Shown here in pieces: positions 1 through 51,192 of a stretch of 51,192 bases of DNA. The DNA lies in contig JAJRZV010000024.1 in assembly GCA_024275095.1 (NCBI GenBank), positions 1 to 51,192 on the forward strand. Direction: 5' to 3'. How positions within the stretch are numbered: position 1 is the stretch's first letter; every line of letters starts with the position of its first letter. The translations under genes were made by a program, and so were the position numbers. This DNA is from a bacterium (lineage in GTDB: Bacteria > JAJRZV01). Under the pieces are notes generated by a model. It saw only the letters and a program-made list of their open reading frames with translations, made no database searches and was not told the origin of the DNA.

Positions 1-2
1 GG

Positions 3-437
3 TTCCACAGTACTTTACTGTGGATGTTGCAGCGCGGCCTCCGTTTTGGTCCATTTGAATTTAATCCAGAAAGTGCACGGACGTTTTTGATCCACTTACG
101 AGCCCTCTCCCGACTACCGCTGATTACTGAGAATTTTGCAAGGAAGTTTGGTCCTGAAAGTGAACTGGCTCCTAAGGAAAAAGACGTTAAGAAACTTTTC
201 AACCTATATAAAGTTGGTAAAGATACAGACTTTCAGGAACTTCTCTTCTCTGTCCACACTTATTTTGCCTTTTTAATGAAACTAATTACAGCAGAAATTC
301 TGACATTAAGAGAAAAATCTCTTAGTTCATCTCTTGCTCTTGAACTTGCTCATGCTTCTGATGAGGAACTTAAAAACCGCCTTGAAGACATTGAAAATAG
401 TGAATTTACGCACGTAAAGGAATTACGAATTCCTTAG
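3..437 (+). pseudogene. Fragment of a large N6-adenine DNA methylase (Eco57I/type IIG-like), frameshifted
   Basis: The reading frame is open from the left edge; the first ATG is at 24. The segment around LLFSVHTYFAFLMKLITAEI is a hallmark I recognise from long Eco57I-type methylases/type IIG enzymes, in which LFAVHTYYALLMKLLAAE-like text lies N-terminal to the catalytic methylase core. The frame stops at 435-437, far short of such proteins (about 1000 residues). From 419 the second frame reads GITNSLEGDFP, which resembles the GI-NFLEGDFF text that follows in full-length relatives, so a single frameshift appears to have interrupted the gene. No methylase motif (NPPY) is present in the window. 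A perfect 8-bp inverted repeat (5-12/16-23) sits just before the ATG. Identification rests on recalled family text; the frameshift reading is seen in the sequence. Confidence 0.5.
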
Positions 438-702
438 AAGGTGACTTTCCCTTGCATATTTGTCCAGCGACACTATTAACCTCTCTATCACCCCCCTTCC
501 TCAAGCTCCTGTAACCTACCCAACGTCGATATCACCCCCTGCTTCGTCTTCTTCCCCTCCCTCCTGTTCTCAACCAGCTGATTGCCAAACAAAAAGTAAA
601 TTAAAGTTGGCACCGCAAACCTTGAGACACAAAAACCTGACCCTCTATTTTTCAATTACTTGGCCAGGCGCTACGTTAATTTTGGTGAATTAACTGGAGA
701 AG
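438..702. other. Degenerate intergenic stretch, no convincing gene
   Basis: Beyond the short frame-2 continuation of the methylase fragment, I find no reading frame with protein-like composition; the only open frame (460-693, plus) is rich in Pro/Ser runs and has no plausible start context. The text AAAACCTGACCCTCTATTTTT around 640-660 resembles the T-rich GACCC termini often seen next to REP-associated transposase elements, but no transposase is present. Together with the flanking gene stubs this looks like a decay zone. Confidence 0.4.
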
Positions 703-882
703 ATGGGCCAGGGCACAGCACCCATTGGCGAGGCAATTGAGACCAACGGCCAGGTGAAAGAAATTACCAATTGCTACGTATGTGATGCTGCGTTTATACC
801 CGAAGCTCTGGACAGGCCGATGGTTCTTACCATCATGGCGTTTGCGAAAAAAGTAGCAAGAGAACTATTGAATCCGGGTTAA
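703..882 (+). pseudogene. C-terminal stub of a GMC-family oxidoreductase
   Basis: A 59-codon frame starts at ATG 703 and ends at TAA 880-882; a stop at 691-693 closes it upstream. Its text matches the extreme C-terminus of GMC oxidoreductases: MG near the start, a NG-V short loop, NCYVCDAAFIPEALDRP (family pattern NLYVADASVFP with a Pro-rich tail), then TIMAFAKKVARELL (family pattern TI-ALA-R-A). The FAD-binding N-terminus and most of the substrate domain, roughly 450 residues, are absent and are not found upstream. It is therefore a remnant left by deletion rather than a small gene. The family match is confident; whether any product is made is doubtful. Confidence 0.6.
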
Positions 883-893
883 GGTTTTATGTG

Positions 894-1259
894 TTACTCT
901 TCTCTCTCTTCCTCGAGTTTTTTAACAAAGTTTTTTATACGGCTGACTTTTCGTGGCGTGAGATCGAGAAAGCGAATACCCATGCCCGGCATTTGAGACC
1001 GATGTCTGACCTCTTCAGGTCTGACCATCCATCGAACCTCACCTTTAAGGTTAAGGGGTACCTTCTGACCCGGAATATAAAATCGAAGATTAACAATTGT
1101 GCCGGTGTCCAGGGGTTTGGTAGTATGGATAAACATTCCACCATGAGAAATATTTTTTGCAAAATCAGCCGAAAACTTGTCACCTGTGGAATATTCGACC
1201 TTTAACTCAACGGTGTAACGTTTGTGTTTGCGCCTTTCTCTGGTTTTTTGTGCCACCAT
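894..1259 (-). CDS. PilZ domain protein (TIGR02266-like)
   Basis: A 121-residue single-domain protein. The c-di-GMP-binding signature is present: RRKHKR (R-x3-R) at residues 9-14 and NISHGGMFI (N/D-x-S-x-x-G) at residues 36-44, followed by a beta-barrel with VNLRFYIPG and GEVRWMVR. The form GIRFLDLTP near the end is typical of the short PilZ proteins abundant in Myxococcus (TIGR02266). Start: ATG 1259 is preceded by AGGAGT with 5-base spacing, which supports it even though it overlaps the small upstream frame. It is the last gene of the TolQ/TolR/TPR operon. Inference: it may couple c-di-GMP to the envelope machine encoded upstream; M. xanthus gliding and type IV pilus systems also carry PilZ proteins, but no specific partner can be read here. 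Confidence 0.9.
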   Translation of the reverse strand: MVAQKTRERRKHKRYTVELKVEYSTGDKFSADFAKNISHGGMFIHTTKPLDTGTIVNLRFYIPGQKVPLNLKGEVRWMVRPEEVRHRSQMPGMGIRFLDLTPRKVSRIKNFVKKLEEEREE

Positions 1260-1650
1260 TGTTTACTCCTTTGGATCTGGATTTTTGCAGGTCTTTATAA
1301 CACCGATCGAGAAACACTGAAAGAATCTTACTGTACGTTTCTCGATCGATCTTGTTCGTGGCTGAGTTCTTAAACCTTTTCGAAAGAAGTGTGAATATTT
1401 CGGCGTAGACACTTTTTCTCGCCGCGTTCACATTCGACAGGTTGCTTAAACATTCTCCCAGAGATTGAAGTTTCAATTTTACTTTTTCACTGGATCCAAA
1501 ATTTTCCTTTTCCCCGGAAATACCAGCAAGAGGAAGAAATGCGAGAGTTATCAGGAGGCCACAGTAAATACAATAGGATAACTGACGGTTACCTCTCCTC
1601 CCTCTTTTGGAGGCGGGAAGCGAAGCCTCCTGATAACTCTCAACACGCAT
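1207..1650 (-). CDS. Possible small exported hypothetical protein
   Basis: A 147-residue frame overlaps the end of the TonB-like gene by 100 bases and the start of the PilZ gene by 53 bases. After about 23 residues rich in Arg there is a hydrophobic stretch (YCIYCGLLITLAFLPLAG) that could be a signal sequence, then a helical Cys-containing region (LGECLSNLSN, FLDRCYKDL). ATG 1650 has GGAGG 7 bases upstream, but those bases also encode the conserved EEVEG segment of the overlapping protein, so the site may be accidental; the real start may lie closer to 1551. The span 1260-1550 would otherwise be a 290-base gap inside a tight operon, which favours a gene here. I recognise no family. Confidence 0.45.
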   Translation of the reverse strand: MRVESYQEASLPASKRGRRGNRQLSYCIYCGLLITLAFLPLAGISGEKENFGSSEKVKLKLQSLGECLSNLSNVNAARKSVYAEIFTLLSKRFKNSATNKIDRETYSKILSVFLDRCYKDLQKSRSKGVNNGGTKNQRKAQTQTLHR

Positions 1651-2516
1651 CCTTCAACCTCCTCGTTATTCAGGGTAGAACTTTCTATGGAGTATTTGGT
1701 GACTCTTCCTTTTGCGTTAATAGTAAATTTGACAACTACTTTTCCGTGAAGTTGCGGATTCTTTTTAAGTACCTTTTCATAACAGTATTTAATCATGCCC
1801 ATGCGTCTCATAATTGTTTGACGAATACTGTTGGCATCAAGAAATCCTGTGATTTTGGGTCCCTCTGTTCGTATCCTGCTGGCAACTTTCACGTTTTCTT
1901 TCCCACCAAGCCCTACCGAGCCACCTTCCGTAGCCTTGAGCTCACCGATACCCACACCACCTCCGCCTGTGCCACCAGCTCTTGCCACGCCCAGCTCCTT
2001 AGCAGAACGTGCAAGTTTAACTCCGGCCACCTGCCTCATTGCCTCGTCCAGATCCTTGGCAAAACCAGCACCTTTTGAAAGAATATCAGCAAGAGCGCCC
2101 CCGCCTTTTCGCTTACTTGTAATCAATGCGAGAAGACCTTTCGTCCTCACCTTTTGACGTATCATTTCACGGCGTTTGGCCTCATCAATACTTGTACCCT
2201 TGCCTCCAGTACCTTCCTCGTCAGTTTTACCGGGGCCCGCTTTTTCACCCTCCTCTCCAGTACCCTCCTGTGCCTGAGTTTCCTCCTTTTGAGCCACTGT
2301 CGTAGCAGCCGGCGTTTTCTGCTCTTCTACCAGTTTGGGAGCGATAATTTTTATAAACCGCTTGGGTATAAACCGCTGTATTTCCTCAATGGACTCGAAT
2401 TTGGGAATCTTCACATGATAAAGGTAAAAAATAACAGCATTGTGCACGACAAACGAAATAACAAGAACAATAGCAAAAATCATATCTGTTCGCCTGTCTT
2501 TAATACTCGAATTCAT
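1551..2516 (-). CDS. TonB-like protein with AgmX/PglI-type C-terminal domain
   Basis: A 321-residue inner-membrane-anchored protein: one N-terminal transmembrane helix (about residues 13-31), a long low-complexity Glu/Gly/Thr linker (about 65-215) and a C-terminal TonB/AgmX-like domain (about 235-321) with RMGMIKYCYEKVLKKNP, VVVKFTINAKGRV and GCVLRVIRRLRFPPP. These are hallmarks of the AgmX/PglI C-terminal domain. In M. xanthus such proteins (GltG, GltJ) span the periplasm and couple the AglRQS proton channel to periplasmic Glt proteins. ATG overlaps the stop of the preceding ExbD gene by 4 bases. Predicted role (inference): transmits force or energy from the ExbB/ExbD motor to the TPR components of this operon. 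Two conserved Cys in the C-terminal domain may form a disulfide. Confidence 0.85.
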   Translation of the reverse strand: MNSSIKDRRTDMIFAIVLVISFVVHNAVIFYLYHVKIPKFESIEEIQRFIPKRFIKIIAPKLVEEQKTPAATTVAQKEETQAQEGTGEEGEKAGPGKTDEEGTGGKGTSIDEAKRREMIRQKVRTKGLLALITSKRKGGGALADILSKGAGFAKDLDEAMRQVAGVKLARSAKELGVARAGGTGGGGVGIGELKATEGGSVGLGGKENVKVASRIRTEGPKITGFLDANSIRQTIMRRMGMIKYCYEKVLKKNPQLHGKVVVKFTINAKGRVTKYSIESSTLNNEEVEGCVLRVIRRLRFPPPKEGGEVTVSYPIVFTVAS

Positions 2517-3019
2517 GACTCTTTCCCTTTTCCCTTTTCTTCCTTGTATGTGGCAAACTTGAACAGCGCGAACTCTGCTTGACCGGCAGTGTACATAATT
2601 TTCTTCAGAAGTAAGAACGGCATCCCCTTGTCTGCAATGAGTGTGAGTTTACCTTCAAACTCTTCCCCTCTGAGTCGAGCAAAATATTTCTGTTTCTCGG
2701 CTTCCTTGGTGAGGGCCTCATACAGACCTGGAATAAGGAACTCCTCTTCTTTCATGTTCTCGACATTCCAATTGTTTAGCTTCGCAATGACTTTATCGCC
2801 ATACACAATTTTGTCCTTAGTCACGATAATAGAAGCAGTCACCTCGGGTGTTCGATCAGAAGAGGAAACCGGTAAGGTAAGGTTGGGCATATTCACATTG
2901 AGCTCTGGCTGGGTAGAAAAACTTTTAAGCAAAAACACAAGAAGAATCGTGAGCATATCCACCATGGAATTGAGCATAAGGGACATGACAGGCTGAAGCC
3001 TTTTCTTTCTTCTTGCCAT
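2513..3019 (-). CDS. ExbD/TolR-family biopolymer transport protein (Asp retained)
   Basis: A 168-residue ExbD/TolR protein. Its single transmembrane helix (about residues 13-33) contains SMVDMLTILLVFLL, with D21 at the place of the conserved proton-translocating Asp of ExbD/TolR (LIDVMLVLLIIF). The rest is a periplasmic domain of the usual ExbD fold. It lies 27 bases after the first ExbD gene and overlaps the TonB-like gene by 4 bases, so the order is ExbB, ExbD, ExbD, TonB-like, as in aglR-aglQ-aglS systems. Of the two ExbD copies, this one carries the acidic residue expected for proton-motive-force coupling. The periplasmic part is longer than that of E. coli ExbD (141 residues). Confidence 0.9.
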   Translation of the reverse strand: MARRKKRLQPVMSLMLNSMVDMLTILLVFLLKSFSTQPELNVNMPNLTLPVSSSDRTPEVTASIIVTKDKIVYGDKVIAKLNNWNVENMKEEEFLIPGLYEALTKEAEKQKYFARLRGEEFEGKLTLIADKGMPFLLLKKIMYTAGQAEFALFKFATYKEEKGKGKES

Positions 3020-3046
3020 TTTTATTTACACTCCACAAACATTTTC

Positions 3047-3598
3047 TTATTGCACACTCGCCCCTAAGGAAATGTTGGGATGAAGTACCACCTTTTTCTT
3101 CTGCCCGTTCTCCACCACATACTTCACCGAGCTAAAATTTTTATCTATCGTATCCATTGTGCTCACAATAAGCTGGTAATCAATACTATCTTCAGCCACT
3201 ACTATGACATCATTTTCATCAGGATACTTGGCCTTAATCTTCTTAAGTATGCTCGCGAGCTTGTCAAAATCGTAAGTGCCATCAGGTGCTCGAGGCACCG
3301 TTGTTTTCTTGCCTCTCTCAGCGATAACCCCACCAGCCCCACCCACGTAAAATCCCTCGTCAGTAATTGCAATGGTGAGGTTAAGTCGCGGCTTTTCTTC
3401 TTCCTTTTTCACTTCTTCCTGAGATGCATCTCCCACAGCAGGCAACGTGGTGTCGAGCACTGAAATCTGGACAAACACTGCCGCAAGAAGCATAAAAGGT
3501 ATGAGAGCAAGAAAAAGATTCATCACTGGCACAATGTGCAACTCCGTGTCACCAGAGAGTTTGCGTTTAATTCTCTGTGACGGTTTTACGTAAGGCAA
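3047..3598 (-). CDS. ExbD/TolR-family protein, Asp replaced by Asn
   Basis: A 183-residue ExbD/TolR protein with one transmembrane helix (about residues 22-45) reading HIVPVMNLFLALIPFMLL. Aligned on the Pro of the family motif (TPLIDV), the proton-relay Asp is replaced by N27. The periplasmic domain ends in YVVENGQKKKVVLHPNISLG. It is 3 bases downstream of the ExbB gene. The Asn means this subunit probably cannot carry protons by the classical mechanism, so a mixed dimer with the Asp-bearing paralogue encoded next would have one active and one silent helix. The alignment is by eye over a short motif, but the absence of any Asp or Glu within this helix is visible. Confidence 0.87.
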   Translation of the reverse strand: MPYVKPSQRIKRKLSGDTELHIVPVMNLFLALIPFMLLAAVFVQISVLDTTLPAVGDASQEEVKKEEEKPRLNLTIAITDEGFYVGGAGGVIAERGKKTTVPRAPDGTYDFDKLASILKKIKAKYPDENDVIVVAEDSIDYQLIVSTMDTIDKNFSSVKYVVENGQKKKVVLHPNISLGASVQ

Positions 3599-3601
3599 GG
3601 T

Positions 3602-4330
3602 TCACACCTTTACTGTTACTTTCGTGGTCTCTTCTTCTTTGATAGAAGAAAGCAGCCGCAGGAGTTTAAACGAATACTCATCGATGTCATCGGTTAATTT
3701 GGTGGTTTTACCTACAAGAATGGAGTAAATAAACATGGTCGGGATTGCCACTATCAGACCAAATGCGGTGGTGTTCATAGCGACCGCGATCCCCTTGGCA
3801 AGGAGGAGCTGTTTTTCACTGGGAGATGCGTGAGCCAGAGCATTAAAGGCCTGAATCAACCCAATAATTGTACCAAGGAGTCCCAACAGTGTTGCCACGT
3901 TAGCAGTCATTTGGAGGTAGTGGGTTCGTTTCTGAATGTCAGGAACCACTTCCAGAACTGCCTGGTCAATTGCATTCTGAATTTCATAGTCAGGTTTATC
4001 CGCCACTTCAAGTGCAGCTTTAAAAACCTTTGCCAGGGCGCTCTTGCCGTATTTTTCACATATCTTCATCGCACTTGCAACCTTCCCCTTCCGAAGTGTC
4101 TGCTGAATACTGCCCCAGAATTTCTCGGCATTCACGGAATAGATACCGTAAAGTACTATTGCTCGCTCAATAATAATGGCCAGTGCAAAGACTGACATAA
4201 GAGCAATAGGATACATGAACGGTCCGCCCTGCTGGAAAAATTCCGCAATTCGATAAAACATGTGTTGCCCCCGCGATATATCCGCCTGGTTCTGCGCGGC
4301 CATTGCGGCAATGAGAATAATGGAGTGCAT
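3602..4330 (-). CDS. MotA/TolQ/ExbB proton channel family protein (AglR-like)
   Basis: A 242-residue three-helix protein of the ExbB/TolQ family. Helix 1 is at about residues 35-60; the hallmark pair ANVATLLGLLGTIIGLIQAF (about 143-162) and VAMNTTAFGLIVAIPTMFIY (about 183-202) carries the conserved Thr residues lining the ion path. It assembles as a pentamer around ExbD helices in the inner membrane and uses the proton-motive force. It is followed closely by two exbD genes and a TonB-like gene, and preceded by TPR genes, which points to an AglRQS-like motor rather than siderophore uptake or Tol-Pal: there is no TonB receptor, tolB or pal nearby. ATG 4330 is preceded by GGAGG (in GGTTGAAAGATG context) 11 bases after the upstream stop. 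Confidence 0.92.
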   Translation of the reverse strand: MHSIILIAAMAAQNQADISRGQHMFYRIAEFFQQGGPFMYPIALMSVFALAIIIERAIVLYGIYSVNAEKFWGSIQQTLRKGKVASAMKICEKYGKSALAKVFKAALEVADKPDYEIQNAIDQAVLEVVPDIQKRTHYLQMTANVATLLGLLGTIIGLIQAFNALAHASPSEKQLLLAKGIAVAMNTTAFGLIVAIPTMFIYSILVGKTTKLTDDIDEYSFKLLRLLSSIKEEETTKVTVKV

Positions 4331-4341
4331 CTTTCAACCTC

Positions 4342-4632
4342 CTATTTCAGGTTATTATCCGTTACGGCCAGGATTATCCTGTCAACAAATTTCTTATTTT
4401 TTGCATTCTCTTCCAGTATACGAGCTTTGGTGGAACGCTGAAGAATAATCATGGCTTCAGGTTTTTGTATCTTGCCTCGAATCACCATTTCTTCCAAGCG
4501 GATTACCTTGGCGCGTTTCTTCTTGGGTTTAGCTTTGGCATACGAGTCAAGCGGCTGCAATGCAAATAAAATGCCCAGAGCGCATCCTGCAGCAACCAGA
4601 AATTTACCCAAGTTAAGGCCTCGCCCCCTCAT
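4342..4632 (-). CDS. Small exported protein of the ExbB/TPR operon
   Basis: A protein of 96 residues when started at ATG 4632, which has GGAG six bases upstream; an in-frame ATG at 4665 would lengthen it into the preceding gene. It has a signal-like N-terminus (FLVAAGCALGILFALQPL then YAKA), a Lys-rich patch (AKPKKKRAKVI), then RLEEMVIRGKIQKPEAMIIL, and a C-terminal helix with KKFVDRIILAV. I recall a short RLEEMVIEG-IQKP-like motif in small periplasmic proteins encoded beside AglR/TolQ genes in delta-proteobacteria, but no function is known to me. Its place between the TPR lipoprotein and the ExbB gene suggests a periplasmic part of the same machine. Confidence 0.72.
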   Translation of the reverse strand: MRGRGLNLGKFLVAAGCALGILFALQPLDSYAKAKPKKKRAKVIRLEEMVIRGKIQKPEAMIILQRSTKARILEENAKNKKFVDRIILAVTDNNLK

Positions 4633-5797
4633 TCCCTTCTCCCGTCTTCTTTTCCCCAGAGACATCCCCTCGGGGAGGCTGTTCCACCGCCTCCTTAGGT
4701 TTCATTTTAGCAGAGGTCATCTTTTCAAGCAATTCTATGCGCTTCTGCACTTCCTTGAGGTGTTCCGGTGGCGCATCTTTTCCGAGTAATTCTGCGTACT
4801 GCTTCAAATATTCAAGAGCCAGTTTCGGTTTGCCAAGATAATCCTGATAAAGATTGGCTAAGTTGTACAAAGCAGGCTTTCGGTCCTTCAGATACCTTAA
4901 AGCTGTCTTATATTCTTTTTCTGCTTCTTCCAGCAGCCCTTTCTTTCGCATGATGATACCCCTCAGCAGGTGACCCTCCCCCCCTCGTGGACGTGCACGT
5001 ACAGCCTTTGCAATATGCTCTTCTGCATCGTCCATACGGCCAAGCTTCAATTCCAAACGTGCCAGATTAACAAGAGCCTGATAATAATTCTTTTTCAATG
5101 AGATGGCCGTTTTAAACTCATCCACAGCATCTGCCAAATAACCCAAGCGCTCGTAAATAAGGCCCAGTAAATTATGAGCTATATAATTTTTGGGAAAACG
5201 GCTGGTTAATTCTCTGAGTATGTAAATACCCATTTTATCCTTGCCGCTTTCATAATAAGCAAATCCAAGGGTTAAAAGAGCACTTTCAATGTTTCCATAT
5301 TTACGAATTACAAAAAGGCTCTCTCTGATTGCATCATCATAATCACCTCTTAATCGCAAAAGAATCGCCCTGTTGACCCGCGGGACCGGATTATCCGGTG
5401 CCATTATAAGAGCCTGATTAAGAGCACTGAGCGAATCATCCAGACGCCCGAGCTTTTTGTAACAAGCTGCTAAATTAATCCAGGCTTCTACAAATCCGGG
5501 TTCTTTTTCGATGGCTTTCCGGTAGAGAGCGATGGCCTCCTTATACTTTCGCAATTTTCGTTTCTTGTTGGCCAAATTAAACAGCCCTACCGGATCCGTA
5601 GGAATTAATTCTTTTTCTTCCTCTATCGCTTTGGCTGCAAGTCCCTCTTCACGCTCCTCTTCACCAAGCTTCTTTACATTTTCAAGTACGCGCGGTTTGG
5701 CCTCGGGAACCTTTTTTACACATCCAGCACTCACCGAAAAAACAACCAGCAATATCGTGCTCAAAAATTTATATGATGTCTTCTTCCTGAGCTTCAT
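4613..5797 (-). CDS. TPR-repeat lipoprotein (GltE/AglT-like)
   Basis: A 394-residue lipoprotein: signal peptide with lipobox SAGC (C26, followed by Val, so outer-membrane sorting is likely), a charged linker, then about eight tetratricopeptide repeats from about residue 68 to 350 (for example GLFNLANKKRKLRKYKEAIALYRKAIE and EAWINLAACYKKLGRLDDSL, split here into their repeats), then a Lys/Glu-rich tail. Start ATG 5797 overlaps the stop of the large TPR gene by 4 bases. In the M. xanthus Glt system a TPR outer-membrane-associated protein (AglT/GltE) is encoded beside the large TPR protein AgmU/GltD; gene order and architecture here are similar. Function by analogy only: a scaffold between inner-membrane motor and outer membrane. 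Confidence 0.85.
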   Translation of the reverse strand: MKLRKKTSYKFLSTILLVVFSVSAGCVKKVPEAKPRVLENVKKLGEEEREEGLAAKAIEEEKELIPTDPVGLFNLANKKRKLRKYKEAIALYRKAIEKEPGFVEAWINLAACYKKLGRLDDSLSALNQALIMAPDNPVPRVNRAILLRLRGDYDDAIRESLFVIRKYGNIESALLTLGFAYYESGKDKMGIYILRELTSRFPKNYIAHNLLGLIYERLGYLADAVDEFKTAISLKKNYYQALVNLARLELKLGRMDDAEEHIAKAVRARPRGGEGHLLRGIIMRKKGLLEEAEKEYKTALRYLKDRKPALYNLANLYQDYLGKPKLALEYLKQYAELLGKDAPPEHLKEVQKRIELLEKMTSAKMKPKEAVEQPPRGDVSGEKKTGEGNEGARP

Positions 5798-8700
5798 TTG
5801 ATTACAGGGCGCATGATGTAAAAATCTTTACGAAACTTTTCCAGTGTCTGCAGGGGCGACTTATGAAAAAAGCGATCGAGTTTTCCACTAAGGAGAAACT
5901 GAGAAACCCGGCTTTTTTCTTTAACCGCCACTCTCAAACGACTGAACGTTGTCTTTTCCGGAGTGGTATCTCCGTATACGTAAAAGAAATCGTCAATGGC
6001 AAATGCCATCTTTTCGTCAGCCCGTTTCATTTCGTAACCCGGCTGCAGTTCCTGTAAAAGCAATCTGGACTTATAAACCCATTCGTTCTCGATCCCCAGC
6101 TTCTCCGCATACTCAATCGCTCGCTTCACAGCCTCGGTAGCCTTGTCCTCAATGGGAAAAGCCTGTGCTTCAAGCTCCTGTCTGTAGATATCTTCCTCTT
6201 CAGGAGTCAAACCCGGAGGTACGGGCGCATCATAAAGCGCCTCTGCAAAATCTTTATACGCTCGTGCAATAAGGTAAAGCGCGCCTTCCGCCCAGTAAGC
6301 GTCACCATATTGTGGTATGTTCACAAGCTCTTCGGTAAGTTTCTTCAACATTTCCGCTTTCTTTTCAAGAAGTCGCTTCATCCTCTTCATGGGAAGTTTA
6401 AGTTTGATGGCATCATATTCCTCGTACATTCTGTAGAGAATGTTAAAATGAGCTGCAGCAGCTATTTCCGCGTATCTCTTTTTATCATCGGAAGAGAGTT
6501 TGGTGAATGTCTTTAATACTTCTGTATAATACTTTTTCGCCTTTTTCCATTCATTTTGAGTCTTAAAATAATTGGCTATCCACAACTGGGCTTTTATTAC
6601 GTTGACATAATCGGTGGGGAACCTTTTAATGTATCCAAAGTAAATATCAAGAGCTTCTTTTTTCGAGTCCATCTTTTCAAAACACTCTGCCATACTTAGA
6701 AGAAACTCCCGAACCTTTTCATCCTTAGGGAACCGCTTGATGTATTCTCGATAAAACATTACCGCCTGTGAATAATGCCCGAGATCATGATTAATCTTTG
6801 CCGCATTGTAAAGAGAATACTTGCTCTCCTTCGCCCGTGGAAAACGTTGATATACCTGGGTGTAATACTTCAAAGCACTTTCAAAATCAAACACCCTGTC
6901 GTAAAGAGAAGCCAGCTTGAACAGTACCTTTACAGTAAGCTCTGATTTTGGGTACTTCTCTGCAAATTCCTCCAGCACGTTGATCGCTTCTGAATAATCA
7001 CCCTTACCTTCGTAAGAGACAGCTATGTTAAAAAGAGCCTTTTCCGAAAGGTCAGTTCCTGCAAAACGAGCAATCACCCGTTTGAACAGCGAAATGGCTT
7101 CGTCATATTTCGCCTCTTCCATTCTCTTCATTGCTGCTTTGAACAGGGAACCTCCCACAATACCCGTGATATATTCCTTAATCTCTGGCGTGAGTATTTC
7201 CGGTCGTGCTAAAAATTCAAACCCTGTTTTGTAAAGATTATCATAATCGGAAAGATCTACATATATTTTGATAATATTTTTAACCGCGTCATCTGTTAAG
7301 GTAGTGTTAAAATAGTTATCTACAATTATACGAAACAGGGAAATGGCATCACGTGGATCACCGTGCTTCATCAATAAATATCCTGCTCTGTAAATAATAG
7401 CTGGAGTTCTGGGATCAAATGGAAATAAATCCATATACCATTTTGCATAAGAAGCATATATCTTTATGAGTTGTTTTATTTCTTTTTTCGACATATCGCT
7501 GCGTTCCTGAAAAATCGAATCAAGAGAATAAATAGCATTGTAGGCAGCCTGTTGAATATATTTGTTCTCAATGCCGGGGATATTTATCTCAGCAGCTTTT
7601 TTATAACTATCAGATGCTTTCAGATAGTAGTGTTGTGTAAATAGTATTTCTCCTTTAAGAAAATACGCATCAGATATGTAATAACTCCGAGGAAAATACT
7701 TGATCAATGTATTGTAATAATAAAGTGCTTTTTCATAAAAAGGCTCTGCCTTTTCATCTGATCTCTTTTCGGCTTCTGAATGATAATACTTGGCCAGTTC
7801 AATAATCGTTTCTTCAACATTTTTAAGAATTGAAGCGCGCTTCTTTTTGCCTATCTTTGCACGGGAATACCAATCAGCGTCAGGGAGAAAGGTTTTTATG
7901 AACTTATCCTTCCATTCAAGCATTTTTTCAAGCTGGTTTTGTTCAGAGTAATAATCAGAGATTTTCCTGTAGACTTCCGGTACAAGGTCGGAATATGCAT
8001 ATCTATTAAGAAAATAAAAAAGAACCTCAAGGGCCTTCTGTACATCACCCCTTTCGTGATAAATGTCCGAAATTTTCAAAACAATTTCACGTGCAAATTT
8101 GGGACCCATCCGCTCTGCAAGAAATTTTTCCGCATCTTCCACACTTGTCTTTTCCGCGAGACTTACAGCAAGGTATTCTTTGGATTCCTGTAACAATGAA
8201 GTTTCTGATTTATGTGTTTCGAAGTATTTAATAGACTTCAGGAAATATCGCACTGCATTGTCATAATCTTCCATCTTGTAATAAGACCATGCAAGTTTGT
8301 ACAGGGCCTTGTCATAAAACGGGCTTTGAGGGTGAGCTTCGATGAGGCTGTAATAAGCCACAGCGTTTTCTAAATCGTTTTCATTAAAGTAGATTTCACC
8401 GGCACGAAATGCCGCCTCGTCATAAAGACGACTCATAAATCTCTCATCAGCAATTTGTTTGAAATATTTTAATGCTTCTTCGGGCACCTGCATTTCATAC
8501 CAGCAGTATCCCAGGAGATAAAGTACGATATCAGCATCTCTGTGTTCTGGATAAAGTTTTAAAAACTTCAAGTACAGATCAATAGACTTACTGTAATCCT
8601 TAAAAGGCGGCAGTTCATTCTCCTTGAGCTCGCCTCTTTCCAGTTTCTGTTGGTACTGGGCGACCTTGCGCTGGTATTCAATGCTCGCTTTCTCATAGTA

Positions 8701-9072
8701 AAGCTCCGCAAGGCGAAGAATAATATCAGGAGCTGATCGAGAATGTGGATACTTCTTTAAAAACGTTTCAAGTGTTTTTATAAGCTGATTGCGTTCCTCT
8801 TCTTCTTTTGCCGTTAATTGAGATAATATTCCCTGAAAGCGGCTCTCTATTTCACCTTTCTTTTGATATTTAAGGTCCTCGAGAAGTTTTGACGCCTCTT
8901 TCGCCTCCTTTTTCAGGTCCTCAACTGCAATTTCAGCGATCAAGCGTGACTTGATTTTCTCGGCGTAATACTGTTCTGGACTTAACTTATCTACCCCGGC
9001 CCAGCAAAAACCTGATTTGCCTGCGGACCAGATAATCAACAATGCAGTAACAATCACACGAACATCTCTCAT
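5794..9072 (-). CDS. Large periplasmic TPR protein (AgmU/GltD-like)
   Basis: A 1092-residue exported protein: signal peptide (VIVTALLIIWSAGKSGFCWA), a coiled-coil stretch (about residues 35-85), then TPR/Sel1-like helical repeats over most of the length (for example YPEHRDADIVLYLLGYCWYE, YPKSELTVKVLFKLASLYDR). It has the YfiO/outer-membrane-lipoprotein style of TPR with P-x-S/A caps between repeats. Length and architecture resemble M. xanthus AgmU/GltD (about 1200 residues), a periplasmic component of the gliding/secretion machinery. It overlaps both neighbours by 4 bases, indicating translational coupling. The gene is noticeably AT-rich in its middle part (7200-8300). Homology to GltD is inferred from architecture and context; TPR proteins are hard to assign by eye. 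Confidence 0.8.
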   Translation of the reverse strand: MRDVRVIVTALLIIWSAGKSGFCWAGVDKLSPEQYYAEKIKSRLIAEIAVEDLKKEAKEASKLLEDLKYQKKGEIESRFQGILSQLTAKEEEERNQLIKTLETFLKKYPHSRSAPDIILRLAELYYEKASIEYQRKVAQYQQKLERGELKENELPPFKDYSKSIDLYLKFLKLYPEHRDADIVLYLLGYCWYEMQVPEEALKYFKQIADERFMSRLYDEAAFRAGEIYFNENDLENAVAYYSLIEAHPQSPFYDKALYKLAWSYYKMEDYDNAVRYFLKSIKYFETHKSETSLLQESKEYLAVSLAEKTSVEDAEKFLAERMGPKFAREIVLKISDIYHERGDVQKALEVLFYFLNRYAYSDLVPEVYRKISDYYSEQNQLEKMLEWKDKFIKTFLPDADWYSRAKIGKKKRASILKNVEETIIELAKYYHSEAEKRSDEKAEPFYEKALYYYNTLIKYFPRSYYISDAYFLKGEILFTQHYYLKASDSYKKAAEINIPGIENKYIQQAAYNAIYSLDSIFQERSDMSKKEIKQLIKIYASYAKWYMDLFPFDPRTPAIIYRAGYLLMKHGDPRDAISLFRIIVDNYFNTTLTDDAVKNIIKIYVDLSDYDNLYKTGFEFLARPEILTPEIKEYITGIVGGSLFKAAMKRMEEAKYDEAISLFKRVIARFAGTDLSEKALFNIAVSYEGKGDYSEAINVLEEFAEKYPKSELTVKVLFKLASLYDRVFDFESALKYYTQVYQRFPRAKESKYSLYNAAKINHDLGHYSQAVMFYREYIKRFPKDEKVREFLLSMAECFEKMDSKKEALDIYFGYIKRFPTDYVNVIKAQLWIANYFKTQNEWKKAKKYYTEVLKTFTKLSSDDKKRYAEIAAAAHFNILYRMYEEYDAIKLKLPMKRMKRLLEKKAEMLKKLTEELVNIPQYGDAYWAEGALYLIARAYKDFAEALYDAPVPPGLTPEEEDIYRQELEAQAFPIEDKATEAVKRAIEYAEKLGIENEWVYKSRLLLQELQPGYEMKRADEKMAFAIDDFFYVYGDTTPEKTTFSRLRVAVKEKSRVSQFLLSGKLDRFFHKSPLQTLEKFRKDFYIMRPVIK

Positions 9073-11120
9073 TTGGCAGCCTCAACAGTCTTAACAAGTG
9101 TGTCCGATACTTCGACAAGATGCTGAAGAATTTCTGTTAAATTTTCTCCCTTTGTATCAATTGTTGTTGCAGTCTTTTCTATCTTTTTAATTGCTTTATT
9201 GACTTTTACTTCTTCTTCATGTTGCTTTTGTTCTATGCGTTCATATAACTTTCCTATTTTTTCGGAAAGTTGATTTTTCTTAGCCCACGAGACATCAGTA
9301 TAAGCAAGCTCCACGCGAGCAAGCTCGTTAATAATTTCGTTTCTCAACTCGCCAAGAGCGAGATAGTGAAAATATTTTTCGTCCTTTTTCAATTTCTCCA
9401 GCGCCGCCTGCGCATAAAGTCGAAGAGTTTTGACCCGGTTTTTAAGTTTTTCCGTCTTGAGAATTACAGAGGTGTTAAATACTTTCCACAGGTCAAGAAT
9501 CTCTCTTTTTATTTCGTCTATTTCGCTTAACATGCGGTCAATTTTCTTAATTCTTGGATCGGTTTTTATGTTATATTTGATAGAATATAAAGAAAGAATG
9601 TAATCCAGCCTGTTCATTGATTCATCCAATAAAGTACCAAGTTGCTGATATGTCTTTACAGCTTTATGAGCTATAGCAGCATAAATATTGTATTTGTTTA
9701 TAATTCTCGGATTTTCTCCCTGACGAAGCTGGTTTTCTAATTCTGAAATATGATCATAAATTTTCTTTATAAGCACTCTAAGTCTTCTGTCTATTGCCAG
9801 TAATTCTCTTCGATAATTTCTTAATCGTTCATAAATATTTCTCTCGGTATAGGTTGTCCTCTCCACGACAGGAGCGAGTTTCAATTCTAACAATCTTTCT
9901 CTGATAGAATCTGCATACCTGACCTTTTCCATAACATTCTTCTGAGCCATTGTATGTACCTTGTCCTCAAATGTAACGAGACTCGTAAAAAGCGCATCTA
10001 CTGAATAAAACATTTTCCTAATCTTTTGAAAAATCTCTTCGTACTCTCTAAGAGAAGGAGCATCGGACAAAATGTTTTCCAAGACTCTGGCCCTCTTGGG
10101 AAATGTACTGCGTATAATCTCAAACGAATAGGTATACTCCCATGTTCTCATTTTTTTTAAAGTCCGCGTAAGCAATTCGATATCCTGTTCATAACGTTCC
10201 AGCAAGCTCTTGAGATATAACCAGCCCTTAAGATACCCCTGCTGTTCTGAAATAATGTATCCTTTGAGAATATTGGCATCGAGCAAGGCGGCAGTATTTG
10301 ATGCTGTTCTTGAAATCGACTCTGTCATCTGCAAGGCTTCCTCTAAATTGCCCAGCTTGTATAGCATCCATGCACTCTCACTCCGCACAATATCTTTCAG
10401 TGAATCGGAAGTTACAGTAGCGTACACGGAAAGTGCTTCCGAAAACCTGCCCATATCGTTCAAGGCTCGAGCAATTTGAATAGAAGCAAGGTCTGCTATA
10501 TATTTGGATTTTGTAACTATTCGCGCCTGACTAAAATACTTTATAGCTTTATCGTAATCCTCCATTCCCGCATATGCAGCGCCGAGAACAAACAATACTT
10601 TACCGGTCTCCTCCCCTTCTTTTTTCAATTTTAAAAGAATTTTCACTGCCTCGTTAAAGCGGTTGTAAAGGACAAGTACTTTTGCTATTTCTATCAACAC
10701 ATCCAGTTCACCCCTTAGTGGTACCTTTACCTTTTTGTAAACTTTTAAACTTTCGTCATAGCGACCTTCCTTTGCAAAAATCGCGGAGAGTCTCATAAGT
10801 ATCCTGTCCCTGAGTGCCTGCTTCTTCGTAAATTTCAAAGCCCTTTTGAGAATCTTTTCGGCTTTCATGGAAATGCCGCTCAGGTCGTAAATCCAAGCCA
10901 TATAATATAAGCCACGAGCGTAATCCGGGCTCTTCTGGAAAACAGGGTCACTGTTCAACTTTTTGAGATACGGATAAAACCGCAGGTAATCACCTCGTTG
11001 GATGTGCGTCTCGATAGCGGACAAAAAACGGGTGTCCTTCCGAGAAGCCGCAATGCCTTTTTCACCCATTACAAGTACGGCTGCAATTAAAATAAAAACT
11101 TTCAGCCGTTGAAACGACAT
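9069..11120 (-). CDS. Exported TPR and coiled-coil protein
   Basis: A 683-residue protein with an N-terminal signal sequence (VFILIAAVLVMGEKGIAA), TPR repeats over roughly residues 35-300 (ARGLYYMAWIYDLSG, GKVLFVLGAAYAGMEDYDKA), and a long helical C-terminal half dominated by Arg/Lys/Glu/Leu heptads (LRNYRRELLAIDRRLRVLIK; KAIKKIEKTATTIDTKGENL) that should form coiled coils. I do not recognise a named family; such proteins occur next to large TPR genes in myxobacterial Glt-like clusters. The start lies 3 bases after the stop of the preceding gene. Likely a periplasmic scaffold working with its two TPR neighbours. Confidence 0.78.
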   Translation of the reverse strand: MSFQRLKVFILIAAVLVMGEKGIAASRKDTRFLSAIETHIQRGDYLRFYPYLKKLNSDPVFQKSPDYARGLYYMAWIYDLSGISMKAEKILKRALKFTKKQALRDRILMRLSAIFAKEGRYDESLKVYKKVKVPLRGELDVLIEIAKVLVLYNRFNEAVKILLKLKKEGEETGKVLFVLGAAYAGMEDYDKAIKYFSQARIVTKSKYIADLASIQIARALNDMGRFSEALSVYATVTSDSLKDIVRSESAWMLYKLGNLEEALQMTESISRTASNTAALLDANILKGYIISEQQGYLKGWLYLKSLLERYEQDIELLTRTLKKMRTWEYTYSFEIIRSTFPKRARVLENILSDAPSLREYEEIFQKIRKMFYSVDALFTSLVTFEDKVHTMAQKNVMEKVRYADSIRERLLELKLAPVVERTTYTERNIYERLRNYRRELLAIDRRLRVLIKKIYDHISELENQLRQGENPRIINKYNIYAAIAHKAVKTYQQLGTLLDESMNRLDYILSLYSIKYNIKTDPRIKKIDRMLSEIDEIKREILDLWKVFNTSVILKTEKLKNRVKTLRLYAQAALEKLKKDEKYFHYLALGELRNEIINELARVELAYTDVSWAKKNQLSEKIGKLYERIEQKQHEEEVKVNKAIKKIEKTATTIDTKGENLTEILQHLVEVSDTLVKTVEAAK

Positions 11121-11123
11121 TGA

Positions 11124-11708
11124 CTATCGAACAGAAGGTAACGTTTTTTTTCGCTTTACCTGAAAGAGAATCACAGGATTGTCTTTTTGAAGTTGAAAAA
11201 TAATGTCCACATCACTTGTAAGACCCTTCTCCACCGATACAACCCTGTCACCATTAACGGTAACGTTTTTTTTCCTTCTGAATATCCCCTTCTTTCCGGT
11301 GACTTCAGCGATCACTTCTATCCGGAAATTCCCGGGAGCCACACTCTCGAGATAAATGTTCTTACCAACTGCGGGACTCTGGGATGAGTATACCTGATAC
11401 CCGTTGACAAAAACGTTGAGGGAACGGATCTTATACCCTTCAGGCATCTCACTCTTCACGTTAAGACTTAACATCGTTCCACTTTCTGTCCCCTTTTCAA
11501 ACATTTCATTGAGTAAAAGCAGCTGGCTTTTCATTTCGAGAATTTTCTCTTTAAGGTTTTCAATTTCCTTCTGAATCTTGTTCAACTCTTCGCGTATGGG
11601 ATCGGCCTTTGCACGACGCTGTGCCGAGTAAACCGGCATTGAAATACCACACACCAGTACAACCAGTAGCACATGCTTCATATTCATAGTCTGTTTTTGG
11701 GGCTTCAT
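11124..11708 (-). CDS. Periplasmic coiled-coil/beta protein, first gene of the TPR operon
   Basis: A 194-residue protein: signal peptide ending near VYSAQ (residue about 28), a coiled coil (about residues 38-75, PIREELNKIQKEIENLKEKI) and a C-terminal beta-rich domain (VFVNGYQVYSSQ, GNFRIEVIAEV, DVDIIFQLQ) resembling the PEGA-like or carbohydrate-binding beta-sandwiches attached to lipids or pili. Similar proteins in myxobacteria are mis-annotated as dihydrolipoamide acetyltransferase; I see no lipoyl or catalytic motif. ATG 11708 has GGAGAGGG directly upstream. It is the promoter-proximal gene of the operon, 3 bases before the next gene. Function unknown. Confidence 0.75.
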   Translation of the reverse strand: MKPQKQTMNMKHVLLVVLVCGISMPVYSAQRRAKADPIREELNKIQKEIENLKEKILEMKSQLLLLNEMFEKGTESGTMLSLNVKSEMPEGYKIRSLNVFVNGYQVYSSQSPAVGKNIYLESVAPGNFRIEVIAEVTGKKGIFRRKKNVTVNGDRVVSVEKGLTSDVDIIFQLQKDNPVILFQVKRKKTLPSVR

Positions 11709-11735
11709 TTCCCTCTCCTTGCCGAGATTTAAAAT

Positions 11736-11779
11736 AATTTATAGCATGGTAAGTCCTCAGTCAACGTTAATTAAGTCAA
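11736..11779 (-). promoter_or_regulatory. Candidate sigma-70 promoter of the TPR/ExbB operon
   Basis: Reading the minus strand, TTGACT (11764-11759) is followed after 15 bases by TATAAA (11743-11738), or after 17 bases by TAAATT. A second TTGACT lies at 11779-11774, making a 15-base-period direct repeat that could also be an activator site. The first gene starts at 11708, about 25 bases downstream of the likely start point. The upstream gene ends at 11829 with no obvious terminator. Confidence 0.5.
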
Positions 11780-11828
11780 GATACTTTAACCTGTTGTATT
11801 GATTGTAGATTTTGCATTTCCACCCGCA

Positions 11829-12893
11829 TTATCCGCCAGGAGAGAGCATGGAGTTAAGATTTTTGAGTGTTTGGGTGGTTTCGCGAACCCATCGGTTTTC
11901 AATTCCGAACCTTGCGTAAAGTTCAAGATTCTTCTGATAGGCAAGTGCAGCCTTGTGGAGAAGAGGTGATATTTCCTTTTTCAACTCTTCAAGATACACT
12001 TCCTTCTCCTCCTGCGAAAGCCCTTCCGGCAGAGGACTGTTTAACATCAACGTGTACATTTCCCTGTACATGGTTCCGAGTTTATAAAGGGCGCGAGTGG
12101 CGATATTGTACCCTCCGGCAAATGATTTGAGATAATACTTTTGAGCCAGCAAAATCAGCTTGGCAAGATTTTCAAGTGACTCATGAGAAAGGGAGATTGG
12201 AAAAGTAGCGTTTTTTGAGAAATCTAAAAAATAACTTTCTCCTATTAAATGATAGGTCAGTCCTCGATAGTAATCAGCATCTGCGACCCTTTGCGTGTGT
12301 AAAAATCGAAGTACCTTCTGTAATTTCATTCTCGCTTCAACGGTGTGGCCTCTTACAAGTGCTATGCGCGATAGGTTGAGCTGATGCTGTACAAACAATG
12401 AGGGTTCGAGACGTGCCTCATCAACAGGCTCAAGAATCTTCTCTGCTTCCCTCCATTGTCTCTGTTCAAGATATGCAGAAGCAAAAAGTTCACGTGCATC
12501 TTCGCATATATCCGGGAAGCATAAATCCACAAGGTCTCTAAGGATTAAAATTGCATCATTGATACGGTCAAGATTAATGTAGCAGAGGGCCAGGTTGTAC
12601 ATTGCTGTTCTAATAAGTGGGAAATTGGTGGAAACACTTATAATGTCAGTGTAAAGTCTGGCGGCTTTTGAGAACTCATTGCGACTGTAGAGGATGTTTG
12701 CCTTTTCAAACAGGCTTTTTTCTGAATACTCCCGAAGCAGTTCACCATGATAAGCGAGAAATGTAGGTTTCAGCAAAAACACCTTTCGAGAAGGTGGTCG
12801 AACACCCGCACATGATGATAAATTGAGTTCGAGAAAAATGACGATGAGTACAAAGTAAATAAAGGAGGTGATGGAAATGGGCTTACCAGGCAT
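11829..12893 (-). CDS. TPR-type lipoprotein
   Basis: A 354-residue lipoprotein when started at ATG 12893, which has GGAGGAG seven bases upstream; a longer frame to 13004 runs antisense through tatA and is unlikely. The signal peptide ends in a lipobox LSSC (C28). The body has TPR-like helix pairs ([40 protein letters not shown]). Its C-terminal part ([20 protein letters not shown], then a helix with [12 protein letters not shown]) strongly echoes the C-terminal end of the large TPR protein at 5794-9072 (LTPEEEDIYRQELEAQ, then EKLGIENEWVYKSR), so the two share a paralogous domain. That supports a function in the same envelope machine. Its first bases overlap the start of tatA on the other strand. 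Confidence 0.78.
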
Positions 12894-13110
12894 ATGGGAA
12901 CTCCTCCTCATTCTGATTATTGTTCTTATTCTATTCGGTTCCAAGCGTTTGCCGGAACTGGGGGCAGGAATAGGTCGTGGAGTGAAAGCCTTCCGTAAAG
13001 CCATTCAGAGCAAAGACGAGCTTGACGTCACTCCACCTCAAAATGAGCAAAAGGTCACTTCTCACAACTCTCAATCCTCCAAATCTGAAAAAGAAGAAAC
13101 GACACATTGA
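12877..13110 (+). CDS. tatA: Sec-independent protein translocase subunit TatA
   Basis: A 77-residue TatA/TatE: a short N-terminus, one transmembrane helix ([15 protein letters not shown]), the conserved hinge [16 protein letters not shown], an amphipathic helix ([10 protein letters not shown]) and a polar tail. TatA oligomers form the protein-conducting part of the twin-arginine pathway in the inner membrane. ATG 12877 is 8 bases after AAAGGAGG; ATG 12871 and GTG 12868 lie too near that site. It is a lone gene; tatB and tatC are not in the window. The 5' end overlaps, in antisense, the start of the TPR lipoprotein gene. The Glu/Ser-rich tail is unremarkable. Confidence 0.93.
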
Positions 13111-13119
13111 AAATATTAG

Positions 13120-13136
13120 CTTTGATTTATTCAAAG
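13120..13136. terminator. Weak hairpin between convergent genes
   Basis: CTTTGA-TTTAT-TCAAAG forms a 6-bp stem between tatA (ends 13110) and the convergent gene ending at 13131. No U-run follows on either strand, so it is at most a weak terminator. Confidence 0.3.
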
Positions 13137-13880
13137 TGCCCGTCGTTTTTTAAGGATTTCAACCGCTGCTTTTTTAACCTCCTCATGCACATCGGACATT
13201 TCAGCAAGTTCCTTTAAATCCTGTTGAAGTAAAAAGTTGAGAATCGCAATAGCGATGTTGGTGGGGGTATAGGGATTAAAGGCCAGTGCCTTCTTCACCC
13301 TGTACCGTGAAAACCACTTTTCATTCTTAAAAATTTTCTCGAGAACCTTGGGGTTCGACGGTCGCCGTGAGGCAACCTTAAGAACAACCCGTTCGGTAGT
13401 TCGAGGATTTTTTAACAGGTTTTCAATTACCTCTGGAGAAAGGTCGTGTGCAAACTTATCGAGCTGATAAAATCCCCCGGTACGAGCTTTATACTTTTTT
13501 TCACCCAGTGTCATATACTCAAGCTCGGGAATAAAAGGATTATCACCATCACTGGCGGGAACTTCCTTGTTTTTATACCGCCTGAAAAGTCGCTCAACAT
13601 TGGTATATTCATTTTCAAGTGCGTAACTGTATATGGCGGCAATTCTATGATGTCCCATGTGCTGCACCAGCGACTCAACATCCATAAAACATGCGAGAAT
13701 GCGCTGAGAAGGTGTATCACCCCGGGAAGCTTTCGAAATAATGATATCCATTACAATGACCACTTCTTCCGCTGTTCTTTCAGAAAAGGCCTCGGCGATT
13801 TTGAGTGTCAGAGCCTCCCGAGAAGAAAAAATATCTGCCAAGCGCAAAAGTGACTTTGCAAGTGCTTGTGTATCCTTCAT
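13131..13880 (-). CDS. Conserved hypothetical helical-repeat protein
   Basis: A 249-residue soluble, mainly helical protein. ATG 13880 overlaps the TGA of the upstream zinc-ribbon gene by one base (TGATG), implying coupling; the frame could extend one codon to a TTG. No signal or transmembrane segment. The second half has HEAT-like text around NLLKNPRTTERVVLKVASRR, RVKKALAFNPYTPTNIAIAI and VHEEVKKAAVEILKKRR, reminiscent of leucine-rich-repeat-variant/HEAT proteins where each unit holds N-P-x-T-P. I recall proteins of this kind next to zinc-ribbon DUF3426 genes in delta-proteobacteria, but have no function to assign. Confidence 0.75.
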   Translation of the reverse strand: MKDTQALAKSLLRLADIFSSREALTLKIAEAFSERTAEEVVIVMDIIISKASRGDTPSQRILACFMDVESLVQHMGHHRIAAIYSYALENEYTNVERLFRRYKNKEVPASDGDNPFIPELEYMTLGEKKYKARTGGFYQLDKFAHDLSPEVIENLLKNPRTTERVVLKVASRRPSNPKVLEKIFKNEKWFSRYRVKKALAFNPYTPTNIAIAILNFLLQQDLKELAEMSDVHEEVKKAAVEILKKRRAL

Positions 13881-15376
13881 CAAAAAGACCGCGAAAATCG
13901 GAACTTAAAATTACTTTCAGAATCAATATTGAAAAATACGGCGTATATATCTCGTTGAGAACCTGTGTCGGTAGCAGGTTGAGAAAGCCGCGCTTCAATT
14001 TCAAAGGGTGTAAGGTGCACGAGTTCTTCAGGTGTCAATTTGTTTCCTGGATAAACCAGATGCGACTCGACGAGTCGGCCTCTTTCATCAACCGCCTCAA
14101 CCTTCACGGGAACGGGTTGCCTTAACGGCTTTCTCAATTGTGCCTTTACAAGAATCATATGTTTCTGAGACGCACCAGAGAAAATTTTAAAAAACTTTAC
14201 TTCTGCAATTTCGATCATTGCTTCCGTACGTTGAGGTCCTACCAGGACATTTACAAATGCACGGGTAAAATCAGCTCCTGAACGCCACGCTCCTACACCC
14301 AGTAAAACGAATATTGCAATCACAAGTGCGGAGGTGAAGACATACACTCCGCGCCTTCTTTCACGTAACATAGCAGCTTTCTGTCGCCGTCTTTCTATAA
14401 GTGAAATTTCAGCAACCCGTTTTTTGACTGTGTCAGATTCTTTTATGTCAAGAACAGTTGCTTCTTCTGCAGCAGTTTCAGATGATGCATCTCCTACTTC
14501 CATCAGTGTTGAAGTGGTTATATCCTGAAGAGACTGGACATTAAGTACGTTCAAATCAATCGACGGCGAGGAGGTGGTCTCTACTTCGAACGTGGAGTCC
14601 GTAACTTCACCCCCACCTGAAGTTTCGTCAGTGCTGAGGGGGATACTTTCACCGTCAGGTCCTTCTATTCCAGATCCCAGATCAAAGTCTGATGTAATCA
14701 ACTCCTTTTCTTTTTCAGGACTTTCGGGCATTTCTCCTGATGCTTCTGGTACAGAGGTGTCAAAGTCTTCCGTGGATAAAAATCCTGAATCTTCTACGTT
14801 GCTCTCTTCAGGCGAAATAATATCTTCTATAGAAGGAACGTCTGCACTCAGTGTATCCGACTCGGAAGAAACCTCATCACCCCCGGCATCAAGAGAAAAG
14901 TCTGAAGAAATCATATCTTCAGCGGGAACATCCTCTCCAGAGGAGGTTGATTCAGGTTCCACTTCCTCACCCAGGGATGCATCTTCAACGGCAAAAGACT
15001 CAAAACCGGTCAGGTCAAATTGATCTTCTGAAGTTTCGGTAGTTCCTGCCGTAGAAGGTTCAGGTGTGGCACGATCTTCCTGGCCAAATGAAAAATCAAA
15101 AGATGACTCTTGTTCCTCCTGTGAAGCGCTGTCAAGATTCAAATTACTGAGGATTTCGTCTATCTGTTTGGAAAGATCCTCTTCTCCGGGTGCTTTCTGT
15201 TGTGACTGGGGAGGGGTGGGCTCCTTTGGTACAGGTTCTTTTGCAGGTTCATCACCGGGACGATACACCCGGAAGGAATGTTTACATTTAGAGCACCTGA
15301 CTTTTACTCCTCCTGGGGGGACCTTTTCATCACTGAGTTTAAACTTTGCGTTACACTTTTCACACACAACAATCAT
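13880..15376 (-). CDS. MJ0042-type zinc-ribbon protein with C-terminal DUF3426 domain
   Basis: A 498-residue protein: an N-terminal zinc ribbon (C5, C8, C28, C31; CEKC and CSKC, with VRCSKCKHSFRV), a long acidic Ser/Glu/Asp-rich linker (about residues 45-330) with repeated ISSDFSLD-like phrases, one transmembrane helix (about 345-366, VFTSALVIAIFVLLGVGAW) and an extracytoplasmic beta domain (MILVKAQLRKPLRQPVPVKV) typical of DUF3426. This ribbon plus helix plus DUF3426 layout is widespread in delta-proteobacteria, where it is usually of unknown function. The low-complexity linker explains long antisense open frames here. It ends one base into the downstream helical-repeat gene. Confidence 0.85.
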   Translation of the reverse strand: MIVVCEKCNAKFKLSDEKVPPGGVKVRCSKCKHSFRVYRPGDEPAKEPVPKEPTPPQSQQKAPGEEDLSKQIDEILSNLNLDSASQEEQESSFDFSFGQEDRATPEPSTAGTTETSEDQFDLTGFESFAVEDASLGEEVEPESTSSGEDVPAEDMISSDFSLDAGGDEVSSESDTLSADVPSIEDIISPEESNVEDSGFLSTEDFDTSVPEASGEMPESPEKEKELITSDFDLGSGIEGPDGESIPLSTDETSGGGEVTDSTFEVETTSSPSIDLNVLNVQSLQDITTSTLMEVGDASSETAAEEATVLDIKESDTVKKRVAEISLIERRRQKAAMLRERRRGVYVFTSALVIAIFVLLGVGAWRSGADFTRAFVNVLVGPQRTEAMIEIAEVKFFKIFSGASQKHMILVKAQLRKPLRQPVPVKVEAVDERGRLVESHLVYPGNKLTPEELVHLTPFEIEARLSQPATDTGSQRDIYAVFFNIDSESNFKFRFSRSF

Positions 15377-15384
15377 TCAATTCA

Positions 15385-15395
15385 CCCCTTCGGGG
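15385..15395 (-). promoter_or_regulatory. Hairpin overlapping the ribosome-binding region of the zinc-ribbon gene
   Basis: On the minus strand CCCC-GAA-GGGG forms a compact stem whose 3' arm (GGGG, 9 bases before ATG 15376) is the only Shine-Dalgarno-like element. Folding would mask it. Short, could be chance. Confidence 0.3.
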
Positions 15396-15489
15396 AGATA
15401 CCTTGCCTCCGTTCTTCCTGTGTAAAAATATTATCAGCACACGTGGGGATTCTCAATAAGAGCTTCGTGGGCGGTTAAATTTTTAAGCC

Positions 15490-16227
15490 TTAAGCTTTTA
15501 TCAGCACGTTCCTCAAGACACCAGCGCTTCTAATCCCTTCACTTTCTAAAACACCTGCCACGTGGTTTATGAAAACACTTACATAGTCATCCGAAAGCAG
15601 TGAAAGCCATACTGAAATATCAGGAACATCGCTTGTAACTGGCTGAACAACCAGCCGCAAAAAACCACTTGTCTTGCCACACCTGCTGCACAAAACAACG
15701 TCGGGGAAACGGATAAACACATCTCCGCTTTTTTCAAGGGTGTTGGCTTTGCACCTGCTGCACCGGTACGGAGGATGCAGCAATCCTTCTTCACAAAAGA
15801 TACGCAGAACGAACTCGAGTAAAAACCGTCTCCATTGGTGAACTTGCAGGCCGGATAATTCAGCAAGTGTATCTTTTGTAAGGTTGAAAAGGTTCACGTC
15901 AGGTAACCCGGGACGTGAAAACCAGAGTGATAGTTCGCATATAAAATGCAGAAGAAAAAGCTTTAAAAAATCGAGTGGAAACTCTGTACGCTGCAGCACA
16001 TTGACTTCGTCAAGATGGTAATACGTAAGCGCCCGACGAAACGAATAATCAATTTCACAAAGATTACCCATTTCAAACACGTTAAAGAACCGCCGCAAAC
16101 TTTTATAACCCTTACGTGCTCTGCAAGAGATAAGACCGTGATTATCAGTTAAGAAGTAAAGAATAGCATCGGCATTATGCATCACATTTTTTCTCAGAAG
16201 AATCCCTTTGGATTTAAAGAAAATCAA
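15490..16227 (-). CDS. recO: DNA repair protein RecO
   Basis: A 245-residue RecO. The N-terminal OB fold matches the family start (FKSKGILLRKNVMHNADAIL; pattern of a G-I-V-L-R strand followed by the D-x-I-v strand, then GLIS-RARKGYKS). The C-terminal half has the RecO zinc site CSRC...CSRC (separated by about 22 residues) and the helical domain. RecO works with RecF and RecR to load RecA on SSB-coated gaps. The only start that preserves the OB fold is a TTG at 16227 with no clear ribosome-binding site; translation is probably coupled to frr, whose stop is 15 bases upstream. The order frr-recO is unusual but consistent with the same operon. Confidence 0.9.
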   Translation of the reverse strand: MIFFKSKGILLRKNVMHNADAILYFLTDNHGLISCRARKGYKSLRRFFNVFEMGNLCEIDYSFRRALTYYHLDEVNVLQRTEFPLDFLKLFLLHFICELSLWFSRPGLPDVNLFNLTKDTLAELSGLQVHQWRRFLLEFVLRIFCEEGLLHPPYRCSRCKANTLEKSGDVFIRFPDVVLCSRCGKTSGFLRLVVQPVTSDVPDISVWLSLLSDDYVSVFINHVAGVLESEGIRSAGVLRNVLIKA

Positions 16228-16241
16228 AACGTGCGGTTTAC

Positions 16242-16796
16242 TTAAACTTCCATAATTTCTCTTTCCTTCTCCTCAAGCAGTTCTTCAAGCTTGCCCAGGT
16301 ATTCATCTGTTAATTGCTGTATTTCCTTGAGGCCGCGGTGCATGTCATCCTCTGAAATTTCACCACCTTTTTGCTTTTCCTGGAGTGTTTCTTTTGCATC
16401 TATCCTGATGTTTCGTATAGATTGCTTGTACTCTTCGGCAATTTTTTTCACATGGCGCACAAGTTCACGACGTGTCTCTTCAGTAAGTTTGGGAATGGCA
16501 ATGCGAAGCACATTACCATCGTTATTGGGGTTAAGTCCAAGTTCTGACTGAAGAATAGCCTTTTCAATATTTTTTAAAAGGTTTTTATCAAACGGCTGGA
16601 CCACCAACAGATCAGGCTGGGGAGCAGTTATGGTGGCCACGTGGTTAATGGGCATTTTCGCGCCATACGCTTCTACTTTTATACCTTCAAGCAATCCCGG
16701 GCTGGCTCTTCCGGTACGAACACGGGCCAGTTCGTGTTTGAACGCTTCAACAGTTCTGTTCATGCGTTCTTTCGCTTCTTTTTTAACTTCCTTCAT
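16242..16796 (-). CDS. frr: Ribosome recycling factor
   Basis: A 184-residue RRF, the usual family length. Signatures: HELARVRTGRASPGLLEGIK, VEAYGAKMPINHVATITAPQ, PIPKLTEETR-like text (IAIPKLTEETRRELVRHVKK) and IRNIRIDAKETL. RRF splits post-termination ribosomes together with EF-G. ATG 16796 lies 6 bases after GGGGAGG, which overlaps the end of pyrH; the longer start at 16802 would be TTG. Part of rpsB-tsf-pyrH-frr, the classic translation operon. Confidence 0.97.
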   Translation of the reverse strand: MKEVKKEAKERMNRTVEAFKHELARVRTGRASPGLLEGIKVEAYGAKMPINHVATITAPQPDLLVVQPFDKNLLKNIEKAILQSELGLNPNNDGNVLRIAIPKLTEETRRELVRHVKKIAEEYKQSIRNIRIDAKETLQEKQKGGEISEDDMHRGLKEIQQLTDEYLGKLEELLEEKEREIMEV

Positions 16797-16798
16797 AT

Positions 16799-17554
16799 TC
16801 AACCTCCCCTGATACTCGTACCAATTTTTTCACCGAGAAGGATTTTTTTCATGTTGCCTCGTTCTCTGATGTTGAATACAAATACGGGAATTTTTAAATC
16901 CCTCAGCATTGATATAGCAGTAGGATCCATCACCTTCAGGTTCCGTGTAAGCACTTCTTGAAAAGAAATTTCTTCAAATTTCGTGGCCTCAGGATAAACC
17001 TCGGGATCTTTATCATATACTCCGTCCACTTTTGTCGCTTTAAGTATTGCATCGGCATGTATTTCAGCCGCTCGAAGAGAAGCAGCGGTATCAGTGGTAA
17101 AAAAAGGATTGCCTGTACCGCATGCAAAAATTACAACCCGTCCCTTTTCAAGATGCCGAATAGCCCTGCGCCGGATATACGGCTCAGCCACCGCTTTCAT
17201 CTCGATGGCGGTGAGAACACGCGTGGGTATTTTCATTTTTTCGAGTGCATCCTGAAGTGCAAGAGCATTAATCACTGTGGCCAGCATTCCCATATAATCT
17301 CCAGTGGCTCTGTCAATTCCTTCGGACTCTACAGACCTCCCCCTGAAAATGTTACCACCTCCGATAACCACCGCCATCTCCACACCAAGAGCGTGAACCT
17401 CCGCTATTTCCGCAGCAATTTCCTTGAGAAGCTGAAAGGAGATGCCTGACCTGCCTTCTTCTGTTAAAGACTCGCCGCTGAGCTTGATAATTACACGCCT
17501 GTATAAGGAAGTTTTCCCCGACAACCCTGCATGTACATCTTTGTTATGATTCAT
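16799..17554 (-). CDS. pyrH: Uridylate kinase (UMP kinase)
   Basis: A 251-residue bacterial UMP kinase of the amino-acid-kinase fold. It phosphorylates UMP to UDP in pyrimidine biosynthesis. Visible motifs: KLSGESL near the N-terminus, GGGNIFRG (phosphate-binding loop), [40 protein letters not shown], and [13 protein letters not shown] near the nucleotide site. Start: ATG 17554 is preferred; it overlaps the end of tsf by 11 bases. A TTG at 17569 would only add NLEN-type residues. Lies between tsf and frr as in most bacteria. Confidence 0.96.
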
Positions 17555-18146
17555 ATTTTCCAAGTTCAAACCGTATAAAACGCTTCACCCGTATGTTTTC
17601 TCCTAATTTGGCAATATAGGTCTTGATATAATCTTCAATGGTCATATCAGGATTTTTTACAAAATTCTGCTCTAATAGGCAATTCTCTTCAAAGAATTTT
17701 TCCAGCCGCCCCTCAACGATTTTCTCTATAACGTGGTCCGGTTTGCCCGTCTGACGGGCCTGTTCTCGAAGAATTTCCTTTTCTTTCTCAAGCACATCCG
17801 CGGGAATATCTTCCCTCGAAACATACCGTGGAGACATGGCTGCTATGTGCATGGCAAGATCGTGAACAAGGGTCTTAAAATCATCAGTTCTCGCAACAAA
17901 ATCAGTTTCACAATTTACTTCCAGCAGAACACCCACACGATTTCCCGGGTGTATGTATGAATCAACCATGCCTTCAAGAGTTTCTCTATGAAGTTTCTTA
18001 GACGCACCGGCGATACCTTTTTTGCGCAGGAACTCAATAGCTTTCTCAATATCCCCTCCTGTCTCTTGAAGCGCTTTTTTACAATCAAGGACTCCCGCTC
18101 CAGTCATCTCCCGAAGTTTTTTCACATCCTCAGTGCTAACAGACAT
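17544..18146 (-). CDS. tsf: Elongation factor Ts
   Basis: A 200-residue EF-Ts of the short type (E. coli has 283; Thermus has about 196). The N-terminal UBA-like domain reads [19 protein letters not shown], with [17 protein letters not shown]; the core holds [11 protein letters not shown], which contacts the EF-Tu Mg2+/nucleotide site (TDFVA motif with D and F). It acts as guanine-nucleotide exchange factor of EF-Tu. GGGAGGG lies 6 bases before ATG 18146. The C-terminus ends EL-GKYES and overlaps pyrH. Confidence 0.96.
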
Positions 18147-18166
18147 TTAAACCCTCCCCATGAAAA

Positions 18167-18958
18167 TCATTTTATTTCATCTGCGATGGTTTCTTCAGTG
18201 GCGGTTTCAAGTGATGCCTCCTCTACGCCCCCTTCCTCCTCTTCTTCGGCTGCAAAACGTTCCTGATAAATCTTCTGGCCCTCTATACACGCATCCGCGA
18301 TAGTGGTGGTAAGGAGTTTTATCGCGCGAATAGCATCGTCATTGGCTGGAATAAGGTATTCAATACCGGTAGGATCACAGTTGGTATCAACAAGTGCCAC
18401 AATGGGAATACCCAGCTTTTGTGCCTCTTTCACAGCGATCTCTTCTTTCTTGGTATCAATAACAAAAACCGCGTCTGGAAGCTTTTTGAGATTGCGCAGA
18501 CCTTCAAAATATTTTTTCAGTTTTTCCCTCTCTTTCTTGAGCTTATTGATCTCGCGCTTGGTAAGATGAGCGAACTGTTCGTGATACTCATCTTCGTCGA
18601 TTTTCTCCAGTTCCAGCAATTTGTCTATGCGTTTTTTTATGGTTTTGAAATTGGTAAGAGTACCTCCCAACCACCGTGTGGCCACGTAGGGCATGCCGCA
18701 ACGCAAAGCCTCCTGCCTGGTGGTTTCCTGTGCCTGTCGCTTGGTACCCACAAATAAAATTATCCCCCCTTGAGAAGTAAGGTCCACCACGAACCTGTAA
18801 GCCTTGTCAAGCAATTCAACTGTTTTTTGTAAATCGATGATATAAATGCCGTTTCTTTCTGCATAAATATAAGGTTCCATTTTAGGGTGCCAGCGGTTGG
18901 TCTGATGACCAAAATGGACCCCAGCCTCCAGCAACTGCTTCATCGTGACAACACTCAT
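18167..18958 (-). CDS. rpsB: 30S ribosomal protein S2
   Basis: A 263-residue S2. Signatures: [20 protein letters not shown] at the N-terminus, [30 protein letters not shown] (S2 signature), [12 protein letters not shown], and [20 protein letters not shown]. The C-terminal tail is acidic ([20 protein letters not shown]), longer than in E. coli and typical of several delta lineages. ATG 18958 is preceded by GGAGG (AGGAGGTTAGA). First gene of rpsB-tsf-pyrH-frr-recO, behind a promoter and a structured leader. Confidence 0.97.
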
Positions 18959-18986
18959 TCTAACCTCCTGAAAACGGTTGTTCGTC

Positions 18987-19051
18987 CGCTCCCTTCAACC
19001 CCCCGGGAACCCGGTGGGTTTAATGGGCACCACCCGCAGGGTCCAGGAGCG
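18987..19051 (-). promoter_or_regulatory. Structured rpsB mRNA leader (candidate S2 autoregulatory element)
   Basis: From the predicted start near 19063 to ATG 18958 there is an untranslated leader of about 105 bases. CGCTCC (19051-19046) can pair with GGAGCG (18992-18987), closing a region that contains ACCC-TGC-GGGT, AACCC-ACC-GGGTT and the overlapping alternative CCGGG-TT-CCCGG. Structured leaders upstream of rpsB that bind S2 are known in several bacteria; this one fits in position but I cannot match it to a named consensus. Confidence 0.45.
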
Positions 19052-19069
19052 TGCTTTTTATCGAAGGTG

Positions 19070-19098
19070 TTTATACCTTTATTCATACGAATTTGCAA
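19070..19098 (-). promoter_or_regulatory. Sigma-70 promoter of the rpsB operon
   Basis: Minus strand: TTGCAA (19098-19093), 17-base spacer, TATAAA (19075-19070). Placed 110 bases before rpsB and just after dapF ends (19141), with an AT-rich spacer. Both boxes match the consensus at 4-5 of 6 positions and the spacing is ideal. Confidence 0.6.
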
Positions 19099-19140
19099 CA
19101 GAAGATGTCAGAATCGTGCAGACGAACACAATGCTGAAAC

Positions 19141-19944
19141 CTACAAAAGCACACCCTGAAAAACAGAACTTGCAGGACCAACAAGAACAACATCTCCTAT
19201 GCCGTCCCATTCCACCACCAGTTCACCTCCCGGAAGTTTCACAGTCACCGGACTGCCGACCCTGCCCTCCCGCACAGAGGCCACCGCAGAAGCACACGCC
19301 CCGGTTCCACATGCAAGAGTGGGGCCAGCTCCTCTTTCCCACACATGAACCTCAATAGCATTCGAAGATATAATCTTTACAAATTCCACATTGATACCAT
19401 TCGGAAACAAAGAACGGTTTTCTGAGATCACCTTCCCGTGTTTCTCCAGCGAACCTTTCTCAAAAATCACAGCATGAGGGTTACCCATAGAGACAAGGTG
19501 AGCATCCAGCACCTCGTCTGGAAGGGTTATCTTTACAGGGAACGACTCACCACGAAAAACAGAGGGCAACAGTGAGGCTTCAAATACAGGGCGACCCATA
19601 TTGACTCTGTAGTTCCCGCCTTCTTTCGTCACTTTTTTCAATCCAGCCAGTGTTTCCACAGAAACGCTTTTTCCCGTGGCTCTCCCGTGCCTGAGAGCAA
19701 AATCCACCAGGCACCGAATCCCATTGCCGCACATTCCTGCTTCAGAGCCGTCTGGATTAAAAATTCTCATCTTCACATCCGCCTTCTCCGAAGGAAGCAG
19801 AAGCAAAAGCTGGTCGGCTCCGATACCAAAATGTCTGTCCAGATATTTACGGGCGAATTCAGAATAATCGCCAATTGTCTGGTCAAACAGGTCTATCACA
19901 ACAAAGTCATTACCCAGAGCGTGCATCTTCTCAAATTCAATCAT
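19141..19944 (-). CDS. dapF: Diaminopimelate epimerase
   Basis: A 267-residue DapF, converting LL- to meso-diaminopimelate for lysine and peptidoglycan. Both catalytic cysteines are seen in their motifs: GMCGNGIRC (with preceding FNPDGSEA) and ACGTGACASAVAS. The start FEKMHALGNDFVVID is the family N-terminus. ATG overlaps the lysA stop by 4 bases (ATGA). The C-terminal end is GDVVLVGPASSVFQGVLL. It closes the argH-lipoprotein-lysA-dapF operon. Confidence 0.97.
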   Translation of the reverse strand: MIEFEKMHALGNDFVVIDLFDQTIGDYSEFARKYLDRHFGIGADQLLLLLPSEKADVKMRIFNPDGSEAGMCGNGIRCLVDFALRHGRATGKSVSVETLAGLKKVTKEGGNYRVNMGRPVFEASLLPSVFRGESFPVKITLPDEVLDAHLVSMGNPHAVIFEKGSLEKHGKVISENRSLFPNGINVEFVKIISSNAIEVHVWERGAGPTLACGTGACASAVASVREGRVGSPVTVKLPGGELVVEWDGIGDVVLVGPASSVFQGVLL

Positions 19945-21221
19945 TGTTTCACTTCCAATCCCACCTCATCTTTAATCAGGTATTCAATACTCTCTCTCCC
20001 TTTGACCAGGAAATAACTGTCTCCGTCAACCAACACCTCTGCAGCCCGCGGGCGGGAGTTGTAATTTGAAGCCATGCTCGCCGCGTAGGCACCTGCAGAA
20101 AGAACAGCAATATACGCACCCCGCTGGACCTCAGGAAACAATCGCGCTCTTGCGATAAAGTCACCGCTTTCGCAGACAGGTCCCACAATGTCCCATTCTT
20201 TCATTTCTCTATCTTCAATAGCTTCTACAGCTTCTACACACACCACCTCGTGATAGGCATCATAAAGTGAGGGCCTCGGCAGGTCATTCATCCCGATGTC
20301 CGTGATGATGAAGTTTTTGAACCGTGTCTTCTTTACATAGAGAACCTTTACAATAACTGCACCCGCATTACCCACAATGCTCCGTCCGGGTTCCAGTATG
20401 GGTATAGTACCCGACTCCTCTGCAATTTTATTGACGAGATTTGCATATTCGCGGATAGCAAATGGGCTGTCAGAGTCACGGTACTTGATGCCCACACCAC
20501 CCCCAAAATCGAAATACCTGATGTTCAGTCCATCTTTTTTCAAATGTTTCACCATTTCTTTAAGCTTATTGAAAGCTTCCTCAAACGGTTGAAGTGAAAG
20601 GATCTGTGAGCCGATGTGGCAGTCTATTCCCACAGGATCAAGACCCGGCGTTTTTGCTGCAAACGAATATGCTTCTAAAGCCTCGTCTTCGGGAAGACCG
20701 AACTTGGCTTTTTTGAAACCGGTGGAAATATAGGGATGCGAAGGAATTGCCACGTCCGGGTTAACGCGAATAGCCACAGGAGCCTCTTTTTTCAGATCTG
20801 CTGCGATACGCGCGATATTTTCCAGCTCTTCCATTGATTCCACGTTGAACATGAGGATGCCTACACGAAGGGCGTATTCAATTTCCTCATCGGTTTTACC
20901 CACACCAGAAAACACTATGCGCGAGGGATCTATCCCTGCGTGTATAGCTCTGTAAAGTTCTCCTCCGGATACCACATCCGCTCCTGCGCCCAATCCACCC
21001 AATATCTGAAGTATTGCTCTGCTGGTATTGGCTTTGACGGAGTAACATACAAGCCCATCTTCCCTCAGATGAGTTCGATACTCCATAAATTGCTTTTCGA
21101 TGTGATTGCGGCTGTAAACGTACAGGGGGGTGCCGAAACGCGTTGTAAGCTCGGTTATGGACACGTCTTCACAGTAAAGTTCCCCGTTCACATAACGAAA
21201 CTCACTGGCTGGAATAGTCAC
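19941..21221 (-). CDS. lysA: Diaminopimelate decarboxylase
   Basis: A 426-residue PLP-dependent fold-III decarboxylase producing lysine from meso-DAP. Seen: CYSVKANTSRAIL (PLP lysine in YSVKAN), VGIDCHIGSQI (HIGSQ), FDFGGGVGI (glycine loop), EPGRSIVGNAG, GPVCESGDF (active-site Cys from the partner subunit) and SAGAYAASMASNYN. The start codon is GTG 21221, 5 bases after GAGGTG and overlapping the upstream stop by 4 bases. Neighbour dapF supplies its substrate. Confidence 0.97.
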   Translation of the reverse strand: MTIPASEFRYVNGELYCEDVSITELTTRFGTPLYVYSRNHIEKQFMEYRTHLREDGLVCYSVKANTSRAILQILGGLGAGADVVSGGELYRAIHAGIDPSRIVFSGVGKTDEEIEYALRVGILMFNVESMEELENIARIAADLKKEAPVAIRVNPDVAIPSHPYISTGFKKAKFGLPEDEALEAYSFAAKTPGLDPVGIDCHIGSQILSLQPFEEAFNKLKEMVKHLKKDGLNIRYFDFGGGVGIKYRDSDSPFAIREYANLVNKIAEESGTIPILEPGRSIVGNAGAVIVKVLYVKKTRFKNFIITDIGMNDLPRPSLYDAYHEVVCVEAVEAIEDREMKEWDIVGPVCESGDFIARARLFPEVQRGAYIAVLSAGAYAASMASNYNSRPRAAEVLVDGDSYFLVKGRESIEYLIKDEVGLEVKQ

Positions 21222-22123
21222 TGTTTCACCTCGAAACGTATTCTACTTTCCCGCCTAAACGAATTGACGCTTGAGACCCCATAGATGCACCGGGACATAT
21301 GTTGTGTTTGATAAGAATTCATTGTTGAAGCGGCAACACCAACTTTTTTAACCCGTTTTCCACACTTGCGGTAAATAATATACCCCGTTACATCGGAAGA
21401 GGTAGAAGGTGTCCACACGACCTTAACCTGTTCACCCGTTTTAACAGTATAGACTCTTCCGGGGGGTGCAGGTGCCGGAGGCATGTTGCGTATTTTCACT
21501 TTTTTACATACGTCTCCCTCTACAGGAATACCTGCATAAAAAGTTACGGGACGAATGTAATATGTGTACTCCTGATTCATCTTTACGTTTACGTCGATAA
21601 AAAATCCTCTCCAAATAGGCGAAGAATTTAAGGGAATATACTGCGAACTGTCAACACGGTAAATATTGTAAAATTGACTTTGCGGACTTTCCCATCGCAC
21701 CTCTATCAGGCGTCCCAGGGATGAGGCGGTAACCTTGCTGATCTCACATCCGGGAATTGTCACCTCCTGAGGGAAATTTACCTTTGAAGGTGCTCCGTAA
21801 AGGCCGTTCTGAAACACGGGAAGTATTTCAATATCTCCGGTTAGTGATTCCATGCCCACACTTAACCAGTAAGGCAGCTTTGAAATCTCCAGATGTATCA
21901 GCAATTTTGGGCCTGAATACACCACAATTTCCTTTAATCCCTGCGCCTGTGGGCGTTTAATAAACATAATCAATGTATTGCCGCGTATCAGGATGGGGAT
22001 CCTTGTAAATAATGGGCGTACATACTTGGCTGGATATTCCGGTGGAACCCTGTGCCCGCACGCACCGGTACCCAGATATACCAGCAAAATGAGAACTCCA
22101 TATGCAGCCAAATATTTCTTCAT
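21218..22123 (-). CDS. Lipoprotein with fibronectin-III-like domains
   Basis: A 301-residue lipoprotein from ATG 22123 (TTG at 22132 would add three residues; no strong ribosome-binding site). The lipobox is GTGAC with C22, followed by GHRVPPEYP. The mature part is beta-rich, with two fibronectin-III-like modules: one around ISKVTASSLGRLIEVRWESP and one around GRVYTVKTGEQVKVVWTPST, then SDVTGYIIYRKCGKR and YGVSSVN. Proteins of this type sit between argH and lysA in many delta-proteobacteria. The function is unknown; a short lipoprotein (LptM/YifL) occupies the similar place in E. coli. Likely outer-membrane associated. Confidence 0.8.
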   Translation of the reverse strand: MKKYLAAYGVLILLVYLGTGACGHRVPPEYPAKYVRPLFTRIPILIRGNTLIMFIKRPQAQGLKEIVVYSGPKLLIHLEISKLPYWLSVGMESLTGDIEILPVFQNGLYGAPSKVNFPQEVTIPGCEISKVTASSLGRLIEVRWESPQSQFYNIYRVDSSQYIPLNSSPIWRGFFIDVNVKMNQEYTYYIRPVTFYAGIPVEGDVCKKVKIRNMPPAPAPPGRVYTVKTGEQVKVVWTPSTSSDVTGYIIYRKCGKRVKKVGVAASTMNSYQTQHMSRCIYGVSSVNSFRRESRIRFEVKQ

Positions 22124-22137
22124 CCAAGGCAATCAGC

Positions 22138-23532
22138 TCAGCACATCTTATTCTTGGTATGCGCCTTCACCAAATTCAACAACCTGCGCGCTGTTTTTTT
22201 TACCTCTGAAGGATGAGGACCTCCCGGAACCTTCCTGGCCTTAACGCTTCCTTCCGGGCACAGTGTTTTAACGTCTTCAGGGTCAAGAGCAGGGTGGATT
22301 TTCTTCAGTTCACTATCTCTTATTTCTACAGGAGATTCTTTATTATCCATGAGGTGCTTCACCAGTTTGCCCACCGCTTCATGGGCTGTACGAAACGGGA
22401 CACCCTTCTGAACGAGCTTCTCTGCGAGATCGGTCATGAGCAATTTCCAATCTTCTGCGGCTCCAGCAAGGATATCCCTGCGAAACTCCAGGCGCTCCAC
22501 AAGCATACACATGATGTTTACACTGGCAAGTGTGGTATCGAATGCACTGAACAGGTGAACCTTGCCTTCCTGGAGATCACGATTGTAGGTAAGGGGAAGA
22601 TTTTTTTCCAGAGCCAAAAGTGCAACAGCGGCTGCTATTACACCACCCGCCTTGCCGCGCACCAGCTCAGGAACATCTGGATTTTTCTTGTGAGGCATGA
22701 GGGAACTTCCTGTACACATTTCATCGGGCAGTTCCACAAACGAGAATTCATCAGATGCCCACAGGATCAATTCCTCCGCGAATCGCGAAAGGGTCACCAT
22801 GATGGCTGCGCAGATAAAGGTAAATTCGGCAAGCAAATCCCGAAACGAGACAGCATCCATGCTGTTAAGACAGATGCGTGAGAACCCGAGTTTCTCCGCC
22901 ATAAACCTGCGGTCAAGTCCCAGCGTGTTGGAAGCAAGTGCACCTGAGCCCAGTGGCAATTCATCGTTACGTTCCAAGAAGTCCTGAAACCTCGTCAGAT
23001 GCCTGTAAAGGGCACACGCGTAGGCGTTGAGGTGATGGCCTGCTGTCACAACTTGTGCACGCTGAAGATGTGTATAGCCTGGCATTATCGTGGAAGCATA
23101 TTTAATGGCTTTCTCTGCGAGCACCTCGACGAAATGCGCGAGCGAATACAACAATTCCTTCCCTGCATCTTTCATGAACATGCGAACATCCAGGACCACC
23201 TGCTCGTTGCGGCTTCTGCCCGCATGGAGCTTTTTTCCAATATCTCCTGTAAGCTCTACAAGCCGTCTTTCAATGGCCGTATGAATGTCTTCATCAGAGG
23301 AGTGAAACGAAAAACTTCCGGAGTCCATTTCTTTCTTTATCCGGTTGAGAGCAGAGACGATTTTTCTTTCCTCTCCTGACGTAATCACACCTGCTTTCCT
23401 CAATGCCTGTGCGTATACCTGGCTTCCCTTTATATCGTACGTGTAAAGGCGATGGTCTGTTTTCAGAGAGTTGGTATACTCTTCAACCTCCTCGAGAGTC
23501 CTGCCTGAAAATCGTCCACCCCATAACTTCAT
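22138..23532 (-). CDS. argH: Argininosuccinate lyase
   Basis: A 464-residue ArgH of the fumarase/aspartase superfamily, cleaving argininosuccinate to arginine and fumarate. Signature GSSLMPHKKNPDVPE is intact, as are the N-terminal LWGGRFSG, DEDIHTAIERRLVELTGD and HAGRSRNEQVVLD (active-site loops). ATG 23532 follows GGAGGGAGAT; GTG 23547 would start upstream of that site. First gene of the argH-lysA-dapF operon, divergent from the TRAP-like gene. Confidence 0.97.
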   Translation of the reverse strand: MKLWGGRFSGRTLEEVEEYTNSLKTDHRLYTYDIKGSQVYAQALRKAGVITSGEERKIVSALNRIKKEMDSGSFSFHSSDEDIHTAIERRLVELTGDIGKKLHAGRSRNEQVVLDVRMFMKDAGKELLYSLAHFVEVLAEKAIKYASTIMPGYTHLQRAQVVTAGHHLNAYACALYRHLTRFQDFLERNDELPLGSGALASNTLGLDRRFMAEKLGFSRICLNSMDAVSFRDLLAEFTFICAAIMVTLSRFAEELILWASDEFSFVELPDEMCTGSSLMPHKKNPDVPELVRGKAGGVIAAAVALLALEKNLPLTYNRDLQEGKVHLFSAFDTTLASVNIMCMLVERLEFRRDILAGAAEDWKLLMTDLAEKLVQKGVPFRTAHEAVGKLVKHLMDNKESPVEIRDSELKKIHPALDPEDVKTLCPEGSVKARKVPGGPHPSEVKKTARRLLNLVKAHTKNKMC

Positions 23533-23697
23533 ATCTCCCTCCGGCACTCAAATTAAATGGTCATCTTCTTCTTTATACCATAAACAAAATGCCAGTCTCT
23601 TCATTTGCCGCCAAAATCTTCTCTTGATGAGTCCTACTTTCCATGAAAAAATTCATACAGTGTGAGTATACTTTTCAAAAGAGCCCGGAGGATTTCG

Positions 23698-24675
23698 ATG
23701 TTTAAAAAAATAACGATTTTATTTCTATTGTTTCCTCCCGTTGCCCTGGCTGGACAACTCGCTTTGAAAATGGCCACCATCGCACCCGAGGGCACGGGCT
23801 GGATGGAGGTATGGAAAGATGCTGCACAGGAAATAGAAGCACGCACAAAGGGAGCGATAGATGTGCGCACATACGCCTCAGGCGTCCTGGGAGACGAAGG
23901 CGAATACGTCACGCTCCTGAAAAACGGAGACATTGATCTCGCCGGAATTACAGTTCACGGCATTTCACTCATTGCTCCCCAGTTCCTGGTACTCTCCGTT
24001 CCCTTCCAGTTCCGTAATTACAGCGAGGTGGATTATGTGCTCGAAAACCTGGACGAAGAATTCAGGAGCATCTTCCAGAAAAAGGGATATCAACCTCTCC
24101 TCTTTATTGATCATGGATTCGTCTACGCTTATTCAACAATAAACATACAAACTCCTCCCGAAATCAGGAAAGCCAGGGTGTGGATATGGATGGATGAGCC
24201 CTCTGCAAGACTGATCTTTAAGGCCATGAACGTACAAAACTTTGTTCCCGTACCCTTTCAAGATGTAGTGCCAGGGTTAAAGAATGGACTCATTGACATT
24301 GTTTACACTTCTCCCAGTGTCTGCGTCGCCACCATGTGGTACCGGTACCTCAACTATTTAATTTCTCCACCTTTGCGTTACGAACCCGCTGTTCTCGTGG
24401 CCGGTCCTTCATTCAAACAAAAGTTTTCGCCCCAGCAACAAATGCTTATCTCTGAAATCATTGCCACAAAGGTCCAGGAGGCCAGAGAAATCATGCGGAG
24501 AGAGCAGGACAACGCCTTTGTCGAGCTCAAAAAAAGAATGAAATTGATCCGCTGGAGAGAAGAGTTTACCTCCAGCATTCGTGAAAGAACCCTGGAGTTC
24601 ATGGTCGAAAAGGGTCTTGCAGATGCGTCTCTGTTGCGGAAAGTGAACGCGCTGTTACGAACATTCAGAAAATAA
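23698..24675 (+). CDS. TRAP-type (DctP-like) periplasmic binding protein, orphan
   Basis: A 325-residue exported protein. Signal peptide ILFLLFPPVALAG then the DctP family pattern: LKMATIAPEGTGWMEVWKDA, ARTKGAIDVRTYASGVLGDE, LLKNGDIDLAGITVHG, LVLSVPFQFRNYSEVDYVL, KARVWIWMDEPSARLIFKAM (Arg-containing ligand site region), and PGLKNGLIDIVYTSPSVC. DctP-type proteins bind organic acids for a DctQM sodium symporter; no dctQ or dctM is in the window. Start ATG 23698 has GGAGG 7 bases upstream. The ligand cannot be named. It precedes the glycan-processing cluster on the same strand; co-function is possible but unproven. Confidence 0.85.
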   Translation: MFKKITILFLLFPPVALAGQLALKMATIAPEGTGWMEVWKDAAQEIEARTKGAIDVRTYASGVLGDEGEYVTLLKNGDIDLAGITVHGISLIAPQFLVLSVPFQFRNYSEVDYVLENLDEEFRSIFQKKGYQPLLFIDHGFVYAYSTINIQTPPEIRKARVWIWMDEPSARLIFKAMNVQNFVPVPFQDVVPGLKNGLIDIVYTSPSVCVATMWYRYLNYLISPPLRYEPAVLVAGPSFKQKFSPQQQMLISEIIATKVQEAREIMRREQDNAFVELKKRMKLIRWREEFTSSIRERTLEFMVEKGLADASLLRKVNALLRTFRK

Positions 24676-24745
24676 AGAATAAAACAAAGTATTGCAATCT
24701 CCAAATTTCCTTTCCAAGCATGTAGCACACCTGAGGGTTGTAGTA

Positions 24746-24751
24746 TATAAT
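24746..24751 (+). promoter_or_regulatory. Possible -10 box upstream of the glycan cluster
   Basis: TATAAT lies 17 bases before the first ATG of the DUF4855 gene. No good -35 box is visible at the right spacing, so this is weak. If real, the message is nearly leaderless or the gene starts further in. Confidence 0.3.
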
Positions 24752-24767
24752 TTGCAATTCGTAATAA

Positions 24768-26015
24768 ATGACACCCAAACAACACGGAAGAAAATACACA
24801 TTCAAAAACCCATCATGTTCTATTGTTTCCCACAAAAACAACACTGCCGGTGGCAGAGCATTTTACGGATTTGCAAAAGTGATTGTGGTGTGCGCCTTTC
24901 TTATACAAACGATGTGTGCCCCAAAAGAAGGCTCGGTGTGCCTGCATAAGAAAGGCACTTACCTTGAACCTGGATGTTTAAGCGCCGGGATTTCCAGCAT
25001 GGCCCTTATCTACGTATCCGACTTTCATGGGCGATTGCTTCACTGGTCAGAGGAAGAATTCACTCCGTATCTTGTTTACGTGGACGAAGACGGCATACCA
25101 CACGAAGATATGAAAATGTTCGATGCATTCCTCATACTTGCCGGTGCCAGGAACACGTCCGGTGAAAATCACTCTTTTGCCAATCAGTTCGAAACCGGGT
25201 ATCCTTCATCGCTCTCGGACTGGACATGGCTGATGAAAAAAATTTTCGCACCCGATGGTCCACTTGCAGGGCTCGAAAAAGCAGCCGAGAAATGGCACCG
25301 CGAAGTGAAAATTGTCCTCCTCATTCCCTACCCCGAACGGGAACAGAAAAAATTTGGAGTGCTGCATGGCAAAGAGCTCAACTTCCGTTCATACACAGAT
25401 CGGTTTACTGCTGTAACATGGTGGATTTCGGAAACACTTCAAAAATGGGAAAACAGTGACTATTCCAGATTGGGTTTCGCAGGATTTTACTGGATGAACG
25501 AGGTCATGTTCGAATTCGGTGGTGTGTATGGAGACAATTCGGACGAACGACTTGTCGCTGAAATAAGAGACGTCATTCACTCAATAGATACAGGCAATGG
25601 ATCGTTACGGTTCTTCTGGATTCCATCGAATCTTTTCTTCGTGGTAAAGCCGTCTCTTCTCGACCCCGGTGCACCATGGTATCTGGACGCAGAAGGAAAA
25701 GAGATTTTCGATGCTGTGATATTTCAGCCCAATTACATGCAGGGATTTTATGAATGGAGAACCTACAGGACTCTCCAGCAGGTGGCGGAAGTAGCGAAAA
25801 CTTATGGTTTCGGAGTGGAAATGGAATTCAATGAGTGTATCTTCACGGACAGGGGATGCCTTAACCGGGCGATGGAATACTTTGACGCAGGCAGGAAATA
25901 TCAATGGAGGAAAAGCGTCCAGGCATTCGTATTCGGCAATTACCGGCTATCCAGGATGAGAAAGGAACTCCCCGCCCTCTACGACGAAATATATCGTTAC
26001 CTGAACGAGGAATGA
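24768..26015 (+). CDS. DUF4855-like exported lipoprotein
   Basis: A 415-residue protein from ATG 24768; the long basic N-region and lack of a ribosome-binding site suggest the true start may be an internal GTG near residue 38. A hydrophobic segment VIVVCAFLIQTMC ends in a possible lipobox (QTMC). The body has the text of DUF4855: ALIYVSDFHGRLLHW, LILAGARNT, LLIPYPE, LGFAGFYWMNEVMF, WIPSNLF, GAPWYL, VIFQPNYMQGF and VEMEFNECIF. DUF4855 proteins look like TIM-barrel glycoside-hydrolase relatives found with carbohydrate-active enzymes; activity is not established. The next gene starts 2 bases after its stop. Confidence 0.75.
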   Translation: MTPKQHGRKYTFKNPSCSIVSHKNNTAGGRAFYGFAKVIVVCAFLIQTMCAPKEGSVCLHKKGTYLEPGCLSAGISSMALIYVSDFHGRLLHWSEEEFTPYLVYVDEDGIPHEDMKMFDAFLILAGARNTSGENHSFANQFETGYPSSLSDWTWLMKKIFAPDGPLAGLEKAAEKWHREVKIVLLIPYPEREQKKFGVLHGKELNFRSYTDRFTAVTWWISETLQKWENSDYSRLGFAGFYWMNEVMFEFGGVYGDNSDERLVAEIRDVIHSIDTGNGSLRFFWIPSNLFFVVKPSLLDPGAPWYLDAEGKEIFDAVIFQPNYMQGFYEWRTYRTLQQVAEVAKTYGFGVEMEFNECIFTDRGCLNRAMEYFDAGRKYQWRKSVQAFVFGNYRLSRMRKELPALYDEIYRYLNEE

Positions 26016-26016
26016 A

Positions 26017-28449
26017 ATGTCACAGCGATGTTTATTAATAAGGGCAACGCTTTTTTGCTGCATCTTCACACTGATGGGTATGGGTTGCGGCGGACGTGGT
26101 TCACCTTACGGCAGTGGAATTTTCGGAGAATGGGTAACCGATCCTTACGGCCTGCCGGCGTATCTCTACCGTTTTTCACTCTCAGACCCCCGTAGCTATT
26201 ACACTGTAAGAGATACAGGTTCGTGGGAACCGGAAAGACGTAACGACCACTATCATCTCATCGGTAACGAACGGACACTGGTAAGATGCTTCAATGATGG
26301 AAGTGCAGAACTCATAGCACCTCTCCGTCTGTTTGTAGCTGTAAATTATCATGCTCCCTCCAGGGGCCTTGGCACCGGCGGATACGGTATGCTTTTTTAT
26401 CCAGGAGGTTCCCTTTCCACGCGGTTTGAAGCCAACGCCCGAATACTTTTTGGAGAAGGCTACTGTAAAAAAGAAGTAAGAGACGGAGCCCATAGCATAA
26501 CACAGTATCTCTTCTCTCCAGACGGCAGGGACCCGGTTCTCATCTCGCTTTCGCAGGTCACAGGCAGCGGCGAATACGAAGACGCATTTGAAATAACACC
26601 CGTGGTGTTCACGCCCCTTTCTCCCGAAACAAAAAGGTTGCACTACCTGAAACAACAATCCAGGAATGCCGAAACCTTTAACGTAAACGGGCTTCCTTGG
26701 GCGAAATTCACATTTGACGGCATGCCGGAAAGAATCACGTTCTTTGTCGGAGCGGCTGCGGCGCCTGCAAAACTTGAAATTTCCGAAACGCTCTACGGAT
26801 ACACGGTAAAAGTAAAGTACACGTACACATCCAACACCCCTTATTACTGCACCCTGCTGGGATTCAGGACAGGTAAGGACCCGACTGTTACCGCTCTCGC
26901 ATATCGCTATCGCGATCGCTGCAACACCGCGCTTGAAGACCTGATCAATGCTATAAAAGAAGAGGCCCCCCTTTTCGACACAGAACCCTCCTACCTGAAA
27001 AGGGAAACGAGCTGGCACTACTCATATCTCCGCTCAGGTTTCATTTCAGGCGGTTCCGGTACCCGCGTAAAAACATCAGGATTCCAATCCTACGGGTATG
27101 TTATGGGTACCGGTTACTCGCCCGGGTTTGCTGAGCAGGCACCTGCACCGGGCAGGGATCTCTCGCAGCACGCGGAAGCTCTCGCTGTATACAATCCAGC
27201 CTTTGCCCGCGAAATCCTGGAACTCGTGCTGGAACAGGTGCCGCAAGACGTATCAATCACCTGGTGGCACATTCCCGGCGTTATCGCACCGAGCGATTAT
27301 GCGCTGTTTCTTATGTGGGCCGTGGAAAGGTACGTGCTTGTCACAGGAAATTTTTCATTTCTCGATACGAATTTACGTTTTTACGATGAAGGCACAGGAA
27401 GCGTATGGGAACATCTCACGGCTGCATACAACTACCTGAAGCAACGCGTCGGCAAAGGGCCTCACGGCCTGATACGCATTATGGGTGGTGACTGGAACGA
27501 TGCAGTGGTGTTTGCAGCCGGTACAGTCGAAGGAGCGGGATGGCAAAATGTCATGGAAGAAGGTGAATCCGTACTCAACACAGCAATGGCCTCTTATATT
27601 TTCCCCAGATTTGCCGAACTCGCACGCATGAGAGGTGACACGGCTCTTGCCGATGAACTGGAAGAGGAAGGCCAGGCAATGTGTGATGCGCTGGAGTACG
27701 CGTGGGCGGGAAAATGGTACGCACGAATGCTCCTTACAAGCACGCGCTCACAGGTGCAGGGGAATATCATCGGCAGTGACCGCATGTACCTCGAGCCTCA
27801 GCCCTGGGCTATCATGAGTGGTTGCGCGGACAGGTACGGACACACCCGCGTTTTGATTGAAAGCATAAGAAACGAGCTTCTATCGCGTTCCCCTATCGGT
27901 GCACCGCTTATCAGCCAGCCCGTAGGCCACGGTATCGGCGGAAGACCGGGGGAAGGACACGACGGAGGCGTGTGGCCGCTTCTCAACGGGTGGCTGGTCA
28001 GGGCGCTTGCAAAAGCGGAACCCACCCTCGCAAGTTCGCTTTACCTGCGAAACACTTTGGCTTACCACGCGGAGGTCTTCCCAAGCGTGTGGATAGGCAT
28101 ATGGAGCGCCTTCGACTCTTACAACATTTCACCCTCGCCCCGTCCCGGCTTCACCTGGGACCAGCTCCCTTTCTACGACATGAACATCGCTCCCATATCT
28201 CATCCCGACCCTCATTTCTCCCAGCTCGGAGCGCTTCTCAGTCTTCTGGGAATCGAATTCGAAATTAACAGCATTCGCATCAATGCACCTGCATGGGAAA
28301 ATAACTTTTATTTCAAAACCCCTATACTGGAAATCAAATTTTCAGAGGGAACGTACTCGCTCAACTACAAGCCGCTCGAAGGTCAACCATTACATGTTTC
28401 AGTAGAAACAGACACGCTTCCACTGAGAATAGCAAGGGAACAACAATAA
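26017..28449 (+). CDS. GH94/GH36-like (alpha/alpha)6 carbohydrate-active lipoprotein
   Basis: An 810-residue lipoprotein: signal peptide with lipobox GMGC (C24), an N-terminal beta-sandwich region, then an (alpha/alpha)6 barrel. Residues 489-495 read MGGDWND, matching the GGGDWNDGM motif whose Asp (here D492 or D495) is catalytic in GH94 phosphorylases. Also GH94-like: the FR-S-/GYSPGFAEQAPAPGRDLSQH region, ITWWHIPGVIAPSDYALFLM, and VWPLLNGWLVRALA. Known GH94 enzymes are cytosolic phosphorylases of beta-glucosides; a secreted form would more plausibly be a hydrolase or transglycosylase (inference). GAGG lies 6 bases before ATG. Neighbours encode other exported carbohydrate-active proteins. 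Confidence 0.75.
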   Translation: MSQRCLLIRATLFCCIFTLMGMGCGGRGSPYGSGIFGEWVTDPYGLPAYLYRFSLSDPRSYYTVRDTGSWEPERRNDHYHLIGNERTLVRCFNDGSAELIAPLRLFVAVNYHAPSRGLGTGGYGMLFYPGGSLSTRFEANARILFGEGYCKKEVRDGAHSITQYLFSPDGRDPVLISLSQVTGSGEYEDAFEITPVVFTPLSPETKRLHYLKQQSRNAETFNVNGLPWAKFTFDGMPERITFFVGAAAAPAKLEISETLYGYTVKVKYTYTSNTPYYCTLLGFRTGKDPTVTALAYRYRDRCNTALEDLINAIKEEAPLFDTEPSYLKRETSWHYSYLRSGFISGGSGTRVKTSGFQSYGYVMGTGYSPGFAEQAPAPGRDLSQHAEALAVYNPAFAREILELVLEQVPQDVSITWWHIPGVIAPSDYALFLMWAVERYVLVTGNFSFLDTNLRFYDEGTGSVWEHLTAAYNYLKQRVGKGPHGLIRIMGGDWNDAVVFAAGTVEGAGWQNVMEEGESVLNTAMASYIFPRFAELARMRGDTALADELEEEGQAMCDALEYAWAGKWYARMLLTSTRSQVQGNIIGSDRMYLEPQPWAIMSGCADRYGHTRVLIESIRNELLSRSPIGAPLISQPVGHGIGGRPGEGHDGGVWPLLNGWLVRALAKAEPTLASSLYLRNTLAYHAEVFPSVWIGIWSAFDSYNISPSPRPGFTWDQLPFYDMNIAPISHPDPHFSQLGALLSLLGIEFEINSIRINAPAWENNFYFKTPILEIKFSEGTYSLNYKPLEGQPLHVSVETDTLPLRIAREQQ

Positions 28450-28516
28450 CTCCTGCACTTTCTGCATAACCCGAAAACAGTCGGGCTCAACACGTTCGAA
28501 GTTGTACGGATTCAGG

Positions 28517-28744
28517 CTACGAATCCCGCGCAAGTACCCTGCGGGCGACACCAGCGTACTCTTCTGGCACTAAGAGACGAATGTTTGAAAAACCACCCGG
28601 CGCCGAGGGAATCAGACTGCAAATACTCTCATCGAACAGGAAAGCGTGAATGCCCTCTTCTTTCAATTTCCCTGCTGCCATGTGAGCTTCCAGTAAATTC
28701 TTGAATGTGGCAATTGTTACAAGTTTGTCTCTCATGGTATTCAT
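28517..28744 (-). CDS. DUF2007 (PII-uridylyltransferase-associated-like) small protein
   Basis: A 75-residue protein with the DUF2007 pattern: LVTIATFKNLLEAHMAAGKL, EGIHAFLFDE, IRLLVPEEYAGVARRVLA. AAGGA is 4 bases before ATG 28744. DUF2007 is a small ferredoxin-like alpha/beta domain of unknown function. It lies alone, antisense, inside the glycan cluster between the GH94-like and DUF2961 genes. Confidence 0.8.
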   Translation of the reverse strand: MNTMRDKLVTIATFKNLLEAHMAAGKLKEEGIHAFLFDESICSLIPSAPGGFSNIRLLVPEEYAGVARRVLARDS

Positions 28745-28873
28745 GTTATCCTTGAAATATCTGTTTCACAATACAAGAGCTGTTGTGTCCGAGCCTCTCA
28801 GCTTTTCCCGTTTAAGCAGGCCTGGAAAAGGGAAAGGATTTAAGGTTAAAACTTGCAAGTGTAGAGACATTTC

Positions 28874-28930
28874 ATGAAAAGGACAACACGCATAGTATTT
28901 GGAACAGTCCTATTCATACTGGTAAAATAA
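28874..28930 (+). other. Mini-ORF upstream of the DUF2961 gene
   Basis: An 18-codon frame from ATG 28874 (MKRTTRIVFGTVLFILVK) ends 5 bases before the GTG start of the DUF2961 gene. It resembles the start of a signal peptide: positive charges and a hydrophobic run. It may be a leader, or the original start of the downstream gene cut off by a frameshift. No ribosome-binding site stands out. Confidence 0.25.
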
Positions 28931-28935
28931 CCGCG

Positions 28936-30429
28936 GTGATATCTTTCAAATATTATTCACGCATATATTTTCTATTCATCTCTACCATAACAGTCTGCTG
29001 CACATCGTGCTCAACCACGAAACCGATCAACCCCTGCCTGCGCGTATTCGCTGATCCTCTTTACGTATTCGAGGTGGCTGAAAATTACCAGGCCGGCATG
29101 GCATCCAGTTACGACCGGACCGGTGGAAACAGCGATGGTCTTCTTTATTCTTACCTTTACCGGGACGGAGACGAATACGTACTTCTGGAAGCAGAGGGGT
29201 CCGGGTGTCTCACGCGCATATGGTTCGACTACATGGCTCGATTTCCCGGATTCGGAAAGGAACTGCGTTTCTACCTCTCCAACTCCGGCAGTCCCACACT
29301 GGTCATGCGATTCGCTGAAGTTTTCAATGGAGACTTCAGCCCGTTTCTTTTCCCGCTATCGGTCGGGCCCCGTCTTTCAAGCGGAGGATACATCAGCTAT
29401 ACACCTCTTCCTTTTGAAGGTCGAGTAAAGGTCACCGCCACATTCAGACCTGTGTACTACCAGATCGGTTACATGCTCTACAGAGGAACAGATTCCGAAC
29501 AGCATAAAGTTCCACTGGATGACGTAGAGTACGTAAAAGCAGCTGAGACAGTAAAGGCACAAAGCTTCAATACAGGTAAGGAAGGTCCTTCTTACACGGC
29601 CGTGATAGAGCCGGGCACAGAAGTGAGATTGCTTCAGCACGAAGGCACAGGCATACTGAAATCATTTACGGTAAAGTCCGCGCACCTGGAAGATCTAATC
29701 ATTAAAGGTTACTGGAACGGTGCCACCGCACCGCAGTTCACCCTCCCTCTTGGCGAGTTTTTTTATGTAGGTGGAGCGCGCGATGTCATGTCGTTTTACG
29801 TGAAGAGACGAACACACACCTTTTCATTCTCCATGCCCGTACCCTTTCAAAAAGGTCTTGGCCTGGCAGTAAAGAATACAGGAGATTACGCTGTTGCAGT
29901 AACCGTAGAAGGTCAGATGGAAGAACGTGACGATGCTTTAGAAATGCCTCTGCTGCACAGTGTGGTCATGCCCCTTCGCAGAACCGGCGCCGGGAAAATG
30001 TTTGTGCTCACAGACGTGAAAGGCAGGGGCTTTTTCGCCGGCACAGTACTGCGCATGGAAGGAGAAACAGAAACCTTTGCGGAGTGCCGGGAAGCCATGG
30101 GGGTGAACTCGGAACTCTGCTTTCTGGAAGGAGATGAATACTTTTACGTTGACGGTTCAACACAGCCATCGCTACAGGGCACGGGTACAGAAGATTACTT
30201 CAATGCAGGTTATTACTTCATGTTCGGATCTTTCTCCCTTCCTTTCCACGGCCTGATAGAGCTGGGGCTTACGGATACCGGCCATGCACGGGTAATTGCG
30301 TACCGATTTCACCTGAGCGACCCTGTCCCGTTTTCTCACAGTTTGAGGGTGGAACTGGAGGTGGGCCCCCTTGACGATGTCCACGGAAAGTACAGTTCTA
30401 TTTCGTTCGTGTACCTGAATTCACCATGA
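28936..30429 (+). CDS. DUF2961/GH172-family glycoside hydrolase, lipoprotein
   Basis: A 497-residue protein, GTG start at 28936, N-terminal signal peptide ending CCTSC (C25 as possible lipid Cys). The family text is clear: SSYDRTGGNSDGLLYSYLYR, ADGSGCLTRIWF-like GSGCLTRIWFDY, EGDEYFYVDG, and LQGTGTEDYFNAGYYF. DUF2961 founded family GH172, with alpha-D-fructofuranosidase and D-arabinofuranosidase members. The catalytic pair reported for the fructofuranosidase is two Glu 21 residues apart; here E398 (in EGDE) and E419 (in GTGTED) have that same spacing. Substrate is not predictable, but furanose polymers (arabinan, fructan, arabinogalactan) are the family range. Start codon choice is the first plausible. 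Confidence 0.85.
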   Translation: MISFKYYSRIYFLFISTITVCCTSCSTTKPINPCLRVFADPLYVFEVAENYQAGMASSYDRTGGNSDGLLYSYLYRDGDEYVLLEAEGSGCLTRIWFDYMARFPGFGKELRFYLSNSGSPTLVMRFAEVFNGDFSPFLFPLSVGPRLSSGGYISYTPLPFEGRVKVTATFRPVYYQIGYMLYRGTDSEQHKVPLDDVEYVKAAETVKAQSFNTGKEGPSYTAVIEPGTEVRLLQHEGTGILKSFTVKSAHLEDLIIKGYWNGATAPQFTLPLGEFFYVGGARDVMSFYVKRRTHTFSFSMPVPFQKGLGLAVKNTGDYAVAVTVEGQMEERDDALEMPLLHSVVMPLRRTGAGKMFVLTDVKGRGFFAGTVLRMEGETETFAECREAMGVNSELCFLEGDEYFYVDGSTQPSLQGTGTEDYFNAGYYFMFGSFSLPFHGLIELGLTDTGHARVIAYRFHLSDPVPFSHSLRVELEVGPLDDVHGKYSSISFVYLNSP

Positions 30430-30442
30430 AGGTCACGAAATA

Positions 30443-33247
30443 ATGCAGGGCAATTTACACTGTTTCCGAATCTGTGCAGGCGTACTGAGCATATTCTTTT
30501 TGTTTGCAGGTTGTGAGAAAAAAGCTCCTGTCAGCACTGTCACCGCATACATTATCACATCGCAAAGTCACGTCCCGTCCCTGCCAGGCGACAGTGCATG
30601 GGCAAGGCCCGGTGACTTTGTCCTTGAAAACGAAAATCTCATCGCTGTAATACGCCAGCCCGGACGGACGCCCGGATATTTCCTGTACGGGGGCAACCTC
30701 ATAGACCTGGCACTGAAACTACCGGACGGTTCCCTCGCGCCTGACGTGCTCCAGCAAATGAGCCTGCTCTTCAACGCGGGTTACACGCCTGATAACTCGC
30801 GGGTGTACATTATCACCAGAAACGGCCTGCCGGTGGTCCGTGCAGAAGGCACACTGGCACTCTACGAGACGCTGGATTTCAAGGCAATCTTCGGAATAGA
30901 CCTCAATACATTATGGTTCATACCCGACGCGATCCTTCCAAAGATTCACGTGATCACGGAATATTCTCTGCGTGAAACCGAACCCGTGGTGGAAGTGAGC
31001 GTTACAGTAATCAACCGTTCACGGGCACGCGTGCGGCTTTTACCCGGCGCCATCGTCAATGCCGGCGACGGCGAAATATTCTTCGCAAATTCGCCCCAGG
31101 GATTTGGTGAACAAACGTTTCGAGAGATTGATTTTGCCTCATGGCTTCAGGGACGCTTCGGGTTCAGTTATATTGCTCCCTCCGGGGCCGTGGGGTTCTC
31201 ACAATCCAAGGGTGTGGTGCTCATGCACAACCCTTTTTCCGGCAAATTCGAGCCCCTGGTTCTCAAACCAGGCGAAATAACCACGTACACCTTTTACATT
31301 ATCGCCGATGAACAGCCCGTTGCTGCGGCGAGACAGTTCTACGCGAGGCTCAAAAGTGAAAGAACAGTAAGTATAAACGGCAGGGTTGCCGAGGAGCATA
31401 CGGGCAGGCCTGTGGAAAATGCCCGCGTCGCCGTACTGGGTCCACTGCCTGAAGAAAACGCTTATTCAATTTTTGTCACCGGCAGTGACGGCCGATTCAG
31501 CGGAAGGCTGCCCCCGGGAAAATACATCTTTGTAGCAGAACGTGACGGCCTTGCCACCTCGCTCACCGACGTCGTAACCCTCAGTCCGGAGAGCGGCTCG
31601 TATCCAATTTCGCTGACCGTGCCCCGATTTTTCACCGTGAAATTTTCGGTTGTAAACGAAAAAAAGCGGCTCATTCCAGCGAAAATCTCTGTTATCGGCT
31701 TGAAAAACACCTTTCGACCAACCGTGTTCAGGGATGTCACGTGGGATTTCATTCCCGAGGGACTGGCGACTGTGGTCCATGCCTGTACAGGAGAGGGTGA
31801 GGTAAAATTGCCACCGGGCAGGTACGAGTTTGTGGCCTCGCGTGGAGTGGAATATTCCATCTCGGAAAAAGAACTGGAAATCGTTGATACGGATGTAGAA
31901 ATATCTTTTAAACTTTACCACGTGGTTAATGTTCCTGGATTTATATCCGGAGATTTCCACGTCCACGCAGCAAGTTTCGATGCACCGCTCTCCAACCGCG
32001 AGAGAGTAATCACATTTGCGACGGAAGGAGTCGAAATACTGGGAATTACAGACCACGACGCTGTGGTGGATTTTTCCGGGTATGTAAAAGAGCTGGAATT
32101 ACAAGACTACGTAAAAGTGGTTACCGGAGAGGAAATCACCACCGTGGGCTTCGGACATTTCAACGTCTATCCCATGAAGCCAGATCCTGAAAGACTTGAT
32201 GGAGGAGCCATAGACTGGGGACTCGCCCCGGGCAGAGACTACATGATGACAGCAGAGGAGATTTTTCAGGCGGTAAGGGCGCTGGAAAAGGAAGAAGGCA
32301 CGCCAAAAGTCATCCAGGTTAATCATCCGTGGGGCAAAGCAGGAGGCCTCTCACAGATGGGGTACTTCGACGCAGCAGACATCACGTTTCTTCCCGACGG
32401 CACGGTTACAGATGGACCAAACCGGACCGATCCTGCACGGCTTCGCCTGCCGCCCAATTCGAACATTTTTTCACCCGGATTCGACGCACTGGAGATCTAC
32501 AACAGCCTGTGGACCTGGGGAAGGGAAGGAAGAATCGACCCTGAACTGCCCCTGTGGGCATGGTTTAACCTTCTCAACAGCGGCTACCGTGTCACAGCCA
32601 TGGGTAACACGGACACCCATCACAAGTTCGTCATCGCCGCAGGGTATCCAAGAAATTTTATCCGTGTGGAACACGCAGCACCTGCCATAGTGAGCATTGC
32701 AGAAATTGTAGACGGCATAAAAGGAGGTCACTGCATGCTCACCAACGGTCCTTTTGTAAACGTGGAGGTGTACTCACCATCTACAGAAGAAAGGGGCTCG
32801 ATGGGCGATACCGTGAATACCTCCGACGGTATCATTCAGCTTACGGTATCCATCATGTCTCCCGCATGGGCTCCCTTTTCGCGGCTGGAAATCTATTCCA
32901 ACCCGGTACTCCCGGGCCACCAGGACGAGTTCATACCCGGAAGCCTCTCCACGTATGCTCTTGTGCTTCAGGACATTGACCCCTCTCAGATTCAGCGTTT
33001 CTATCTGGATCCTGAAAATCCGGAAAGTGAACGACTCCAGTTTGAAAAAACCTTCAACCTCACAGGTTTCAAAGGTGAGCGGTGGATTGTGGTTCGAGTC
33101 ACAGGGGAACGTCCGCTGTTCCCTGTAATCCCCAACAGGATCAAATCGGGCCACGCTCTTCAGGAGCTGTTCAACAGGGATTTTGCAGAAGACGAAAGCG
33201 TACGGGTAGTGGCCGTGACCAATCCCGTATACGTAAACGGGCCATGA
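30443..33247 (+). CDS. PHP-domain CehA/McbA-like metallohydrolase lipoprotein
   Basis: A 934-residue lipoprotein: lipobox FAGC (C24), an N-terminal beta region (about 40-310), a carboxypeptidase-regulatory-like Ig module (about 315-395, INGRVAEEHTGRPVENARV), a further beta region and a PHP-type TIM barrel from about residue 500. Metal motifs: GDFHVHAA (about 503), GITDHDAV (about 534), GEEITT-GFGHFN (about 562), VNHPWG (about 626) and GNTDTHH (about 720). CehA/McbA relatives hydrolyse carbaryl, and many homologues are uncharacterised exported phosphoesterases or glycan-linked enzymes. Its 3' end overlaps the next gene's first possible ATG by 4 bases. Substrate unknown. Confidence 0.82.
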   Translation: MQGNLHCFRICAGVLSIFFLFAGCEKKAPVSTVTAYIITSQSHVPSLPGDSAWARPGDFVLENENLIAVIRQPGRTPGYFLYGGNLIDLALKLPDGSLAPDVLQQMSLLFNAGYTPDNSRVYIITRNGLPVVRAEGTLALYETLDFKAIFGIDLNTLWFIPDAILPKIHVITEYSLRETEPVVEVSVTVINRSRARVRLLPGAIVNAGDGEIFFANSPQGFGEQTFREIDFASWLQGRFGFSYIAPSGAVGFSQSKGVVLMHNPFSGKFEPLVLKPGEITTYTFYIIADEQPVAAARQFYARLKSERTVSINGRVAEEHTGRPVENARVAVLGPLPEENAYSIFVTGSDGRFSGRLPPGKYIFVAERDGLATSLTDVVTLSPESGSYPISLTVPRFFTVKFSVVNEKKRLIPAKISVIGLKNTFRPTVFRDVTWDFIPEGLATVVHACTGEGEVKLPPGRYEFVASRGVEYSISEKELEIVDTDVEISFKLYHVVNVPGFISGDFHVHAASFDAPLSNRERVITFATEGVEILGITDHDAVVDFSGYVKELELQDYVKVVTGEEITTVGFGHFNVYPMKPDPERLDGGAIDWGLAPGRDYMMTAEEIFQAVRALEKEEGTPKVIQVNHPWGKAGGLSQMGYFDAADITFLPDGTVTDGPNRTDPARLRLPPNSNIFSPGFDALEIYNSLWTWGREGRIDPELPLWAWFNLLNSGYRVTAMGNTDTHHKFVIAAGYPRNFIRVEHAAPAIVSIAEIVDGIKGGHCMLTNGPFVNVEVYSPSTEERGSMGDTVNTSDGIIQLTVSIMSPAWAPFSRLEIYSNPVLPGHQDEFIPGSLSTYALVLQDIDPSQIQRFYLDPENPESERLQFEKTFNLTGFKGERWIVVRVTGERPLFPVIPNRIKSGHALQELFNRDFAEDESVRVVAVTNPVYVNGP

Positions 33248-33279
33248 ATCCAGAAACAAAAATAAAGCGAGGTAACGTA

Positions 33280-35607
33280 ATGGACACATTTAATCGACGT
33301 TTAAGGATCATTCCCTTACTGAAGTGGGGTAGTATATTGTTTTTTATGGTAACTTCACCAATATTCATTCCATTTTCTGCACGAGGAGACCTTACCATAA
33401 ACATGCTGGACGCGTTTTACGGGCCAACCAATATCAATGCAGGCACCGGTAATGGCAGACTTACGGCAGCATTTTCACGTCGTGGTGAAATCACCCTCTT
33501 CAAATACCCCAATCCCACCTACTACGACCAGATCAGTTACCGAACGGCACCTTCTTCATACTACGAACCGCGCATGGGAGCCCGGGAAAATGCCGGAGCA
33601 TTCGGTGGAATTTTCTACAGGACTGTTACTGCCACGGCAGGAAAAGCGACTTTTTTCCGTGACACCAACTGGGAAGTATCGCAGGGATACGATGCACCTG
33701 ACTCCTGTGTGATTATCACCGAATACCAGGAAAACACACTGGGCATAAAAGTCACACAAGAAGATTTTGTACATCCGGTCCTGAACGTGCTTGTAAGGCG
33801 GGTAAGCATAGAAGTGGATAATCCGGATAACTTTGCAGAGCTCAAATTCCTGTTCTTTGCAAATTTCGATCCCACCACTGAAAAAATTCCCTACATGCCT
33901 GTTGCCGACTGGGCCTACGACAACGAGATGGATTTTGCACGCAGGCCCAACGACTTTGCCGCCGTATATCTGCCGGGTGAACATGCACTGCTTTCATTTA
34001 AGCCGGAAGGGGGACATTCCTTTACATCCTTCAATTTCGGAGAGGACCTTACCCGGAGCATATCACGCCAGGCACCCTCAGGAATTTTCATTGTCGCATC
34101 ATCAAGGCCTGATTTCAGTGAATTTCAGGTAGGGGTAGAAAAAGGGGGAAAGAATTCAGTGGGTGGTGAAGATCCTTATTACGATATGGAAGACGGTATT
34201 TTGAACGGTGACACATCATGTCTTGGAGTGTGTGCCAAGGGCTTTGCTATTGAAATAAACACCACACCTTTTCAGGTGGACATATTCATGGCAGCAGGTC
34301 AAACATTAAACGAAGCACTTGTGGAACTGCGGAAGGCCCGCGAGAAAGGCGCATCTGTAATGGAACAGGAAACAATTGACTTCTGTAAGGAACTGCTCGA
34401 CCGCGCTTACGTCCCGTCATCCTTTTCCTCCACGATGGCGGCAACGGTTCTTCGGGCCCTGCACGTAGCGTTTTTTTCGCAGGACCCGGAAAGTGGCGCC
34501 ATCGTCGCATCGGTTGCCACGCAACCCCCGTACTACATGGACTGGCCACGCGACGGCGCGTATATTCAATTCGCTCTTGATGTGGCAGGCTATACCGACC
34601 TCGCACAAAAGCACGCGCTCTTTCTCGCATCTGTTATTCGCAAACAGGACACCCCGTTCTTTCCCGCAGGCACGTACGGGATAAATTATTATGCCGACGG
34701 TGTAGAAGGCTTTCCTCCGTACTTTCTTGAATGGGACGAAACAGGACTGGCCGTATGGGCCATGGTGGTGCACGGGTACTTCATTCAGGACGATTGCGAG
34801 AGAAAAAATTATTACAGGCAGGTATATCCCGCTGTAAAGCTGGCGGGTGAGGCTCTGTACTCCTGTCGGGATGAAGCAACGGGCCTTGCGTGTGAGTATT
34901 TCAACGAAGGCAAAATGCAGCCAGTGCGTGATGCCTACGGCGACATCACCGTGCTGACCGGCCTGAGGTCAGCAGCCATGCTCGCGCGAGCCATGGGCGA
35001 TACATCGCTGGCAGAAAAATGGGAAAGTCGAGCCGATGAACTTGATGCAGCCATGGAAGAGTATGGCGAGTGGTGTATGTACTTTACATATCCTTACTCA
35101 AGGTACTGCCGTGACGTCATCACCAACCAGGCACAAAAGAGTTTCCAGCAGGTACAGCGCTTTGTTTCAAAAGAACCTGGAGAATACGCGTACGTCGGCA
35201 TGATGCTTATCCCTTACGCACTGGGCCTTTCGAACACTGTCGAGTACCGCGGTGAGCTTAAAGAGGCTGTCAGGGTGCTCCTCGAAGACGCACCAACCCA
35301 GGACACACGACATTTTGCAGAAATTTACACCGTCACACCCACCGGACAGTTCGAACAGCGTAACGACGTGCCGCAGAACTGGTCTGCCACGTCTTCTTAC
35401 CTGGCAGGCGTGGCTGTATACGCGCCCGAGAAGGTATTTTCTCCCCTGCTCTACAGGCCTCGTTTCCAATGCGAAGTACCATCATGTGGATGCAGCAGTA
35501 CAGGAATGAATGCCGGTGATTACTACTCACCCTTGGCAAATCTGCTCGTGTGGCTCATCCCTCTCCTGATTATTATGCGTGGTTACCATTCGAAACAAAA
35601 GGGATAA
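33280..35607 (+). CDS. GH15-like glucoamylase with C-terminal sorting-like tail
   Basis: A 775-residue exported protein from ATG 33280 (GAGG 8 bases upstream; ATG 33244 overlaps the previous stop and has no site). Signal peptide then an N-terminal beta domain (about 50-370) and an (alpha/alpha)6 barrel. GH15 features: MDWPRDGAYIQFALDVAGY (R424, D425) and EWDETGLAVWAM (E487, candidate general acid). The second catalytic Glu position is replaced by NWSATSSYLAG, so the base is not evident. C-terminus: a Cys motif (FQCEVPSCGCSS), a transmembrane stretch (LANLLVWLIPLLIIM) and a basic tail RGYHSKQKG, as in MYXO-CTERM-style sorting signals. Ends before a strong inverted repeat. Confidence 0.8.
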   Translation: MDTFNRRLRIIPLLKWGSILFFMVTSPIFIPFSARGDLTINMLDAFYGPTNINAGTGNGRLTAAFSRRGEITLFKYPNPTYYDQISYRTAPSSYYEPRMGARENAGAFGGIFYRTVTATAGKATFFRDTNWEVSQGYDAPDSCVIITEYQENTLGIKVTQEDFVHPVLNVLVRRVSIEVDNPDNFAELKFLFFANFDPTTEKIPYMPVADWAYDNEMDFARRPNDFAAVYLPGEHALLSFKPEGGHSFTSFNFGEDLTRSISRQAPSGIFIVASSRPDFSEFQVGVEKGGKNSVGGEDPYYDMEDGILNGDTSCLGVCAKGFAIEINTTPFQVDIFMAAGQTLNEALVELRKAREKGASVMEQETIDFCKELLDRAYVPSSFSSTMAATVLRALHVAFFSQDPESGAIVASVATQPPYYMDWPRDGAYIQFALDVAGYTDLAQKHALFLASVIRKQDTPFFPAGTYGINYYADGVEGFPPYFLEWDETGLAVWAMVVHGYFIQDDCERKNYYRQVYPAVKLAGEALYSCRDEATGLACEYFNEGKMQPVRDAYGDITVLTGLRSAAMLARAMGDTSLAEKWESRADELDAAMEEYGEWCMYFTYPYSRYCRDVITNQAQKSFQQVQRFVSKEPGEYAYVGMMLIPYALGLSNTVEYRGELKEAVRVLLEDAPTQDTRHFAEIYTVTPTGQFEQRNDVPQNWSATSSYLAGVAVYAPEKVFSPLLYRPRFQCEVPSCGCSSTGMNAGDYYSPLANLLVWLIPLLIIMRGYHSKQKG

Positions 35608-35672
35608 AAACAGGTATCTATTTTATCACGGAAACACGTAGAACCTGCCTTCCATGTGAAGCAAAAACAGGG

Positions 35673-35715
35673 AAGGGCAGGCTCTCGTTTACTCTCTCGG
35701 TCAGGGCCTGCCCTT
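35673..35715. terminator. Inverted-repeat terminator between convergent transcripts
   Basis: AAGGGCAGGC (35673-35682) and GCCTGCCCTT (35706-35715) are exact reverse complements, giving a 10-bp stem with a 23-base loop between the stop of the GH15-like gene (35607) and the convergent PKD gene (35730). No long U-run follows on either strand, so the stop may rely on both or be Rho-linked. Confidence 0.65.
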
Positions 35716-35729
35716 ATCCCCTGTAAGGC

Positions 35730-38700
35730 CTATCTAATCATACTGATGGTGTTATCATTGTAATTGGTCACGTAAACCGTTCTATACGTATCGTCACGAA
35801 CGGTCACATCGAATGGACCACCACCACCGCTGATGAGCCACCTCACCGTGTTGGTCGCGATATCAATCACGCCCACCTCGTCGTTGTTTCCATCGGTCAC
35901 AAGGGCGTACATACCGTCAGGCGTAATGGCCACGTTTTCAAGCCACGCCCAGAATGAAAAACCCGCTATGGTCTCGGTGTTGGTATTCGTGGCAGTATCT
36001 ATCACCTCAACCGTATCGGTGTTCGTACATCCCACGTAGAGGCTCGAGCCGTCGGGGGTAATGGCTATGCCCCTCGGACCGCAGCCCGGTAAGGCCACGT
36101 TTGCAGTGACCGACCCTGTCGTGAGGTCAACAACGTCCACGCTGTTGTTATTGTTACACGTGACGTATGCCGTGCTGCTATCAGTTGCAGCAGCAACGTA
36201 GTACGGTCCACAACCTGCGCTGAGAGCAACGGTGGTATAGGTGAGGGTCTGGGCATCAATGACATAGAGGTTATCATCCGCGTTGCCGGCCACGCACACC
36301 GTCAGGCCATCGGGAGTAACCGCAACCCCCGCGGGAGAAGCGCCGGTAACCGGTATGGACGCCGTCTGGGCGAGATTCAGGGGATCTGAAATATCAATGA
36401 CCCTCACGGTGGAGTCCCCGTCAGAGGTCACGTACGCCGTGAGACCCGAAGGGTGAACCGCCACATCCCACAACGTCACGCTTGCTCCGGGCACAAGCAC
36501 AACGTCGAGAGGCGAAAGGGAGTCAGCATCGTAGGAGAAGAACAGGTTGTTATCCTTCGCGACAAACAGGGTGTCCCCGTAAACGGCTATCCCTTTCGGG
36601 TTACCGCCACCAGGAATGCTTGCGGAGGTGTCAACAACGCTCGGTTCCCCGATAAACGTGCCAGTGAAAGGCTCGGGATTGCTTATCACACCGCATGCCA
36701 CTTCCATGGGATCCTGCGAAAATGGATTGCCGACCACATCCTGAAGACCGGACGTTACAGTCACGTTATAGGTATGACCCCATATAAGTCTGGAGTTCGG
36801 GGTCAGCTGAAGAATGGATTTGTCTCCCAGTGCACTGATTGTAAATGTCACAGATGATGGGACCGTCGCATCTTCCATCTTTATCGTTGAGCCAGCAACG
36901 GCAGTACCCGTGTTGACGGGCTTAGAAAATGTAATAATATAAGACCCGTCCGTGAGCAAATCACCCTCAAGCGGAGGATCTACAGCGTAAACAGTGAGTG
37001 TTGTGTCGGTATAAAGTGAATACTCACCGTTGAGATACCTGAACACGTAAACCCTTCCACCGGGTACAAGACCCTTGACCGCCGTATTGAACGATGCTTC
37101 CACACCGGTGGCACTGTCTTTCTGAACACCAATGGACGCCTCCTGCGCTGAACCATAATCCCCCATGAACGGTGAATTCATGTACTGAAATTTAATATCG
37201 CCACTGCTTTCGTAAAAGTTCACCTGGAAGTCGAAAGTTTCAGATAAAGATGCATTGTCAGTAAAGTTTATCCACTCGATAGTGAATACCCTGTTGGGAG
37301 CAGTACCAGTCACCTTGTAGTAAACCTGTCCGGTAATACCTGCATTGAGGTCATCAAAAAATGGAGCCACCATGTAATCGGGGTTGGAAGGGTCCGGAAT
37401 GGGATTGTTTTCAAAGTCCGCCCGTAACAGCTCCGTAAAAGAGAGCCATCCGTTGGATGTAACATTGATGGTCTGTCCTTCAGGAAAAACCACGCCGAAA
37501 AACTTCACATCCATTGGTAGGGTCAACAACTTACCGGCATCATCGTCATTCACGGCAAACCCAAGAGAGGTCCCACCTGATGATGCATCCTCAGGACAAA
37601 AGGTAAGATCGGCCAGATTGCCACTGAGCAGATAAGTGTAAGCATTCCTGTATATGGCCACTCCATTGGAGTTGCTCACTTTGAGATCCACAGTGCCCGG
37701 TGTTTCGCTGGCGGGAGTAAGAGCCACGATGGTTGTACTGTCAACCACGGTAAAGTCCGTAACCTGTGCTGTTCCAAGGAAAATCGTGGTATCAGGTGTT
37801 GTTGTGAAACCGTAACCCTTAATGGTAATCCATTCGCCGCCCAGGATACTCCCTGAGTCCGGGGTTACCAGTGTGATGGCCACCGTTGAATCGCTAACGA
37901 CAATCTGGTGTGACGTGGTATTTTCAAGAGTGGAACCATCAGAAAGGCGAGCAGTTACTGTGAGGGTCACGGTGTATGTACCCCTGGTGGTATACGTGTG
38001 TGTAACAACCTCACCGGTGGCAGTAACCGAATCACCAAAATCAAACACGTAGGATATGATTGTGCCGCTGCCAGAGGTAGAACAGGAGGCATCAAAAAAC
38101 ACGGCTTCGTTGGTTGAAGCTGTGGTGGGACCGGTAAAACACGCAACGGGTGGATCACTCACCGATGCCAGGGAAGCAATGGATATCAGTCTGCTGACAG
38201 TGTTGGTAGCGCCGTCATCATCTGTAACAGTAAGGGTTACAATATAATCCCCTTCAGTGGTATAGGTGTGTGAAACACCGGATATGGTGCCTTCCACGGG
38301 GGGAGTGCCATCTCCAAAATCATACGAATACTTGACCACGCGCCCATCAGGGTCATACGATGCAGAGGCATCAAATGCTACGGGCTCGCTTGTGACTCCA
38401 GAGGAAGGAGAGCTGAGCGCAGCCACCGGTGGAACATTATCTGCAATGCTTATCTGTTTCGAAATACTTGATGTGGCACCATCATCGTCTGTTACCGTGA
38501 GGGTGATGACGTAGTTTCCTGCCTGCGTGTACGCGTGAGATGCAGCAGCCACCACGCCGGTGACAGGGGACGTTCCGTCTCCAAAATCATACGAATATTT
38601 AACCACGCGCCCATCAGGATCATATGACGCAGATGCATCAAATGACACAGGCTCGCCTATTGCGCCGGACGAAGGAGAGCTGAGCACAGCCACCGGTGGA

Positions 38701-39038
38701 ACGTTATCTGCAATGCTTATCTGTTTCGAAATACTTGATGTGGCACCATCATCGTCTGTTACCGTGAGGGTGACCGTATAAATTCCTGCACTCGAATACG
38801 CATGTACCGCGGAAAACACGTCGCTGGCGCTTGAACCGTCACCGAAATCAAAACTGCAAGCTGCAACAATACCGTCAAGGTCCGTTGAGCCGGAGCAATC
38901 AAACACCAAGGCTTCATTTATGCGACCGCTTGAAGGACCATCCAGAACCGCGATTGGAGGGCGATTTTTCGGACCTCCACATGAACATACGGCCGCAACC
39001 ACAAAAAATACAATCCATTTACTCCTTTCACTCAACAT
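35730..39038 (-). CDS. Surface lipoprotein with PKD, IPT/TIG and YVTN beta-propeller domains
   Basis: A 1102-residue lipoprotein: signal peptide with lipobox VCSC (C20), four PKD domains (about residues 26-390; FDFGDGSSASDVF and SYDFGDGTSPV are typical), an IPT/TIG domain (about 391-470; GGEWITIKGYGF), a beta domain around NVTSNGWLSFTELLRADFEN to FYESSGDIKFQYM (about 475-665), a bacterial-Ig/SbsA-like domain (about 690-785) and a seven-bladed beta-propeller of YVTN type (about 810-1102; GVAVTPDGLTVCVAGNADDN, GIAITPDGSSLYVGCTNTD). Two PKD repeats are 89 residues apart and nearly identical in DNA. GAGGAGG precedes ATG. Probably a surface or adhesion protein, translated after the outer-membrane barrel gene. 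Confidence 0.88.
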   Translation of the reverse strand: MLSERSKWIVFFVVAAVCSCGGPKNRPPIAVLDGPSSGRINEALVFDCSGSTDLDGIVAACSFDFGDGSSASDVFSAVHAYSSAGIYTVTLTVTDDDGATSSISKQISIADNVPPVAVLSSPSSGAIGEPVSFDASASYDPDGRVVKYSYDFGDGTSPVTGVVAAASHAYTQAGNYVITLTVTDDDGATSSISKQISIADNVPPVAALSSPSSGVTSEPVAFDASASYDPDGRVVKYSYDFGDGTPPVEGTISGVSHTYTTEGDYIVTLTVTDDDGATNTVSRLISIASLASVSDPPVACFTGPTTASTNEAVFFDASCSTSGSGTIISYVFDFGDSVTATGEVVTHTYTTRGTYTVTLTVTARLSDGSTLENTTSHQIVVSDSTVAITLVTPDSGSILGGEWITIKGYGFTTTPDTTIFLGTAQVTDFTVVDSTTIVALTPASETPGTVDLKVSNSNGVAIYRNAYTYLLSGNLADLTFCPEDASSGGTSLGFAVNDDDAGKLLTLPMDVKFFGVVFPEGQTINVTSNGWLSFTELLRADFENNPIPDPSNPDYMVAPFFDDLNAGITGQVYYKVTGTAPNRVFTIEWINFTDNASLSETFDFQVNFYESSGDIKFQYMNSPFMGDYGSAQEASIGVQKDSATGVEASFNTAVKGLVPGGRVYVFRYLNGEYSLYTDTTLTVYAVDPPLEGDLLTDGSYIITFSKPVNTGTAVAGSTIKMEDATVPSSVTFTISALGDKSILQLTPNSRLIWGHTYNVTVTSGLQDVVGNPFSQDPMEVACGVISNPEPFTGTFIGEPSVVDTSASIPGGGNPKGIAVYGDTLFVAKDNNLFFSYDADSLSPLDVVLVPGASVTLWDVAVHPSGLTAYVTSDGDSTVRVIDISDPLNLAQTASIPVTGASPAGVAVTPDGLTVCVAGNADDNLYVIDAQTLTYTTVALSAGCGPYYVAAATDSSTAYVTCNNNNSVDVVDLTTGSVTANVALPGCGPRGIAITPDGSSLYVGCTNTDTVEVIDTATNTNTETIAGFSFWAWLENVAITPDGMYALVTDGNNDEVGVIDIATNTVRWLISGGGGPFDVTVRDDTYRTVYVTNYNDNTISMIR
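38404..38772. repeat. Tandem PKD-coding repeat, 267-bp period
   Basis: The stretch 38404-38505 recurs at 38671-38772 with about two differences in 102 bases, and neighbouring bases (38311 on vs 38578 on) also match at the same 267-base offset, equal to 89 codons. Third-position identity shows recent duplication or gene conversion within the PKD array. Confidence 0.85.
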
Positions 39039-39062
39039 GTGTTCACCTCCTCCCTCGGTTTA

Positions 39063-39674
39063 TTAAAAATAAAAATGGAATCCTGCCAGACCGAAAATGC
39101 CCGGATTAAGGGCCAGTGAGTAATTATCACCTATCTGCTGGTACTCAACCCCCATCTCCAGGTCAAGAGCCAGGCTCTGCACAAGCGGAATAAAAAATTC
39201 CGTCCCTGCTCCGCTGTGAACAAAGAAACCCCTGCCTTCACGGTACTTATCACTGCTCCACCGGAAAATACCCCCTGATCCCAGAAATACATAAAAATTG
39301 ATACGGTTTCTTCGCACAACATTAAAATTCAGTCTGCCACCAATGTAAAGTTCCACGTCACGCTGCTCCACGGTATAAGTCGAATTGTTAAAAGAAACGG
39401 CTTCGGAAAACTTTCTCAAGGAAACACCGGTGAAAAACTGCATCCCAAAAGTTGGATTTACCCAGTATTTTACAGAGAGGCGTGGCGAGGGATTCAAAGA
39501 AGTATCCAGGCCCACAACAGCACCAAGCCCAACCTGATTCCTCAAATTAATGAGCACCACCCTCCTCTTCTTCCCCCTCTCAGCTGCCTTCCCATTAGCG
39601 GGCAAACCAATACATACCAATCCCACCACGGCGGAAACAATACACACCATTGTTTTCCTTTTATACCAATACAT
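39063..39674 (-). CDS. Small outer-membrane beta-barrel protein
   Basis: A 203-residue exported protein: signal peptide (VCIVSAVVGLVCIGLPANGKA), then alternating strands typical of an 8-stranded barrel: LSVKYWVNPTFGMQFFTGVS, VELYIGGRLNFNVV, INFYVFLGSGGIFRWSS, SLALDLEMGVEYQQIG, and a final strand ending in F (GLAGFHFYF), the BamA recognition feature. GGGAGG lies 5 bases before ATG 39674; a later ATG (39650) is possible but lacks a site. It is 24 bases upstream of the PKD surface protein, with which it may form an export/anchoring pair (inference). Confidence 0.82.
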   Translation of the reverse strand: MYWYKRKTMVCIVSAVVGLVCIGLPANGKAAERGKKRRVVLINLRNQVGLGAVVGLDTSLNPSPRLSVKYWVNPTFGMQFFTGVSLRKFSEAVSFNNSTYTVEQRDVELYIGGRLNFNVVRRNRINFYVFLGSGGIFRWSSDKYREGRGFFVHSGAGTEFFIPLVQSLALDLEMGVEYQQIGDNYSLALNPGIFGLAGFHFYF

Positions 39675-39715
39675 TCTTCCCTCCCTCGGGCTTAAATAAA
39701 AAAATATTTTTTCAC

Positions 39716-39725
39716 TTCGGCCGAA
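39716..39725. promoter_or_regulatory. Perfect palindrome TTCGGCCGAA in the OMP leader
   Basis: A 10-base perfect palindrome about 20 bases downstream of the predicted transcription start of the outer-membrane-barrel operon. It could be an operator half-site pair or a small RNA hairpin; chance cannot be excluded. Confidence 0.3.
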
Positions 39726-39743
39726 AATATATGGTTAAAGGAA

Positions 39744-39772
39744 ATTATATACCAGGCCACAACCCGAGTCAA
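39744..39772 (-). promoter_or_regulatory. Near-consensus sigma-70 promoter of the barrel/PKD operon
   Basis: Minus strand: TTGACT (39772-39767), 17-base spacer, TATAAT (39749-39744), 5 of 6 and 6 of 6 consensus matches with ideal spacing. The predicted start near 39737 leaves a leader of about 60 bases to ATG 39674. The strongest promoter visible in the window. Confidence 0.75.
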
Positions 39773-39802
39773 GTTTTTCATGGAAGAAAAAACAATTCCA
39801 TA

Positions 39803-41098
39803 TCACCGATTAAACATGTTGTTAACCGAATGGTATATTTCAATCAATCTTTCATCCGGAACATGACACCATGAACGAGGTGTATCTGTAAATACAAGAC
39901 GGTGCCATTCGACTGCTCTGTTTCGAACTTCATCAGCCACAAGGGCAAACAATTCACTGCCGGGACGGGGTTGACACAAACTCCATGAACAGGCATCAAG
40001 CTCAAGTTCCTGAGCAAGCCGAACAGTTTGCCAGATATCATCTTCGGTTTCGCCTGGAATACCTATCATGAAAAAGCCAGCCACTTTTACGTAGTCTTTC
40101 AAAATCTTAACAGCCCTTGCTATCTGTTCAACTGTGATACCTTTCTTCAAAACCTTCAGGCTTTTATCCGTACCAGTCTCAATCCCGAGGTCCACTTGTA
40201 CAAGTCCCCGCTGGACAAGCATTTCGATTTCGTCTTTCCTTACCAAGTCAACCCTCGTGTTCATCTGCCATTTCAAGCCAGGAGCAAGATTATTCAGTTC
40301 GCTTGAAAACTCTTCTATCCATTTTCTATTGAGATTGAGAATGCTGTCCTTAAACCACACACCTTCAAGATTATATCTTTCGACCAGCGAGGCAATTTCC
40401 TCTGCAGCTCTGTGGGGTTCCATTGCTCGCCAGCGTTTGCCCATGGTCGAATGCACGGCACAGAACGAACAATGGTACGGGCAACCCCGCGTTACCATCA
40501 CGGGAAGGGCTCTCAGTTTTCGAAGCTGTCCGGTGTAAGAAATATAGTTTTCCGCCGGAAGGAGCGAATACTCCGGGAAGGGTATTTCACGATTATTCAA
40601 CAACTTCCTTATGAAAATCACTCCCCGTGGTTCAGTTCCCTGCTTCAGTTCGGAAACAAGCCTGAGAAATCCCTTTTCACCCTCACCCGTAACAACCGCG
40701 TCTGCTCCGGTTTCTTCATACACCTCATGTGGAAACACAGTTGGATGAACACCTCCCATGACCAGAAAAATGCGCGGGTATCTTTTCTTAATTTCCCTGG
40801 CAATTGAAAGACCAGAGGGATAGTTAGGAGTGAGACACGATATGCCCACTATCCTGGGAGCTGAGTCATCCACCCTTTCAAGCACATCTTTCCTGGTCAA
40901 CATTTCGCCCGTACCGTCGACAATTTCCACGTCAAGATGGTTATCCTTCAGCACTCGGGCTATTGAGGCGATCCCCAGAGGCGGCTCAAAAGGTTTGATG
41001 TACATGTTACCTGCGCGGATCCAGTGCGCGTAGCGAACTTCTCTCTCTTTCAGGTCTGCAGGTTCGAGTAGTGGGGGATTAATAAGCATTATTTTCAT
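39803..41098 (-). CDS. B12-binding-domain radical SAM protein
   Basis: A 431-residue protein: an N-terminal cobalamin-binding-like Rossmann domain (about 1-145; VGISCLTPNYPSGLSIAREI, GGVHPTVFPHEV, VVTGEGEKG) and a radical SAM core with the [4Fe-4S] motif C206-x3-C210-x2-C213 (RGCPYHCSFC), then a TIM-barrel with NTRVDLV, GIETGTD, GFFMIGIPGETEDD. Members of this family (DUF4070/B12-rSAM) methylate or rearrange lipids, cofactors or peptides. No DxHxxG cobalamin motif is visible, so B12 binding is uncertain. ATG overlaps the methyltransferase stop by 4 bases; it ends the redox operon. Confidence 0.88.
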   Translation of the reverse strand: MKIMLINPPLLEPADLKEREVRYAHWIRAGNMYIKPFEPPLGIASIARVLKDNHLDVEIVDGTGEMLTRKDVLERVDDSAPRIVGISCLTPNYPSGLSIAREIKKRYPRIFLVMGGVHPTVFPHEVYEETGADAVVTGEGEKGFLRLVSELKQGTEPRGVIFIRKLLNNREIPFPEYSLLPAENYISYTGQLRKLRALPVMVTRGCPYHCSFCAVHSTMGKRWRAMEPHRAAEEIASLVERYNLEGVWFKDSILNLNRKWIEEFSSELNNLAPGLKWQMNTRVDLVRKDEIEMLVQRGLVQVDLGIETGTDKSLKVLKKGITVEQIARAVKILKDYVKVAGFFMIGIPGETEDDIWQTVRLAQELELDACSWSLCQPRPGSELFALVADEVRNRAVEWHRLVFTDTPRSWCHVPDERLIEIYHSVNNMFNR

Positions 41099-41772
41099 GA
41101 AGGTTTCCTGGCAACAAATACAGTAAACATATTTTTTAAACCGATGTTGCGTGTATATCGGGTATGCTCCAGTTCATGATGGTGCATGTAAAGAATTTCA
41201 AGATCTTTCAAAAGGTTCTCCAGTTCCTCGTCGGTGAAAAAGTGATAGATGGTACCTCTTATATCGCTGATGGTTGTTACCTGGTATGTATTGGATTGCA
41301 CCGGTTCTTCACGAGACTTCAACAATAAAGCAAGGGCATTATCAACATTGCGGACACTCGCAACAAACACCCCACCGGGCCGAAGTACGCGGTAAATCTC
41401 AAAAAATGTTCCTTGAATCTTCGAAATGTTCCCCAGATGAAGTACACGCCAGGCAAGAACAATATCAAATAAAGCGTCAGGAAAAGGAAGGTGCTCCATG
41501 TCTCCCCTCACAAGAGGCGCAACCACATGTGCACGGCGTGACACAAGTAAAGCCCGATGTGAAATATCCAATCCCAGAACGCTGATGCTGAATCGTTTCA
41601 GTATTTCGATATGCCTGCCTGTGCCACACCCCACGTCAAGAGCATTTTTCTGTCCCGTCGGCACGTAACGCAAAAGCAAATCTTCAACAAGAGGGTCAGG
41701 AACCTGAATATCATACCCCCCTTCATTAAATACACGGTCCCACGCATTGCCGTGTGTTTTATCGCATGTCAA
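41095..41772 (-). CDS. Class I SAM-dependent methyltransferase
   Basis: A 225-residue Methyltransf_11-type enzyme. Motif I is LDVGCGTGRHIEIL, the acidic loop VLGLDISHRAL, motif II-like FDIVLAWRVLHL, and YRVLRPGGVFVASV. The start is TTG 41772, 8 bases after GGGG of the upstream gene end; no good ATG exists nearby. Sandwiched between the HdrD-like gene and the radical SAM gene with tight spacing, so probably modifies a cofactor, quinone or lipid of this redox system (inference). Confidence 0.85.
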   Translation of the reverse strand: MTCDKTHGNAWDRVFNEGGYDIQVPDPLVEDLLLRYVPTGQKNALDVGCGTGRHIEILKRFSISVLGLDISHRALLVSRRAHVVAPLVRGDMEHLPFPDALFDIVLAWRVLHLGNISKIQGTFFEIYRVLRPGGVFVASVRNVDNALALLLKSREEPVQSNTYQVTTISDIRGTIYHFFTDEELENLLKDLEILYMHHHELEHTRYTRNIGLKNMFTVFVARKPS

Positions 41773-41777
41773 AATCT

Positions 41778-43010
41778 TTACCCCATTGCGGAAATGACAA
41801 TTTCAGTAATATCCCTCATGATCAGCGAGGAATTTTTAGCAGCAATAGCATCTTTCAGGCTCTGGTAGCAAAACGGACAGGCAGTTACAAATTCTGAAGC
41901 TCCTGTTTTTTCCGCATCCTCAACCAGTCTGCGAGACATGCTCACCTGAATTTCAGTGAATCCCGCCTTGAGCCCTCCACCCGCTCCACAACACCGGGAG
42001 TAAATGCCCGAACGTTCCATCTCGAGAAGTTTAAGGCCGGGGACGCTTTTTAGTATCTCACGGGGCTCGTTGAAAAGCCCGTTGTGTCTCCCGAGGTGAC
42101 ACGGATCATGGTAGGTAACCGCAAGATCAACTTCACGAGAGAGACTCAGTTTTCCCTTTACTATCAGTTGATAAATAAACTCCGTCATATGATACACGCG
42201 GAATGGAAATTGGGAATATTTGGGATAGTCCTGCCTGAGGGTTTTAAAACAGCCCGAACAGGAGGTCACGATGATTTCTGCTTCCAGCGAAAGGAATTTT
42301 TCAACGTTCTTTCTCACCTGTTGCAGGAACACATCCTTCACACCCATACGCAGGGGTGTACTGCCGCAACAGTATTCCTCAGGCCCCAGGATTCCATAGT
42401 CAATACCTACACGGTTCATTATTTCTGCAAAATTGATGGCAACCTCGCGGATGTTCTGGTCATAAGAAGCCGTACACCCAACAAAGTAAAGAATTTCAGC
42501 TTTATTTTTACCGCGGGAGAGGTCCTTTACAGGCGCGGACAGGCGCCTCTCCCTGTAGGCTCTGTCTGCCCACCTGCGTCGTGCAGACCGCGGCTGCATC
42601 CACGGATTGTCATAGTTTTTTATACTTTGAACAAGTGGATGCTGTGCCTCAAGAGGTCCATATCCGGCATTAACAAAAATTTCTCTTATCTCCTCCCATA
42701 GCTCAATAGTGTCAATTCGGGAAGGACACACAAACGAGCACTGACCACAAACCGAACACCTGTAGAGCGCATCACGAAGGAAATAAATGTCCTTCTCCTG
42801 GATACGCCTGCCGAAAATGGAAAGGAACGGGTTTGTACCTGCCCGGATGGCTTTCTTTATAAGGTAGATTTTGTAAAAAGGGGGCACCTCCCGTGCACTG
42901 GTTTCAGCATATACGGGACACATCTCCACACACGTACCACATCGTGCACATGCAGACAGGTCAATCCGTCTCTTGAGGGGCAGATTGTGGAACGCGAGAC
43001 CACCGGCCAT
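41778..43010 (-). CDS. HdrD/DsrK-like Fe-S protein with two CCG domains
   Basis: A 410-residue protein of the heterodisulfide-reductase subunit D family. Two ferredoxin motifs: C21-x2-C24-x2-C27-x3-C31-P and C85-x2-C88-x2-C91-x3-C95-P. Two full CCG motifs (C-x34-CC-x35-C-x2-C): C179, C214-C215, C251, C254 and C304, C340-C341, C378, C381, each able to hold a noncubane [4Fe-4S] cluster or other site. GGGAGG precedes ATG 43010. It overlaps the NarI-like gene by 50 bases, giving a DsrMK/HmeCD-like membrane pair that would reduce or oxidise quinone. The partner order differs from fused EMO. Confidence 0.92.
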   Translation of the reverse strand: MAGGLAFHNLPLKRRIDLSACARCGTCVEMCPVYAETSAREVPPFYKIYLIKKAIRAGTNPFLSIFGRRIQEKDIYFLRDALYRCSVCGQCSFVCPSRIDTIELWEEIREIFVNAGYGPLEAQHPLVQSIKNYDNPWMQPRSARRRWADRAYRERRLSAPVKDLSRGKNKAEILYFVGCTASYDQNIREVAINFAEIMNRVGIDYGILGPEEYCCGSTPLRMGVKDVFLQQVRKNVEKFLSLEAEIIVTSCSGCFKTLRQDYPKYSQFPFRVYHMTEFIYQLIVKGKLSLSREVDLAVTYHDPCHLGRHNGLFNEPREILKSVPGLKLLEMERSGIYSRCCGAGGGLKAGFTEIQVSMSRRLVEDAEKTGASEFVTACPFCYQSLKDAIAAKNSSLIMRDITEIVISAMG

Positions 43011-43704
43011 AAATATCCTCCCTTGACCCTTTCTCCAGAAGAGTCAACAATAGATTTAGAGGAACAGTGAACATGTGAACAAGTTTCGTGAAGGGAATCA
43101 GCACCACCACAGTAACAATCAGCGCAATGTGAAGAAAGAAAACATGGCTGTAATGTACGGCAGTCCAGTTGATAAAAACCCCGGGCACAACATGCGCAAT
43201 GATGCCACCTTTCGTATACGCGTATTTCACACCGGCAAGAAGTATTCCTGTAACGGCTATTGCAAAAATTAGAAATGTGGATGTGAGATCTTCATAAAGT
43301 GCAGGAGATACGTGTCGACCAAAGGTAAAAAAACGACGGGCTAACAGAAGAAGAGAAGACACAACTAAACCTGCAGCCATTATATCGTGGATGAGAATAG
43401 CTGAATCTCCCCCTGTAACGACACCAGCAAAAGAGGGAACAAAGTAATACACTACAAAAAAAACAAAGCACACCGTCATAATAAAATGTGCTGCCCACCT
43501 GAAAAGGCTGTAACGAGCGATATTCCATTGAAGCACGACTTCTCCAACAACAACCTTCACAGTGCTCTTTACAGACGGGCGGTTCACGTGCATACCCGGG
43601 TCTTTCACAGTGACCAGCAAAGTAATGGCGTACACAGCGTACAGGGCCAGTAAGCCTGTACATACCCAGAATATCATTGTTTTTATGTCAGATACCTGCA
43701 GCAT
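42961..43704 (-). CDS. NarI/DsrM/HdrE-like cytochrome b membrane subunit
   Basis: A 247-residue integral membrane protein from ATG 43704 (a longer frame to 43809 would run antisense to nothing but deep into the upstream gene). Five transmembrane helices: about 9-32, 69-90, 101-123, 142-160 and 182-210. Candidate heme ligands are H73, H106, H184, H187 and H192, the last three in VHYSHVFFLH; NarI/DsrM families use helix His for b-type hemes. Such subunits exchange electrons with menaquinone. The 3' end overlaps the HdrD/DsrK-like gene by 50 bases. The start overlaps the BPL_N gene by 17 bases and has no clear ribosome-binding site. Confidence 0.85.
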   Translation of the reverse strand: MLQVSDIKTMIFWVCTGLLALYAVYAITLLVTVKDPGMHVNRPSVKSTVKVVVGEVVLQWNIARYSLFRWAAHFIMTVCFVFFVVYYFVPSFAGVVTGGDSAILIHDIMAAGLVVSSLLLLARRFFTFGRHVSPALYEDLTSTFLIFAIAVTGILLAGVKYAYTKGGIIAHVVPGVFINWTAVHYSHVFFLHIALIVTVVVLIPFTKLVHMFTVPLNLLLTLLEKGSREDIYGRWSRVPQSAPQETD

Positions 43705-44884
43705 TTTCAGAAGACAGGTCTCTTTTTTCGGTTCGCATTGCCCGAAAATGCCAGTTGAACACGTGTGAAGCGCAGGAGTTGAGGCTGGACAACAGTGTTC
43801 CTGCTTCAAGCTCTCCCGACTTCACATGAGAAAGAGACTCTTCCAGTAAGGTCCTTACCTCTTCTACTTCCTCGGGAAGTGCAATAGCATTTCTCTTACG
43901 TCGCACTTTATCCCATATGGCGTTAACAAAGGTGAGGAAATGATAAGCCATCAGGTACTTTGAACCCTTCCATCCTTCGAGTCTGCGCGTTTTGCTTTCC
44001 AGAGCTATTCTCAAATTACTTGCAAGTGCTCTGATCTTGTGTATATCCAAAGCATCCACATGAGAGACTTCTTTTTCTGCTTCTGTACGCTTTCCTTCGC
44101 AAACGAGAAGTTTTCCCAGGATTAGATTGGCTTCTTCATATTCAGGATGCTCAATATGAGGACCAAACGCGTAAATTTTTAAGTCCTTGTGTGCAGCTCT
44201 CACTGCTGCAGCTCGACCTGTATAAATTTCATCCGCAAACTCCCTGTCCACAAGGAATTCCGTTTTGTCTGTAAAACCGCAATAGCGTGCAATCACCTCG
44301 ACTTCCTCGGTCTCTTCCATTACAGGTCCGCCGTAAATGGGTGCTGTAATTATGCCTTTGGATACAAACGGGAAATTCTTCACCACGTGTATCTCAATCT
44401 CTCCCCTCACCGGATGAAATACATACCTGCATCCGTATGGCTGGGCGAACTTCTCCTTCATGCGAACAGGTTCGGGAATGACCTCGCGCAGATTGGCTAT
44501 AGGAGCACGGATAAAATTGAAAAGGTTCAAAGGTTCCTTTGACGAACGAAGAACGAGGTATCCTCCAGCGCATGTACCAATATAAAGTCCTCCTGACCTT
44601 ATAAAACTGCGAAGGGCGGTTGCACCTTCATGTCCCAGGCTTTCTGCTATGGCAAAGGTGTCACCTCCGGATACCACACATGCTCCGGCACCGGAAAGCA
44701 CATCAAACGTCAAAGAAGCCGAAAAAACAACCCTTTTCCACCCGAGAGCCTCAAGTGTCTCACCCACCCAAAGCCACGAGTGAGACGTGCCTTCTCCGGT
44801 ATATACCACAACCCAGGACTCTTCTTCCGGAAAGGTGTGAATAAATCGGCGCAGTGCTGCTCTGGACTTTATTTCAGGGAGCAT
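43688..44884 (-). CDS. BPL_N-type glutamine-amidotransferase-like protein
   Basis: A 398-residue protein. Its first half is a DJ-1/class I amidotransferase-like fold of the BPL_N family (biotin-protein-ligase N-terminal domain): VVSGGDTFAIAESL and YIGTCAGGYLVL, where C105 is the nucleophile-elbow Cys. It continues with FHPVRGEIEIHVVKNFPFV and ITAPIYGGPVM, then a helical C-terminal half (ALDIHKIRALASNLRIALES, KYLMAYHFLTFVNAIWDKVR) I do not recognise. ATG 44884 lies inside the end of the AOR-like gene, with AAGG 8 bases away. Role in a redox operon is unclear: amidase, cofactor processing or regulation. Confidence 0.75.
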   Translation of the reverse strand: MLPEIKSRAALRRFIHTFPEEESWVVVYTGEGTSHSWLWVGETLEALGWKRVVFSASLTFDVLSGAGACVVSGGDTFAIAESLGHEGATALRSFIRSGGLYIGTCAGGYLVLRSSKEPLNLFNFIRAPIANLREVIPEPVRMKEKFAQPYGCRYVFHPVRGEIEIHVVKNFPFVSKGIITAPIYGGPVMEETEEVEVIARYCGFTDKTEFLVDREFADEIYTGRAAAVRAAHKDLKIYAFGPHIEHPEYEEANLILGKLLVCEGKRTEAEKEVSHVDALDIHKIRALASNLRIALESKTRRLEGWKGSKYLMAYHFLTFVNAIWDKVRRKRNAIALPEEVEEVRTLLEESLSHVKSGELEAGTLLSSLNSCASHVFNWHFRAMRTEKRDLSSENAAGI

Positions 44885-46106
44885 CCAGAAACACCTTGGC
44901 TGTACTGTGTACCTGCTCTTCAAATGCCCCATAATCATACTTAATGCTTCCGAACACAGGTGAAAGATTTACGGAGAACACACCTGTAAAAATCGGGCAG
45001 ACCCCCGCAGAAAGAGAAAAAACGTAGCGCTTTACAGCATCCTCCAGACAATCCCCGGGTGGCAGAGTAAGACTTGCTCTGCATTTTTTCACGAAGTTTT
45101 TAAACCATCCAGGAACATCCTGCCATATCTCCTCCACCACGGTGGAAAGTTCCTTTCCGTGATAAAGTGCCTCAAGAGGATGTGTGCCTGTCCGGACGGC
45201 ATTCCACATGGTTTCAATAACATCCGACCCGCCTGTGACCAGTGCAAGAGTCTGAAAAGGATCGCTCAACAAAAAACCCGGTTCATCAATCTCGGATTCC
45301 TTCAGGCGTGATGGTTCATCTTTCACCATGAGAAAACTCTGACACGGATATGGACAGTTAAAGCATGCAGAATACCTGTGCACACGTTCTTTTATTTTTT
45401 CCAGCGGGCCTGTGTCTGCACCTGAAAGCTCCAGGACTCTCCCCATGCCTTTACATTCTTCACTCACCGCTGACCTGCGCAGCTCCACGCATGCACTGAA
45501 AAAATCTTCATCCGCTTCAAAAGACTCCATTCCCCTCAGGGCTACCGCCTGAACATTCAGGTTGTCCAGCATATCACCGGCACCGCAAATGTCACCGCTG
45601 TACCAGTAATCAACCATCAGGGGTTTCAACCCTCCTTCCTTGCCGTAAGAGATAACCTGGATGTTCTCATCCGCATGTTCGCCTCTTACACTGTCAACAA
45701 GAGTCCACACACTCTCGGTATTCAATGCACTGGCAGGAAGGACTTCACATATACCATCGTGTATCCAGAGGTAAACCCTCTCGCTGCTTTTACCTTTGAG
45801 AACCACTGCGTCAAATCCTGAATATTTAAGTTCCGCGCCCGTGTGCCACAACAAATGAGTAACAACCGGTCCTGTTGCCTCATTCAGCCATACCAGCGTT
45901 GAAGCACACGAGGCAGGTACGAATGTCCCTGTGAAAAGACCGGCAGCGAATGCTGCGGTGCCACCGGTGTCTTCCAGAAGGTGAAGAGCAAGCAGGGGAC
46001 CGCCCGGCGCTTTCTCCAGTACTTCACTGCTGAGTTCACGTTCATCTATCTCTCCGTTTTCCAGATTTACAACCACATATCGTTCGTTGAAAAAACGCCC
46101 CTTCAT
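44874..46106 (-). CDS. Short aldehyde:ferredoxin oxidoreductase-like protein
   Basis: A 410-residue member of the AOR (tungstopterin) family, about 200 residues shorter than usual. The N-terminal domain is present (RYVVVNLENGEIDEREL, GGPLLALHLLEDT, LKYSGFDAVVLKGKSSERVY), with ELK-SGFDAVVLKG matching AOR-domain-1 text. Fe-S ligands are conserved: C248, C251, C255 (CFNCPYPC) and a fourth C370 (SAGVC, family DxLGxC). About 100 residues between them are missing compared with Pyrococcus AOR, part of the pterin domain. It might therefore lack the cofactor. Start ATG 46106 follows GGAGG; upstream frames overlap the ferredoxin gene, which ends at 46103. Confidence 0.8.
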   Translation of the reverse strand: MKGRFFNERYVVVNLENGEIDERELSSEVLEKAPGGPLLALHLLEDTGGTAAFAAGLFTGTFVPASCASTLVWLNEATGPVVTHLLWHTGAELKYSGFDAVVLKGKSSERVYLWIHDGICEVLPASALNTESVWTLVDSVRGEHADENIQVISYGKEGGLKPLMVDYWYSGDICGAGDMLDNLNVQAVALRGMESFEADEDFFSACVELRRSAVSEECKGMGRVLELSGADTGPLEKIKERVHRYSACFNCPYPCQSFLMVKDEPSRLKESEIDEPGFLLSDPFQTLALVTGGSDVIETMWNAVRTGTHPLEALYHGKELSTVVEEIWQDVPGWFKNFVKKCRASLTLPPGDCLEDAVKRYVFSLSAGVCPIFTGVFSVNLSPVFGSIKYDYGAFEEQVHSTAKVFLDAP

Positions 46107-46453
46107 GAAGCACCTCCTTCCTCTACCAGGCATCCCGAAGGACAAACAGCAACGCAAAAAAGAAAATCCTCACCTTCACACAGGTCGCACGCCTCCCTCA
46201 TAACAATCGGCTTTGATGAAGCACCGGCACCCTCCGCCTTTTCTCCGGGCAAAAGCACCTCTGCGCCTTCAGGTCTGCCGAGAAACACTTCTTTTTCTCG
46301 CTTGATCATCACTCCAAAATAGTCCTTCTTCTCATTGCGGTGGAGCATTATGCTTGAAGACACAGGGTTCATCTCGCGATCGCGGTGAAAAGAACAGGCA
46401 ATTTCACAGATACGGCATCCTGTACATTTGTGTGTAATCACCTCCAGCTTCAC
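46103..46453 (-). CDS. 4Fe-4S ferredoxin-like electron carrier
   Basis: A 116-residue protein with GTG start at 46453, 6 bases after GGGAGG and overlapping the upstream stop by 4 bases. Two Fe-S motifs: CTGCRICEIAC near the N-terminus (C-x2-C-x2-C-x3-C) and CDLCEGEDFLFCVAVCP near the C-terminus (C-x2-C-x6-C-x3-C-P). Between them a linker has REKEVFLGRPEGAEVLLPGE. AOR-type enzymes commonly have such a neighbour (BamC or the Aor small subunit). It would shuttle electrons between the AOR-like protein and the HdrD-like protein. Confidence 0.88.
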   Translation of the reverse strand: MKLEVITHKCTGCRICEIACSFHRDREMNPVSSSIMLHRNEKKDYFGVMIKREKEVFLGRPEGAEVLLPGEKAEGAGASSKPIVMREACDLCEGEDFLFCVAVCPSGCLVEEGGAS

Positions 46454-47679
46454 GACACACCTCCCACCGAGTCCCACAGGAGCTTCACCAGGTCAACTAC
46501 AGGGAGCTCGAGGCCTTCTCTCTTTACACCGTCACTGATATTCTGCTCACAAAACGGGCACGCAGTCACAATCATTTCAGCGCCTGTGGACGCTGCTTCT
46601 TTTGCTCTCAATCCTGCCGTGGCCACAGCCACCTCGGTAAAGGCCGTGCGTACACCCCCACCGGCCCCACAGCACAGTGAATACTCACGGTTCCGTGGCA
46701 TCTCCACCAACTCCACTCCAGGAATGTTTTGCAAAATCTGCCGTGGTGCATCAAAAACGCCGAAATAGCGCCCGAGATGGCACGGGTCATGATAGGTCAC
46801 TTTGGACGGAATTTCTTTTTTATGTTCCAGACCTTTATCCTGTGCAACCTCGTCCATGAACTCTACGATGTGCCTCACCTCCGCCCGGAGGTGTTCCTGG
46901 TAGAAATGTTTGAACGTTGAATAACAGCCGGCACAGGCAGTAACCACATATCGAGCACCTGTATTGTTCAGCTGTTCCGCCACTTCGTCACGTCTTTTAA
47001 CGAAGGACTTCATGTCACCAACCCTCATCACCGTGGAACCACAACATCTCTCCTTTTCTCCAAGAATTCCAAAATTTACTCCTGCACCGTGAAGAAGGCG
47101 TGCCGTAGAAAACACAACGTCTCTGAAAGCAGGATCATAAGACCCTGTGCACCCTACAAAATAAAGCACTTCCACCTTTTCCTTGCTTGCATCTTTTATT
47201 TCCACATCTTTCAATCGTTTTGCCCAGCGCCCCCTCTGGGACCTGGGGCTCATCCAGGGATTATCGTAGTTCTCAATGCTTTTAATAAGCGGCCGATGCT
47301 CTGGCAGAGGAGCCAGACCTTTTTCCACCAGATAAACCCTGAGCGCCATAAAAGCATTGGTGGGCTCCAGTCCCTTCATCTCGCTGCATATAACCTGACA
47401 ATTGCCGCATGCCGTACAGGTATAAAGAATCTCGAGGAATTTCTCGTCAATTACCAGTTCAGGAGGGTCACACGTGATCGCCCTGATAAGTTCCATTCGG
47501 CCGGTGCTGAAGTAAGCATCAAAACGAAAATACGTTGCAGCAGGACAATTATCTGCGAAACGGTAGTTTGTAAGAATTTCCGGACGTGTCATACCACACA
47601 GTTTGCACTTTACGCATTTCCAGGCAGTATTGCGATATTCAAATAAATGTCCAAACTTCCCAATCTGTGCATACTGCAT
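46450..47679 (-). CDS. HdrD-like Fe-S protein with two CCG domains (BamD-like)
   Basis: A 409-residue paralogue of the HdrD protein at 41778-43010. The first N-terminal cluster site is altered: C22, C25, C28, then the fourth Cys 17 residues on (C45-P; FADNCPAATYF), a form I recall from BamD-like proteins. The second ferredoxin motif is normal: C88, C91, C94, C98. CCG motifs: C177, C212-C213, C249, C252 and C300, C336-C337, C374, C377. GGAGG lies 5 bases before ATG 47679. It is followed by ferredoxin and AOR-like genes, an arrangement like bamD-bamC-bamB of class II benzoyl-CoA reductases. No bamE/HdrA is present here. Confidence 0.92.
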   Translation of the reverse strand: MQYAQIGKFGHLFEYRNTAWKCVKCKLCGMTRPEILTNYRFADNCPAATYFRFDAYFSTGRMELIRAITCDPPELVIDEKFLEILYTCTACGNCQVICSEMKGLEPTNAFMALRVYLVEKGLAPLPEHRPLIKSIENYDNPWMSPRSQRGRWAKRLKDVEIKDASKEKVEVLYFVGCTGSYDPAFRDVVFSTARLLHGAGVNFGILGEKERCCGSTVMRVGDMKSFVKRRDEVAEQLNNTGARYVVTACAGCYSTFKHFYQEHLRAEVRHIVEFMDEVAQDKGLEHKKEIPSKVTYHDPCHLGRYFGVFDAPRQILQNIPGVELVEMPRNREYSLCCGAGGGVRTAFTEVAVATAGLRAKEAASTGAEMIVTACPFCEQNISDGVKREGLELPVVDLVKLLWDSVGGVS

Positions 47680-47754
47680 CACCACCTCCTGTCTAAAATT
47701 TATCTTTCAACAGGCATCCAGGAGTAGAAATGTCAAATGTTGAGACCAGACCCC

Positions 47755-49329
47755 TCATTGCTCGTCCAGAGGATTAACACCGGGGTGTGAGATATACAGC
47801 TCATCCACCACGGCTTTGAACCTTTTTGCCAGTTCCCAGTAAACCTGTGCTCTCGGCATCTCGATTTCTCCAAAGCCGTACATGCGGCGATACATCGTGG
47901 CCTTAAACTTTTCCACAAACATTTCAGTGGTTTTTTTCAACATGACCGCTGCCCTCTTAATATCCTCAGGATTGCCCTGGTCCCACCAGTAATCAAACTC
48001 CAGCGGTGCCAGGCGTGCAAACGGATACGGACCCTGTACAGCCGTGCCTGTGAGCGCCATCTTCTCGGAAAAGTCAGGGGCTGAATCCTTCCAGTACCGG
48101 TGGATAAGCCTGCGGTAATATTCATGCACTAACGGAATCAAATCCATTTTCACATTGCCAGCAGTCCAGTTGAAAGACCCTCTCCACTTCATGGCTGCAC
48201 CCACGCGTGGACCCACAAGTTTCCAGTAGCGCGGATCAAACAAAGGTTCATCAGTGAACAGAAGCGCCTGCTGGTCCACGGCGTACATCCCTGTGGATTC
48301 TGCTATGTTCATGAGAATCTCTTCCTTTATCGCAAGTTCCTCTTCATCGTGGCCTGAGATAATCACAATGACCGGGTCGGAAGGAAGGTAATCTGCAAGG
48401 TCCAGGGGATTATCCACAGGTGCCGCCACAGCCATCTGTCCATGGTGTGATTTATATATGAATTCTGCAATCTCTTCCCTTGATAATCTCAAATCGAACT
48501 CCAGTGCACTTTCAAGAGCCCTTTCGCGGTCATCTGCGTCAAAAATGTAAAGCTTTTCCACCGGATATTCCGGCACAATCCGGATGGTCATCTCCGTGCA
48601 CACACCCATCCCCCCATCTGCCGCCACGAATATGCCCATGATATCCACCAAAGGATGCCAGTTGAGAGGTAACCTCTCTGCTCCTTCTGCATGCACACCG
48701 AGTCTGAGGACCTGGCCATCAGGCAGCACCCAGGTCATTCCCGCGATCAGCTCGCTGGAGAGACCGTATCGGATGGCGATACCAGGCCCCCCGCGTGCCA
48801 CATAATTGGCGAGAGTGGAAATGCTCCCCATGGTTAAAGGCAGGCACGCACGGAGTTTCACGCCGTCATGTGCCAGATGCTCGTTAACAGCGAGGTACAC
48901 CTCAGCATTGCGCGCCCCGGGACCAATGGTGCACGTCATACGTTCTGCATCCACCTCAATTTTGTTCATGCGTTTGAGGTCAAGAAGAATGCCGCCCCAT
49001 CTGGGAAGGGTCAATCCTCCGTGATTGAAACCGGTCGAATAAGGAATAAATGGAATATTGCGTCTGTGGGCGATTTTCACTATCTCCACCACCTCTTCGG
49101 TAGAGGCCGGCATGACGACAATGTTGGGAGCTTTCCCCGGCGTTGGGGTGAAATCACGACTGTAAGTAATGGTTACCGCACGGTGGTCAGTAGCCCATCT
49201 CTCCCCAACCACGTCCCTGATTTCTTTGAGGGCCTCGCGCAAATTCTCTTTGGAAAGATCCCACCTCACCGGGGGCTGTTCCCGGAGTTTTTTCTCTATC
49301 TCTTTCAAGGCTTCACCTCCCTTTTTCAT
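47755..49329 (-). CDS. FAD-linked oxidase (VAO/PCMH/GlcD-like)
   Basis: A 524-residue flavoprotein of the vanillyl-alcohol-oxidase/PCMH superfamily. FAD site: NIVVMPASTEEVVEIVKIAH, PFIPYSTGFNHGG, GGILLDLKRMNKI, AERMTCTIGPGARNAEVYLA, and a PP-domain-like region through GLSSELIAGMTWVLPDG. The STG-N-GG and ILLDLKRMNKI segments read like p-cresol methylhydroxylase. The C-terminal half is the substrate domain; no covalent-FAD His/Tyr is obvious. ATG overlaps the preceding flavoprotein gene stop by 4 bases. Feeds electrons to the Fe-S neighbours (inference); substrate unknown, possibly an alcohol, lactate or phenolic. Confidence 0.87.
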   Translation of the reverse strand: MKKGGEALKEIEKKLREQPPVRWDLSKENLREALKEIRDVVGERWATDHRAVTITYSRDFTPTPGKAPNIVVMPASTEEVVEIVKIAHRRNIPFIPYSTGFNHGGLTLPRWGGILLDLKRMNKIEVDAERMTCTIGPGARNAEVYLAVNEHLAHDGVKLRACLPLTMGSISTLANYVARGGPGIAIRYGLSSELIAGMTWVLPDGQVLRLGVHAEGAERLPLNWHPLVDIMGIFVAADGGMGVCTEMTIRIVPEYPVEKLYIFDADDRERALESALEFDLRLSREEIAEFIYKSHHGQMAVAAPVDNPLDLADYLPSDPVIVIISGHDEEELAIKEEILMNIAESTGMYAVDQQALLFTDEPLFDPRYWKLVGPRVGAAMKWRGSFNWTAGNVKMDLIPLVHEYYRRLIHRYWKDSAPDFSEKMALTGTAVQGPYPFARLAPLEFDYWWDQGNPEDIKRAAVMLKKTTEMFVEKFKATMYRRMYGFGEIEMPRAQVYWELAKRFKAVVDELYISHPGVNPLDEQ

Positions 49330-50594
49330 ACGCTATAGCAGGGATTCAGGATCCCCGCCGGATCGGTAATCCTTTTTACCTGATTTAAAAACTTTCTTTC
49401 TGTTGACGAATAAAATCGTGATGCATCCAGGGGCGGGACGCCTGGAAAAGCCCACTCCAGCTTTGTACATATATTGCGTATACGCGAGCTCCACAGGCCT
49501 TCACACCACACAACAAGCACAAAAGCACCACCTCTCGAAAAAGAAGAAACCACATACCGGGGCGTTTTACCCATCTCATCTTCCACGGCTCCGGCAGCTG
49601 ATACCACCTTATTCCGGAAATCCGGATACGAACCGTAAATCACGGCCGTGCTTCCTGATGAAAAAATACTGCGTCGTGTCCACATTTCATCCTCAATGGT
49701 GACCACACGCTCCGCTCCCCACTTGAGCATCATCTTCTCAACGCGCCTGATGTTATAATTCACCAATTTCTCCCGCCCGGCATATCCAAGTACAACAAAT
49801 GTCAACCCTTTATCGAGACCGGCTCCCGTCAGCTCTTCAAGTGATTTCGCATCTCCCGTAAAGCATTCCACTGTCAACTCATGCCTCGGAACATTGCGTA
49901 AAACTTCACCGGCAACTTTTAAATCCCGCACCTTCCATACCTCGCCCTTTCTCACCTCCCACCGCGGGTAAAGATACACGGAGGACCTCACCATCACCCC
50001 CATGATGTCCGGTGCTCCGAAATACCAGCGGGAAAGGTTTGGGCCAGGGTCATCACGACAATCACCCGCTTCTTCAGAGAGAGCATGCTGGCCCGTGCGA
50101 TGTATCAATCCTTCTGGAAGGGCCACATACATGTTGGAAATATTAAGGTCACCGTACCTGGCGCACTCCCGCACAGGATGGCGCATGGCATAACACTCGC
50201 TGATACTTGCTGTCGGTGTCACAAGAGGCATGAATACATCAACGCCTTCTGCACGAGCTGCTTCCACCACCTCCTTGAAATGAACTCCACGACCAACATG
50301 GGCGATGAGATTTCGTGCATCCAACCGATCTATTGCTGCCAGTCTCGAGAACTCAAATATCACGCTGCCGGAGTAATCCAGCACAGGATCAAAATACCGT
50401 TCATATGTTGTAAAAACCTTTACACTGCTGTAATTGCATATTTTCAGTACTGCAGCAGCTTCTTCATATGAACCCGGTCTTACAGCACACACCGGTAAAG
50501 AGGCGGGTTGTTCAGGGAAGTATTCATCCACATCTTCTACCACTCCATCTTTACCCAGTTCTCTCTCCAGCAATTCTTTTATTTTTTCACCCAC
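49326..50594 (-). CDS. FAD-binding-oxidase-like protein with atypical FAD loop
   Basis: A 422-residue protein with the FAD_binding_4/GlcD framework: AVRPGSYEEAAAVLKICN, EFSRLAAID, IAHVGRGVHFKEVVEAARAE and ending DPAGILNPCYSV (GlcD C-terminal DP-GILNP). The usual glycine-rich PP loop (P-x-G-G-G-T) is replaced by TTYERYFDPVLDYSGS, and no GG-S/T is visible. It may bind FAD weakly or serve as a structural partner for the full-length flavoprotein encoded next. GTG 50594 follows GGAGG by 6 bases. GlcE-like role in a GlcDEF-type arrangement is one possibility (inference). Confidence 0.78.
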   Translation of the reverse strand: MGEKIKELLERELGKDGVVEDVDEYFPEQPASLPVCAVRPGSYEEAAAVLKICNYSSVKVFTTYERYFDPVLDYSGSVIFEFSRLAAIDRLDARNLIAHVGRGVHFKEVVEAARAEGVDVFMPLVTPTASISECYAMRHPVRECARYGDLNISNMYVALPEGLIHRTGQHALSEEAGDCRDDPGPNLSRWYFGAPDIMGVMVRSSVYLYPRWEVRKGEVWKVRDLKVAGEVLRNVPRHELTVECFTGDAKSLEELTGAGLDKGLTFVVLGYAGREKLVNYNIRRVEKMMLKWGAERVVTIEDEMWTRRSIFSSGSTAVIYGSYPDFRNKVVSAAGAVEDEMGKTPRYVVSSFSRGGAFVLVVWCEGLWSSRIRNICTKLEWAFPGVPPLDASRFYSSTERKFLNQVKRITDPAGILNPCYSV

Positions 50595-50615
50595 AGCCGA
50601 CCTCCTTCCTGGTAT

Positions 50616-51192
50616 TCAAATAAACACCTCTATCAGTACCGCACACATGTAGATAACCAGACCCACAGGAACAGCCAAACGAATAAATTTTTCACGCTCA
50701 CGTGCTGATGAATTCACAGCCGCCAGGATTTCGGCATAGAAAAAGAAAAATGCAGCCGCCCCAAGCCACAATATAATGGCAGGCAGCAGAGGCAATAACT
50801 TAAGAGAAAGATAAACGCCGAGAAAATACCACTCGGGTTTCACCACTGCAGGAGGACGAGAGGGGTCGGGTGGAACTCCCGAGTCCACCGGGAAGGCAAA
50901 GGTAAACACGTTGAGAACAACAAGAATAAAAAGCACTATTACAAGGACATCTATCGCATGGTCGGGCCAGAAAGGGTGGCTTTCTTCATCACTTTTCAGC
51001 GGCGTGGAGCCTGTTGCTCGTATGCTTGCGATGTGGAGTGCACCCAGTACGCCGAGAGCTCCAGGTATAATCCACGCGTGAAGCGTAAAAAACCGCTGGT
51101 TGAGTGGCAGACCCCCAGCATCTGTGAAAGCAGATTTGATAATTTTACCCACCAGGGGTACCTGTGAGGCAATATTGAGGCCCACAACAGAA
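50616..51192 (-). CDS. Cytochrome b (b6-type), 3' part; continues past window
   Basis: The C-terminal part of a cytochrome b with the frame open to the right edge (SVVGLNIASQVPLVG and on). FFTLHAWIIPGALGVLGALH gives heme ligands H-x14-H, the b6-type spacing (mitochondrial b has x13), preceded by LNQRFF. Then the subunit-IV-like part: PAVVKPEWYFL (PEWY quinol-site motif), EWYFLGVYLSLKLLP and later helices, all in one chain, so b6 and subunit IV are fused. About 20 bases separate its stop from the FAD gene. Rieske and cytochrome c partners, if any, lie beyond the edge. Oxidises menaquinol. Confidence 0.92.
   Translation of the reverse strand, partial: SVVGLNIASQVPLVGKIIKSAFTDAGGLPLNQRFFTLHAWIIPGALGVLGALHIASIRATGSTPLKSDEESHPFWPDHAIDVLVIVLFILVVLNVFTFAFPVDSGVPPDPSRPPAVVKPEWYFLGVYLSLKLLPLLPAIILWLGAAAFFFFYAEILAAVNSSAREREKFIRLAVPVGLVIYMCAVLIEVFI

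Follow-up and report, generated by a model that had tools for sequence, protein, structure and literature searches.

Related systems

CCG proteins occupy central positions in anaerobic energy metabolism. Beside a NarI-like b-cytochrome they are found in HdrDE, DsrMK, HmeCD and TmcBC, and together with an adjacent pair of FAD_binding_4 proteins in glycolate oxidase (GlcDEF) and D-lactate dehydrogenases. In EtfD/EMO, the ETF:menaquinone oxidoreductase, HdrD and NarI are fused, and the electron wire consists of CCG clusters, two cubanes, one b heme and menaquinone (PMC13083937). In mycobacterial EtfD, a cysteine is replaced in one CCG domain, which leads to a linear [3Fe-4S] cluster (PMC13083937). 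The large subunit of WOR/AOR enzymes, which include BamB of benzoyl-CoA reductase, requires both AFOR_N and AFOR_C under the WorL criteria (PMC13328260). The locus described here resembles each of these systems in part, and also the cytochrome b6f/bc-type complexes with a multiheme cytochrome c.

Organization of the operon

The window, meaning the whole stretch of DNA analysed (51,192 nucleotides), is an entire contig. The sequence-only reading had named the C-terminal half of a cytochrome b, two FAD_binding_4 proteins, two CCG proteins, a ferredoxin, an AFOR_N protein and a NarI-like protein, and all were found where it had placed them, on the minus strand. It overlooked the BPL_N protein and a CrtI-like flavoprotein, and did not notice that the HdrDs belong to separate ortholog groups. 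The genes are as follows, in window coordinates.

39803..41098, minus strand: B12-binding radical SAM protein, the operon's final gene (4-base overlap)
41095..41772, minus strand: class-I SAM methyltransferase, last but one gene (PF08241, 76 bits; 5-base gap)
41778..43010, minus strand: HdrD2, CCG iron-sulfur protein of 410 aa, BPL_N-NarI-HdrD2 ortholog group (PF02754, 122.5 bits)
42961..43809, minus strand: NarI/DsrM-like membrane b-cytochrome (PF02665, 23.9 bits; cytob_DsrM, 25.6 bits; likely start ATG ~43704-43677)
43688..44938, minus strand: BPL_N / class-I glutamine-amidotransferase-fold protein with a C-terminal helical domain (PF09825, 35.8 bits)
44874..46157, minus strand: short AOR-like protein, AFOR_N only (PF02730, 75.8 bits; likely start ATG ~46106, ~410 aa)
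46103..46477, minus strand: ferredoxin with two Fer4 sites (PF12838/PF13187; likely start GTG ~46453, Shine-Dalgarno-preceded)
46450..47685, minus strand: HdrD1, CCG iron-sulfur protein of 411 aa, FAD-HdrD-FAD ortholog group (PF02754, 118.9 bits)
47755..49329, minus strand: FAD2, VAO/PCMH-type flavoprotein of 524 aa, candidate substrate dehydrogenase (PF01565, 87.8 bits, full profile)
49326..50594, minus strand: FAD1, FAD_binding_4 flavoprotein of 422 aa, weak, GlcE-like partner (PF01565, 27.1 bits; cut-off 26.4)
50616..51192, minus strand: cytochrome b (b6/petD-like), last 191 aa, truncated at the 5' end where the contig stops (328 aa with contig C127)

A unique exact 141-base overlap ties the end of the window to C127, a contig of the same genome. 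This join completes cytochrome b and gives the operon four more upstream genes, encoding a Rieske protein, an octaheme cytochrome c, a CrtI/carotenoid-isomerase-like flavoprotein and a TetR regulator. Rieske and cytochrome c genes, which the earlier reading had proposed to seek past the window's end, thus adjoin cytochrome b. This is one real bacterial respiratory operon of 15 genes on one strand, with nine genes within 41778-51192, two after these and four on C127. Intergenic gaps are at most 75 bases up to the radical SAM gene, after which the gap widens to 128 bases and there is a strong promoter-like site (39772-39744). Promoter-like and terminator-like sites within the operon are at chance level, so the claim of a single operon stands. 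The overlaps between genes claimed earlier are also real, except that some of about 50 bases are a longest-ORF artefact; when the starts preceded by a Shine-Dalgarno sequence are taken, the overlap shrinks to 4 bases for both the ferredoxin and the AOR-like gene. PADLOC gave no defence match.

Taken as a whole, the best model is that these genes specify an entire respiratory branch, from a flavin dehydrogenase to cytochrome c, and we give this an even chance of being correct.

A proposed flavin dehydrogenase

FAD1, FAD2 and HdrD1 make up the gene set of GlcDEF, two FAD subunits and a CCG subunit in one operon. They differ from glycolate oxidase and the D-lactate dehydrogenases in their far lower GlcD scores (22.0 bits for FAD1 and 75.9 for FAD2, both below the curated cut-off of 567.9) and in the second CCG module joined on. 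FAD1 has a weak PDB match to the flavoprotein of p-cresol methylhydroxylase (E 0.0011). FAD2 matches eugenol oxidase/VAO/4-cresol dehydrogenase structures over residues ~25-280 only, and its C-terminal half has no Pfam domain match. Naming a substrate through VAO homology was dropped, as the solved-structure matches are confined to the FAD half. HdrD1 carries two complete C-x31-39-CC-x31-37-CxxC motifs and two CxxCxxC motifs, and its top solved-structure match is EtfD (9ojn, E 6e-41). These three proteins may form a GlcDEF-like flavin dehydrogenase acting on an organic substrate, from which electrons would pass through the CCG iron-sulfur proteins to HdrD2.

The proposed membrane module and its electron carrier

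In a tree, HdrD1 and HdrD2 fall into different ortholog groups. HdrD2 also has two complete CCG motifs, and it is encoded beside a NarI-like protein in which H108, H227 and H245 are conserved. The link between NarI and HdrD noticed in the earlier reading is supported, as a pair of the EtfD/HdrDE type. Like EtfD/EMO, it combines two CCG domains and two cubane clusters with a NarI-like membrane domain; here, however, NarI and HdrD are separate genes, the operon contains no ETF gene, and BPL_N, ferredoxin and the short AOR-like protein keep them company. Long frames in Thermoplasmata (657-659 aa, L027 and L029) that had looked like a NarI-HdrD fusion proved to be an out-of-frame extension and were rejected. 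HdrDE, DsrMK, HmeCD and TmcBC share the NarI-like cytochrome beside a CCG protein and the weak DsrM/DsrK model matches, but scores at this locus lie far under the curated cut-offs (DsrK 98.2 of 400 bits, DsrM 25.6 of 300; the top CCG model, TfrB, 224 of 385), and no sulfite-reduction genes or DsrJOP adjoin it.

HdrD2 and the NarI-like cytochrome would, in the respiratory-branch model, act as a membrane module of the EtfD/HdrDE type that reduces, via b-heme, a lipid-soluble carrier, presumably a quinone; the operon's Rieske protein, cytochrome b and octaheme cytochrome c would reoxidise it. The part of cytochrome b in the window has a PEWY motif (PF13631, 45.8 bits; PF00032, 21.5 bits). When completed it shows four axial histidines (His76/90/175/190), and the Rieske protein has its ligands in the C77-x-H79 ... 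C95-x-C97-H98 region (CTHLGC/CPCH). The combination of Rieske protein, four-histidine cytochrome b and octaheme cytochrome c in one operon is that of cytochrome b6f/bc-type complexes, except that here the operon is shared with flavin/CCG modules. A second, separate complex lies on contig C34. Menaquinone had been suggested as the acceptor, which found no backing in the genes: neither MqnA/D nor MenD was detected above cut-off in this 97%-complete genome, or in ten archaeal genomes carrying the BPL_N-NarI-HdrD2 trio.

The AF2 model of BPL_N (pLDDT 80) has a class-I glutamine-amidotransferase fold; Foldseek matches it to Pdx2 and GMP-synthase GATases (TMt about 0.7). Its Cys-His-Glu triad (C123, H261, E263) is invariant in 13 sequences; any amidotransferase activity is putative. 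With its glutaminase fold, BPL_N may assist the HdrD2 module or take part in its maturation.

These same features suit another reading, in which HdrD2, NarI and BPL_N form a membrane thiol-disulfide (heterodisulfide-like) reductase, BPL_N makes or trims a low-molecular-weight thiol by amide chemistry and the flavoproteins are only electron feeders. All five cysteines are kept in the CCG domains of HdrD1 and HdrD2, including the Cys-Cys pair (HdrD1 214/215 and 338/339; HdrD2 214/215 and 340/341) that is lost in one EtfD domain (PMC13083937), and replacements of the mycobacterial type are absent. The full Hdr-type ligands of HdrD2 fit disulfide chemistry equally well. The intact triad and the presence of the trio in archaea without MqnA/D or MenD point the same way. 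However, non-Hdr CCG proteins commonly have full CCG ligands too, the operon has no thiol-biosynthesis gene, and the Rieske/b complex within it points to a quinol. A thiol-disulfide reductase is unlikely.

More doubtful is a reverse flow, in which quinol or periplasmic electrons would power a demanding reduction in the cytoplasm or the modification of a lipid or isoprenoid, making the operon biosynthetic rather than respiratory. The ends of the operon are what suggest it, with the CrtI-like flavoprotein and TetR regulator at the 5' end and the methyltransferase and B12 radical SAM protein at the 3' end (the top NCBIfam matches of the latter are under curated cut-offs; BchE, 163 of 481 bits), as do the Thermoplasmata copies of the trio, which do not adjoin a dehydrogenase. 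In other genomes, though, the CrtI, methyltransferase and radical SAM genes lie outside the modules, FAD-HdrD copies are numerous and GlcDF-like, and the octaheme cytochrome c and Rieske protein suit electron export.

The ferredoxin and a short AOR-like protein

The ferredoxin is 42-56% identical to ferredoxins adjoining short AOR genes in other genomes. The short AOR-like protein shares with WOR/AOR enzymes, including BamB, the AFOR_N domain (E about 1e-14 to solved AORs, 1.6e-10 to BamB), the [4Fe-4S] motif (CFNCPYPC and GVCP, giving CxxCxxxC and the distal cysteine) and a small ferredoxin partner. It differs in having ~410 rather than ~620 residues and reduced domains 2-3, and its ferredoxin has two clusters where theirs have three to four. 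No AFOR_C Pfam match (domains 2-3) was obtained for the window protein, which thus lacks one of the two domains of a WOR/AOR large subunit; in the domain test, an archaeal relative reached just 19.9 bits (cut-off 27).

Residues R76, G95, R182 and DxxGLC of PfAOR, which we take to be pterin contacts, have been largely lost. R76 and R182 are found in none of 15 short members (23/24 and 21/24 full-length AORs), and G95, absent from the window protein, in three of 15 (24/24). The D of DxxGLC is missing at the aligned site of short members, the plain DxxG[LVIM]C pattern itself being present in just 10 of 24 full-length AORs. The cluster cysteines have also gone from four of the 15 short members, which have D in the distal cysteine column. 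A predicted structure of the short AOR (two usable sequences) was set aside at pLDDT 37. Because domains 2-3, R76, R182 and the D of DxxGLC are missing, the short AOR, to judge from its sequence, is unlikely to be a tungsten enzyme that oxidises aldehydes.

The proposal of a catalytic role for the AOR-like subunit, as a tungsten or BamB-like enzyme feeding substrate electrons through ferredoxin to the HdrDs, is more doubtful still. It draws on the AFOR_N homology, the retained CxxCxxxC and GxCP motifs and a ferredoxin-AOR-HdrD1 order resembling BamC-B-D. Against these stand a protein about 200 residues shorter, the lost contact residues, the family members without cluster cysteines and the two domains demanded by the WorL criteria (PMC13328260). 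Within the respiratory branch, ferredoxin and the short AOR-like protein may instead serve, with no tungstopterin, as an additional unit for electron transfer or docking.

Distribution of the modules

Two modules recur in other genomes: A, comprising FAD/HdrD1/FAD, ferredoxin and short AOR, and B, comprising BPL_N, NarI-like protein and HdrD2. Module A is one gene run in G391 (FAD-HdrD-FAD-Fdx-shortAOR-HdrD); in G388 its last four genes are present at a contig end. Module B is found as a gene trio in Thermoplasmata, in Desulfosarcina cetonica and in four other genomes of bacteria. In D. cetonica, Fdx-shortAOR, an FAD protein and BPL_N-NarI-HdrD2 lie inside about 16 kb. Most genomes have the two modules at separate loci, and among the loci seen only this genome has cytochrome b, Rieske and cytochrome c genes in one operon with both. 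The exact parts list, said earlier to match no described complex, is hence unique among these loci, as a union of modules also found apart.

Of 386 bacterial genomes, the same four have BPL_N and short AOR, and three of the four belong to one phylum. HdrD relatives led to 16 other genomes, from Thermodesulfobacteriota with its relatives and from Thermoplasmata, of which 15 carry both genes. The sample is small and phylogenetically clumped. Each genome has several FAD/HdrD dehydrogenase loci and one BPL_N; the BPL_N gene proves diagnostic. The phylum of G041 has BPL_N without NarI and HdrD2, and a phylum-wide search around G023 (three genomes) gave no match. The earlier reading would have failed had the neighbours never co-occurred in related genomes. 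They do co-occur, and with the operon and the NarI/HdrD pair this part of its interpretation is supported; electron donation by the AOR and menaquinone as acceptor are not. That unrelated redox genes were heaped together in this one genome, and that the co-occurrence comes from a shared anaerobic lifestyle only, as the separate loci and the small, clumped sample might suggest, is the least probable explanation and already disfavoured, since BPL_N and short AOR match in presence across these genomes in two domains of life and both modules are clustered independently in D. cetonica and the window. Counted against the respiratory-branch model are the missing menaquinone marker, the BPL_N-only phylum, the clumping and the bc part being joined only here.

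The least familiar part of the operon consists of the ferredoxin, the short AOR-like protein, the glutaminase-like BPL_N and a membrane-linked iron-sulfur protein. Because this core recurs in other bacteria and in archaea, it suggests a common electron-transfer system that is not yet described. We tentatively propose, at somewhat less than an even chance, that ferredoxin, a pterin-less AOR derivative, BPL_N and an HdrD2-type CCG protein, often with NarI, constitute one such bacterial-archaeal redox system, in which an AOR scaffold has found a new use that dispenses with the tungsten cofactor, and an enzyme of glutaminase type works for a CCG complex in the membrane. The fullest version of the system would be that in the window, where its dehydrogenase and a cytochrome bc complex are attached. 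Literature on BPL_N with heterodisulfide reductase, on COG4285 and on AOR with CCG and Rieske proteins yielded nothing relevant, and no link to the cluster was found in published work on ketone degradation by D. cetonica.

If the proposal is true, a CCG partner set conserved across two domains of life would indicate an unrecognised step, be it a new carrier, a maturation reaction or an electron entry point. It would also caution annotators that aldehydes are probably not the substrates of one group of proteins labelled 'aldehyde ferredoxin oxidoreductases'. D. cetonica is a cultured carrier, which makes the system testable.

A redox operon continuing onto a second contig

The window comprises the whole of contig C120 (51,192 b) from a 2.45-Mb genome that is 97% complete and shares only its domain with its 58 nearest relatives among the genomes compared. 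The operon and its continuation encode:

Contig end to 39803, minus strand: redox operon, with cytochrome b (C-terminal part), FAD1 and FAD2 (FAD_binding_4 flavoproteins), HdrD1 (CCG iron-sulfur protein), ferredoxin, short AOR-like protein, BPL_N protein, NarI-like protein, HdrD2 (second CCG protein), methyltransferase and B12 radical SAM protein, in that order
Contig C127, upstream of cytochrome b: Rieske protein (CTHLGC/CPCH), octaheme c-type cytochrome (eight CxxCH), CrtI/carotenoid-isomerase-like flavoprotein and TetR regulator

Intergenic gaps are ≤ 75 bases and mostly 4-base overlaps, a count that depends on choosing starts preceded by Shine-Dalgarno sequences. Promoter- and terminator-like sites inside the operon were not above shuffles; the best promoter-like site (11/12) lies beyond the final gene.

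The final 141 bases of the window are identical to the initial 141 of C127 and absent from the rest of the genome, and joining the contigs completes cytochrome b in frame (328 aa). This assembly-graph overlap is strong, if not absolute, proof of adjacency. The sequence-only reading had proposed looking for Rieske and cytochrome c genes past 51192, and both are present on C127. A by-eye reading of contig C34 in the host genome, G000 (L083:2013-8896), shows a second Rieske/cytochrome b operon, which also encodes several multiheme cytochromes, an NrfD-like membrane protein and an Fe-S protein with multiple clusters.

Elsewhere in the window, 5794-11120 encodes a neighbouring pair of very long TPR-repeat proteins (1092 and 683 aa). 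A carbohydrate-related run (24768-35607) comprises DUF4855, GH94-like and DUF2961 proteins together with two large ones that match few domains or none. A by-eye reading of 35730-39038 gives a predicted lipoprotein of 1102 aa that carries PKD-like repeats and, at its C-terminus, a repeat region resembling a beta-propeller.

Conservation and co-occurrence

Following up HdrD1 relatives yielded 22 loci. The BPL_N-NarI-HdrD2 trio occurs in Thermoplasmata and related archaea, in Desulfosarcina cetonica and, at a single locus, in four further bacterial genomes (G388-G391; record titles Thermodesulfobacteriota, Proteobacteria and Deltaproteobacteria). From this last set, loci L129, L130 and L131 carry ferredoxin-short AOR-HdrD1 apart from the trio. 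In G391, FAD-HdrD1-FAD stands ahead of these genes; in G388, a FAD gene does, and there the contig ends. In G041, G059 and G061, from a small phylum, ferredoxin-short AOR adjoins a GlcD-HdrD2-type fusion and BPL_N is at another site.

Among 386 genomes, BPL_N (E < 1e-15) was found only in the host and these three, exactly the genomes with the short AOR. G057, the sole extra short-AOR match, was rejected as a 692-aa frame, the size of a full AOR. Both genes are present in 15 of 16 genomes reached via loci and neither in the other; ten of the 16 (archaea) were reached by way of the trio's own HdrD2, which leaves only the bacterial genomes, most of them reached via HdrD1, as evidence independent of BPL_N. 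As the sample is clumped, this co-occurrence is good rather than final evidence.

In Thermoplasmata (L132-L139, read by eye) the short AOR gene, accompanied by one for ferredoxin wherever this was detected, has a conserved neighbourhood of aspartate carbamoyltransferase-like genes, and in several loci DsrE-like genes. An ABC-transporter-like set follows the trio in L140-L143, joined in L143 by genes for a radical SAM protein and an AIR-synthase-like protein; two of the loci have TetR-like genes upstream.

The short AOR-like and BPL_N proteins

Residues which we take, from the P. furiosus AOR structure, to contact the pterin were compared here between 15 short members (391-462 aa) and 24 full-length AORs: R76 is present in 0/15 vs 23/24, R182 in 0/15 vs 21/24 and G95 in 3/15 vs 24/24. 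The D of DxxGLC is missing from the short members. CxxCxxxC is kept in 11 and lost in four bacterial proteins (D. cetonica, G388, G389 and G391), with D in the distal Cys column. In a profile search the window's protein matches AFOR_N alone; published criteria for tungsten oxidoreductases require both domains (PMC13328260). Given these losses, a role with tungstopterin appears unlikely. The predicted structure was too poor for use.

BPL_N has an invariant C123 and H261-x-E263 (13-row alignment). The structure predicted for it (pLDDT 80) matches those of class-I glutamine amidotransferases, among them Pdx2 and the GMP-synthase GATase, and has an extra helical domain at the C-terminus.

Electron transfer

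Neither HdrD1 nor HdrD2 has lost any of the ten CCG cysteines, and each retains two cubane sites. Three conserved histidines in the NarI-like protein (H108, H227 and H245) would suffice for one b heme or more. In EtfD, a relative with a solved structure, electrons pass from ETF through CCG clusters and cubanes to one b heme and on to menaquinone (PMC13083937). Menaquinone, the acceptor proposed in the sequence-only reading, is unsupported in the host genome, where MqnA/D were not found and no MenD was above cut-off; ten archaeal genomes gave the same result. Another quinone or a scavenged one may serve as the carrier, or, in archaea, something else.

Electrons from the substrate would enter through FAD2 (or FAD1) to HdrD1, pass to HdrD2, the b heme and a lipid carrier, and then through Rieske/cytochrome b to the octaheme cytochrome. 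Ferredoxin and the short AOR may provide a side entry or a docking function; BPL_N may contribute to maturation or carry out accessory chemistry. We infer this flow and these roles; anatomy, motifs and co-occurrence are the only established parts. Each individual fold is already known, and the system is rated a variant of the membrane CCG-protein kind. No description of the ferredoxin/short AOR/BPL_N/HdrD2 partner set was found in the open-access literature, and there is a realistic chance that this core is a distinct system.

In a maximum-likelihood tree HdrD2 (from the BPL_N-NarI context, and the GlcD-fused form beside the short AOR) splits both from HdrD1, found in the FAD-HdrD-FAD context, and from the CCG proteins that occur in genomes lacking BPL_N. 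With supports of 80/99 and 91/91, this separation is moderately supported. The host has seven FAD-type matches, nine HdrD-type matches (two being pieces of one gene) and one BPL_N, counts that would fit many dehydrogenases feeding one membrane module. Two more host loci, L044 (C86:27700-32200) and L045 (C132:26600-31100), each have a trio of two FAD genes plus HdrD; one is ordered FAD2-FAD1-HdrD, with both FAD genes ahead of HdrD as in the window. In G041 (L048:1-7246) a FAD-HdrD-FAD trio is divergent from an adjoining operon of Rieske, cytochrome b, pyridine-nucleotide-type flavoprotein and multiheme cytochrome genes.

Follow-up and report, generated by a model that had tools for sequence, protein, structure and literature searches.

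The contig JAJRZV010000024.1, which was analysed over its whole length of 51,192 nucleotides (the window), harbors on its minus strand a gene (44874..46106) for a protein of 410 aa, from ATG to stop, that was assigned to the AOR (aldehyde:ferredoxin oxidoreductase) family by its open reading frame, its Pfam matches and family comparison. The first-pass annotation of this DNA had placed the gene correctly and had described the product as a shortened AOR-family protein retaining the four cysteines of the Fe-S cluster, possibly a degenerate paralogue in a Bam-like cassette. The question raised by the locus is whether this short AOR-fold protein (sAOR) is still a tungsten enzyme, a decaying copy of one or a subunit with another function. 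The window is one complete contig of a genome of 2.45 Mb in 136 contigs (97% complete, tool estimate), which is the sole member of its phylum in the genome collection searched.

The genes around sAOR are all placed on the minus strand. In the order of transcription, they code for a cytochrome b/b6-type protein truncated at the end of the contig (50616..51191; open reading frame and domain scan), two FAD_binding_4 proteins of 422 aa (49326..50594) and 524 aa (47755..49329), a CCG (HdrD/GlcF-like) Fe-S protein of 411 aa (46450..47685), a two-cluster ferredoxin whose Cys motifs are separated by an insert (46103..46477), sAOR itself, a BPL_N (glutamine-amidotransferase-like) protein of 416 aa from the first ATG (43688..44938), a NarI/DsrM-like membrane cytochrome b (42961..43809), and a second CCG Fe-S protein, HdrD/TmcB/DsrK-like and 410 aa long (41778..43010). 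These partners were assigned by domain scans, supplemented with family alignment for the ferredoxin and with sequence matches for the 524-aa flavoprotein of the VAO/PCMH/GlcD superfamily, which resembled VAO/PCMH and GlcD-type enzymes across the FAD domain. The first four bases of sAOR, ATGA, are shared with the ferredoxin gene upstream, and a clear Shine-Dalgarno sequence precedes the start. The BPL_N frame overlaps sAOR, and a later start is possible for it.

Alignment with the AOR of P. furiosus paired Cys248 (minus-strand codon at 45363..45365), Cys251 (45354..45356), Cys255 (45342..45344), and Cys370 (44997..44999) with C288, C291, C295, and C494, respectively, which bears out their annotation as AOR cluster ligands. 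The spacing is C-x2-C-x3-C followed by 115 residues, as against a last gap of 199 in the P. furiosus protein (605 aa, about 195 residues longer than that of the window), in agreement with the gaps of about 115 and 200 given earlier. Across 35 complete short proteins, that of the window among them, the distance from the third to the fourth ligand was 108–160 residues (median 134), whereas it was 196–244 (median 209) in 40 full-length AORs; the two ranges showed no overlap, and hence the shortening is not a matter of chance. Total lengths were 419–535 for the short members (the window frame being taken as 427, from an upstream TTG) vs. 595–726 for the full-length AORs. The Pfam domain AFOR_N was detected at residues 9–192 of the window protein (E 4.5e-21; 75.9 bits against a cut-off of 29.8), and AFOR_C remained below its cut-off, matching over 34 residues (E 0.094; 12.3 bits against 27). 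The same pattern was observed in the family, with AFOR_N present in 35/35 complete members and AFOR_C (E <= 0.001) in 5/35, with a best E of 1.2e-4. Profile–profile comparison of the short family with 20 full-length AORs gave a probability of 100 and an E of 3.3e-62 over AOR residues 2–529 of the 599 of L007. As the short family still aligns over this range, the loss comprises an internal part and a C-terminal stretch, the internal loss in the window protein corresponding mainly to L007 positions 356–467. AlphaFold2 runs with two-row alignments yielded a pLDDT of 33.4 for the window protein and 35.0 for its relative L023. The comparisons showed that AOR domain 1 is kept and that domains 2 and 3 are reduced to a collapsed remnant.

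The cofactor site was compared with that of A. aromaticum AOR. According to the cryo-EM description of this enzyme, the W-cofactor is contacted via Mg by backbone atoms of Asn92 and Ala182, further contacts are made by Arg75, Gly94, Arg181, Asp361, Asp504, Ile508, Cys509, and Val510, and Glu331 and His464 lie close to the metal (PMC10413684). The P. furiosus equivalents, in a pairing of our own by alignment offset, were taken as R76, N93, G95, R182, A183, D343, D489, C494, E313, and H448. The equivalents of R76, N93, R182, and D489 were found in none of the 35 short members (0/35 each), and neither was that of E313 near the active site (0/35), while the H448 segment was deleted in 35/35. Conservation was partial at G95 (7/35), A183 (1/35), D343 (21/35), and C494 (13/35). 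The corresponding counts in the 40 full-length AORs were 38 for R76, 30 for N93, 39 for G95, 31 for R182, 34 for D489, 38 for H448, and 30 for E313. In this alignment, the tungstopterin contacts were thus shown to be gone across the short family, which upholds the earlier suspicion, offered together with a check of pterin-contact residues, that the tungstopterin-binding part is missing. Position D343, the probable equivalent of A. aromaticum Asp361, is Asp in 21 of the 35 members (His in the window), so one pterin contact often persists. Together with Gly368 and the four cluster cysteines kept in the window, this persistence could be read as a sign that one pterin or a reduced tungsten cofactor is still held by a catalytically active enzyme whose domain 2/3 is compact; such an enzyme is improbable in view of the lost contacts, the deleted H448 segment, and the incomplete cluster ligand set of 24/35 members. 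We infer that sAOR functions without tungsten catalysis. For the set of 4,064 WorL proteins, the classification of tungsten oxidoreductases requires both domains (PMC13328260). On sequence grounds, sAOR is not to be classed among the tungsten oxidoreductases, since AFOR_C stays below its cut-off and the pterin contacts are missing, and an AOR annotation derived from domain 1 alone need not imply the use of tungsten.

Several of the vacated positions are occupied by other residues that are invariant or nearly so. N93 is replaced by Pro in 34/35 short members, G185 by Asp in 35/35, and E311 by Gly in 35/35, and 33/35 have Trp just ahead of the R182/A183 loop. D172 and G277 were present in 35/35 short members vs. 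0/40 AORs, and H243 in 35/35 vs. 1/40; the codon of Asp172, which family alignment placed next to the loop around R182/A183 that formerly bound the pterin phosphate, is located at 45591..45593 on the minus strand. Several family-typical residues are altered in the window copy. The invariant or nearly invariant Pro, Trp, Asp, and Gly at former pterin-phosphate sites would be expected if the cofactor cavity had been rebuilt for some small molecule (for example, a CoA ester, aromatic substrate, or flavin), with sAOR acting as the catalytic or substrate-presenting subunit of an FAD/CCG enzyme. This appears possible but rather unlikely, as no ligand-binding motif was recognised and the new residues could equally form a protein–protein interface.

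The retention of the cluster was found to be the exception in the family. All four cluster cysteines were present in 11/35 complete short members, including the window protein, which also keeps Gly368, compared with 38/40 AORs; the four cysteines have been reported in 99% of AOR family members (PMC10413684). The full ligand set is missing in the other 24 short members, where frequent patterns at the ligand positions are Cys/Thr/Thr/His and Ala or Gly/Cys/Tyr or Ala/Asp. By parsimony, the four-Cys state changed at least three times on the tree, which indicates that carrying a cluster is not the only reason for the retention of sAOR. The ferredoxin gene, in turn, was located directly upstream of sAOR in 38/38 loci. 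Its first four cysteines were conserved in all 36 rows covering them and its last four in 38/38, the eight cysteines corresponding to two clusters.

The census of the family yielded 39 distinct short genes in three phylum-level groups (34, 4, and the window), of which 35 were complete. With a three-row model, short relatives were detected in 4/4 genomes of the phylum of G041 and in 34/395 genomes sampled from the phylum of G387, the host of the Lake Pavin MAG locus L023. In a domain-wide sample, the same model detected them in 4/386 genomes, namely, that of the window and three of the G041 phylum. A 35-row model applied to this sample gave matches in 12/386 genomes at E <= 1e-50 and did not widen the range of the short family. 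Eight of these 12 genomes were not counted as carrying short members, since their matches lay inside longer open frames (543–737 aa among the matches listed) and covered domain 1 only or domain 1 and the Cys motif. A scan of genome contigs returned L023 together with a single full-length AOR, the archaeal L024, and no relatives were found in viral contigs. For residue and tree counts, the 40 short rows were reduced to 35 by removing L031, L085, L122, and L124, which are cut by contig ends, and the duplicate L025. Neighbourhoods were analysed at 38 loci; the surroundings of 32 of the 34 genomes were fetched, the G387 locus was already represented by L023, and G520, a near copy of G491, was left out of these counts and kept in the tree and residue counts. 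A search of the open-access literature returned no description of a short or pterin-less AOR family.

In the tree of domain 1, the 35 short members formed one branch against the 40 full-length AORs (SH-aLRT 99), with the window copy on a long end branch of 1.43. Twenty positions were invariant in 35/35 short members, and the window protein keeps all 20. The long end branch and the altered family-typical residues are what a decaying pseudogene or an assembly artefact might show; this explanation is nevertheless highly improbable, as the frame is intact and translationally coupled, every family-invariant residue is retained, and the order ferredoxin–sAOR holds at all 38 loci. Novel invariant residues together with a ferredoxin directly upstream at every locus demonstrate selection. 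Judged from its sequence, the window gene is a member of a conserved, pterin-less, monophyletic branch of the AOR superfamily and no decayed one-off. Of the description as a degenerate paralogue with retained Fe-S function, the four retained ligands are borne out for the window copy. A degenerate paralogue is not supported, the family being conserved, with invariant residues and a fixed ferredoxin of its own, and the retention is not general, as the four cysteines occur in only 11 of 35 members.

The wider neighbourhood was found to be more variable than the ferredoxin–sAOR pair. Within 12 kb of sAOR, CCG genes were present at 31/38 loci, FAD genes at 20/38, BPL_N at 20/38 (directly downstream of sAOR in 19), and NarI at 9/38. 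These counts are lower bounds, since many loci end at contig borders; the NarI profile was moreover seeded with one sequence, and the FAD count misses GlcD–HdrD fusions of the G041 type, which were scored as CCG only. Such a fusion was located on the opposite strand in three genomes of the G041 phylum. At least two FAD genes lie upstream on the same strand at 8/38 loci (the window, L094, L097, L099, L107, L111, L123, and L124). L107 repeats the set of the window in the one-strand order FAD-CCG-FAD-Fd-sAOR-NarI-Fer4-CCG-BPL_N. It additionally carries a thiolase, an AMP-ligase-like protein, SCP2, and an OYE-type reductase, and these genes of CoA-thioester catabolism would suit a cavity rebuilt for a small molecule. 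Other loci include an aldehyde dehydrogenase, cytochromes c, and an NMT1/ABC transporter (L102), a molybdopterin oxidoreductase with NrfD (L100), or a b6/petD pair together with a CCG–cytochrome c fusion (L103), and two of the 38 (L063 and L106) showed none of CCG, FAD, and BPL_N in the stretch read. An FAD-CCG-FAD set without sAOR was observed at L167 in genome G387, within the 14 kb read; hence, such sets do not generally include sAOR as a subunit, which also weighs against a rebuilt catalytic cavity. A constant association of L094-type FAD genes with sAOR was refuted by G387 and by G756, which has three such genes (55–58% identity) with no sAOR match and with no Fd or CCG found nearby. The shared core is thus ferredoxin and sAOR, set within FAD/CCG dehydrogenases and a variable quinone/cytochrome module.

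With no pterin site left and a complete set of four cluster ligands in the window copy, a scaffold for Fe-S clusters and electron transfer, as the first-pass annotation had proposed, is the most economical reading of the sequence. It is reasonably likely that sAOR is a pterin-less AOR-fold subunit that docks the ferredoxin between the FAD/CCG dehydrogenase subunits and the NarI/HdrD-like membrane module. In AOR enzymes, AorB binds the ferredoxin-like AorA, and sAOR may similarly be a structural subunit that clamps and positions the two-cluster ferredoxin. Electrons would pass from the FAD subunits to the CCG protein and to the ferredoxin, the retained [4Fe-4S] cluster of sAOR in the window copy probably serving as one more relay. 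The ferredoxin would hand them on to the module of NarI-like cytochrome b and CCG protein and to the pool of quinones or cytochromes. In the 24 members without the full ligand set, the clusters of the ferredoxin would have to suffice. The sAOR family would offer a set of candidate subunits for a respiratory system, linked to FAD/HdrD proteins, that is still uncharacterised.

Compared with the AOR/WOR enzymes (P. furiosus 1AOR and A. aromaticum AorB), sAOR is alike in domain 1 by sequence and, in the window copy, in the four cluster cysteines, but it differs in lacking the tungstopterin contacts and the His448 segment, and 24/35 members lack at least one cluster ligand. It resembles the AorAB heterodimer in that a ferredoxin-like subunit is encoded beside the large subunit, at 38/38 sAOR loci. 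A branch that has no cofactor site and mostly no cluster falls outside the published surveys of the family, as far as their described scope extends (PMC13328260, PMC10413684).

The neighbourhood of an AOR-fold protein, a ferredoxin, and HdrD-like proteins side by side recalls BamBC of class II benzoyl-CoA reductase, and a BamB-like catalytic subunit in a cassette of that enzyme would account for it. This identity is very doubtful. The pterin contacts are missing, and the partner ferredoxin has two clusters, compared with the three described for BamC (PMC12096430). Matches of sAOR in PDB sequences were AOR-family enzymes and lay in domain 1, BamB adding a 24-residue stretch around the Cys motif. 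The operon proteins scanned, up to the contig end, included no subunit of the HdrA or NuoEFG type, none of the BamE-I type was seen in the operon, and the membrane and FAD partners are different ones. The attribution of the locus to a Bam-like cassette is accordingly not supported. The NarI-like cytochrome b with a CCG HdrD-like protein is reminiscent of DsrMK/TmcBC/HmcF of sulfate reducers, but the window proteins scored far below the cut-offs of these families, and sAOR and BPL_N are additional.

With GlcDEF and the 'Magic' FAD/Fe-S/FAD proteins of anaerobic benzene degraders, the window shares two FAD_binding_4 proteins and one CCG protein (46450–50594), although in the order FAD-FAD-CCG rather than the FAD-CCG-FAD of GlcDEF or a 'Magic'-like trimer. 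Two 2026 papers present an abundant FAD/Fe-S/FAD trimer as a candidate for anaerobic benzene activation and report more distant syntenic homologues in strains not using benzene; no AOR-like protein is named in the clusters as these papers describe them (PMC13101534, PMC13416013). A trimer of this kind is present at several sAOR loci. The likeness to the published trimer proteins (BzS1_12970/80/90; ORM2 proteins 24–26) is one of protein kind by description, and FAD/CCG sets exist without sAOR, so the link to hydrocarbon activation is treated as a lead only. A more speculative extension, to which we assign a low probability, is that this AOR branch gave up its tungsten and, repeatedly, its cluster, that the vacated cavity was rebuilt as a binding site, and that sAOR with its ferredoxin became the electron-gating subunit of FAD/Fe-S dehydrogenases for the anaerobic attack on recalcitrant compounds, which would place it in the enzyme world of the proposed benzene-activation flavoprotein trimers.

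The docking role favoured here has its closest parallel in NuoG/Nqo3 (NDUFS1) of respiratory complex I, a homologue of molybdopterin enzymes whose cluster N7 lies off-pathway and is regarded as a remnant (PMC9474812, PMC7171172). NuoG belongs to an unrelated superfamily, of the formate dehydrogenase type and not AOR, and the comparison is one of analogy only. By this analogy, sAOR would follow a NuoG (Nqo3)-like mode, in which the homologue of a molybdopterin enzyme is kept as a subunit and its cluster has turned dispensable. If this is true, sAOR would be the AOR counterpart of NuoG, and a metallopterin enzyme would have become a structural subunit a further time, independently.

A BPL_N (glutamine-amidotransferase-like) protein is encoded in the window at 43688-44938, beside the short, pterin-less AOR-fold protein (sAOR), and has counterparts at 19 other loci. 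Of the 38 sAOR loci compared, 20 have a BPL_N gene no more than 12 kb away from sAOR, directly downstream of it in 19, and all 20 BPL_N proteins carried the nucleophile-elbow-like motif G-x-C-A-G-[GA]. The partner ferredoxin encoded directly upstream of sAOR (window 46103-46477; L004:1113-1460 in a second DNA stretch) contains a conserved insert, SSSIM...EKK.YFG.M.KR, separating its two Cys motifs, and this insert is possibly a docking element for sAOR. Elsewhere in the window, the minus strand encodes a lipoprotein-like protein of 1102 aa (35730-39038) with near-identical internal repeats, PKD-like as judged by eye, and a beta-propeller-like C-terminal part.

In another stretch, L107:1635-19562, a candidate catabolic operon comprises SDR, thiolase, AMP-ligase-like, SCP2, FAD-CCG-FAD, ferredoxin, sAOR, NarI, Fer4, CCG, BPL_N, AIRS and OYE-type reductase genes, for which a lipid- or aromatic-type substrate is possible.

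The sole full-length AOR gene found in the genome of the window (contig C88, L001:1465-3471) is broken by an in-frame TAG at L001:2530-2532 in an otherwise continuous frame, attributable to a nonsense mutation, an assembly error or recoding. Just upstream of this gene is a frame judged by eye to be MoeA-like. One in-frame TAG likewise occurs in an L094-type FAD gene in genome G756 (L145; C161:21212-22753), and its two paralogues in that genome are free of in-frame TAG.

In genome G387, an array (L167; C10:1-14000) is arranged as FAD, FAD, CCG, FAD, FAD, FAD, CCG and FAD segments, with ferredoxin and sAOR absent from it within these 14000 positions. The array genes may be relatives of the FAD/Fe-S/FAD flavoprotein trimer proposed for anaerobic benzene activation in benzene degraders.
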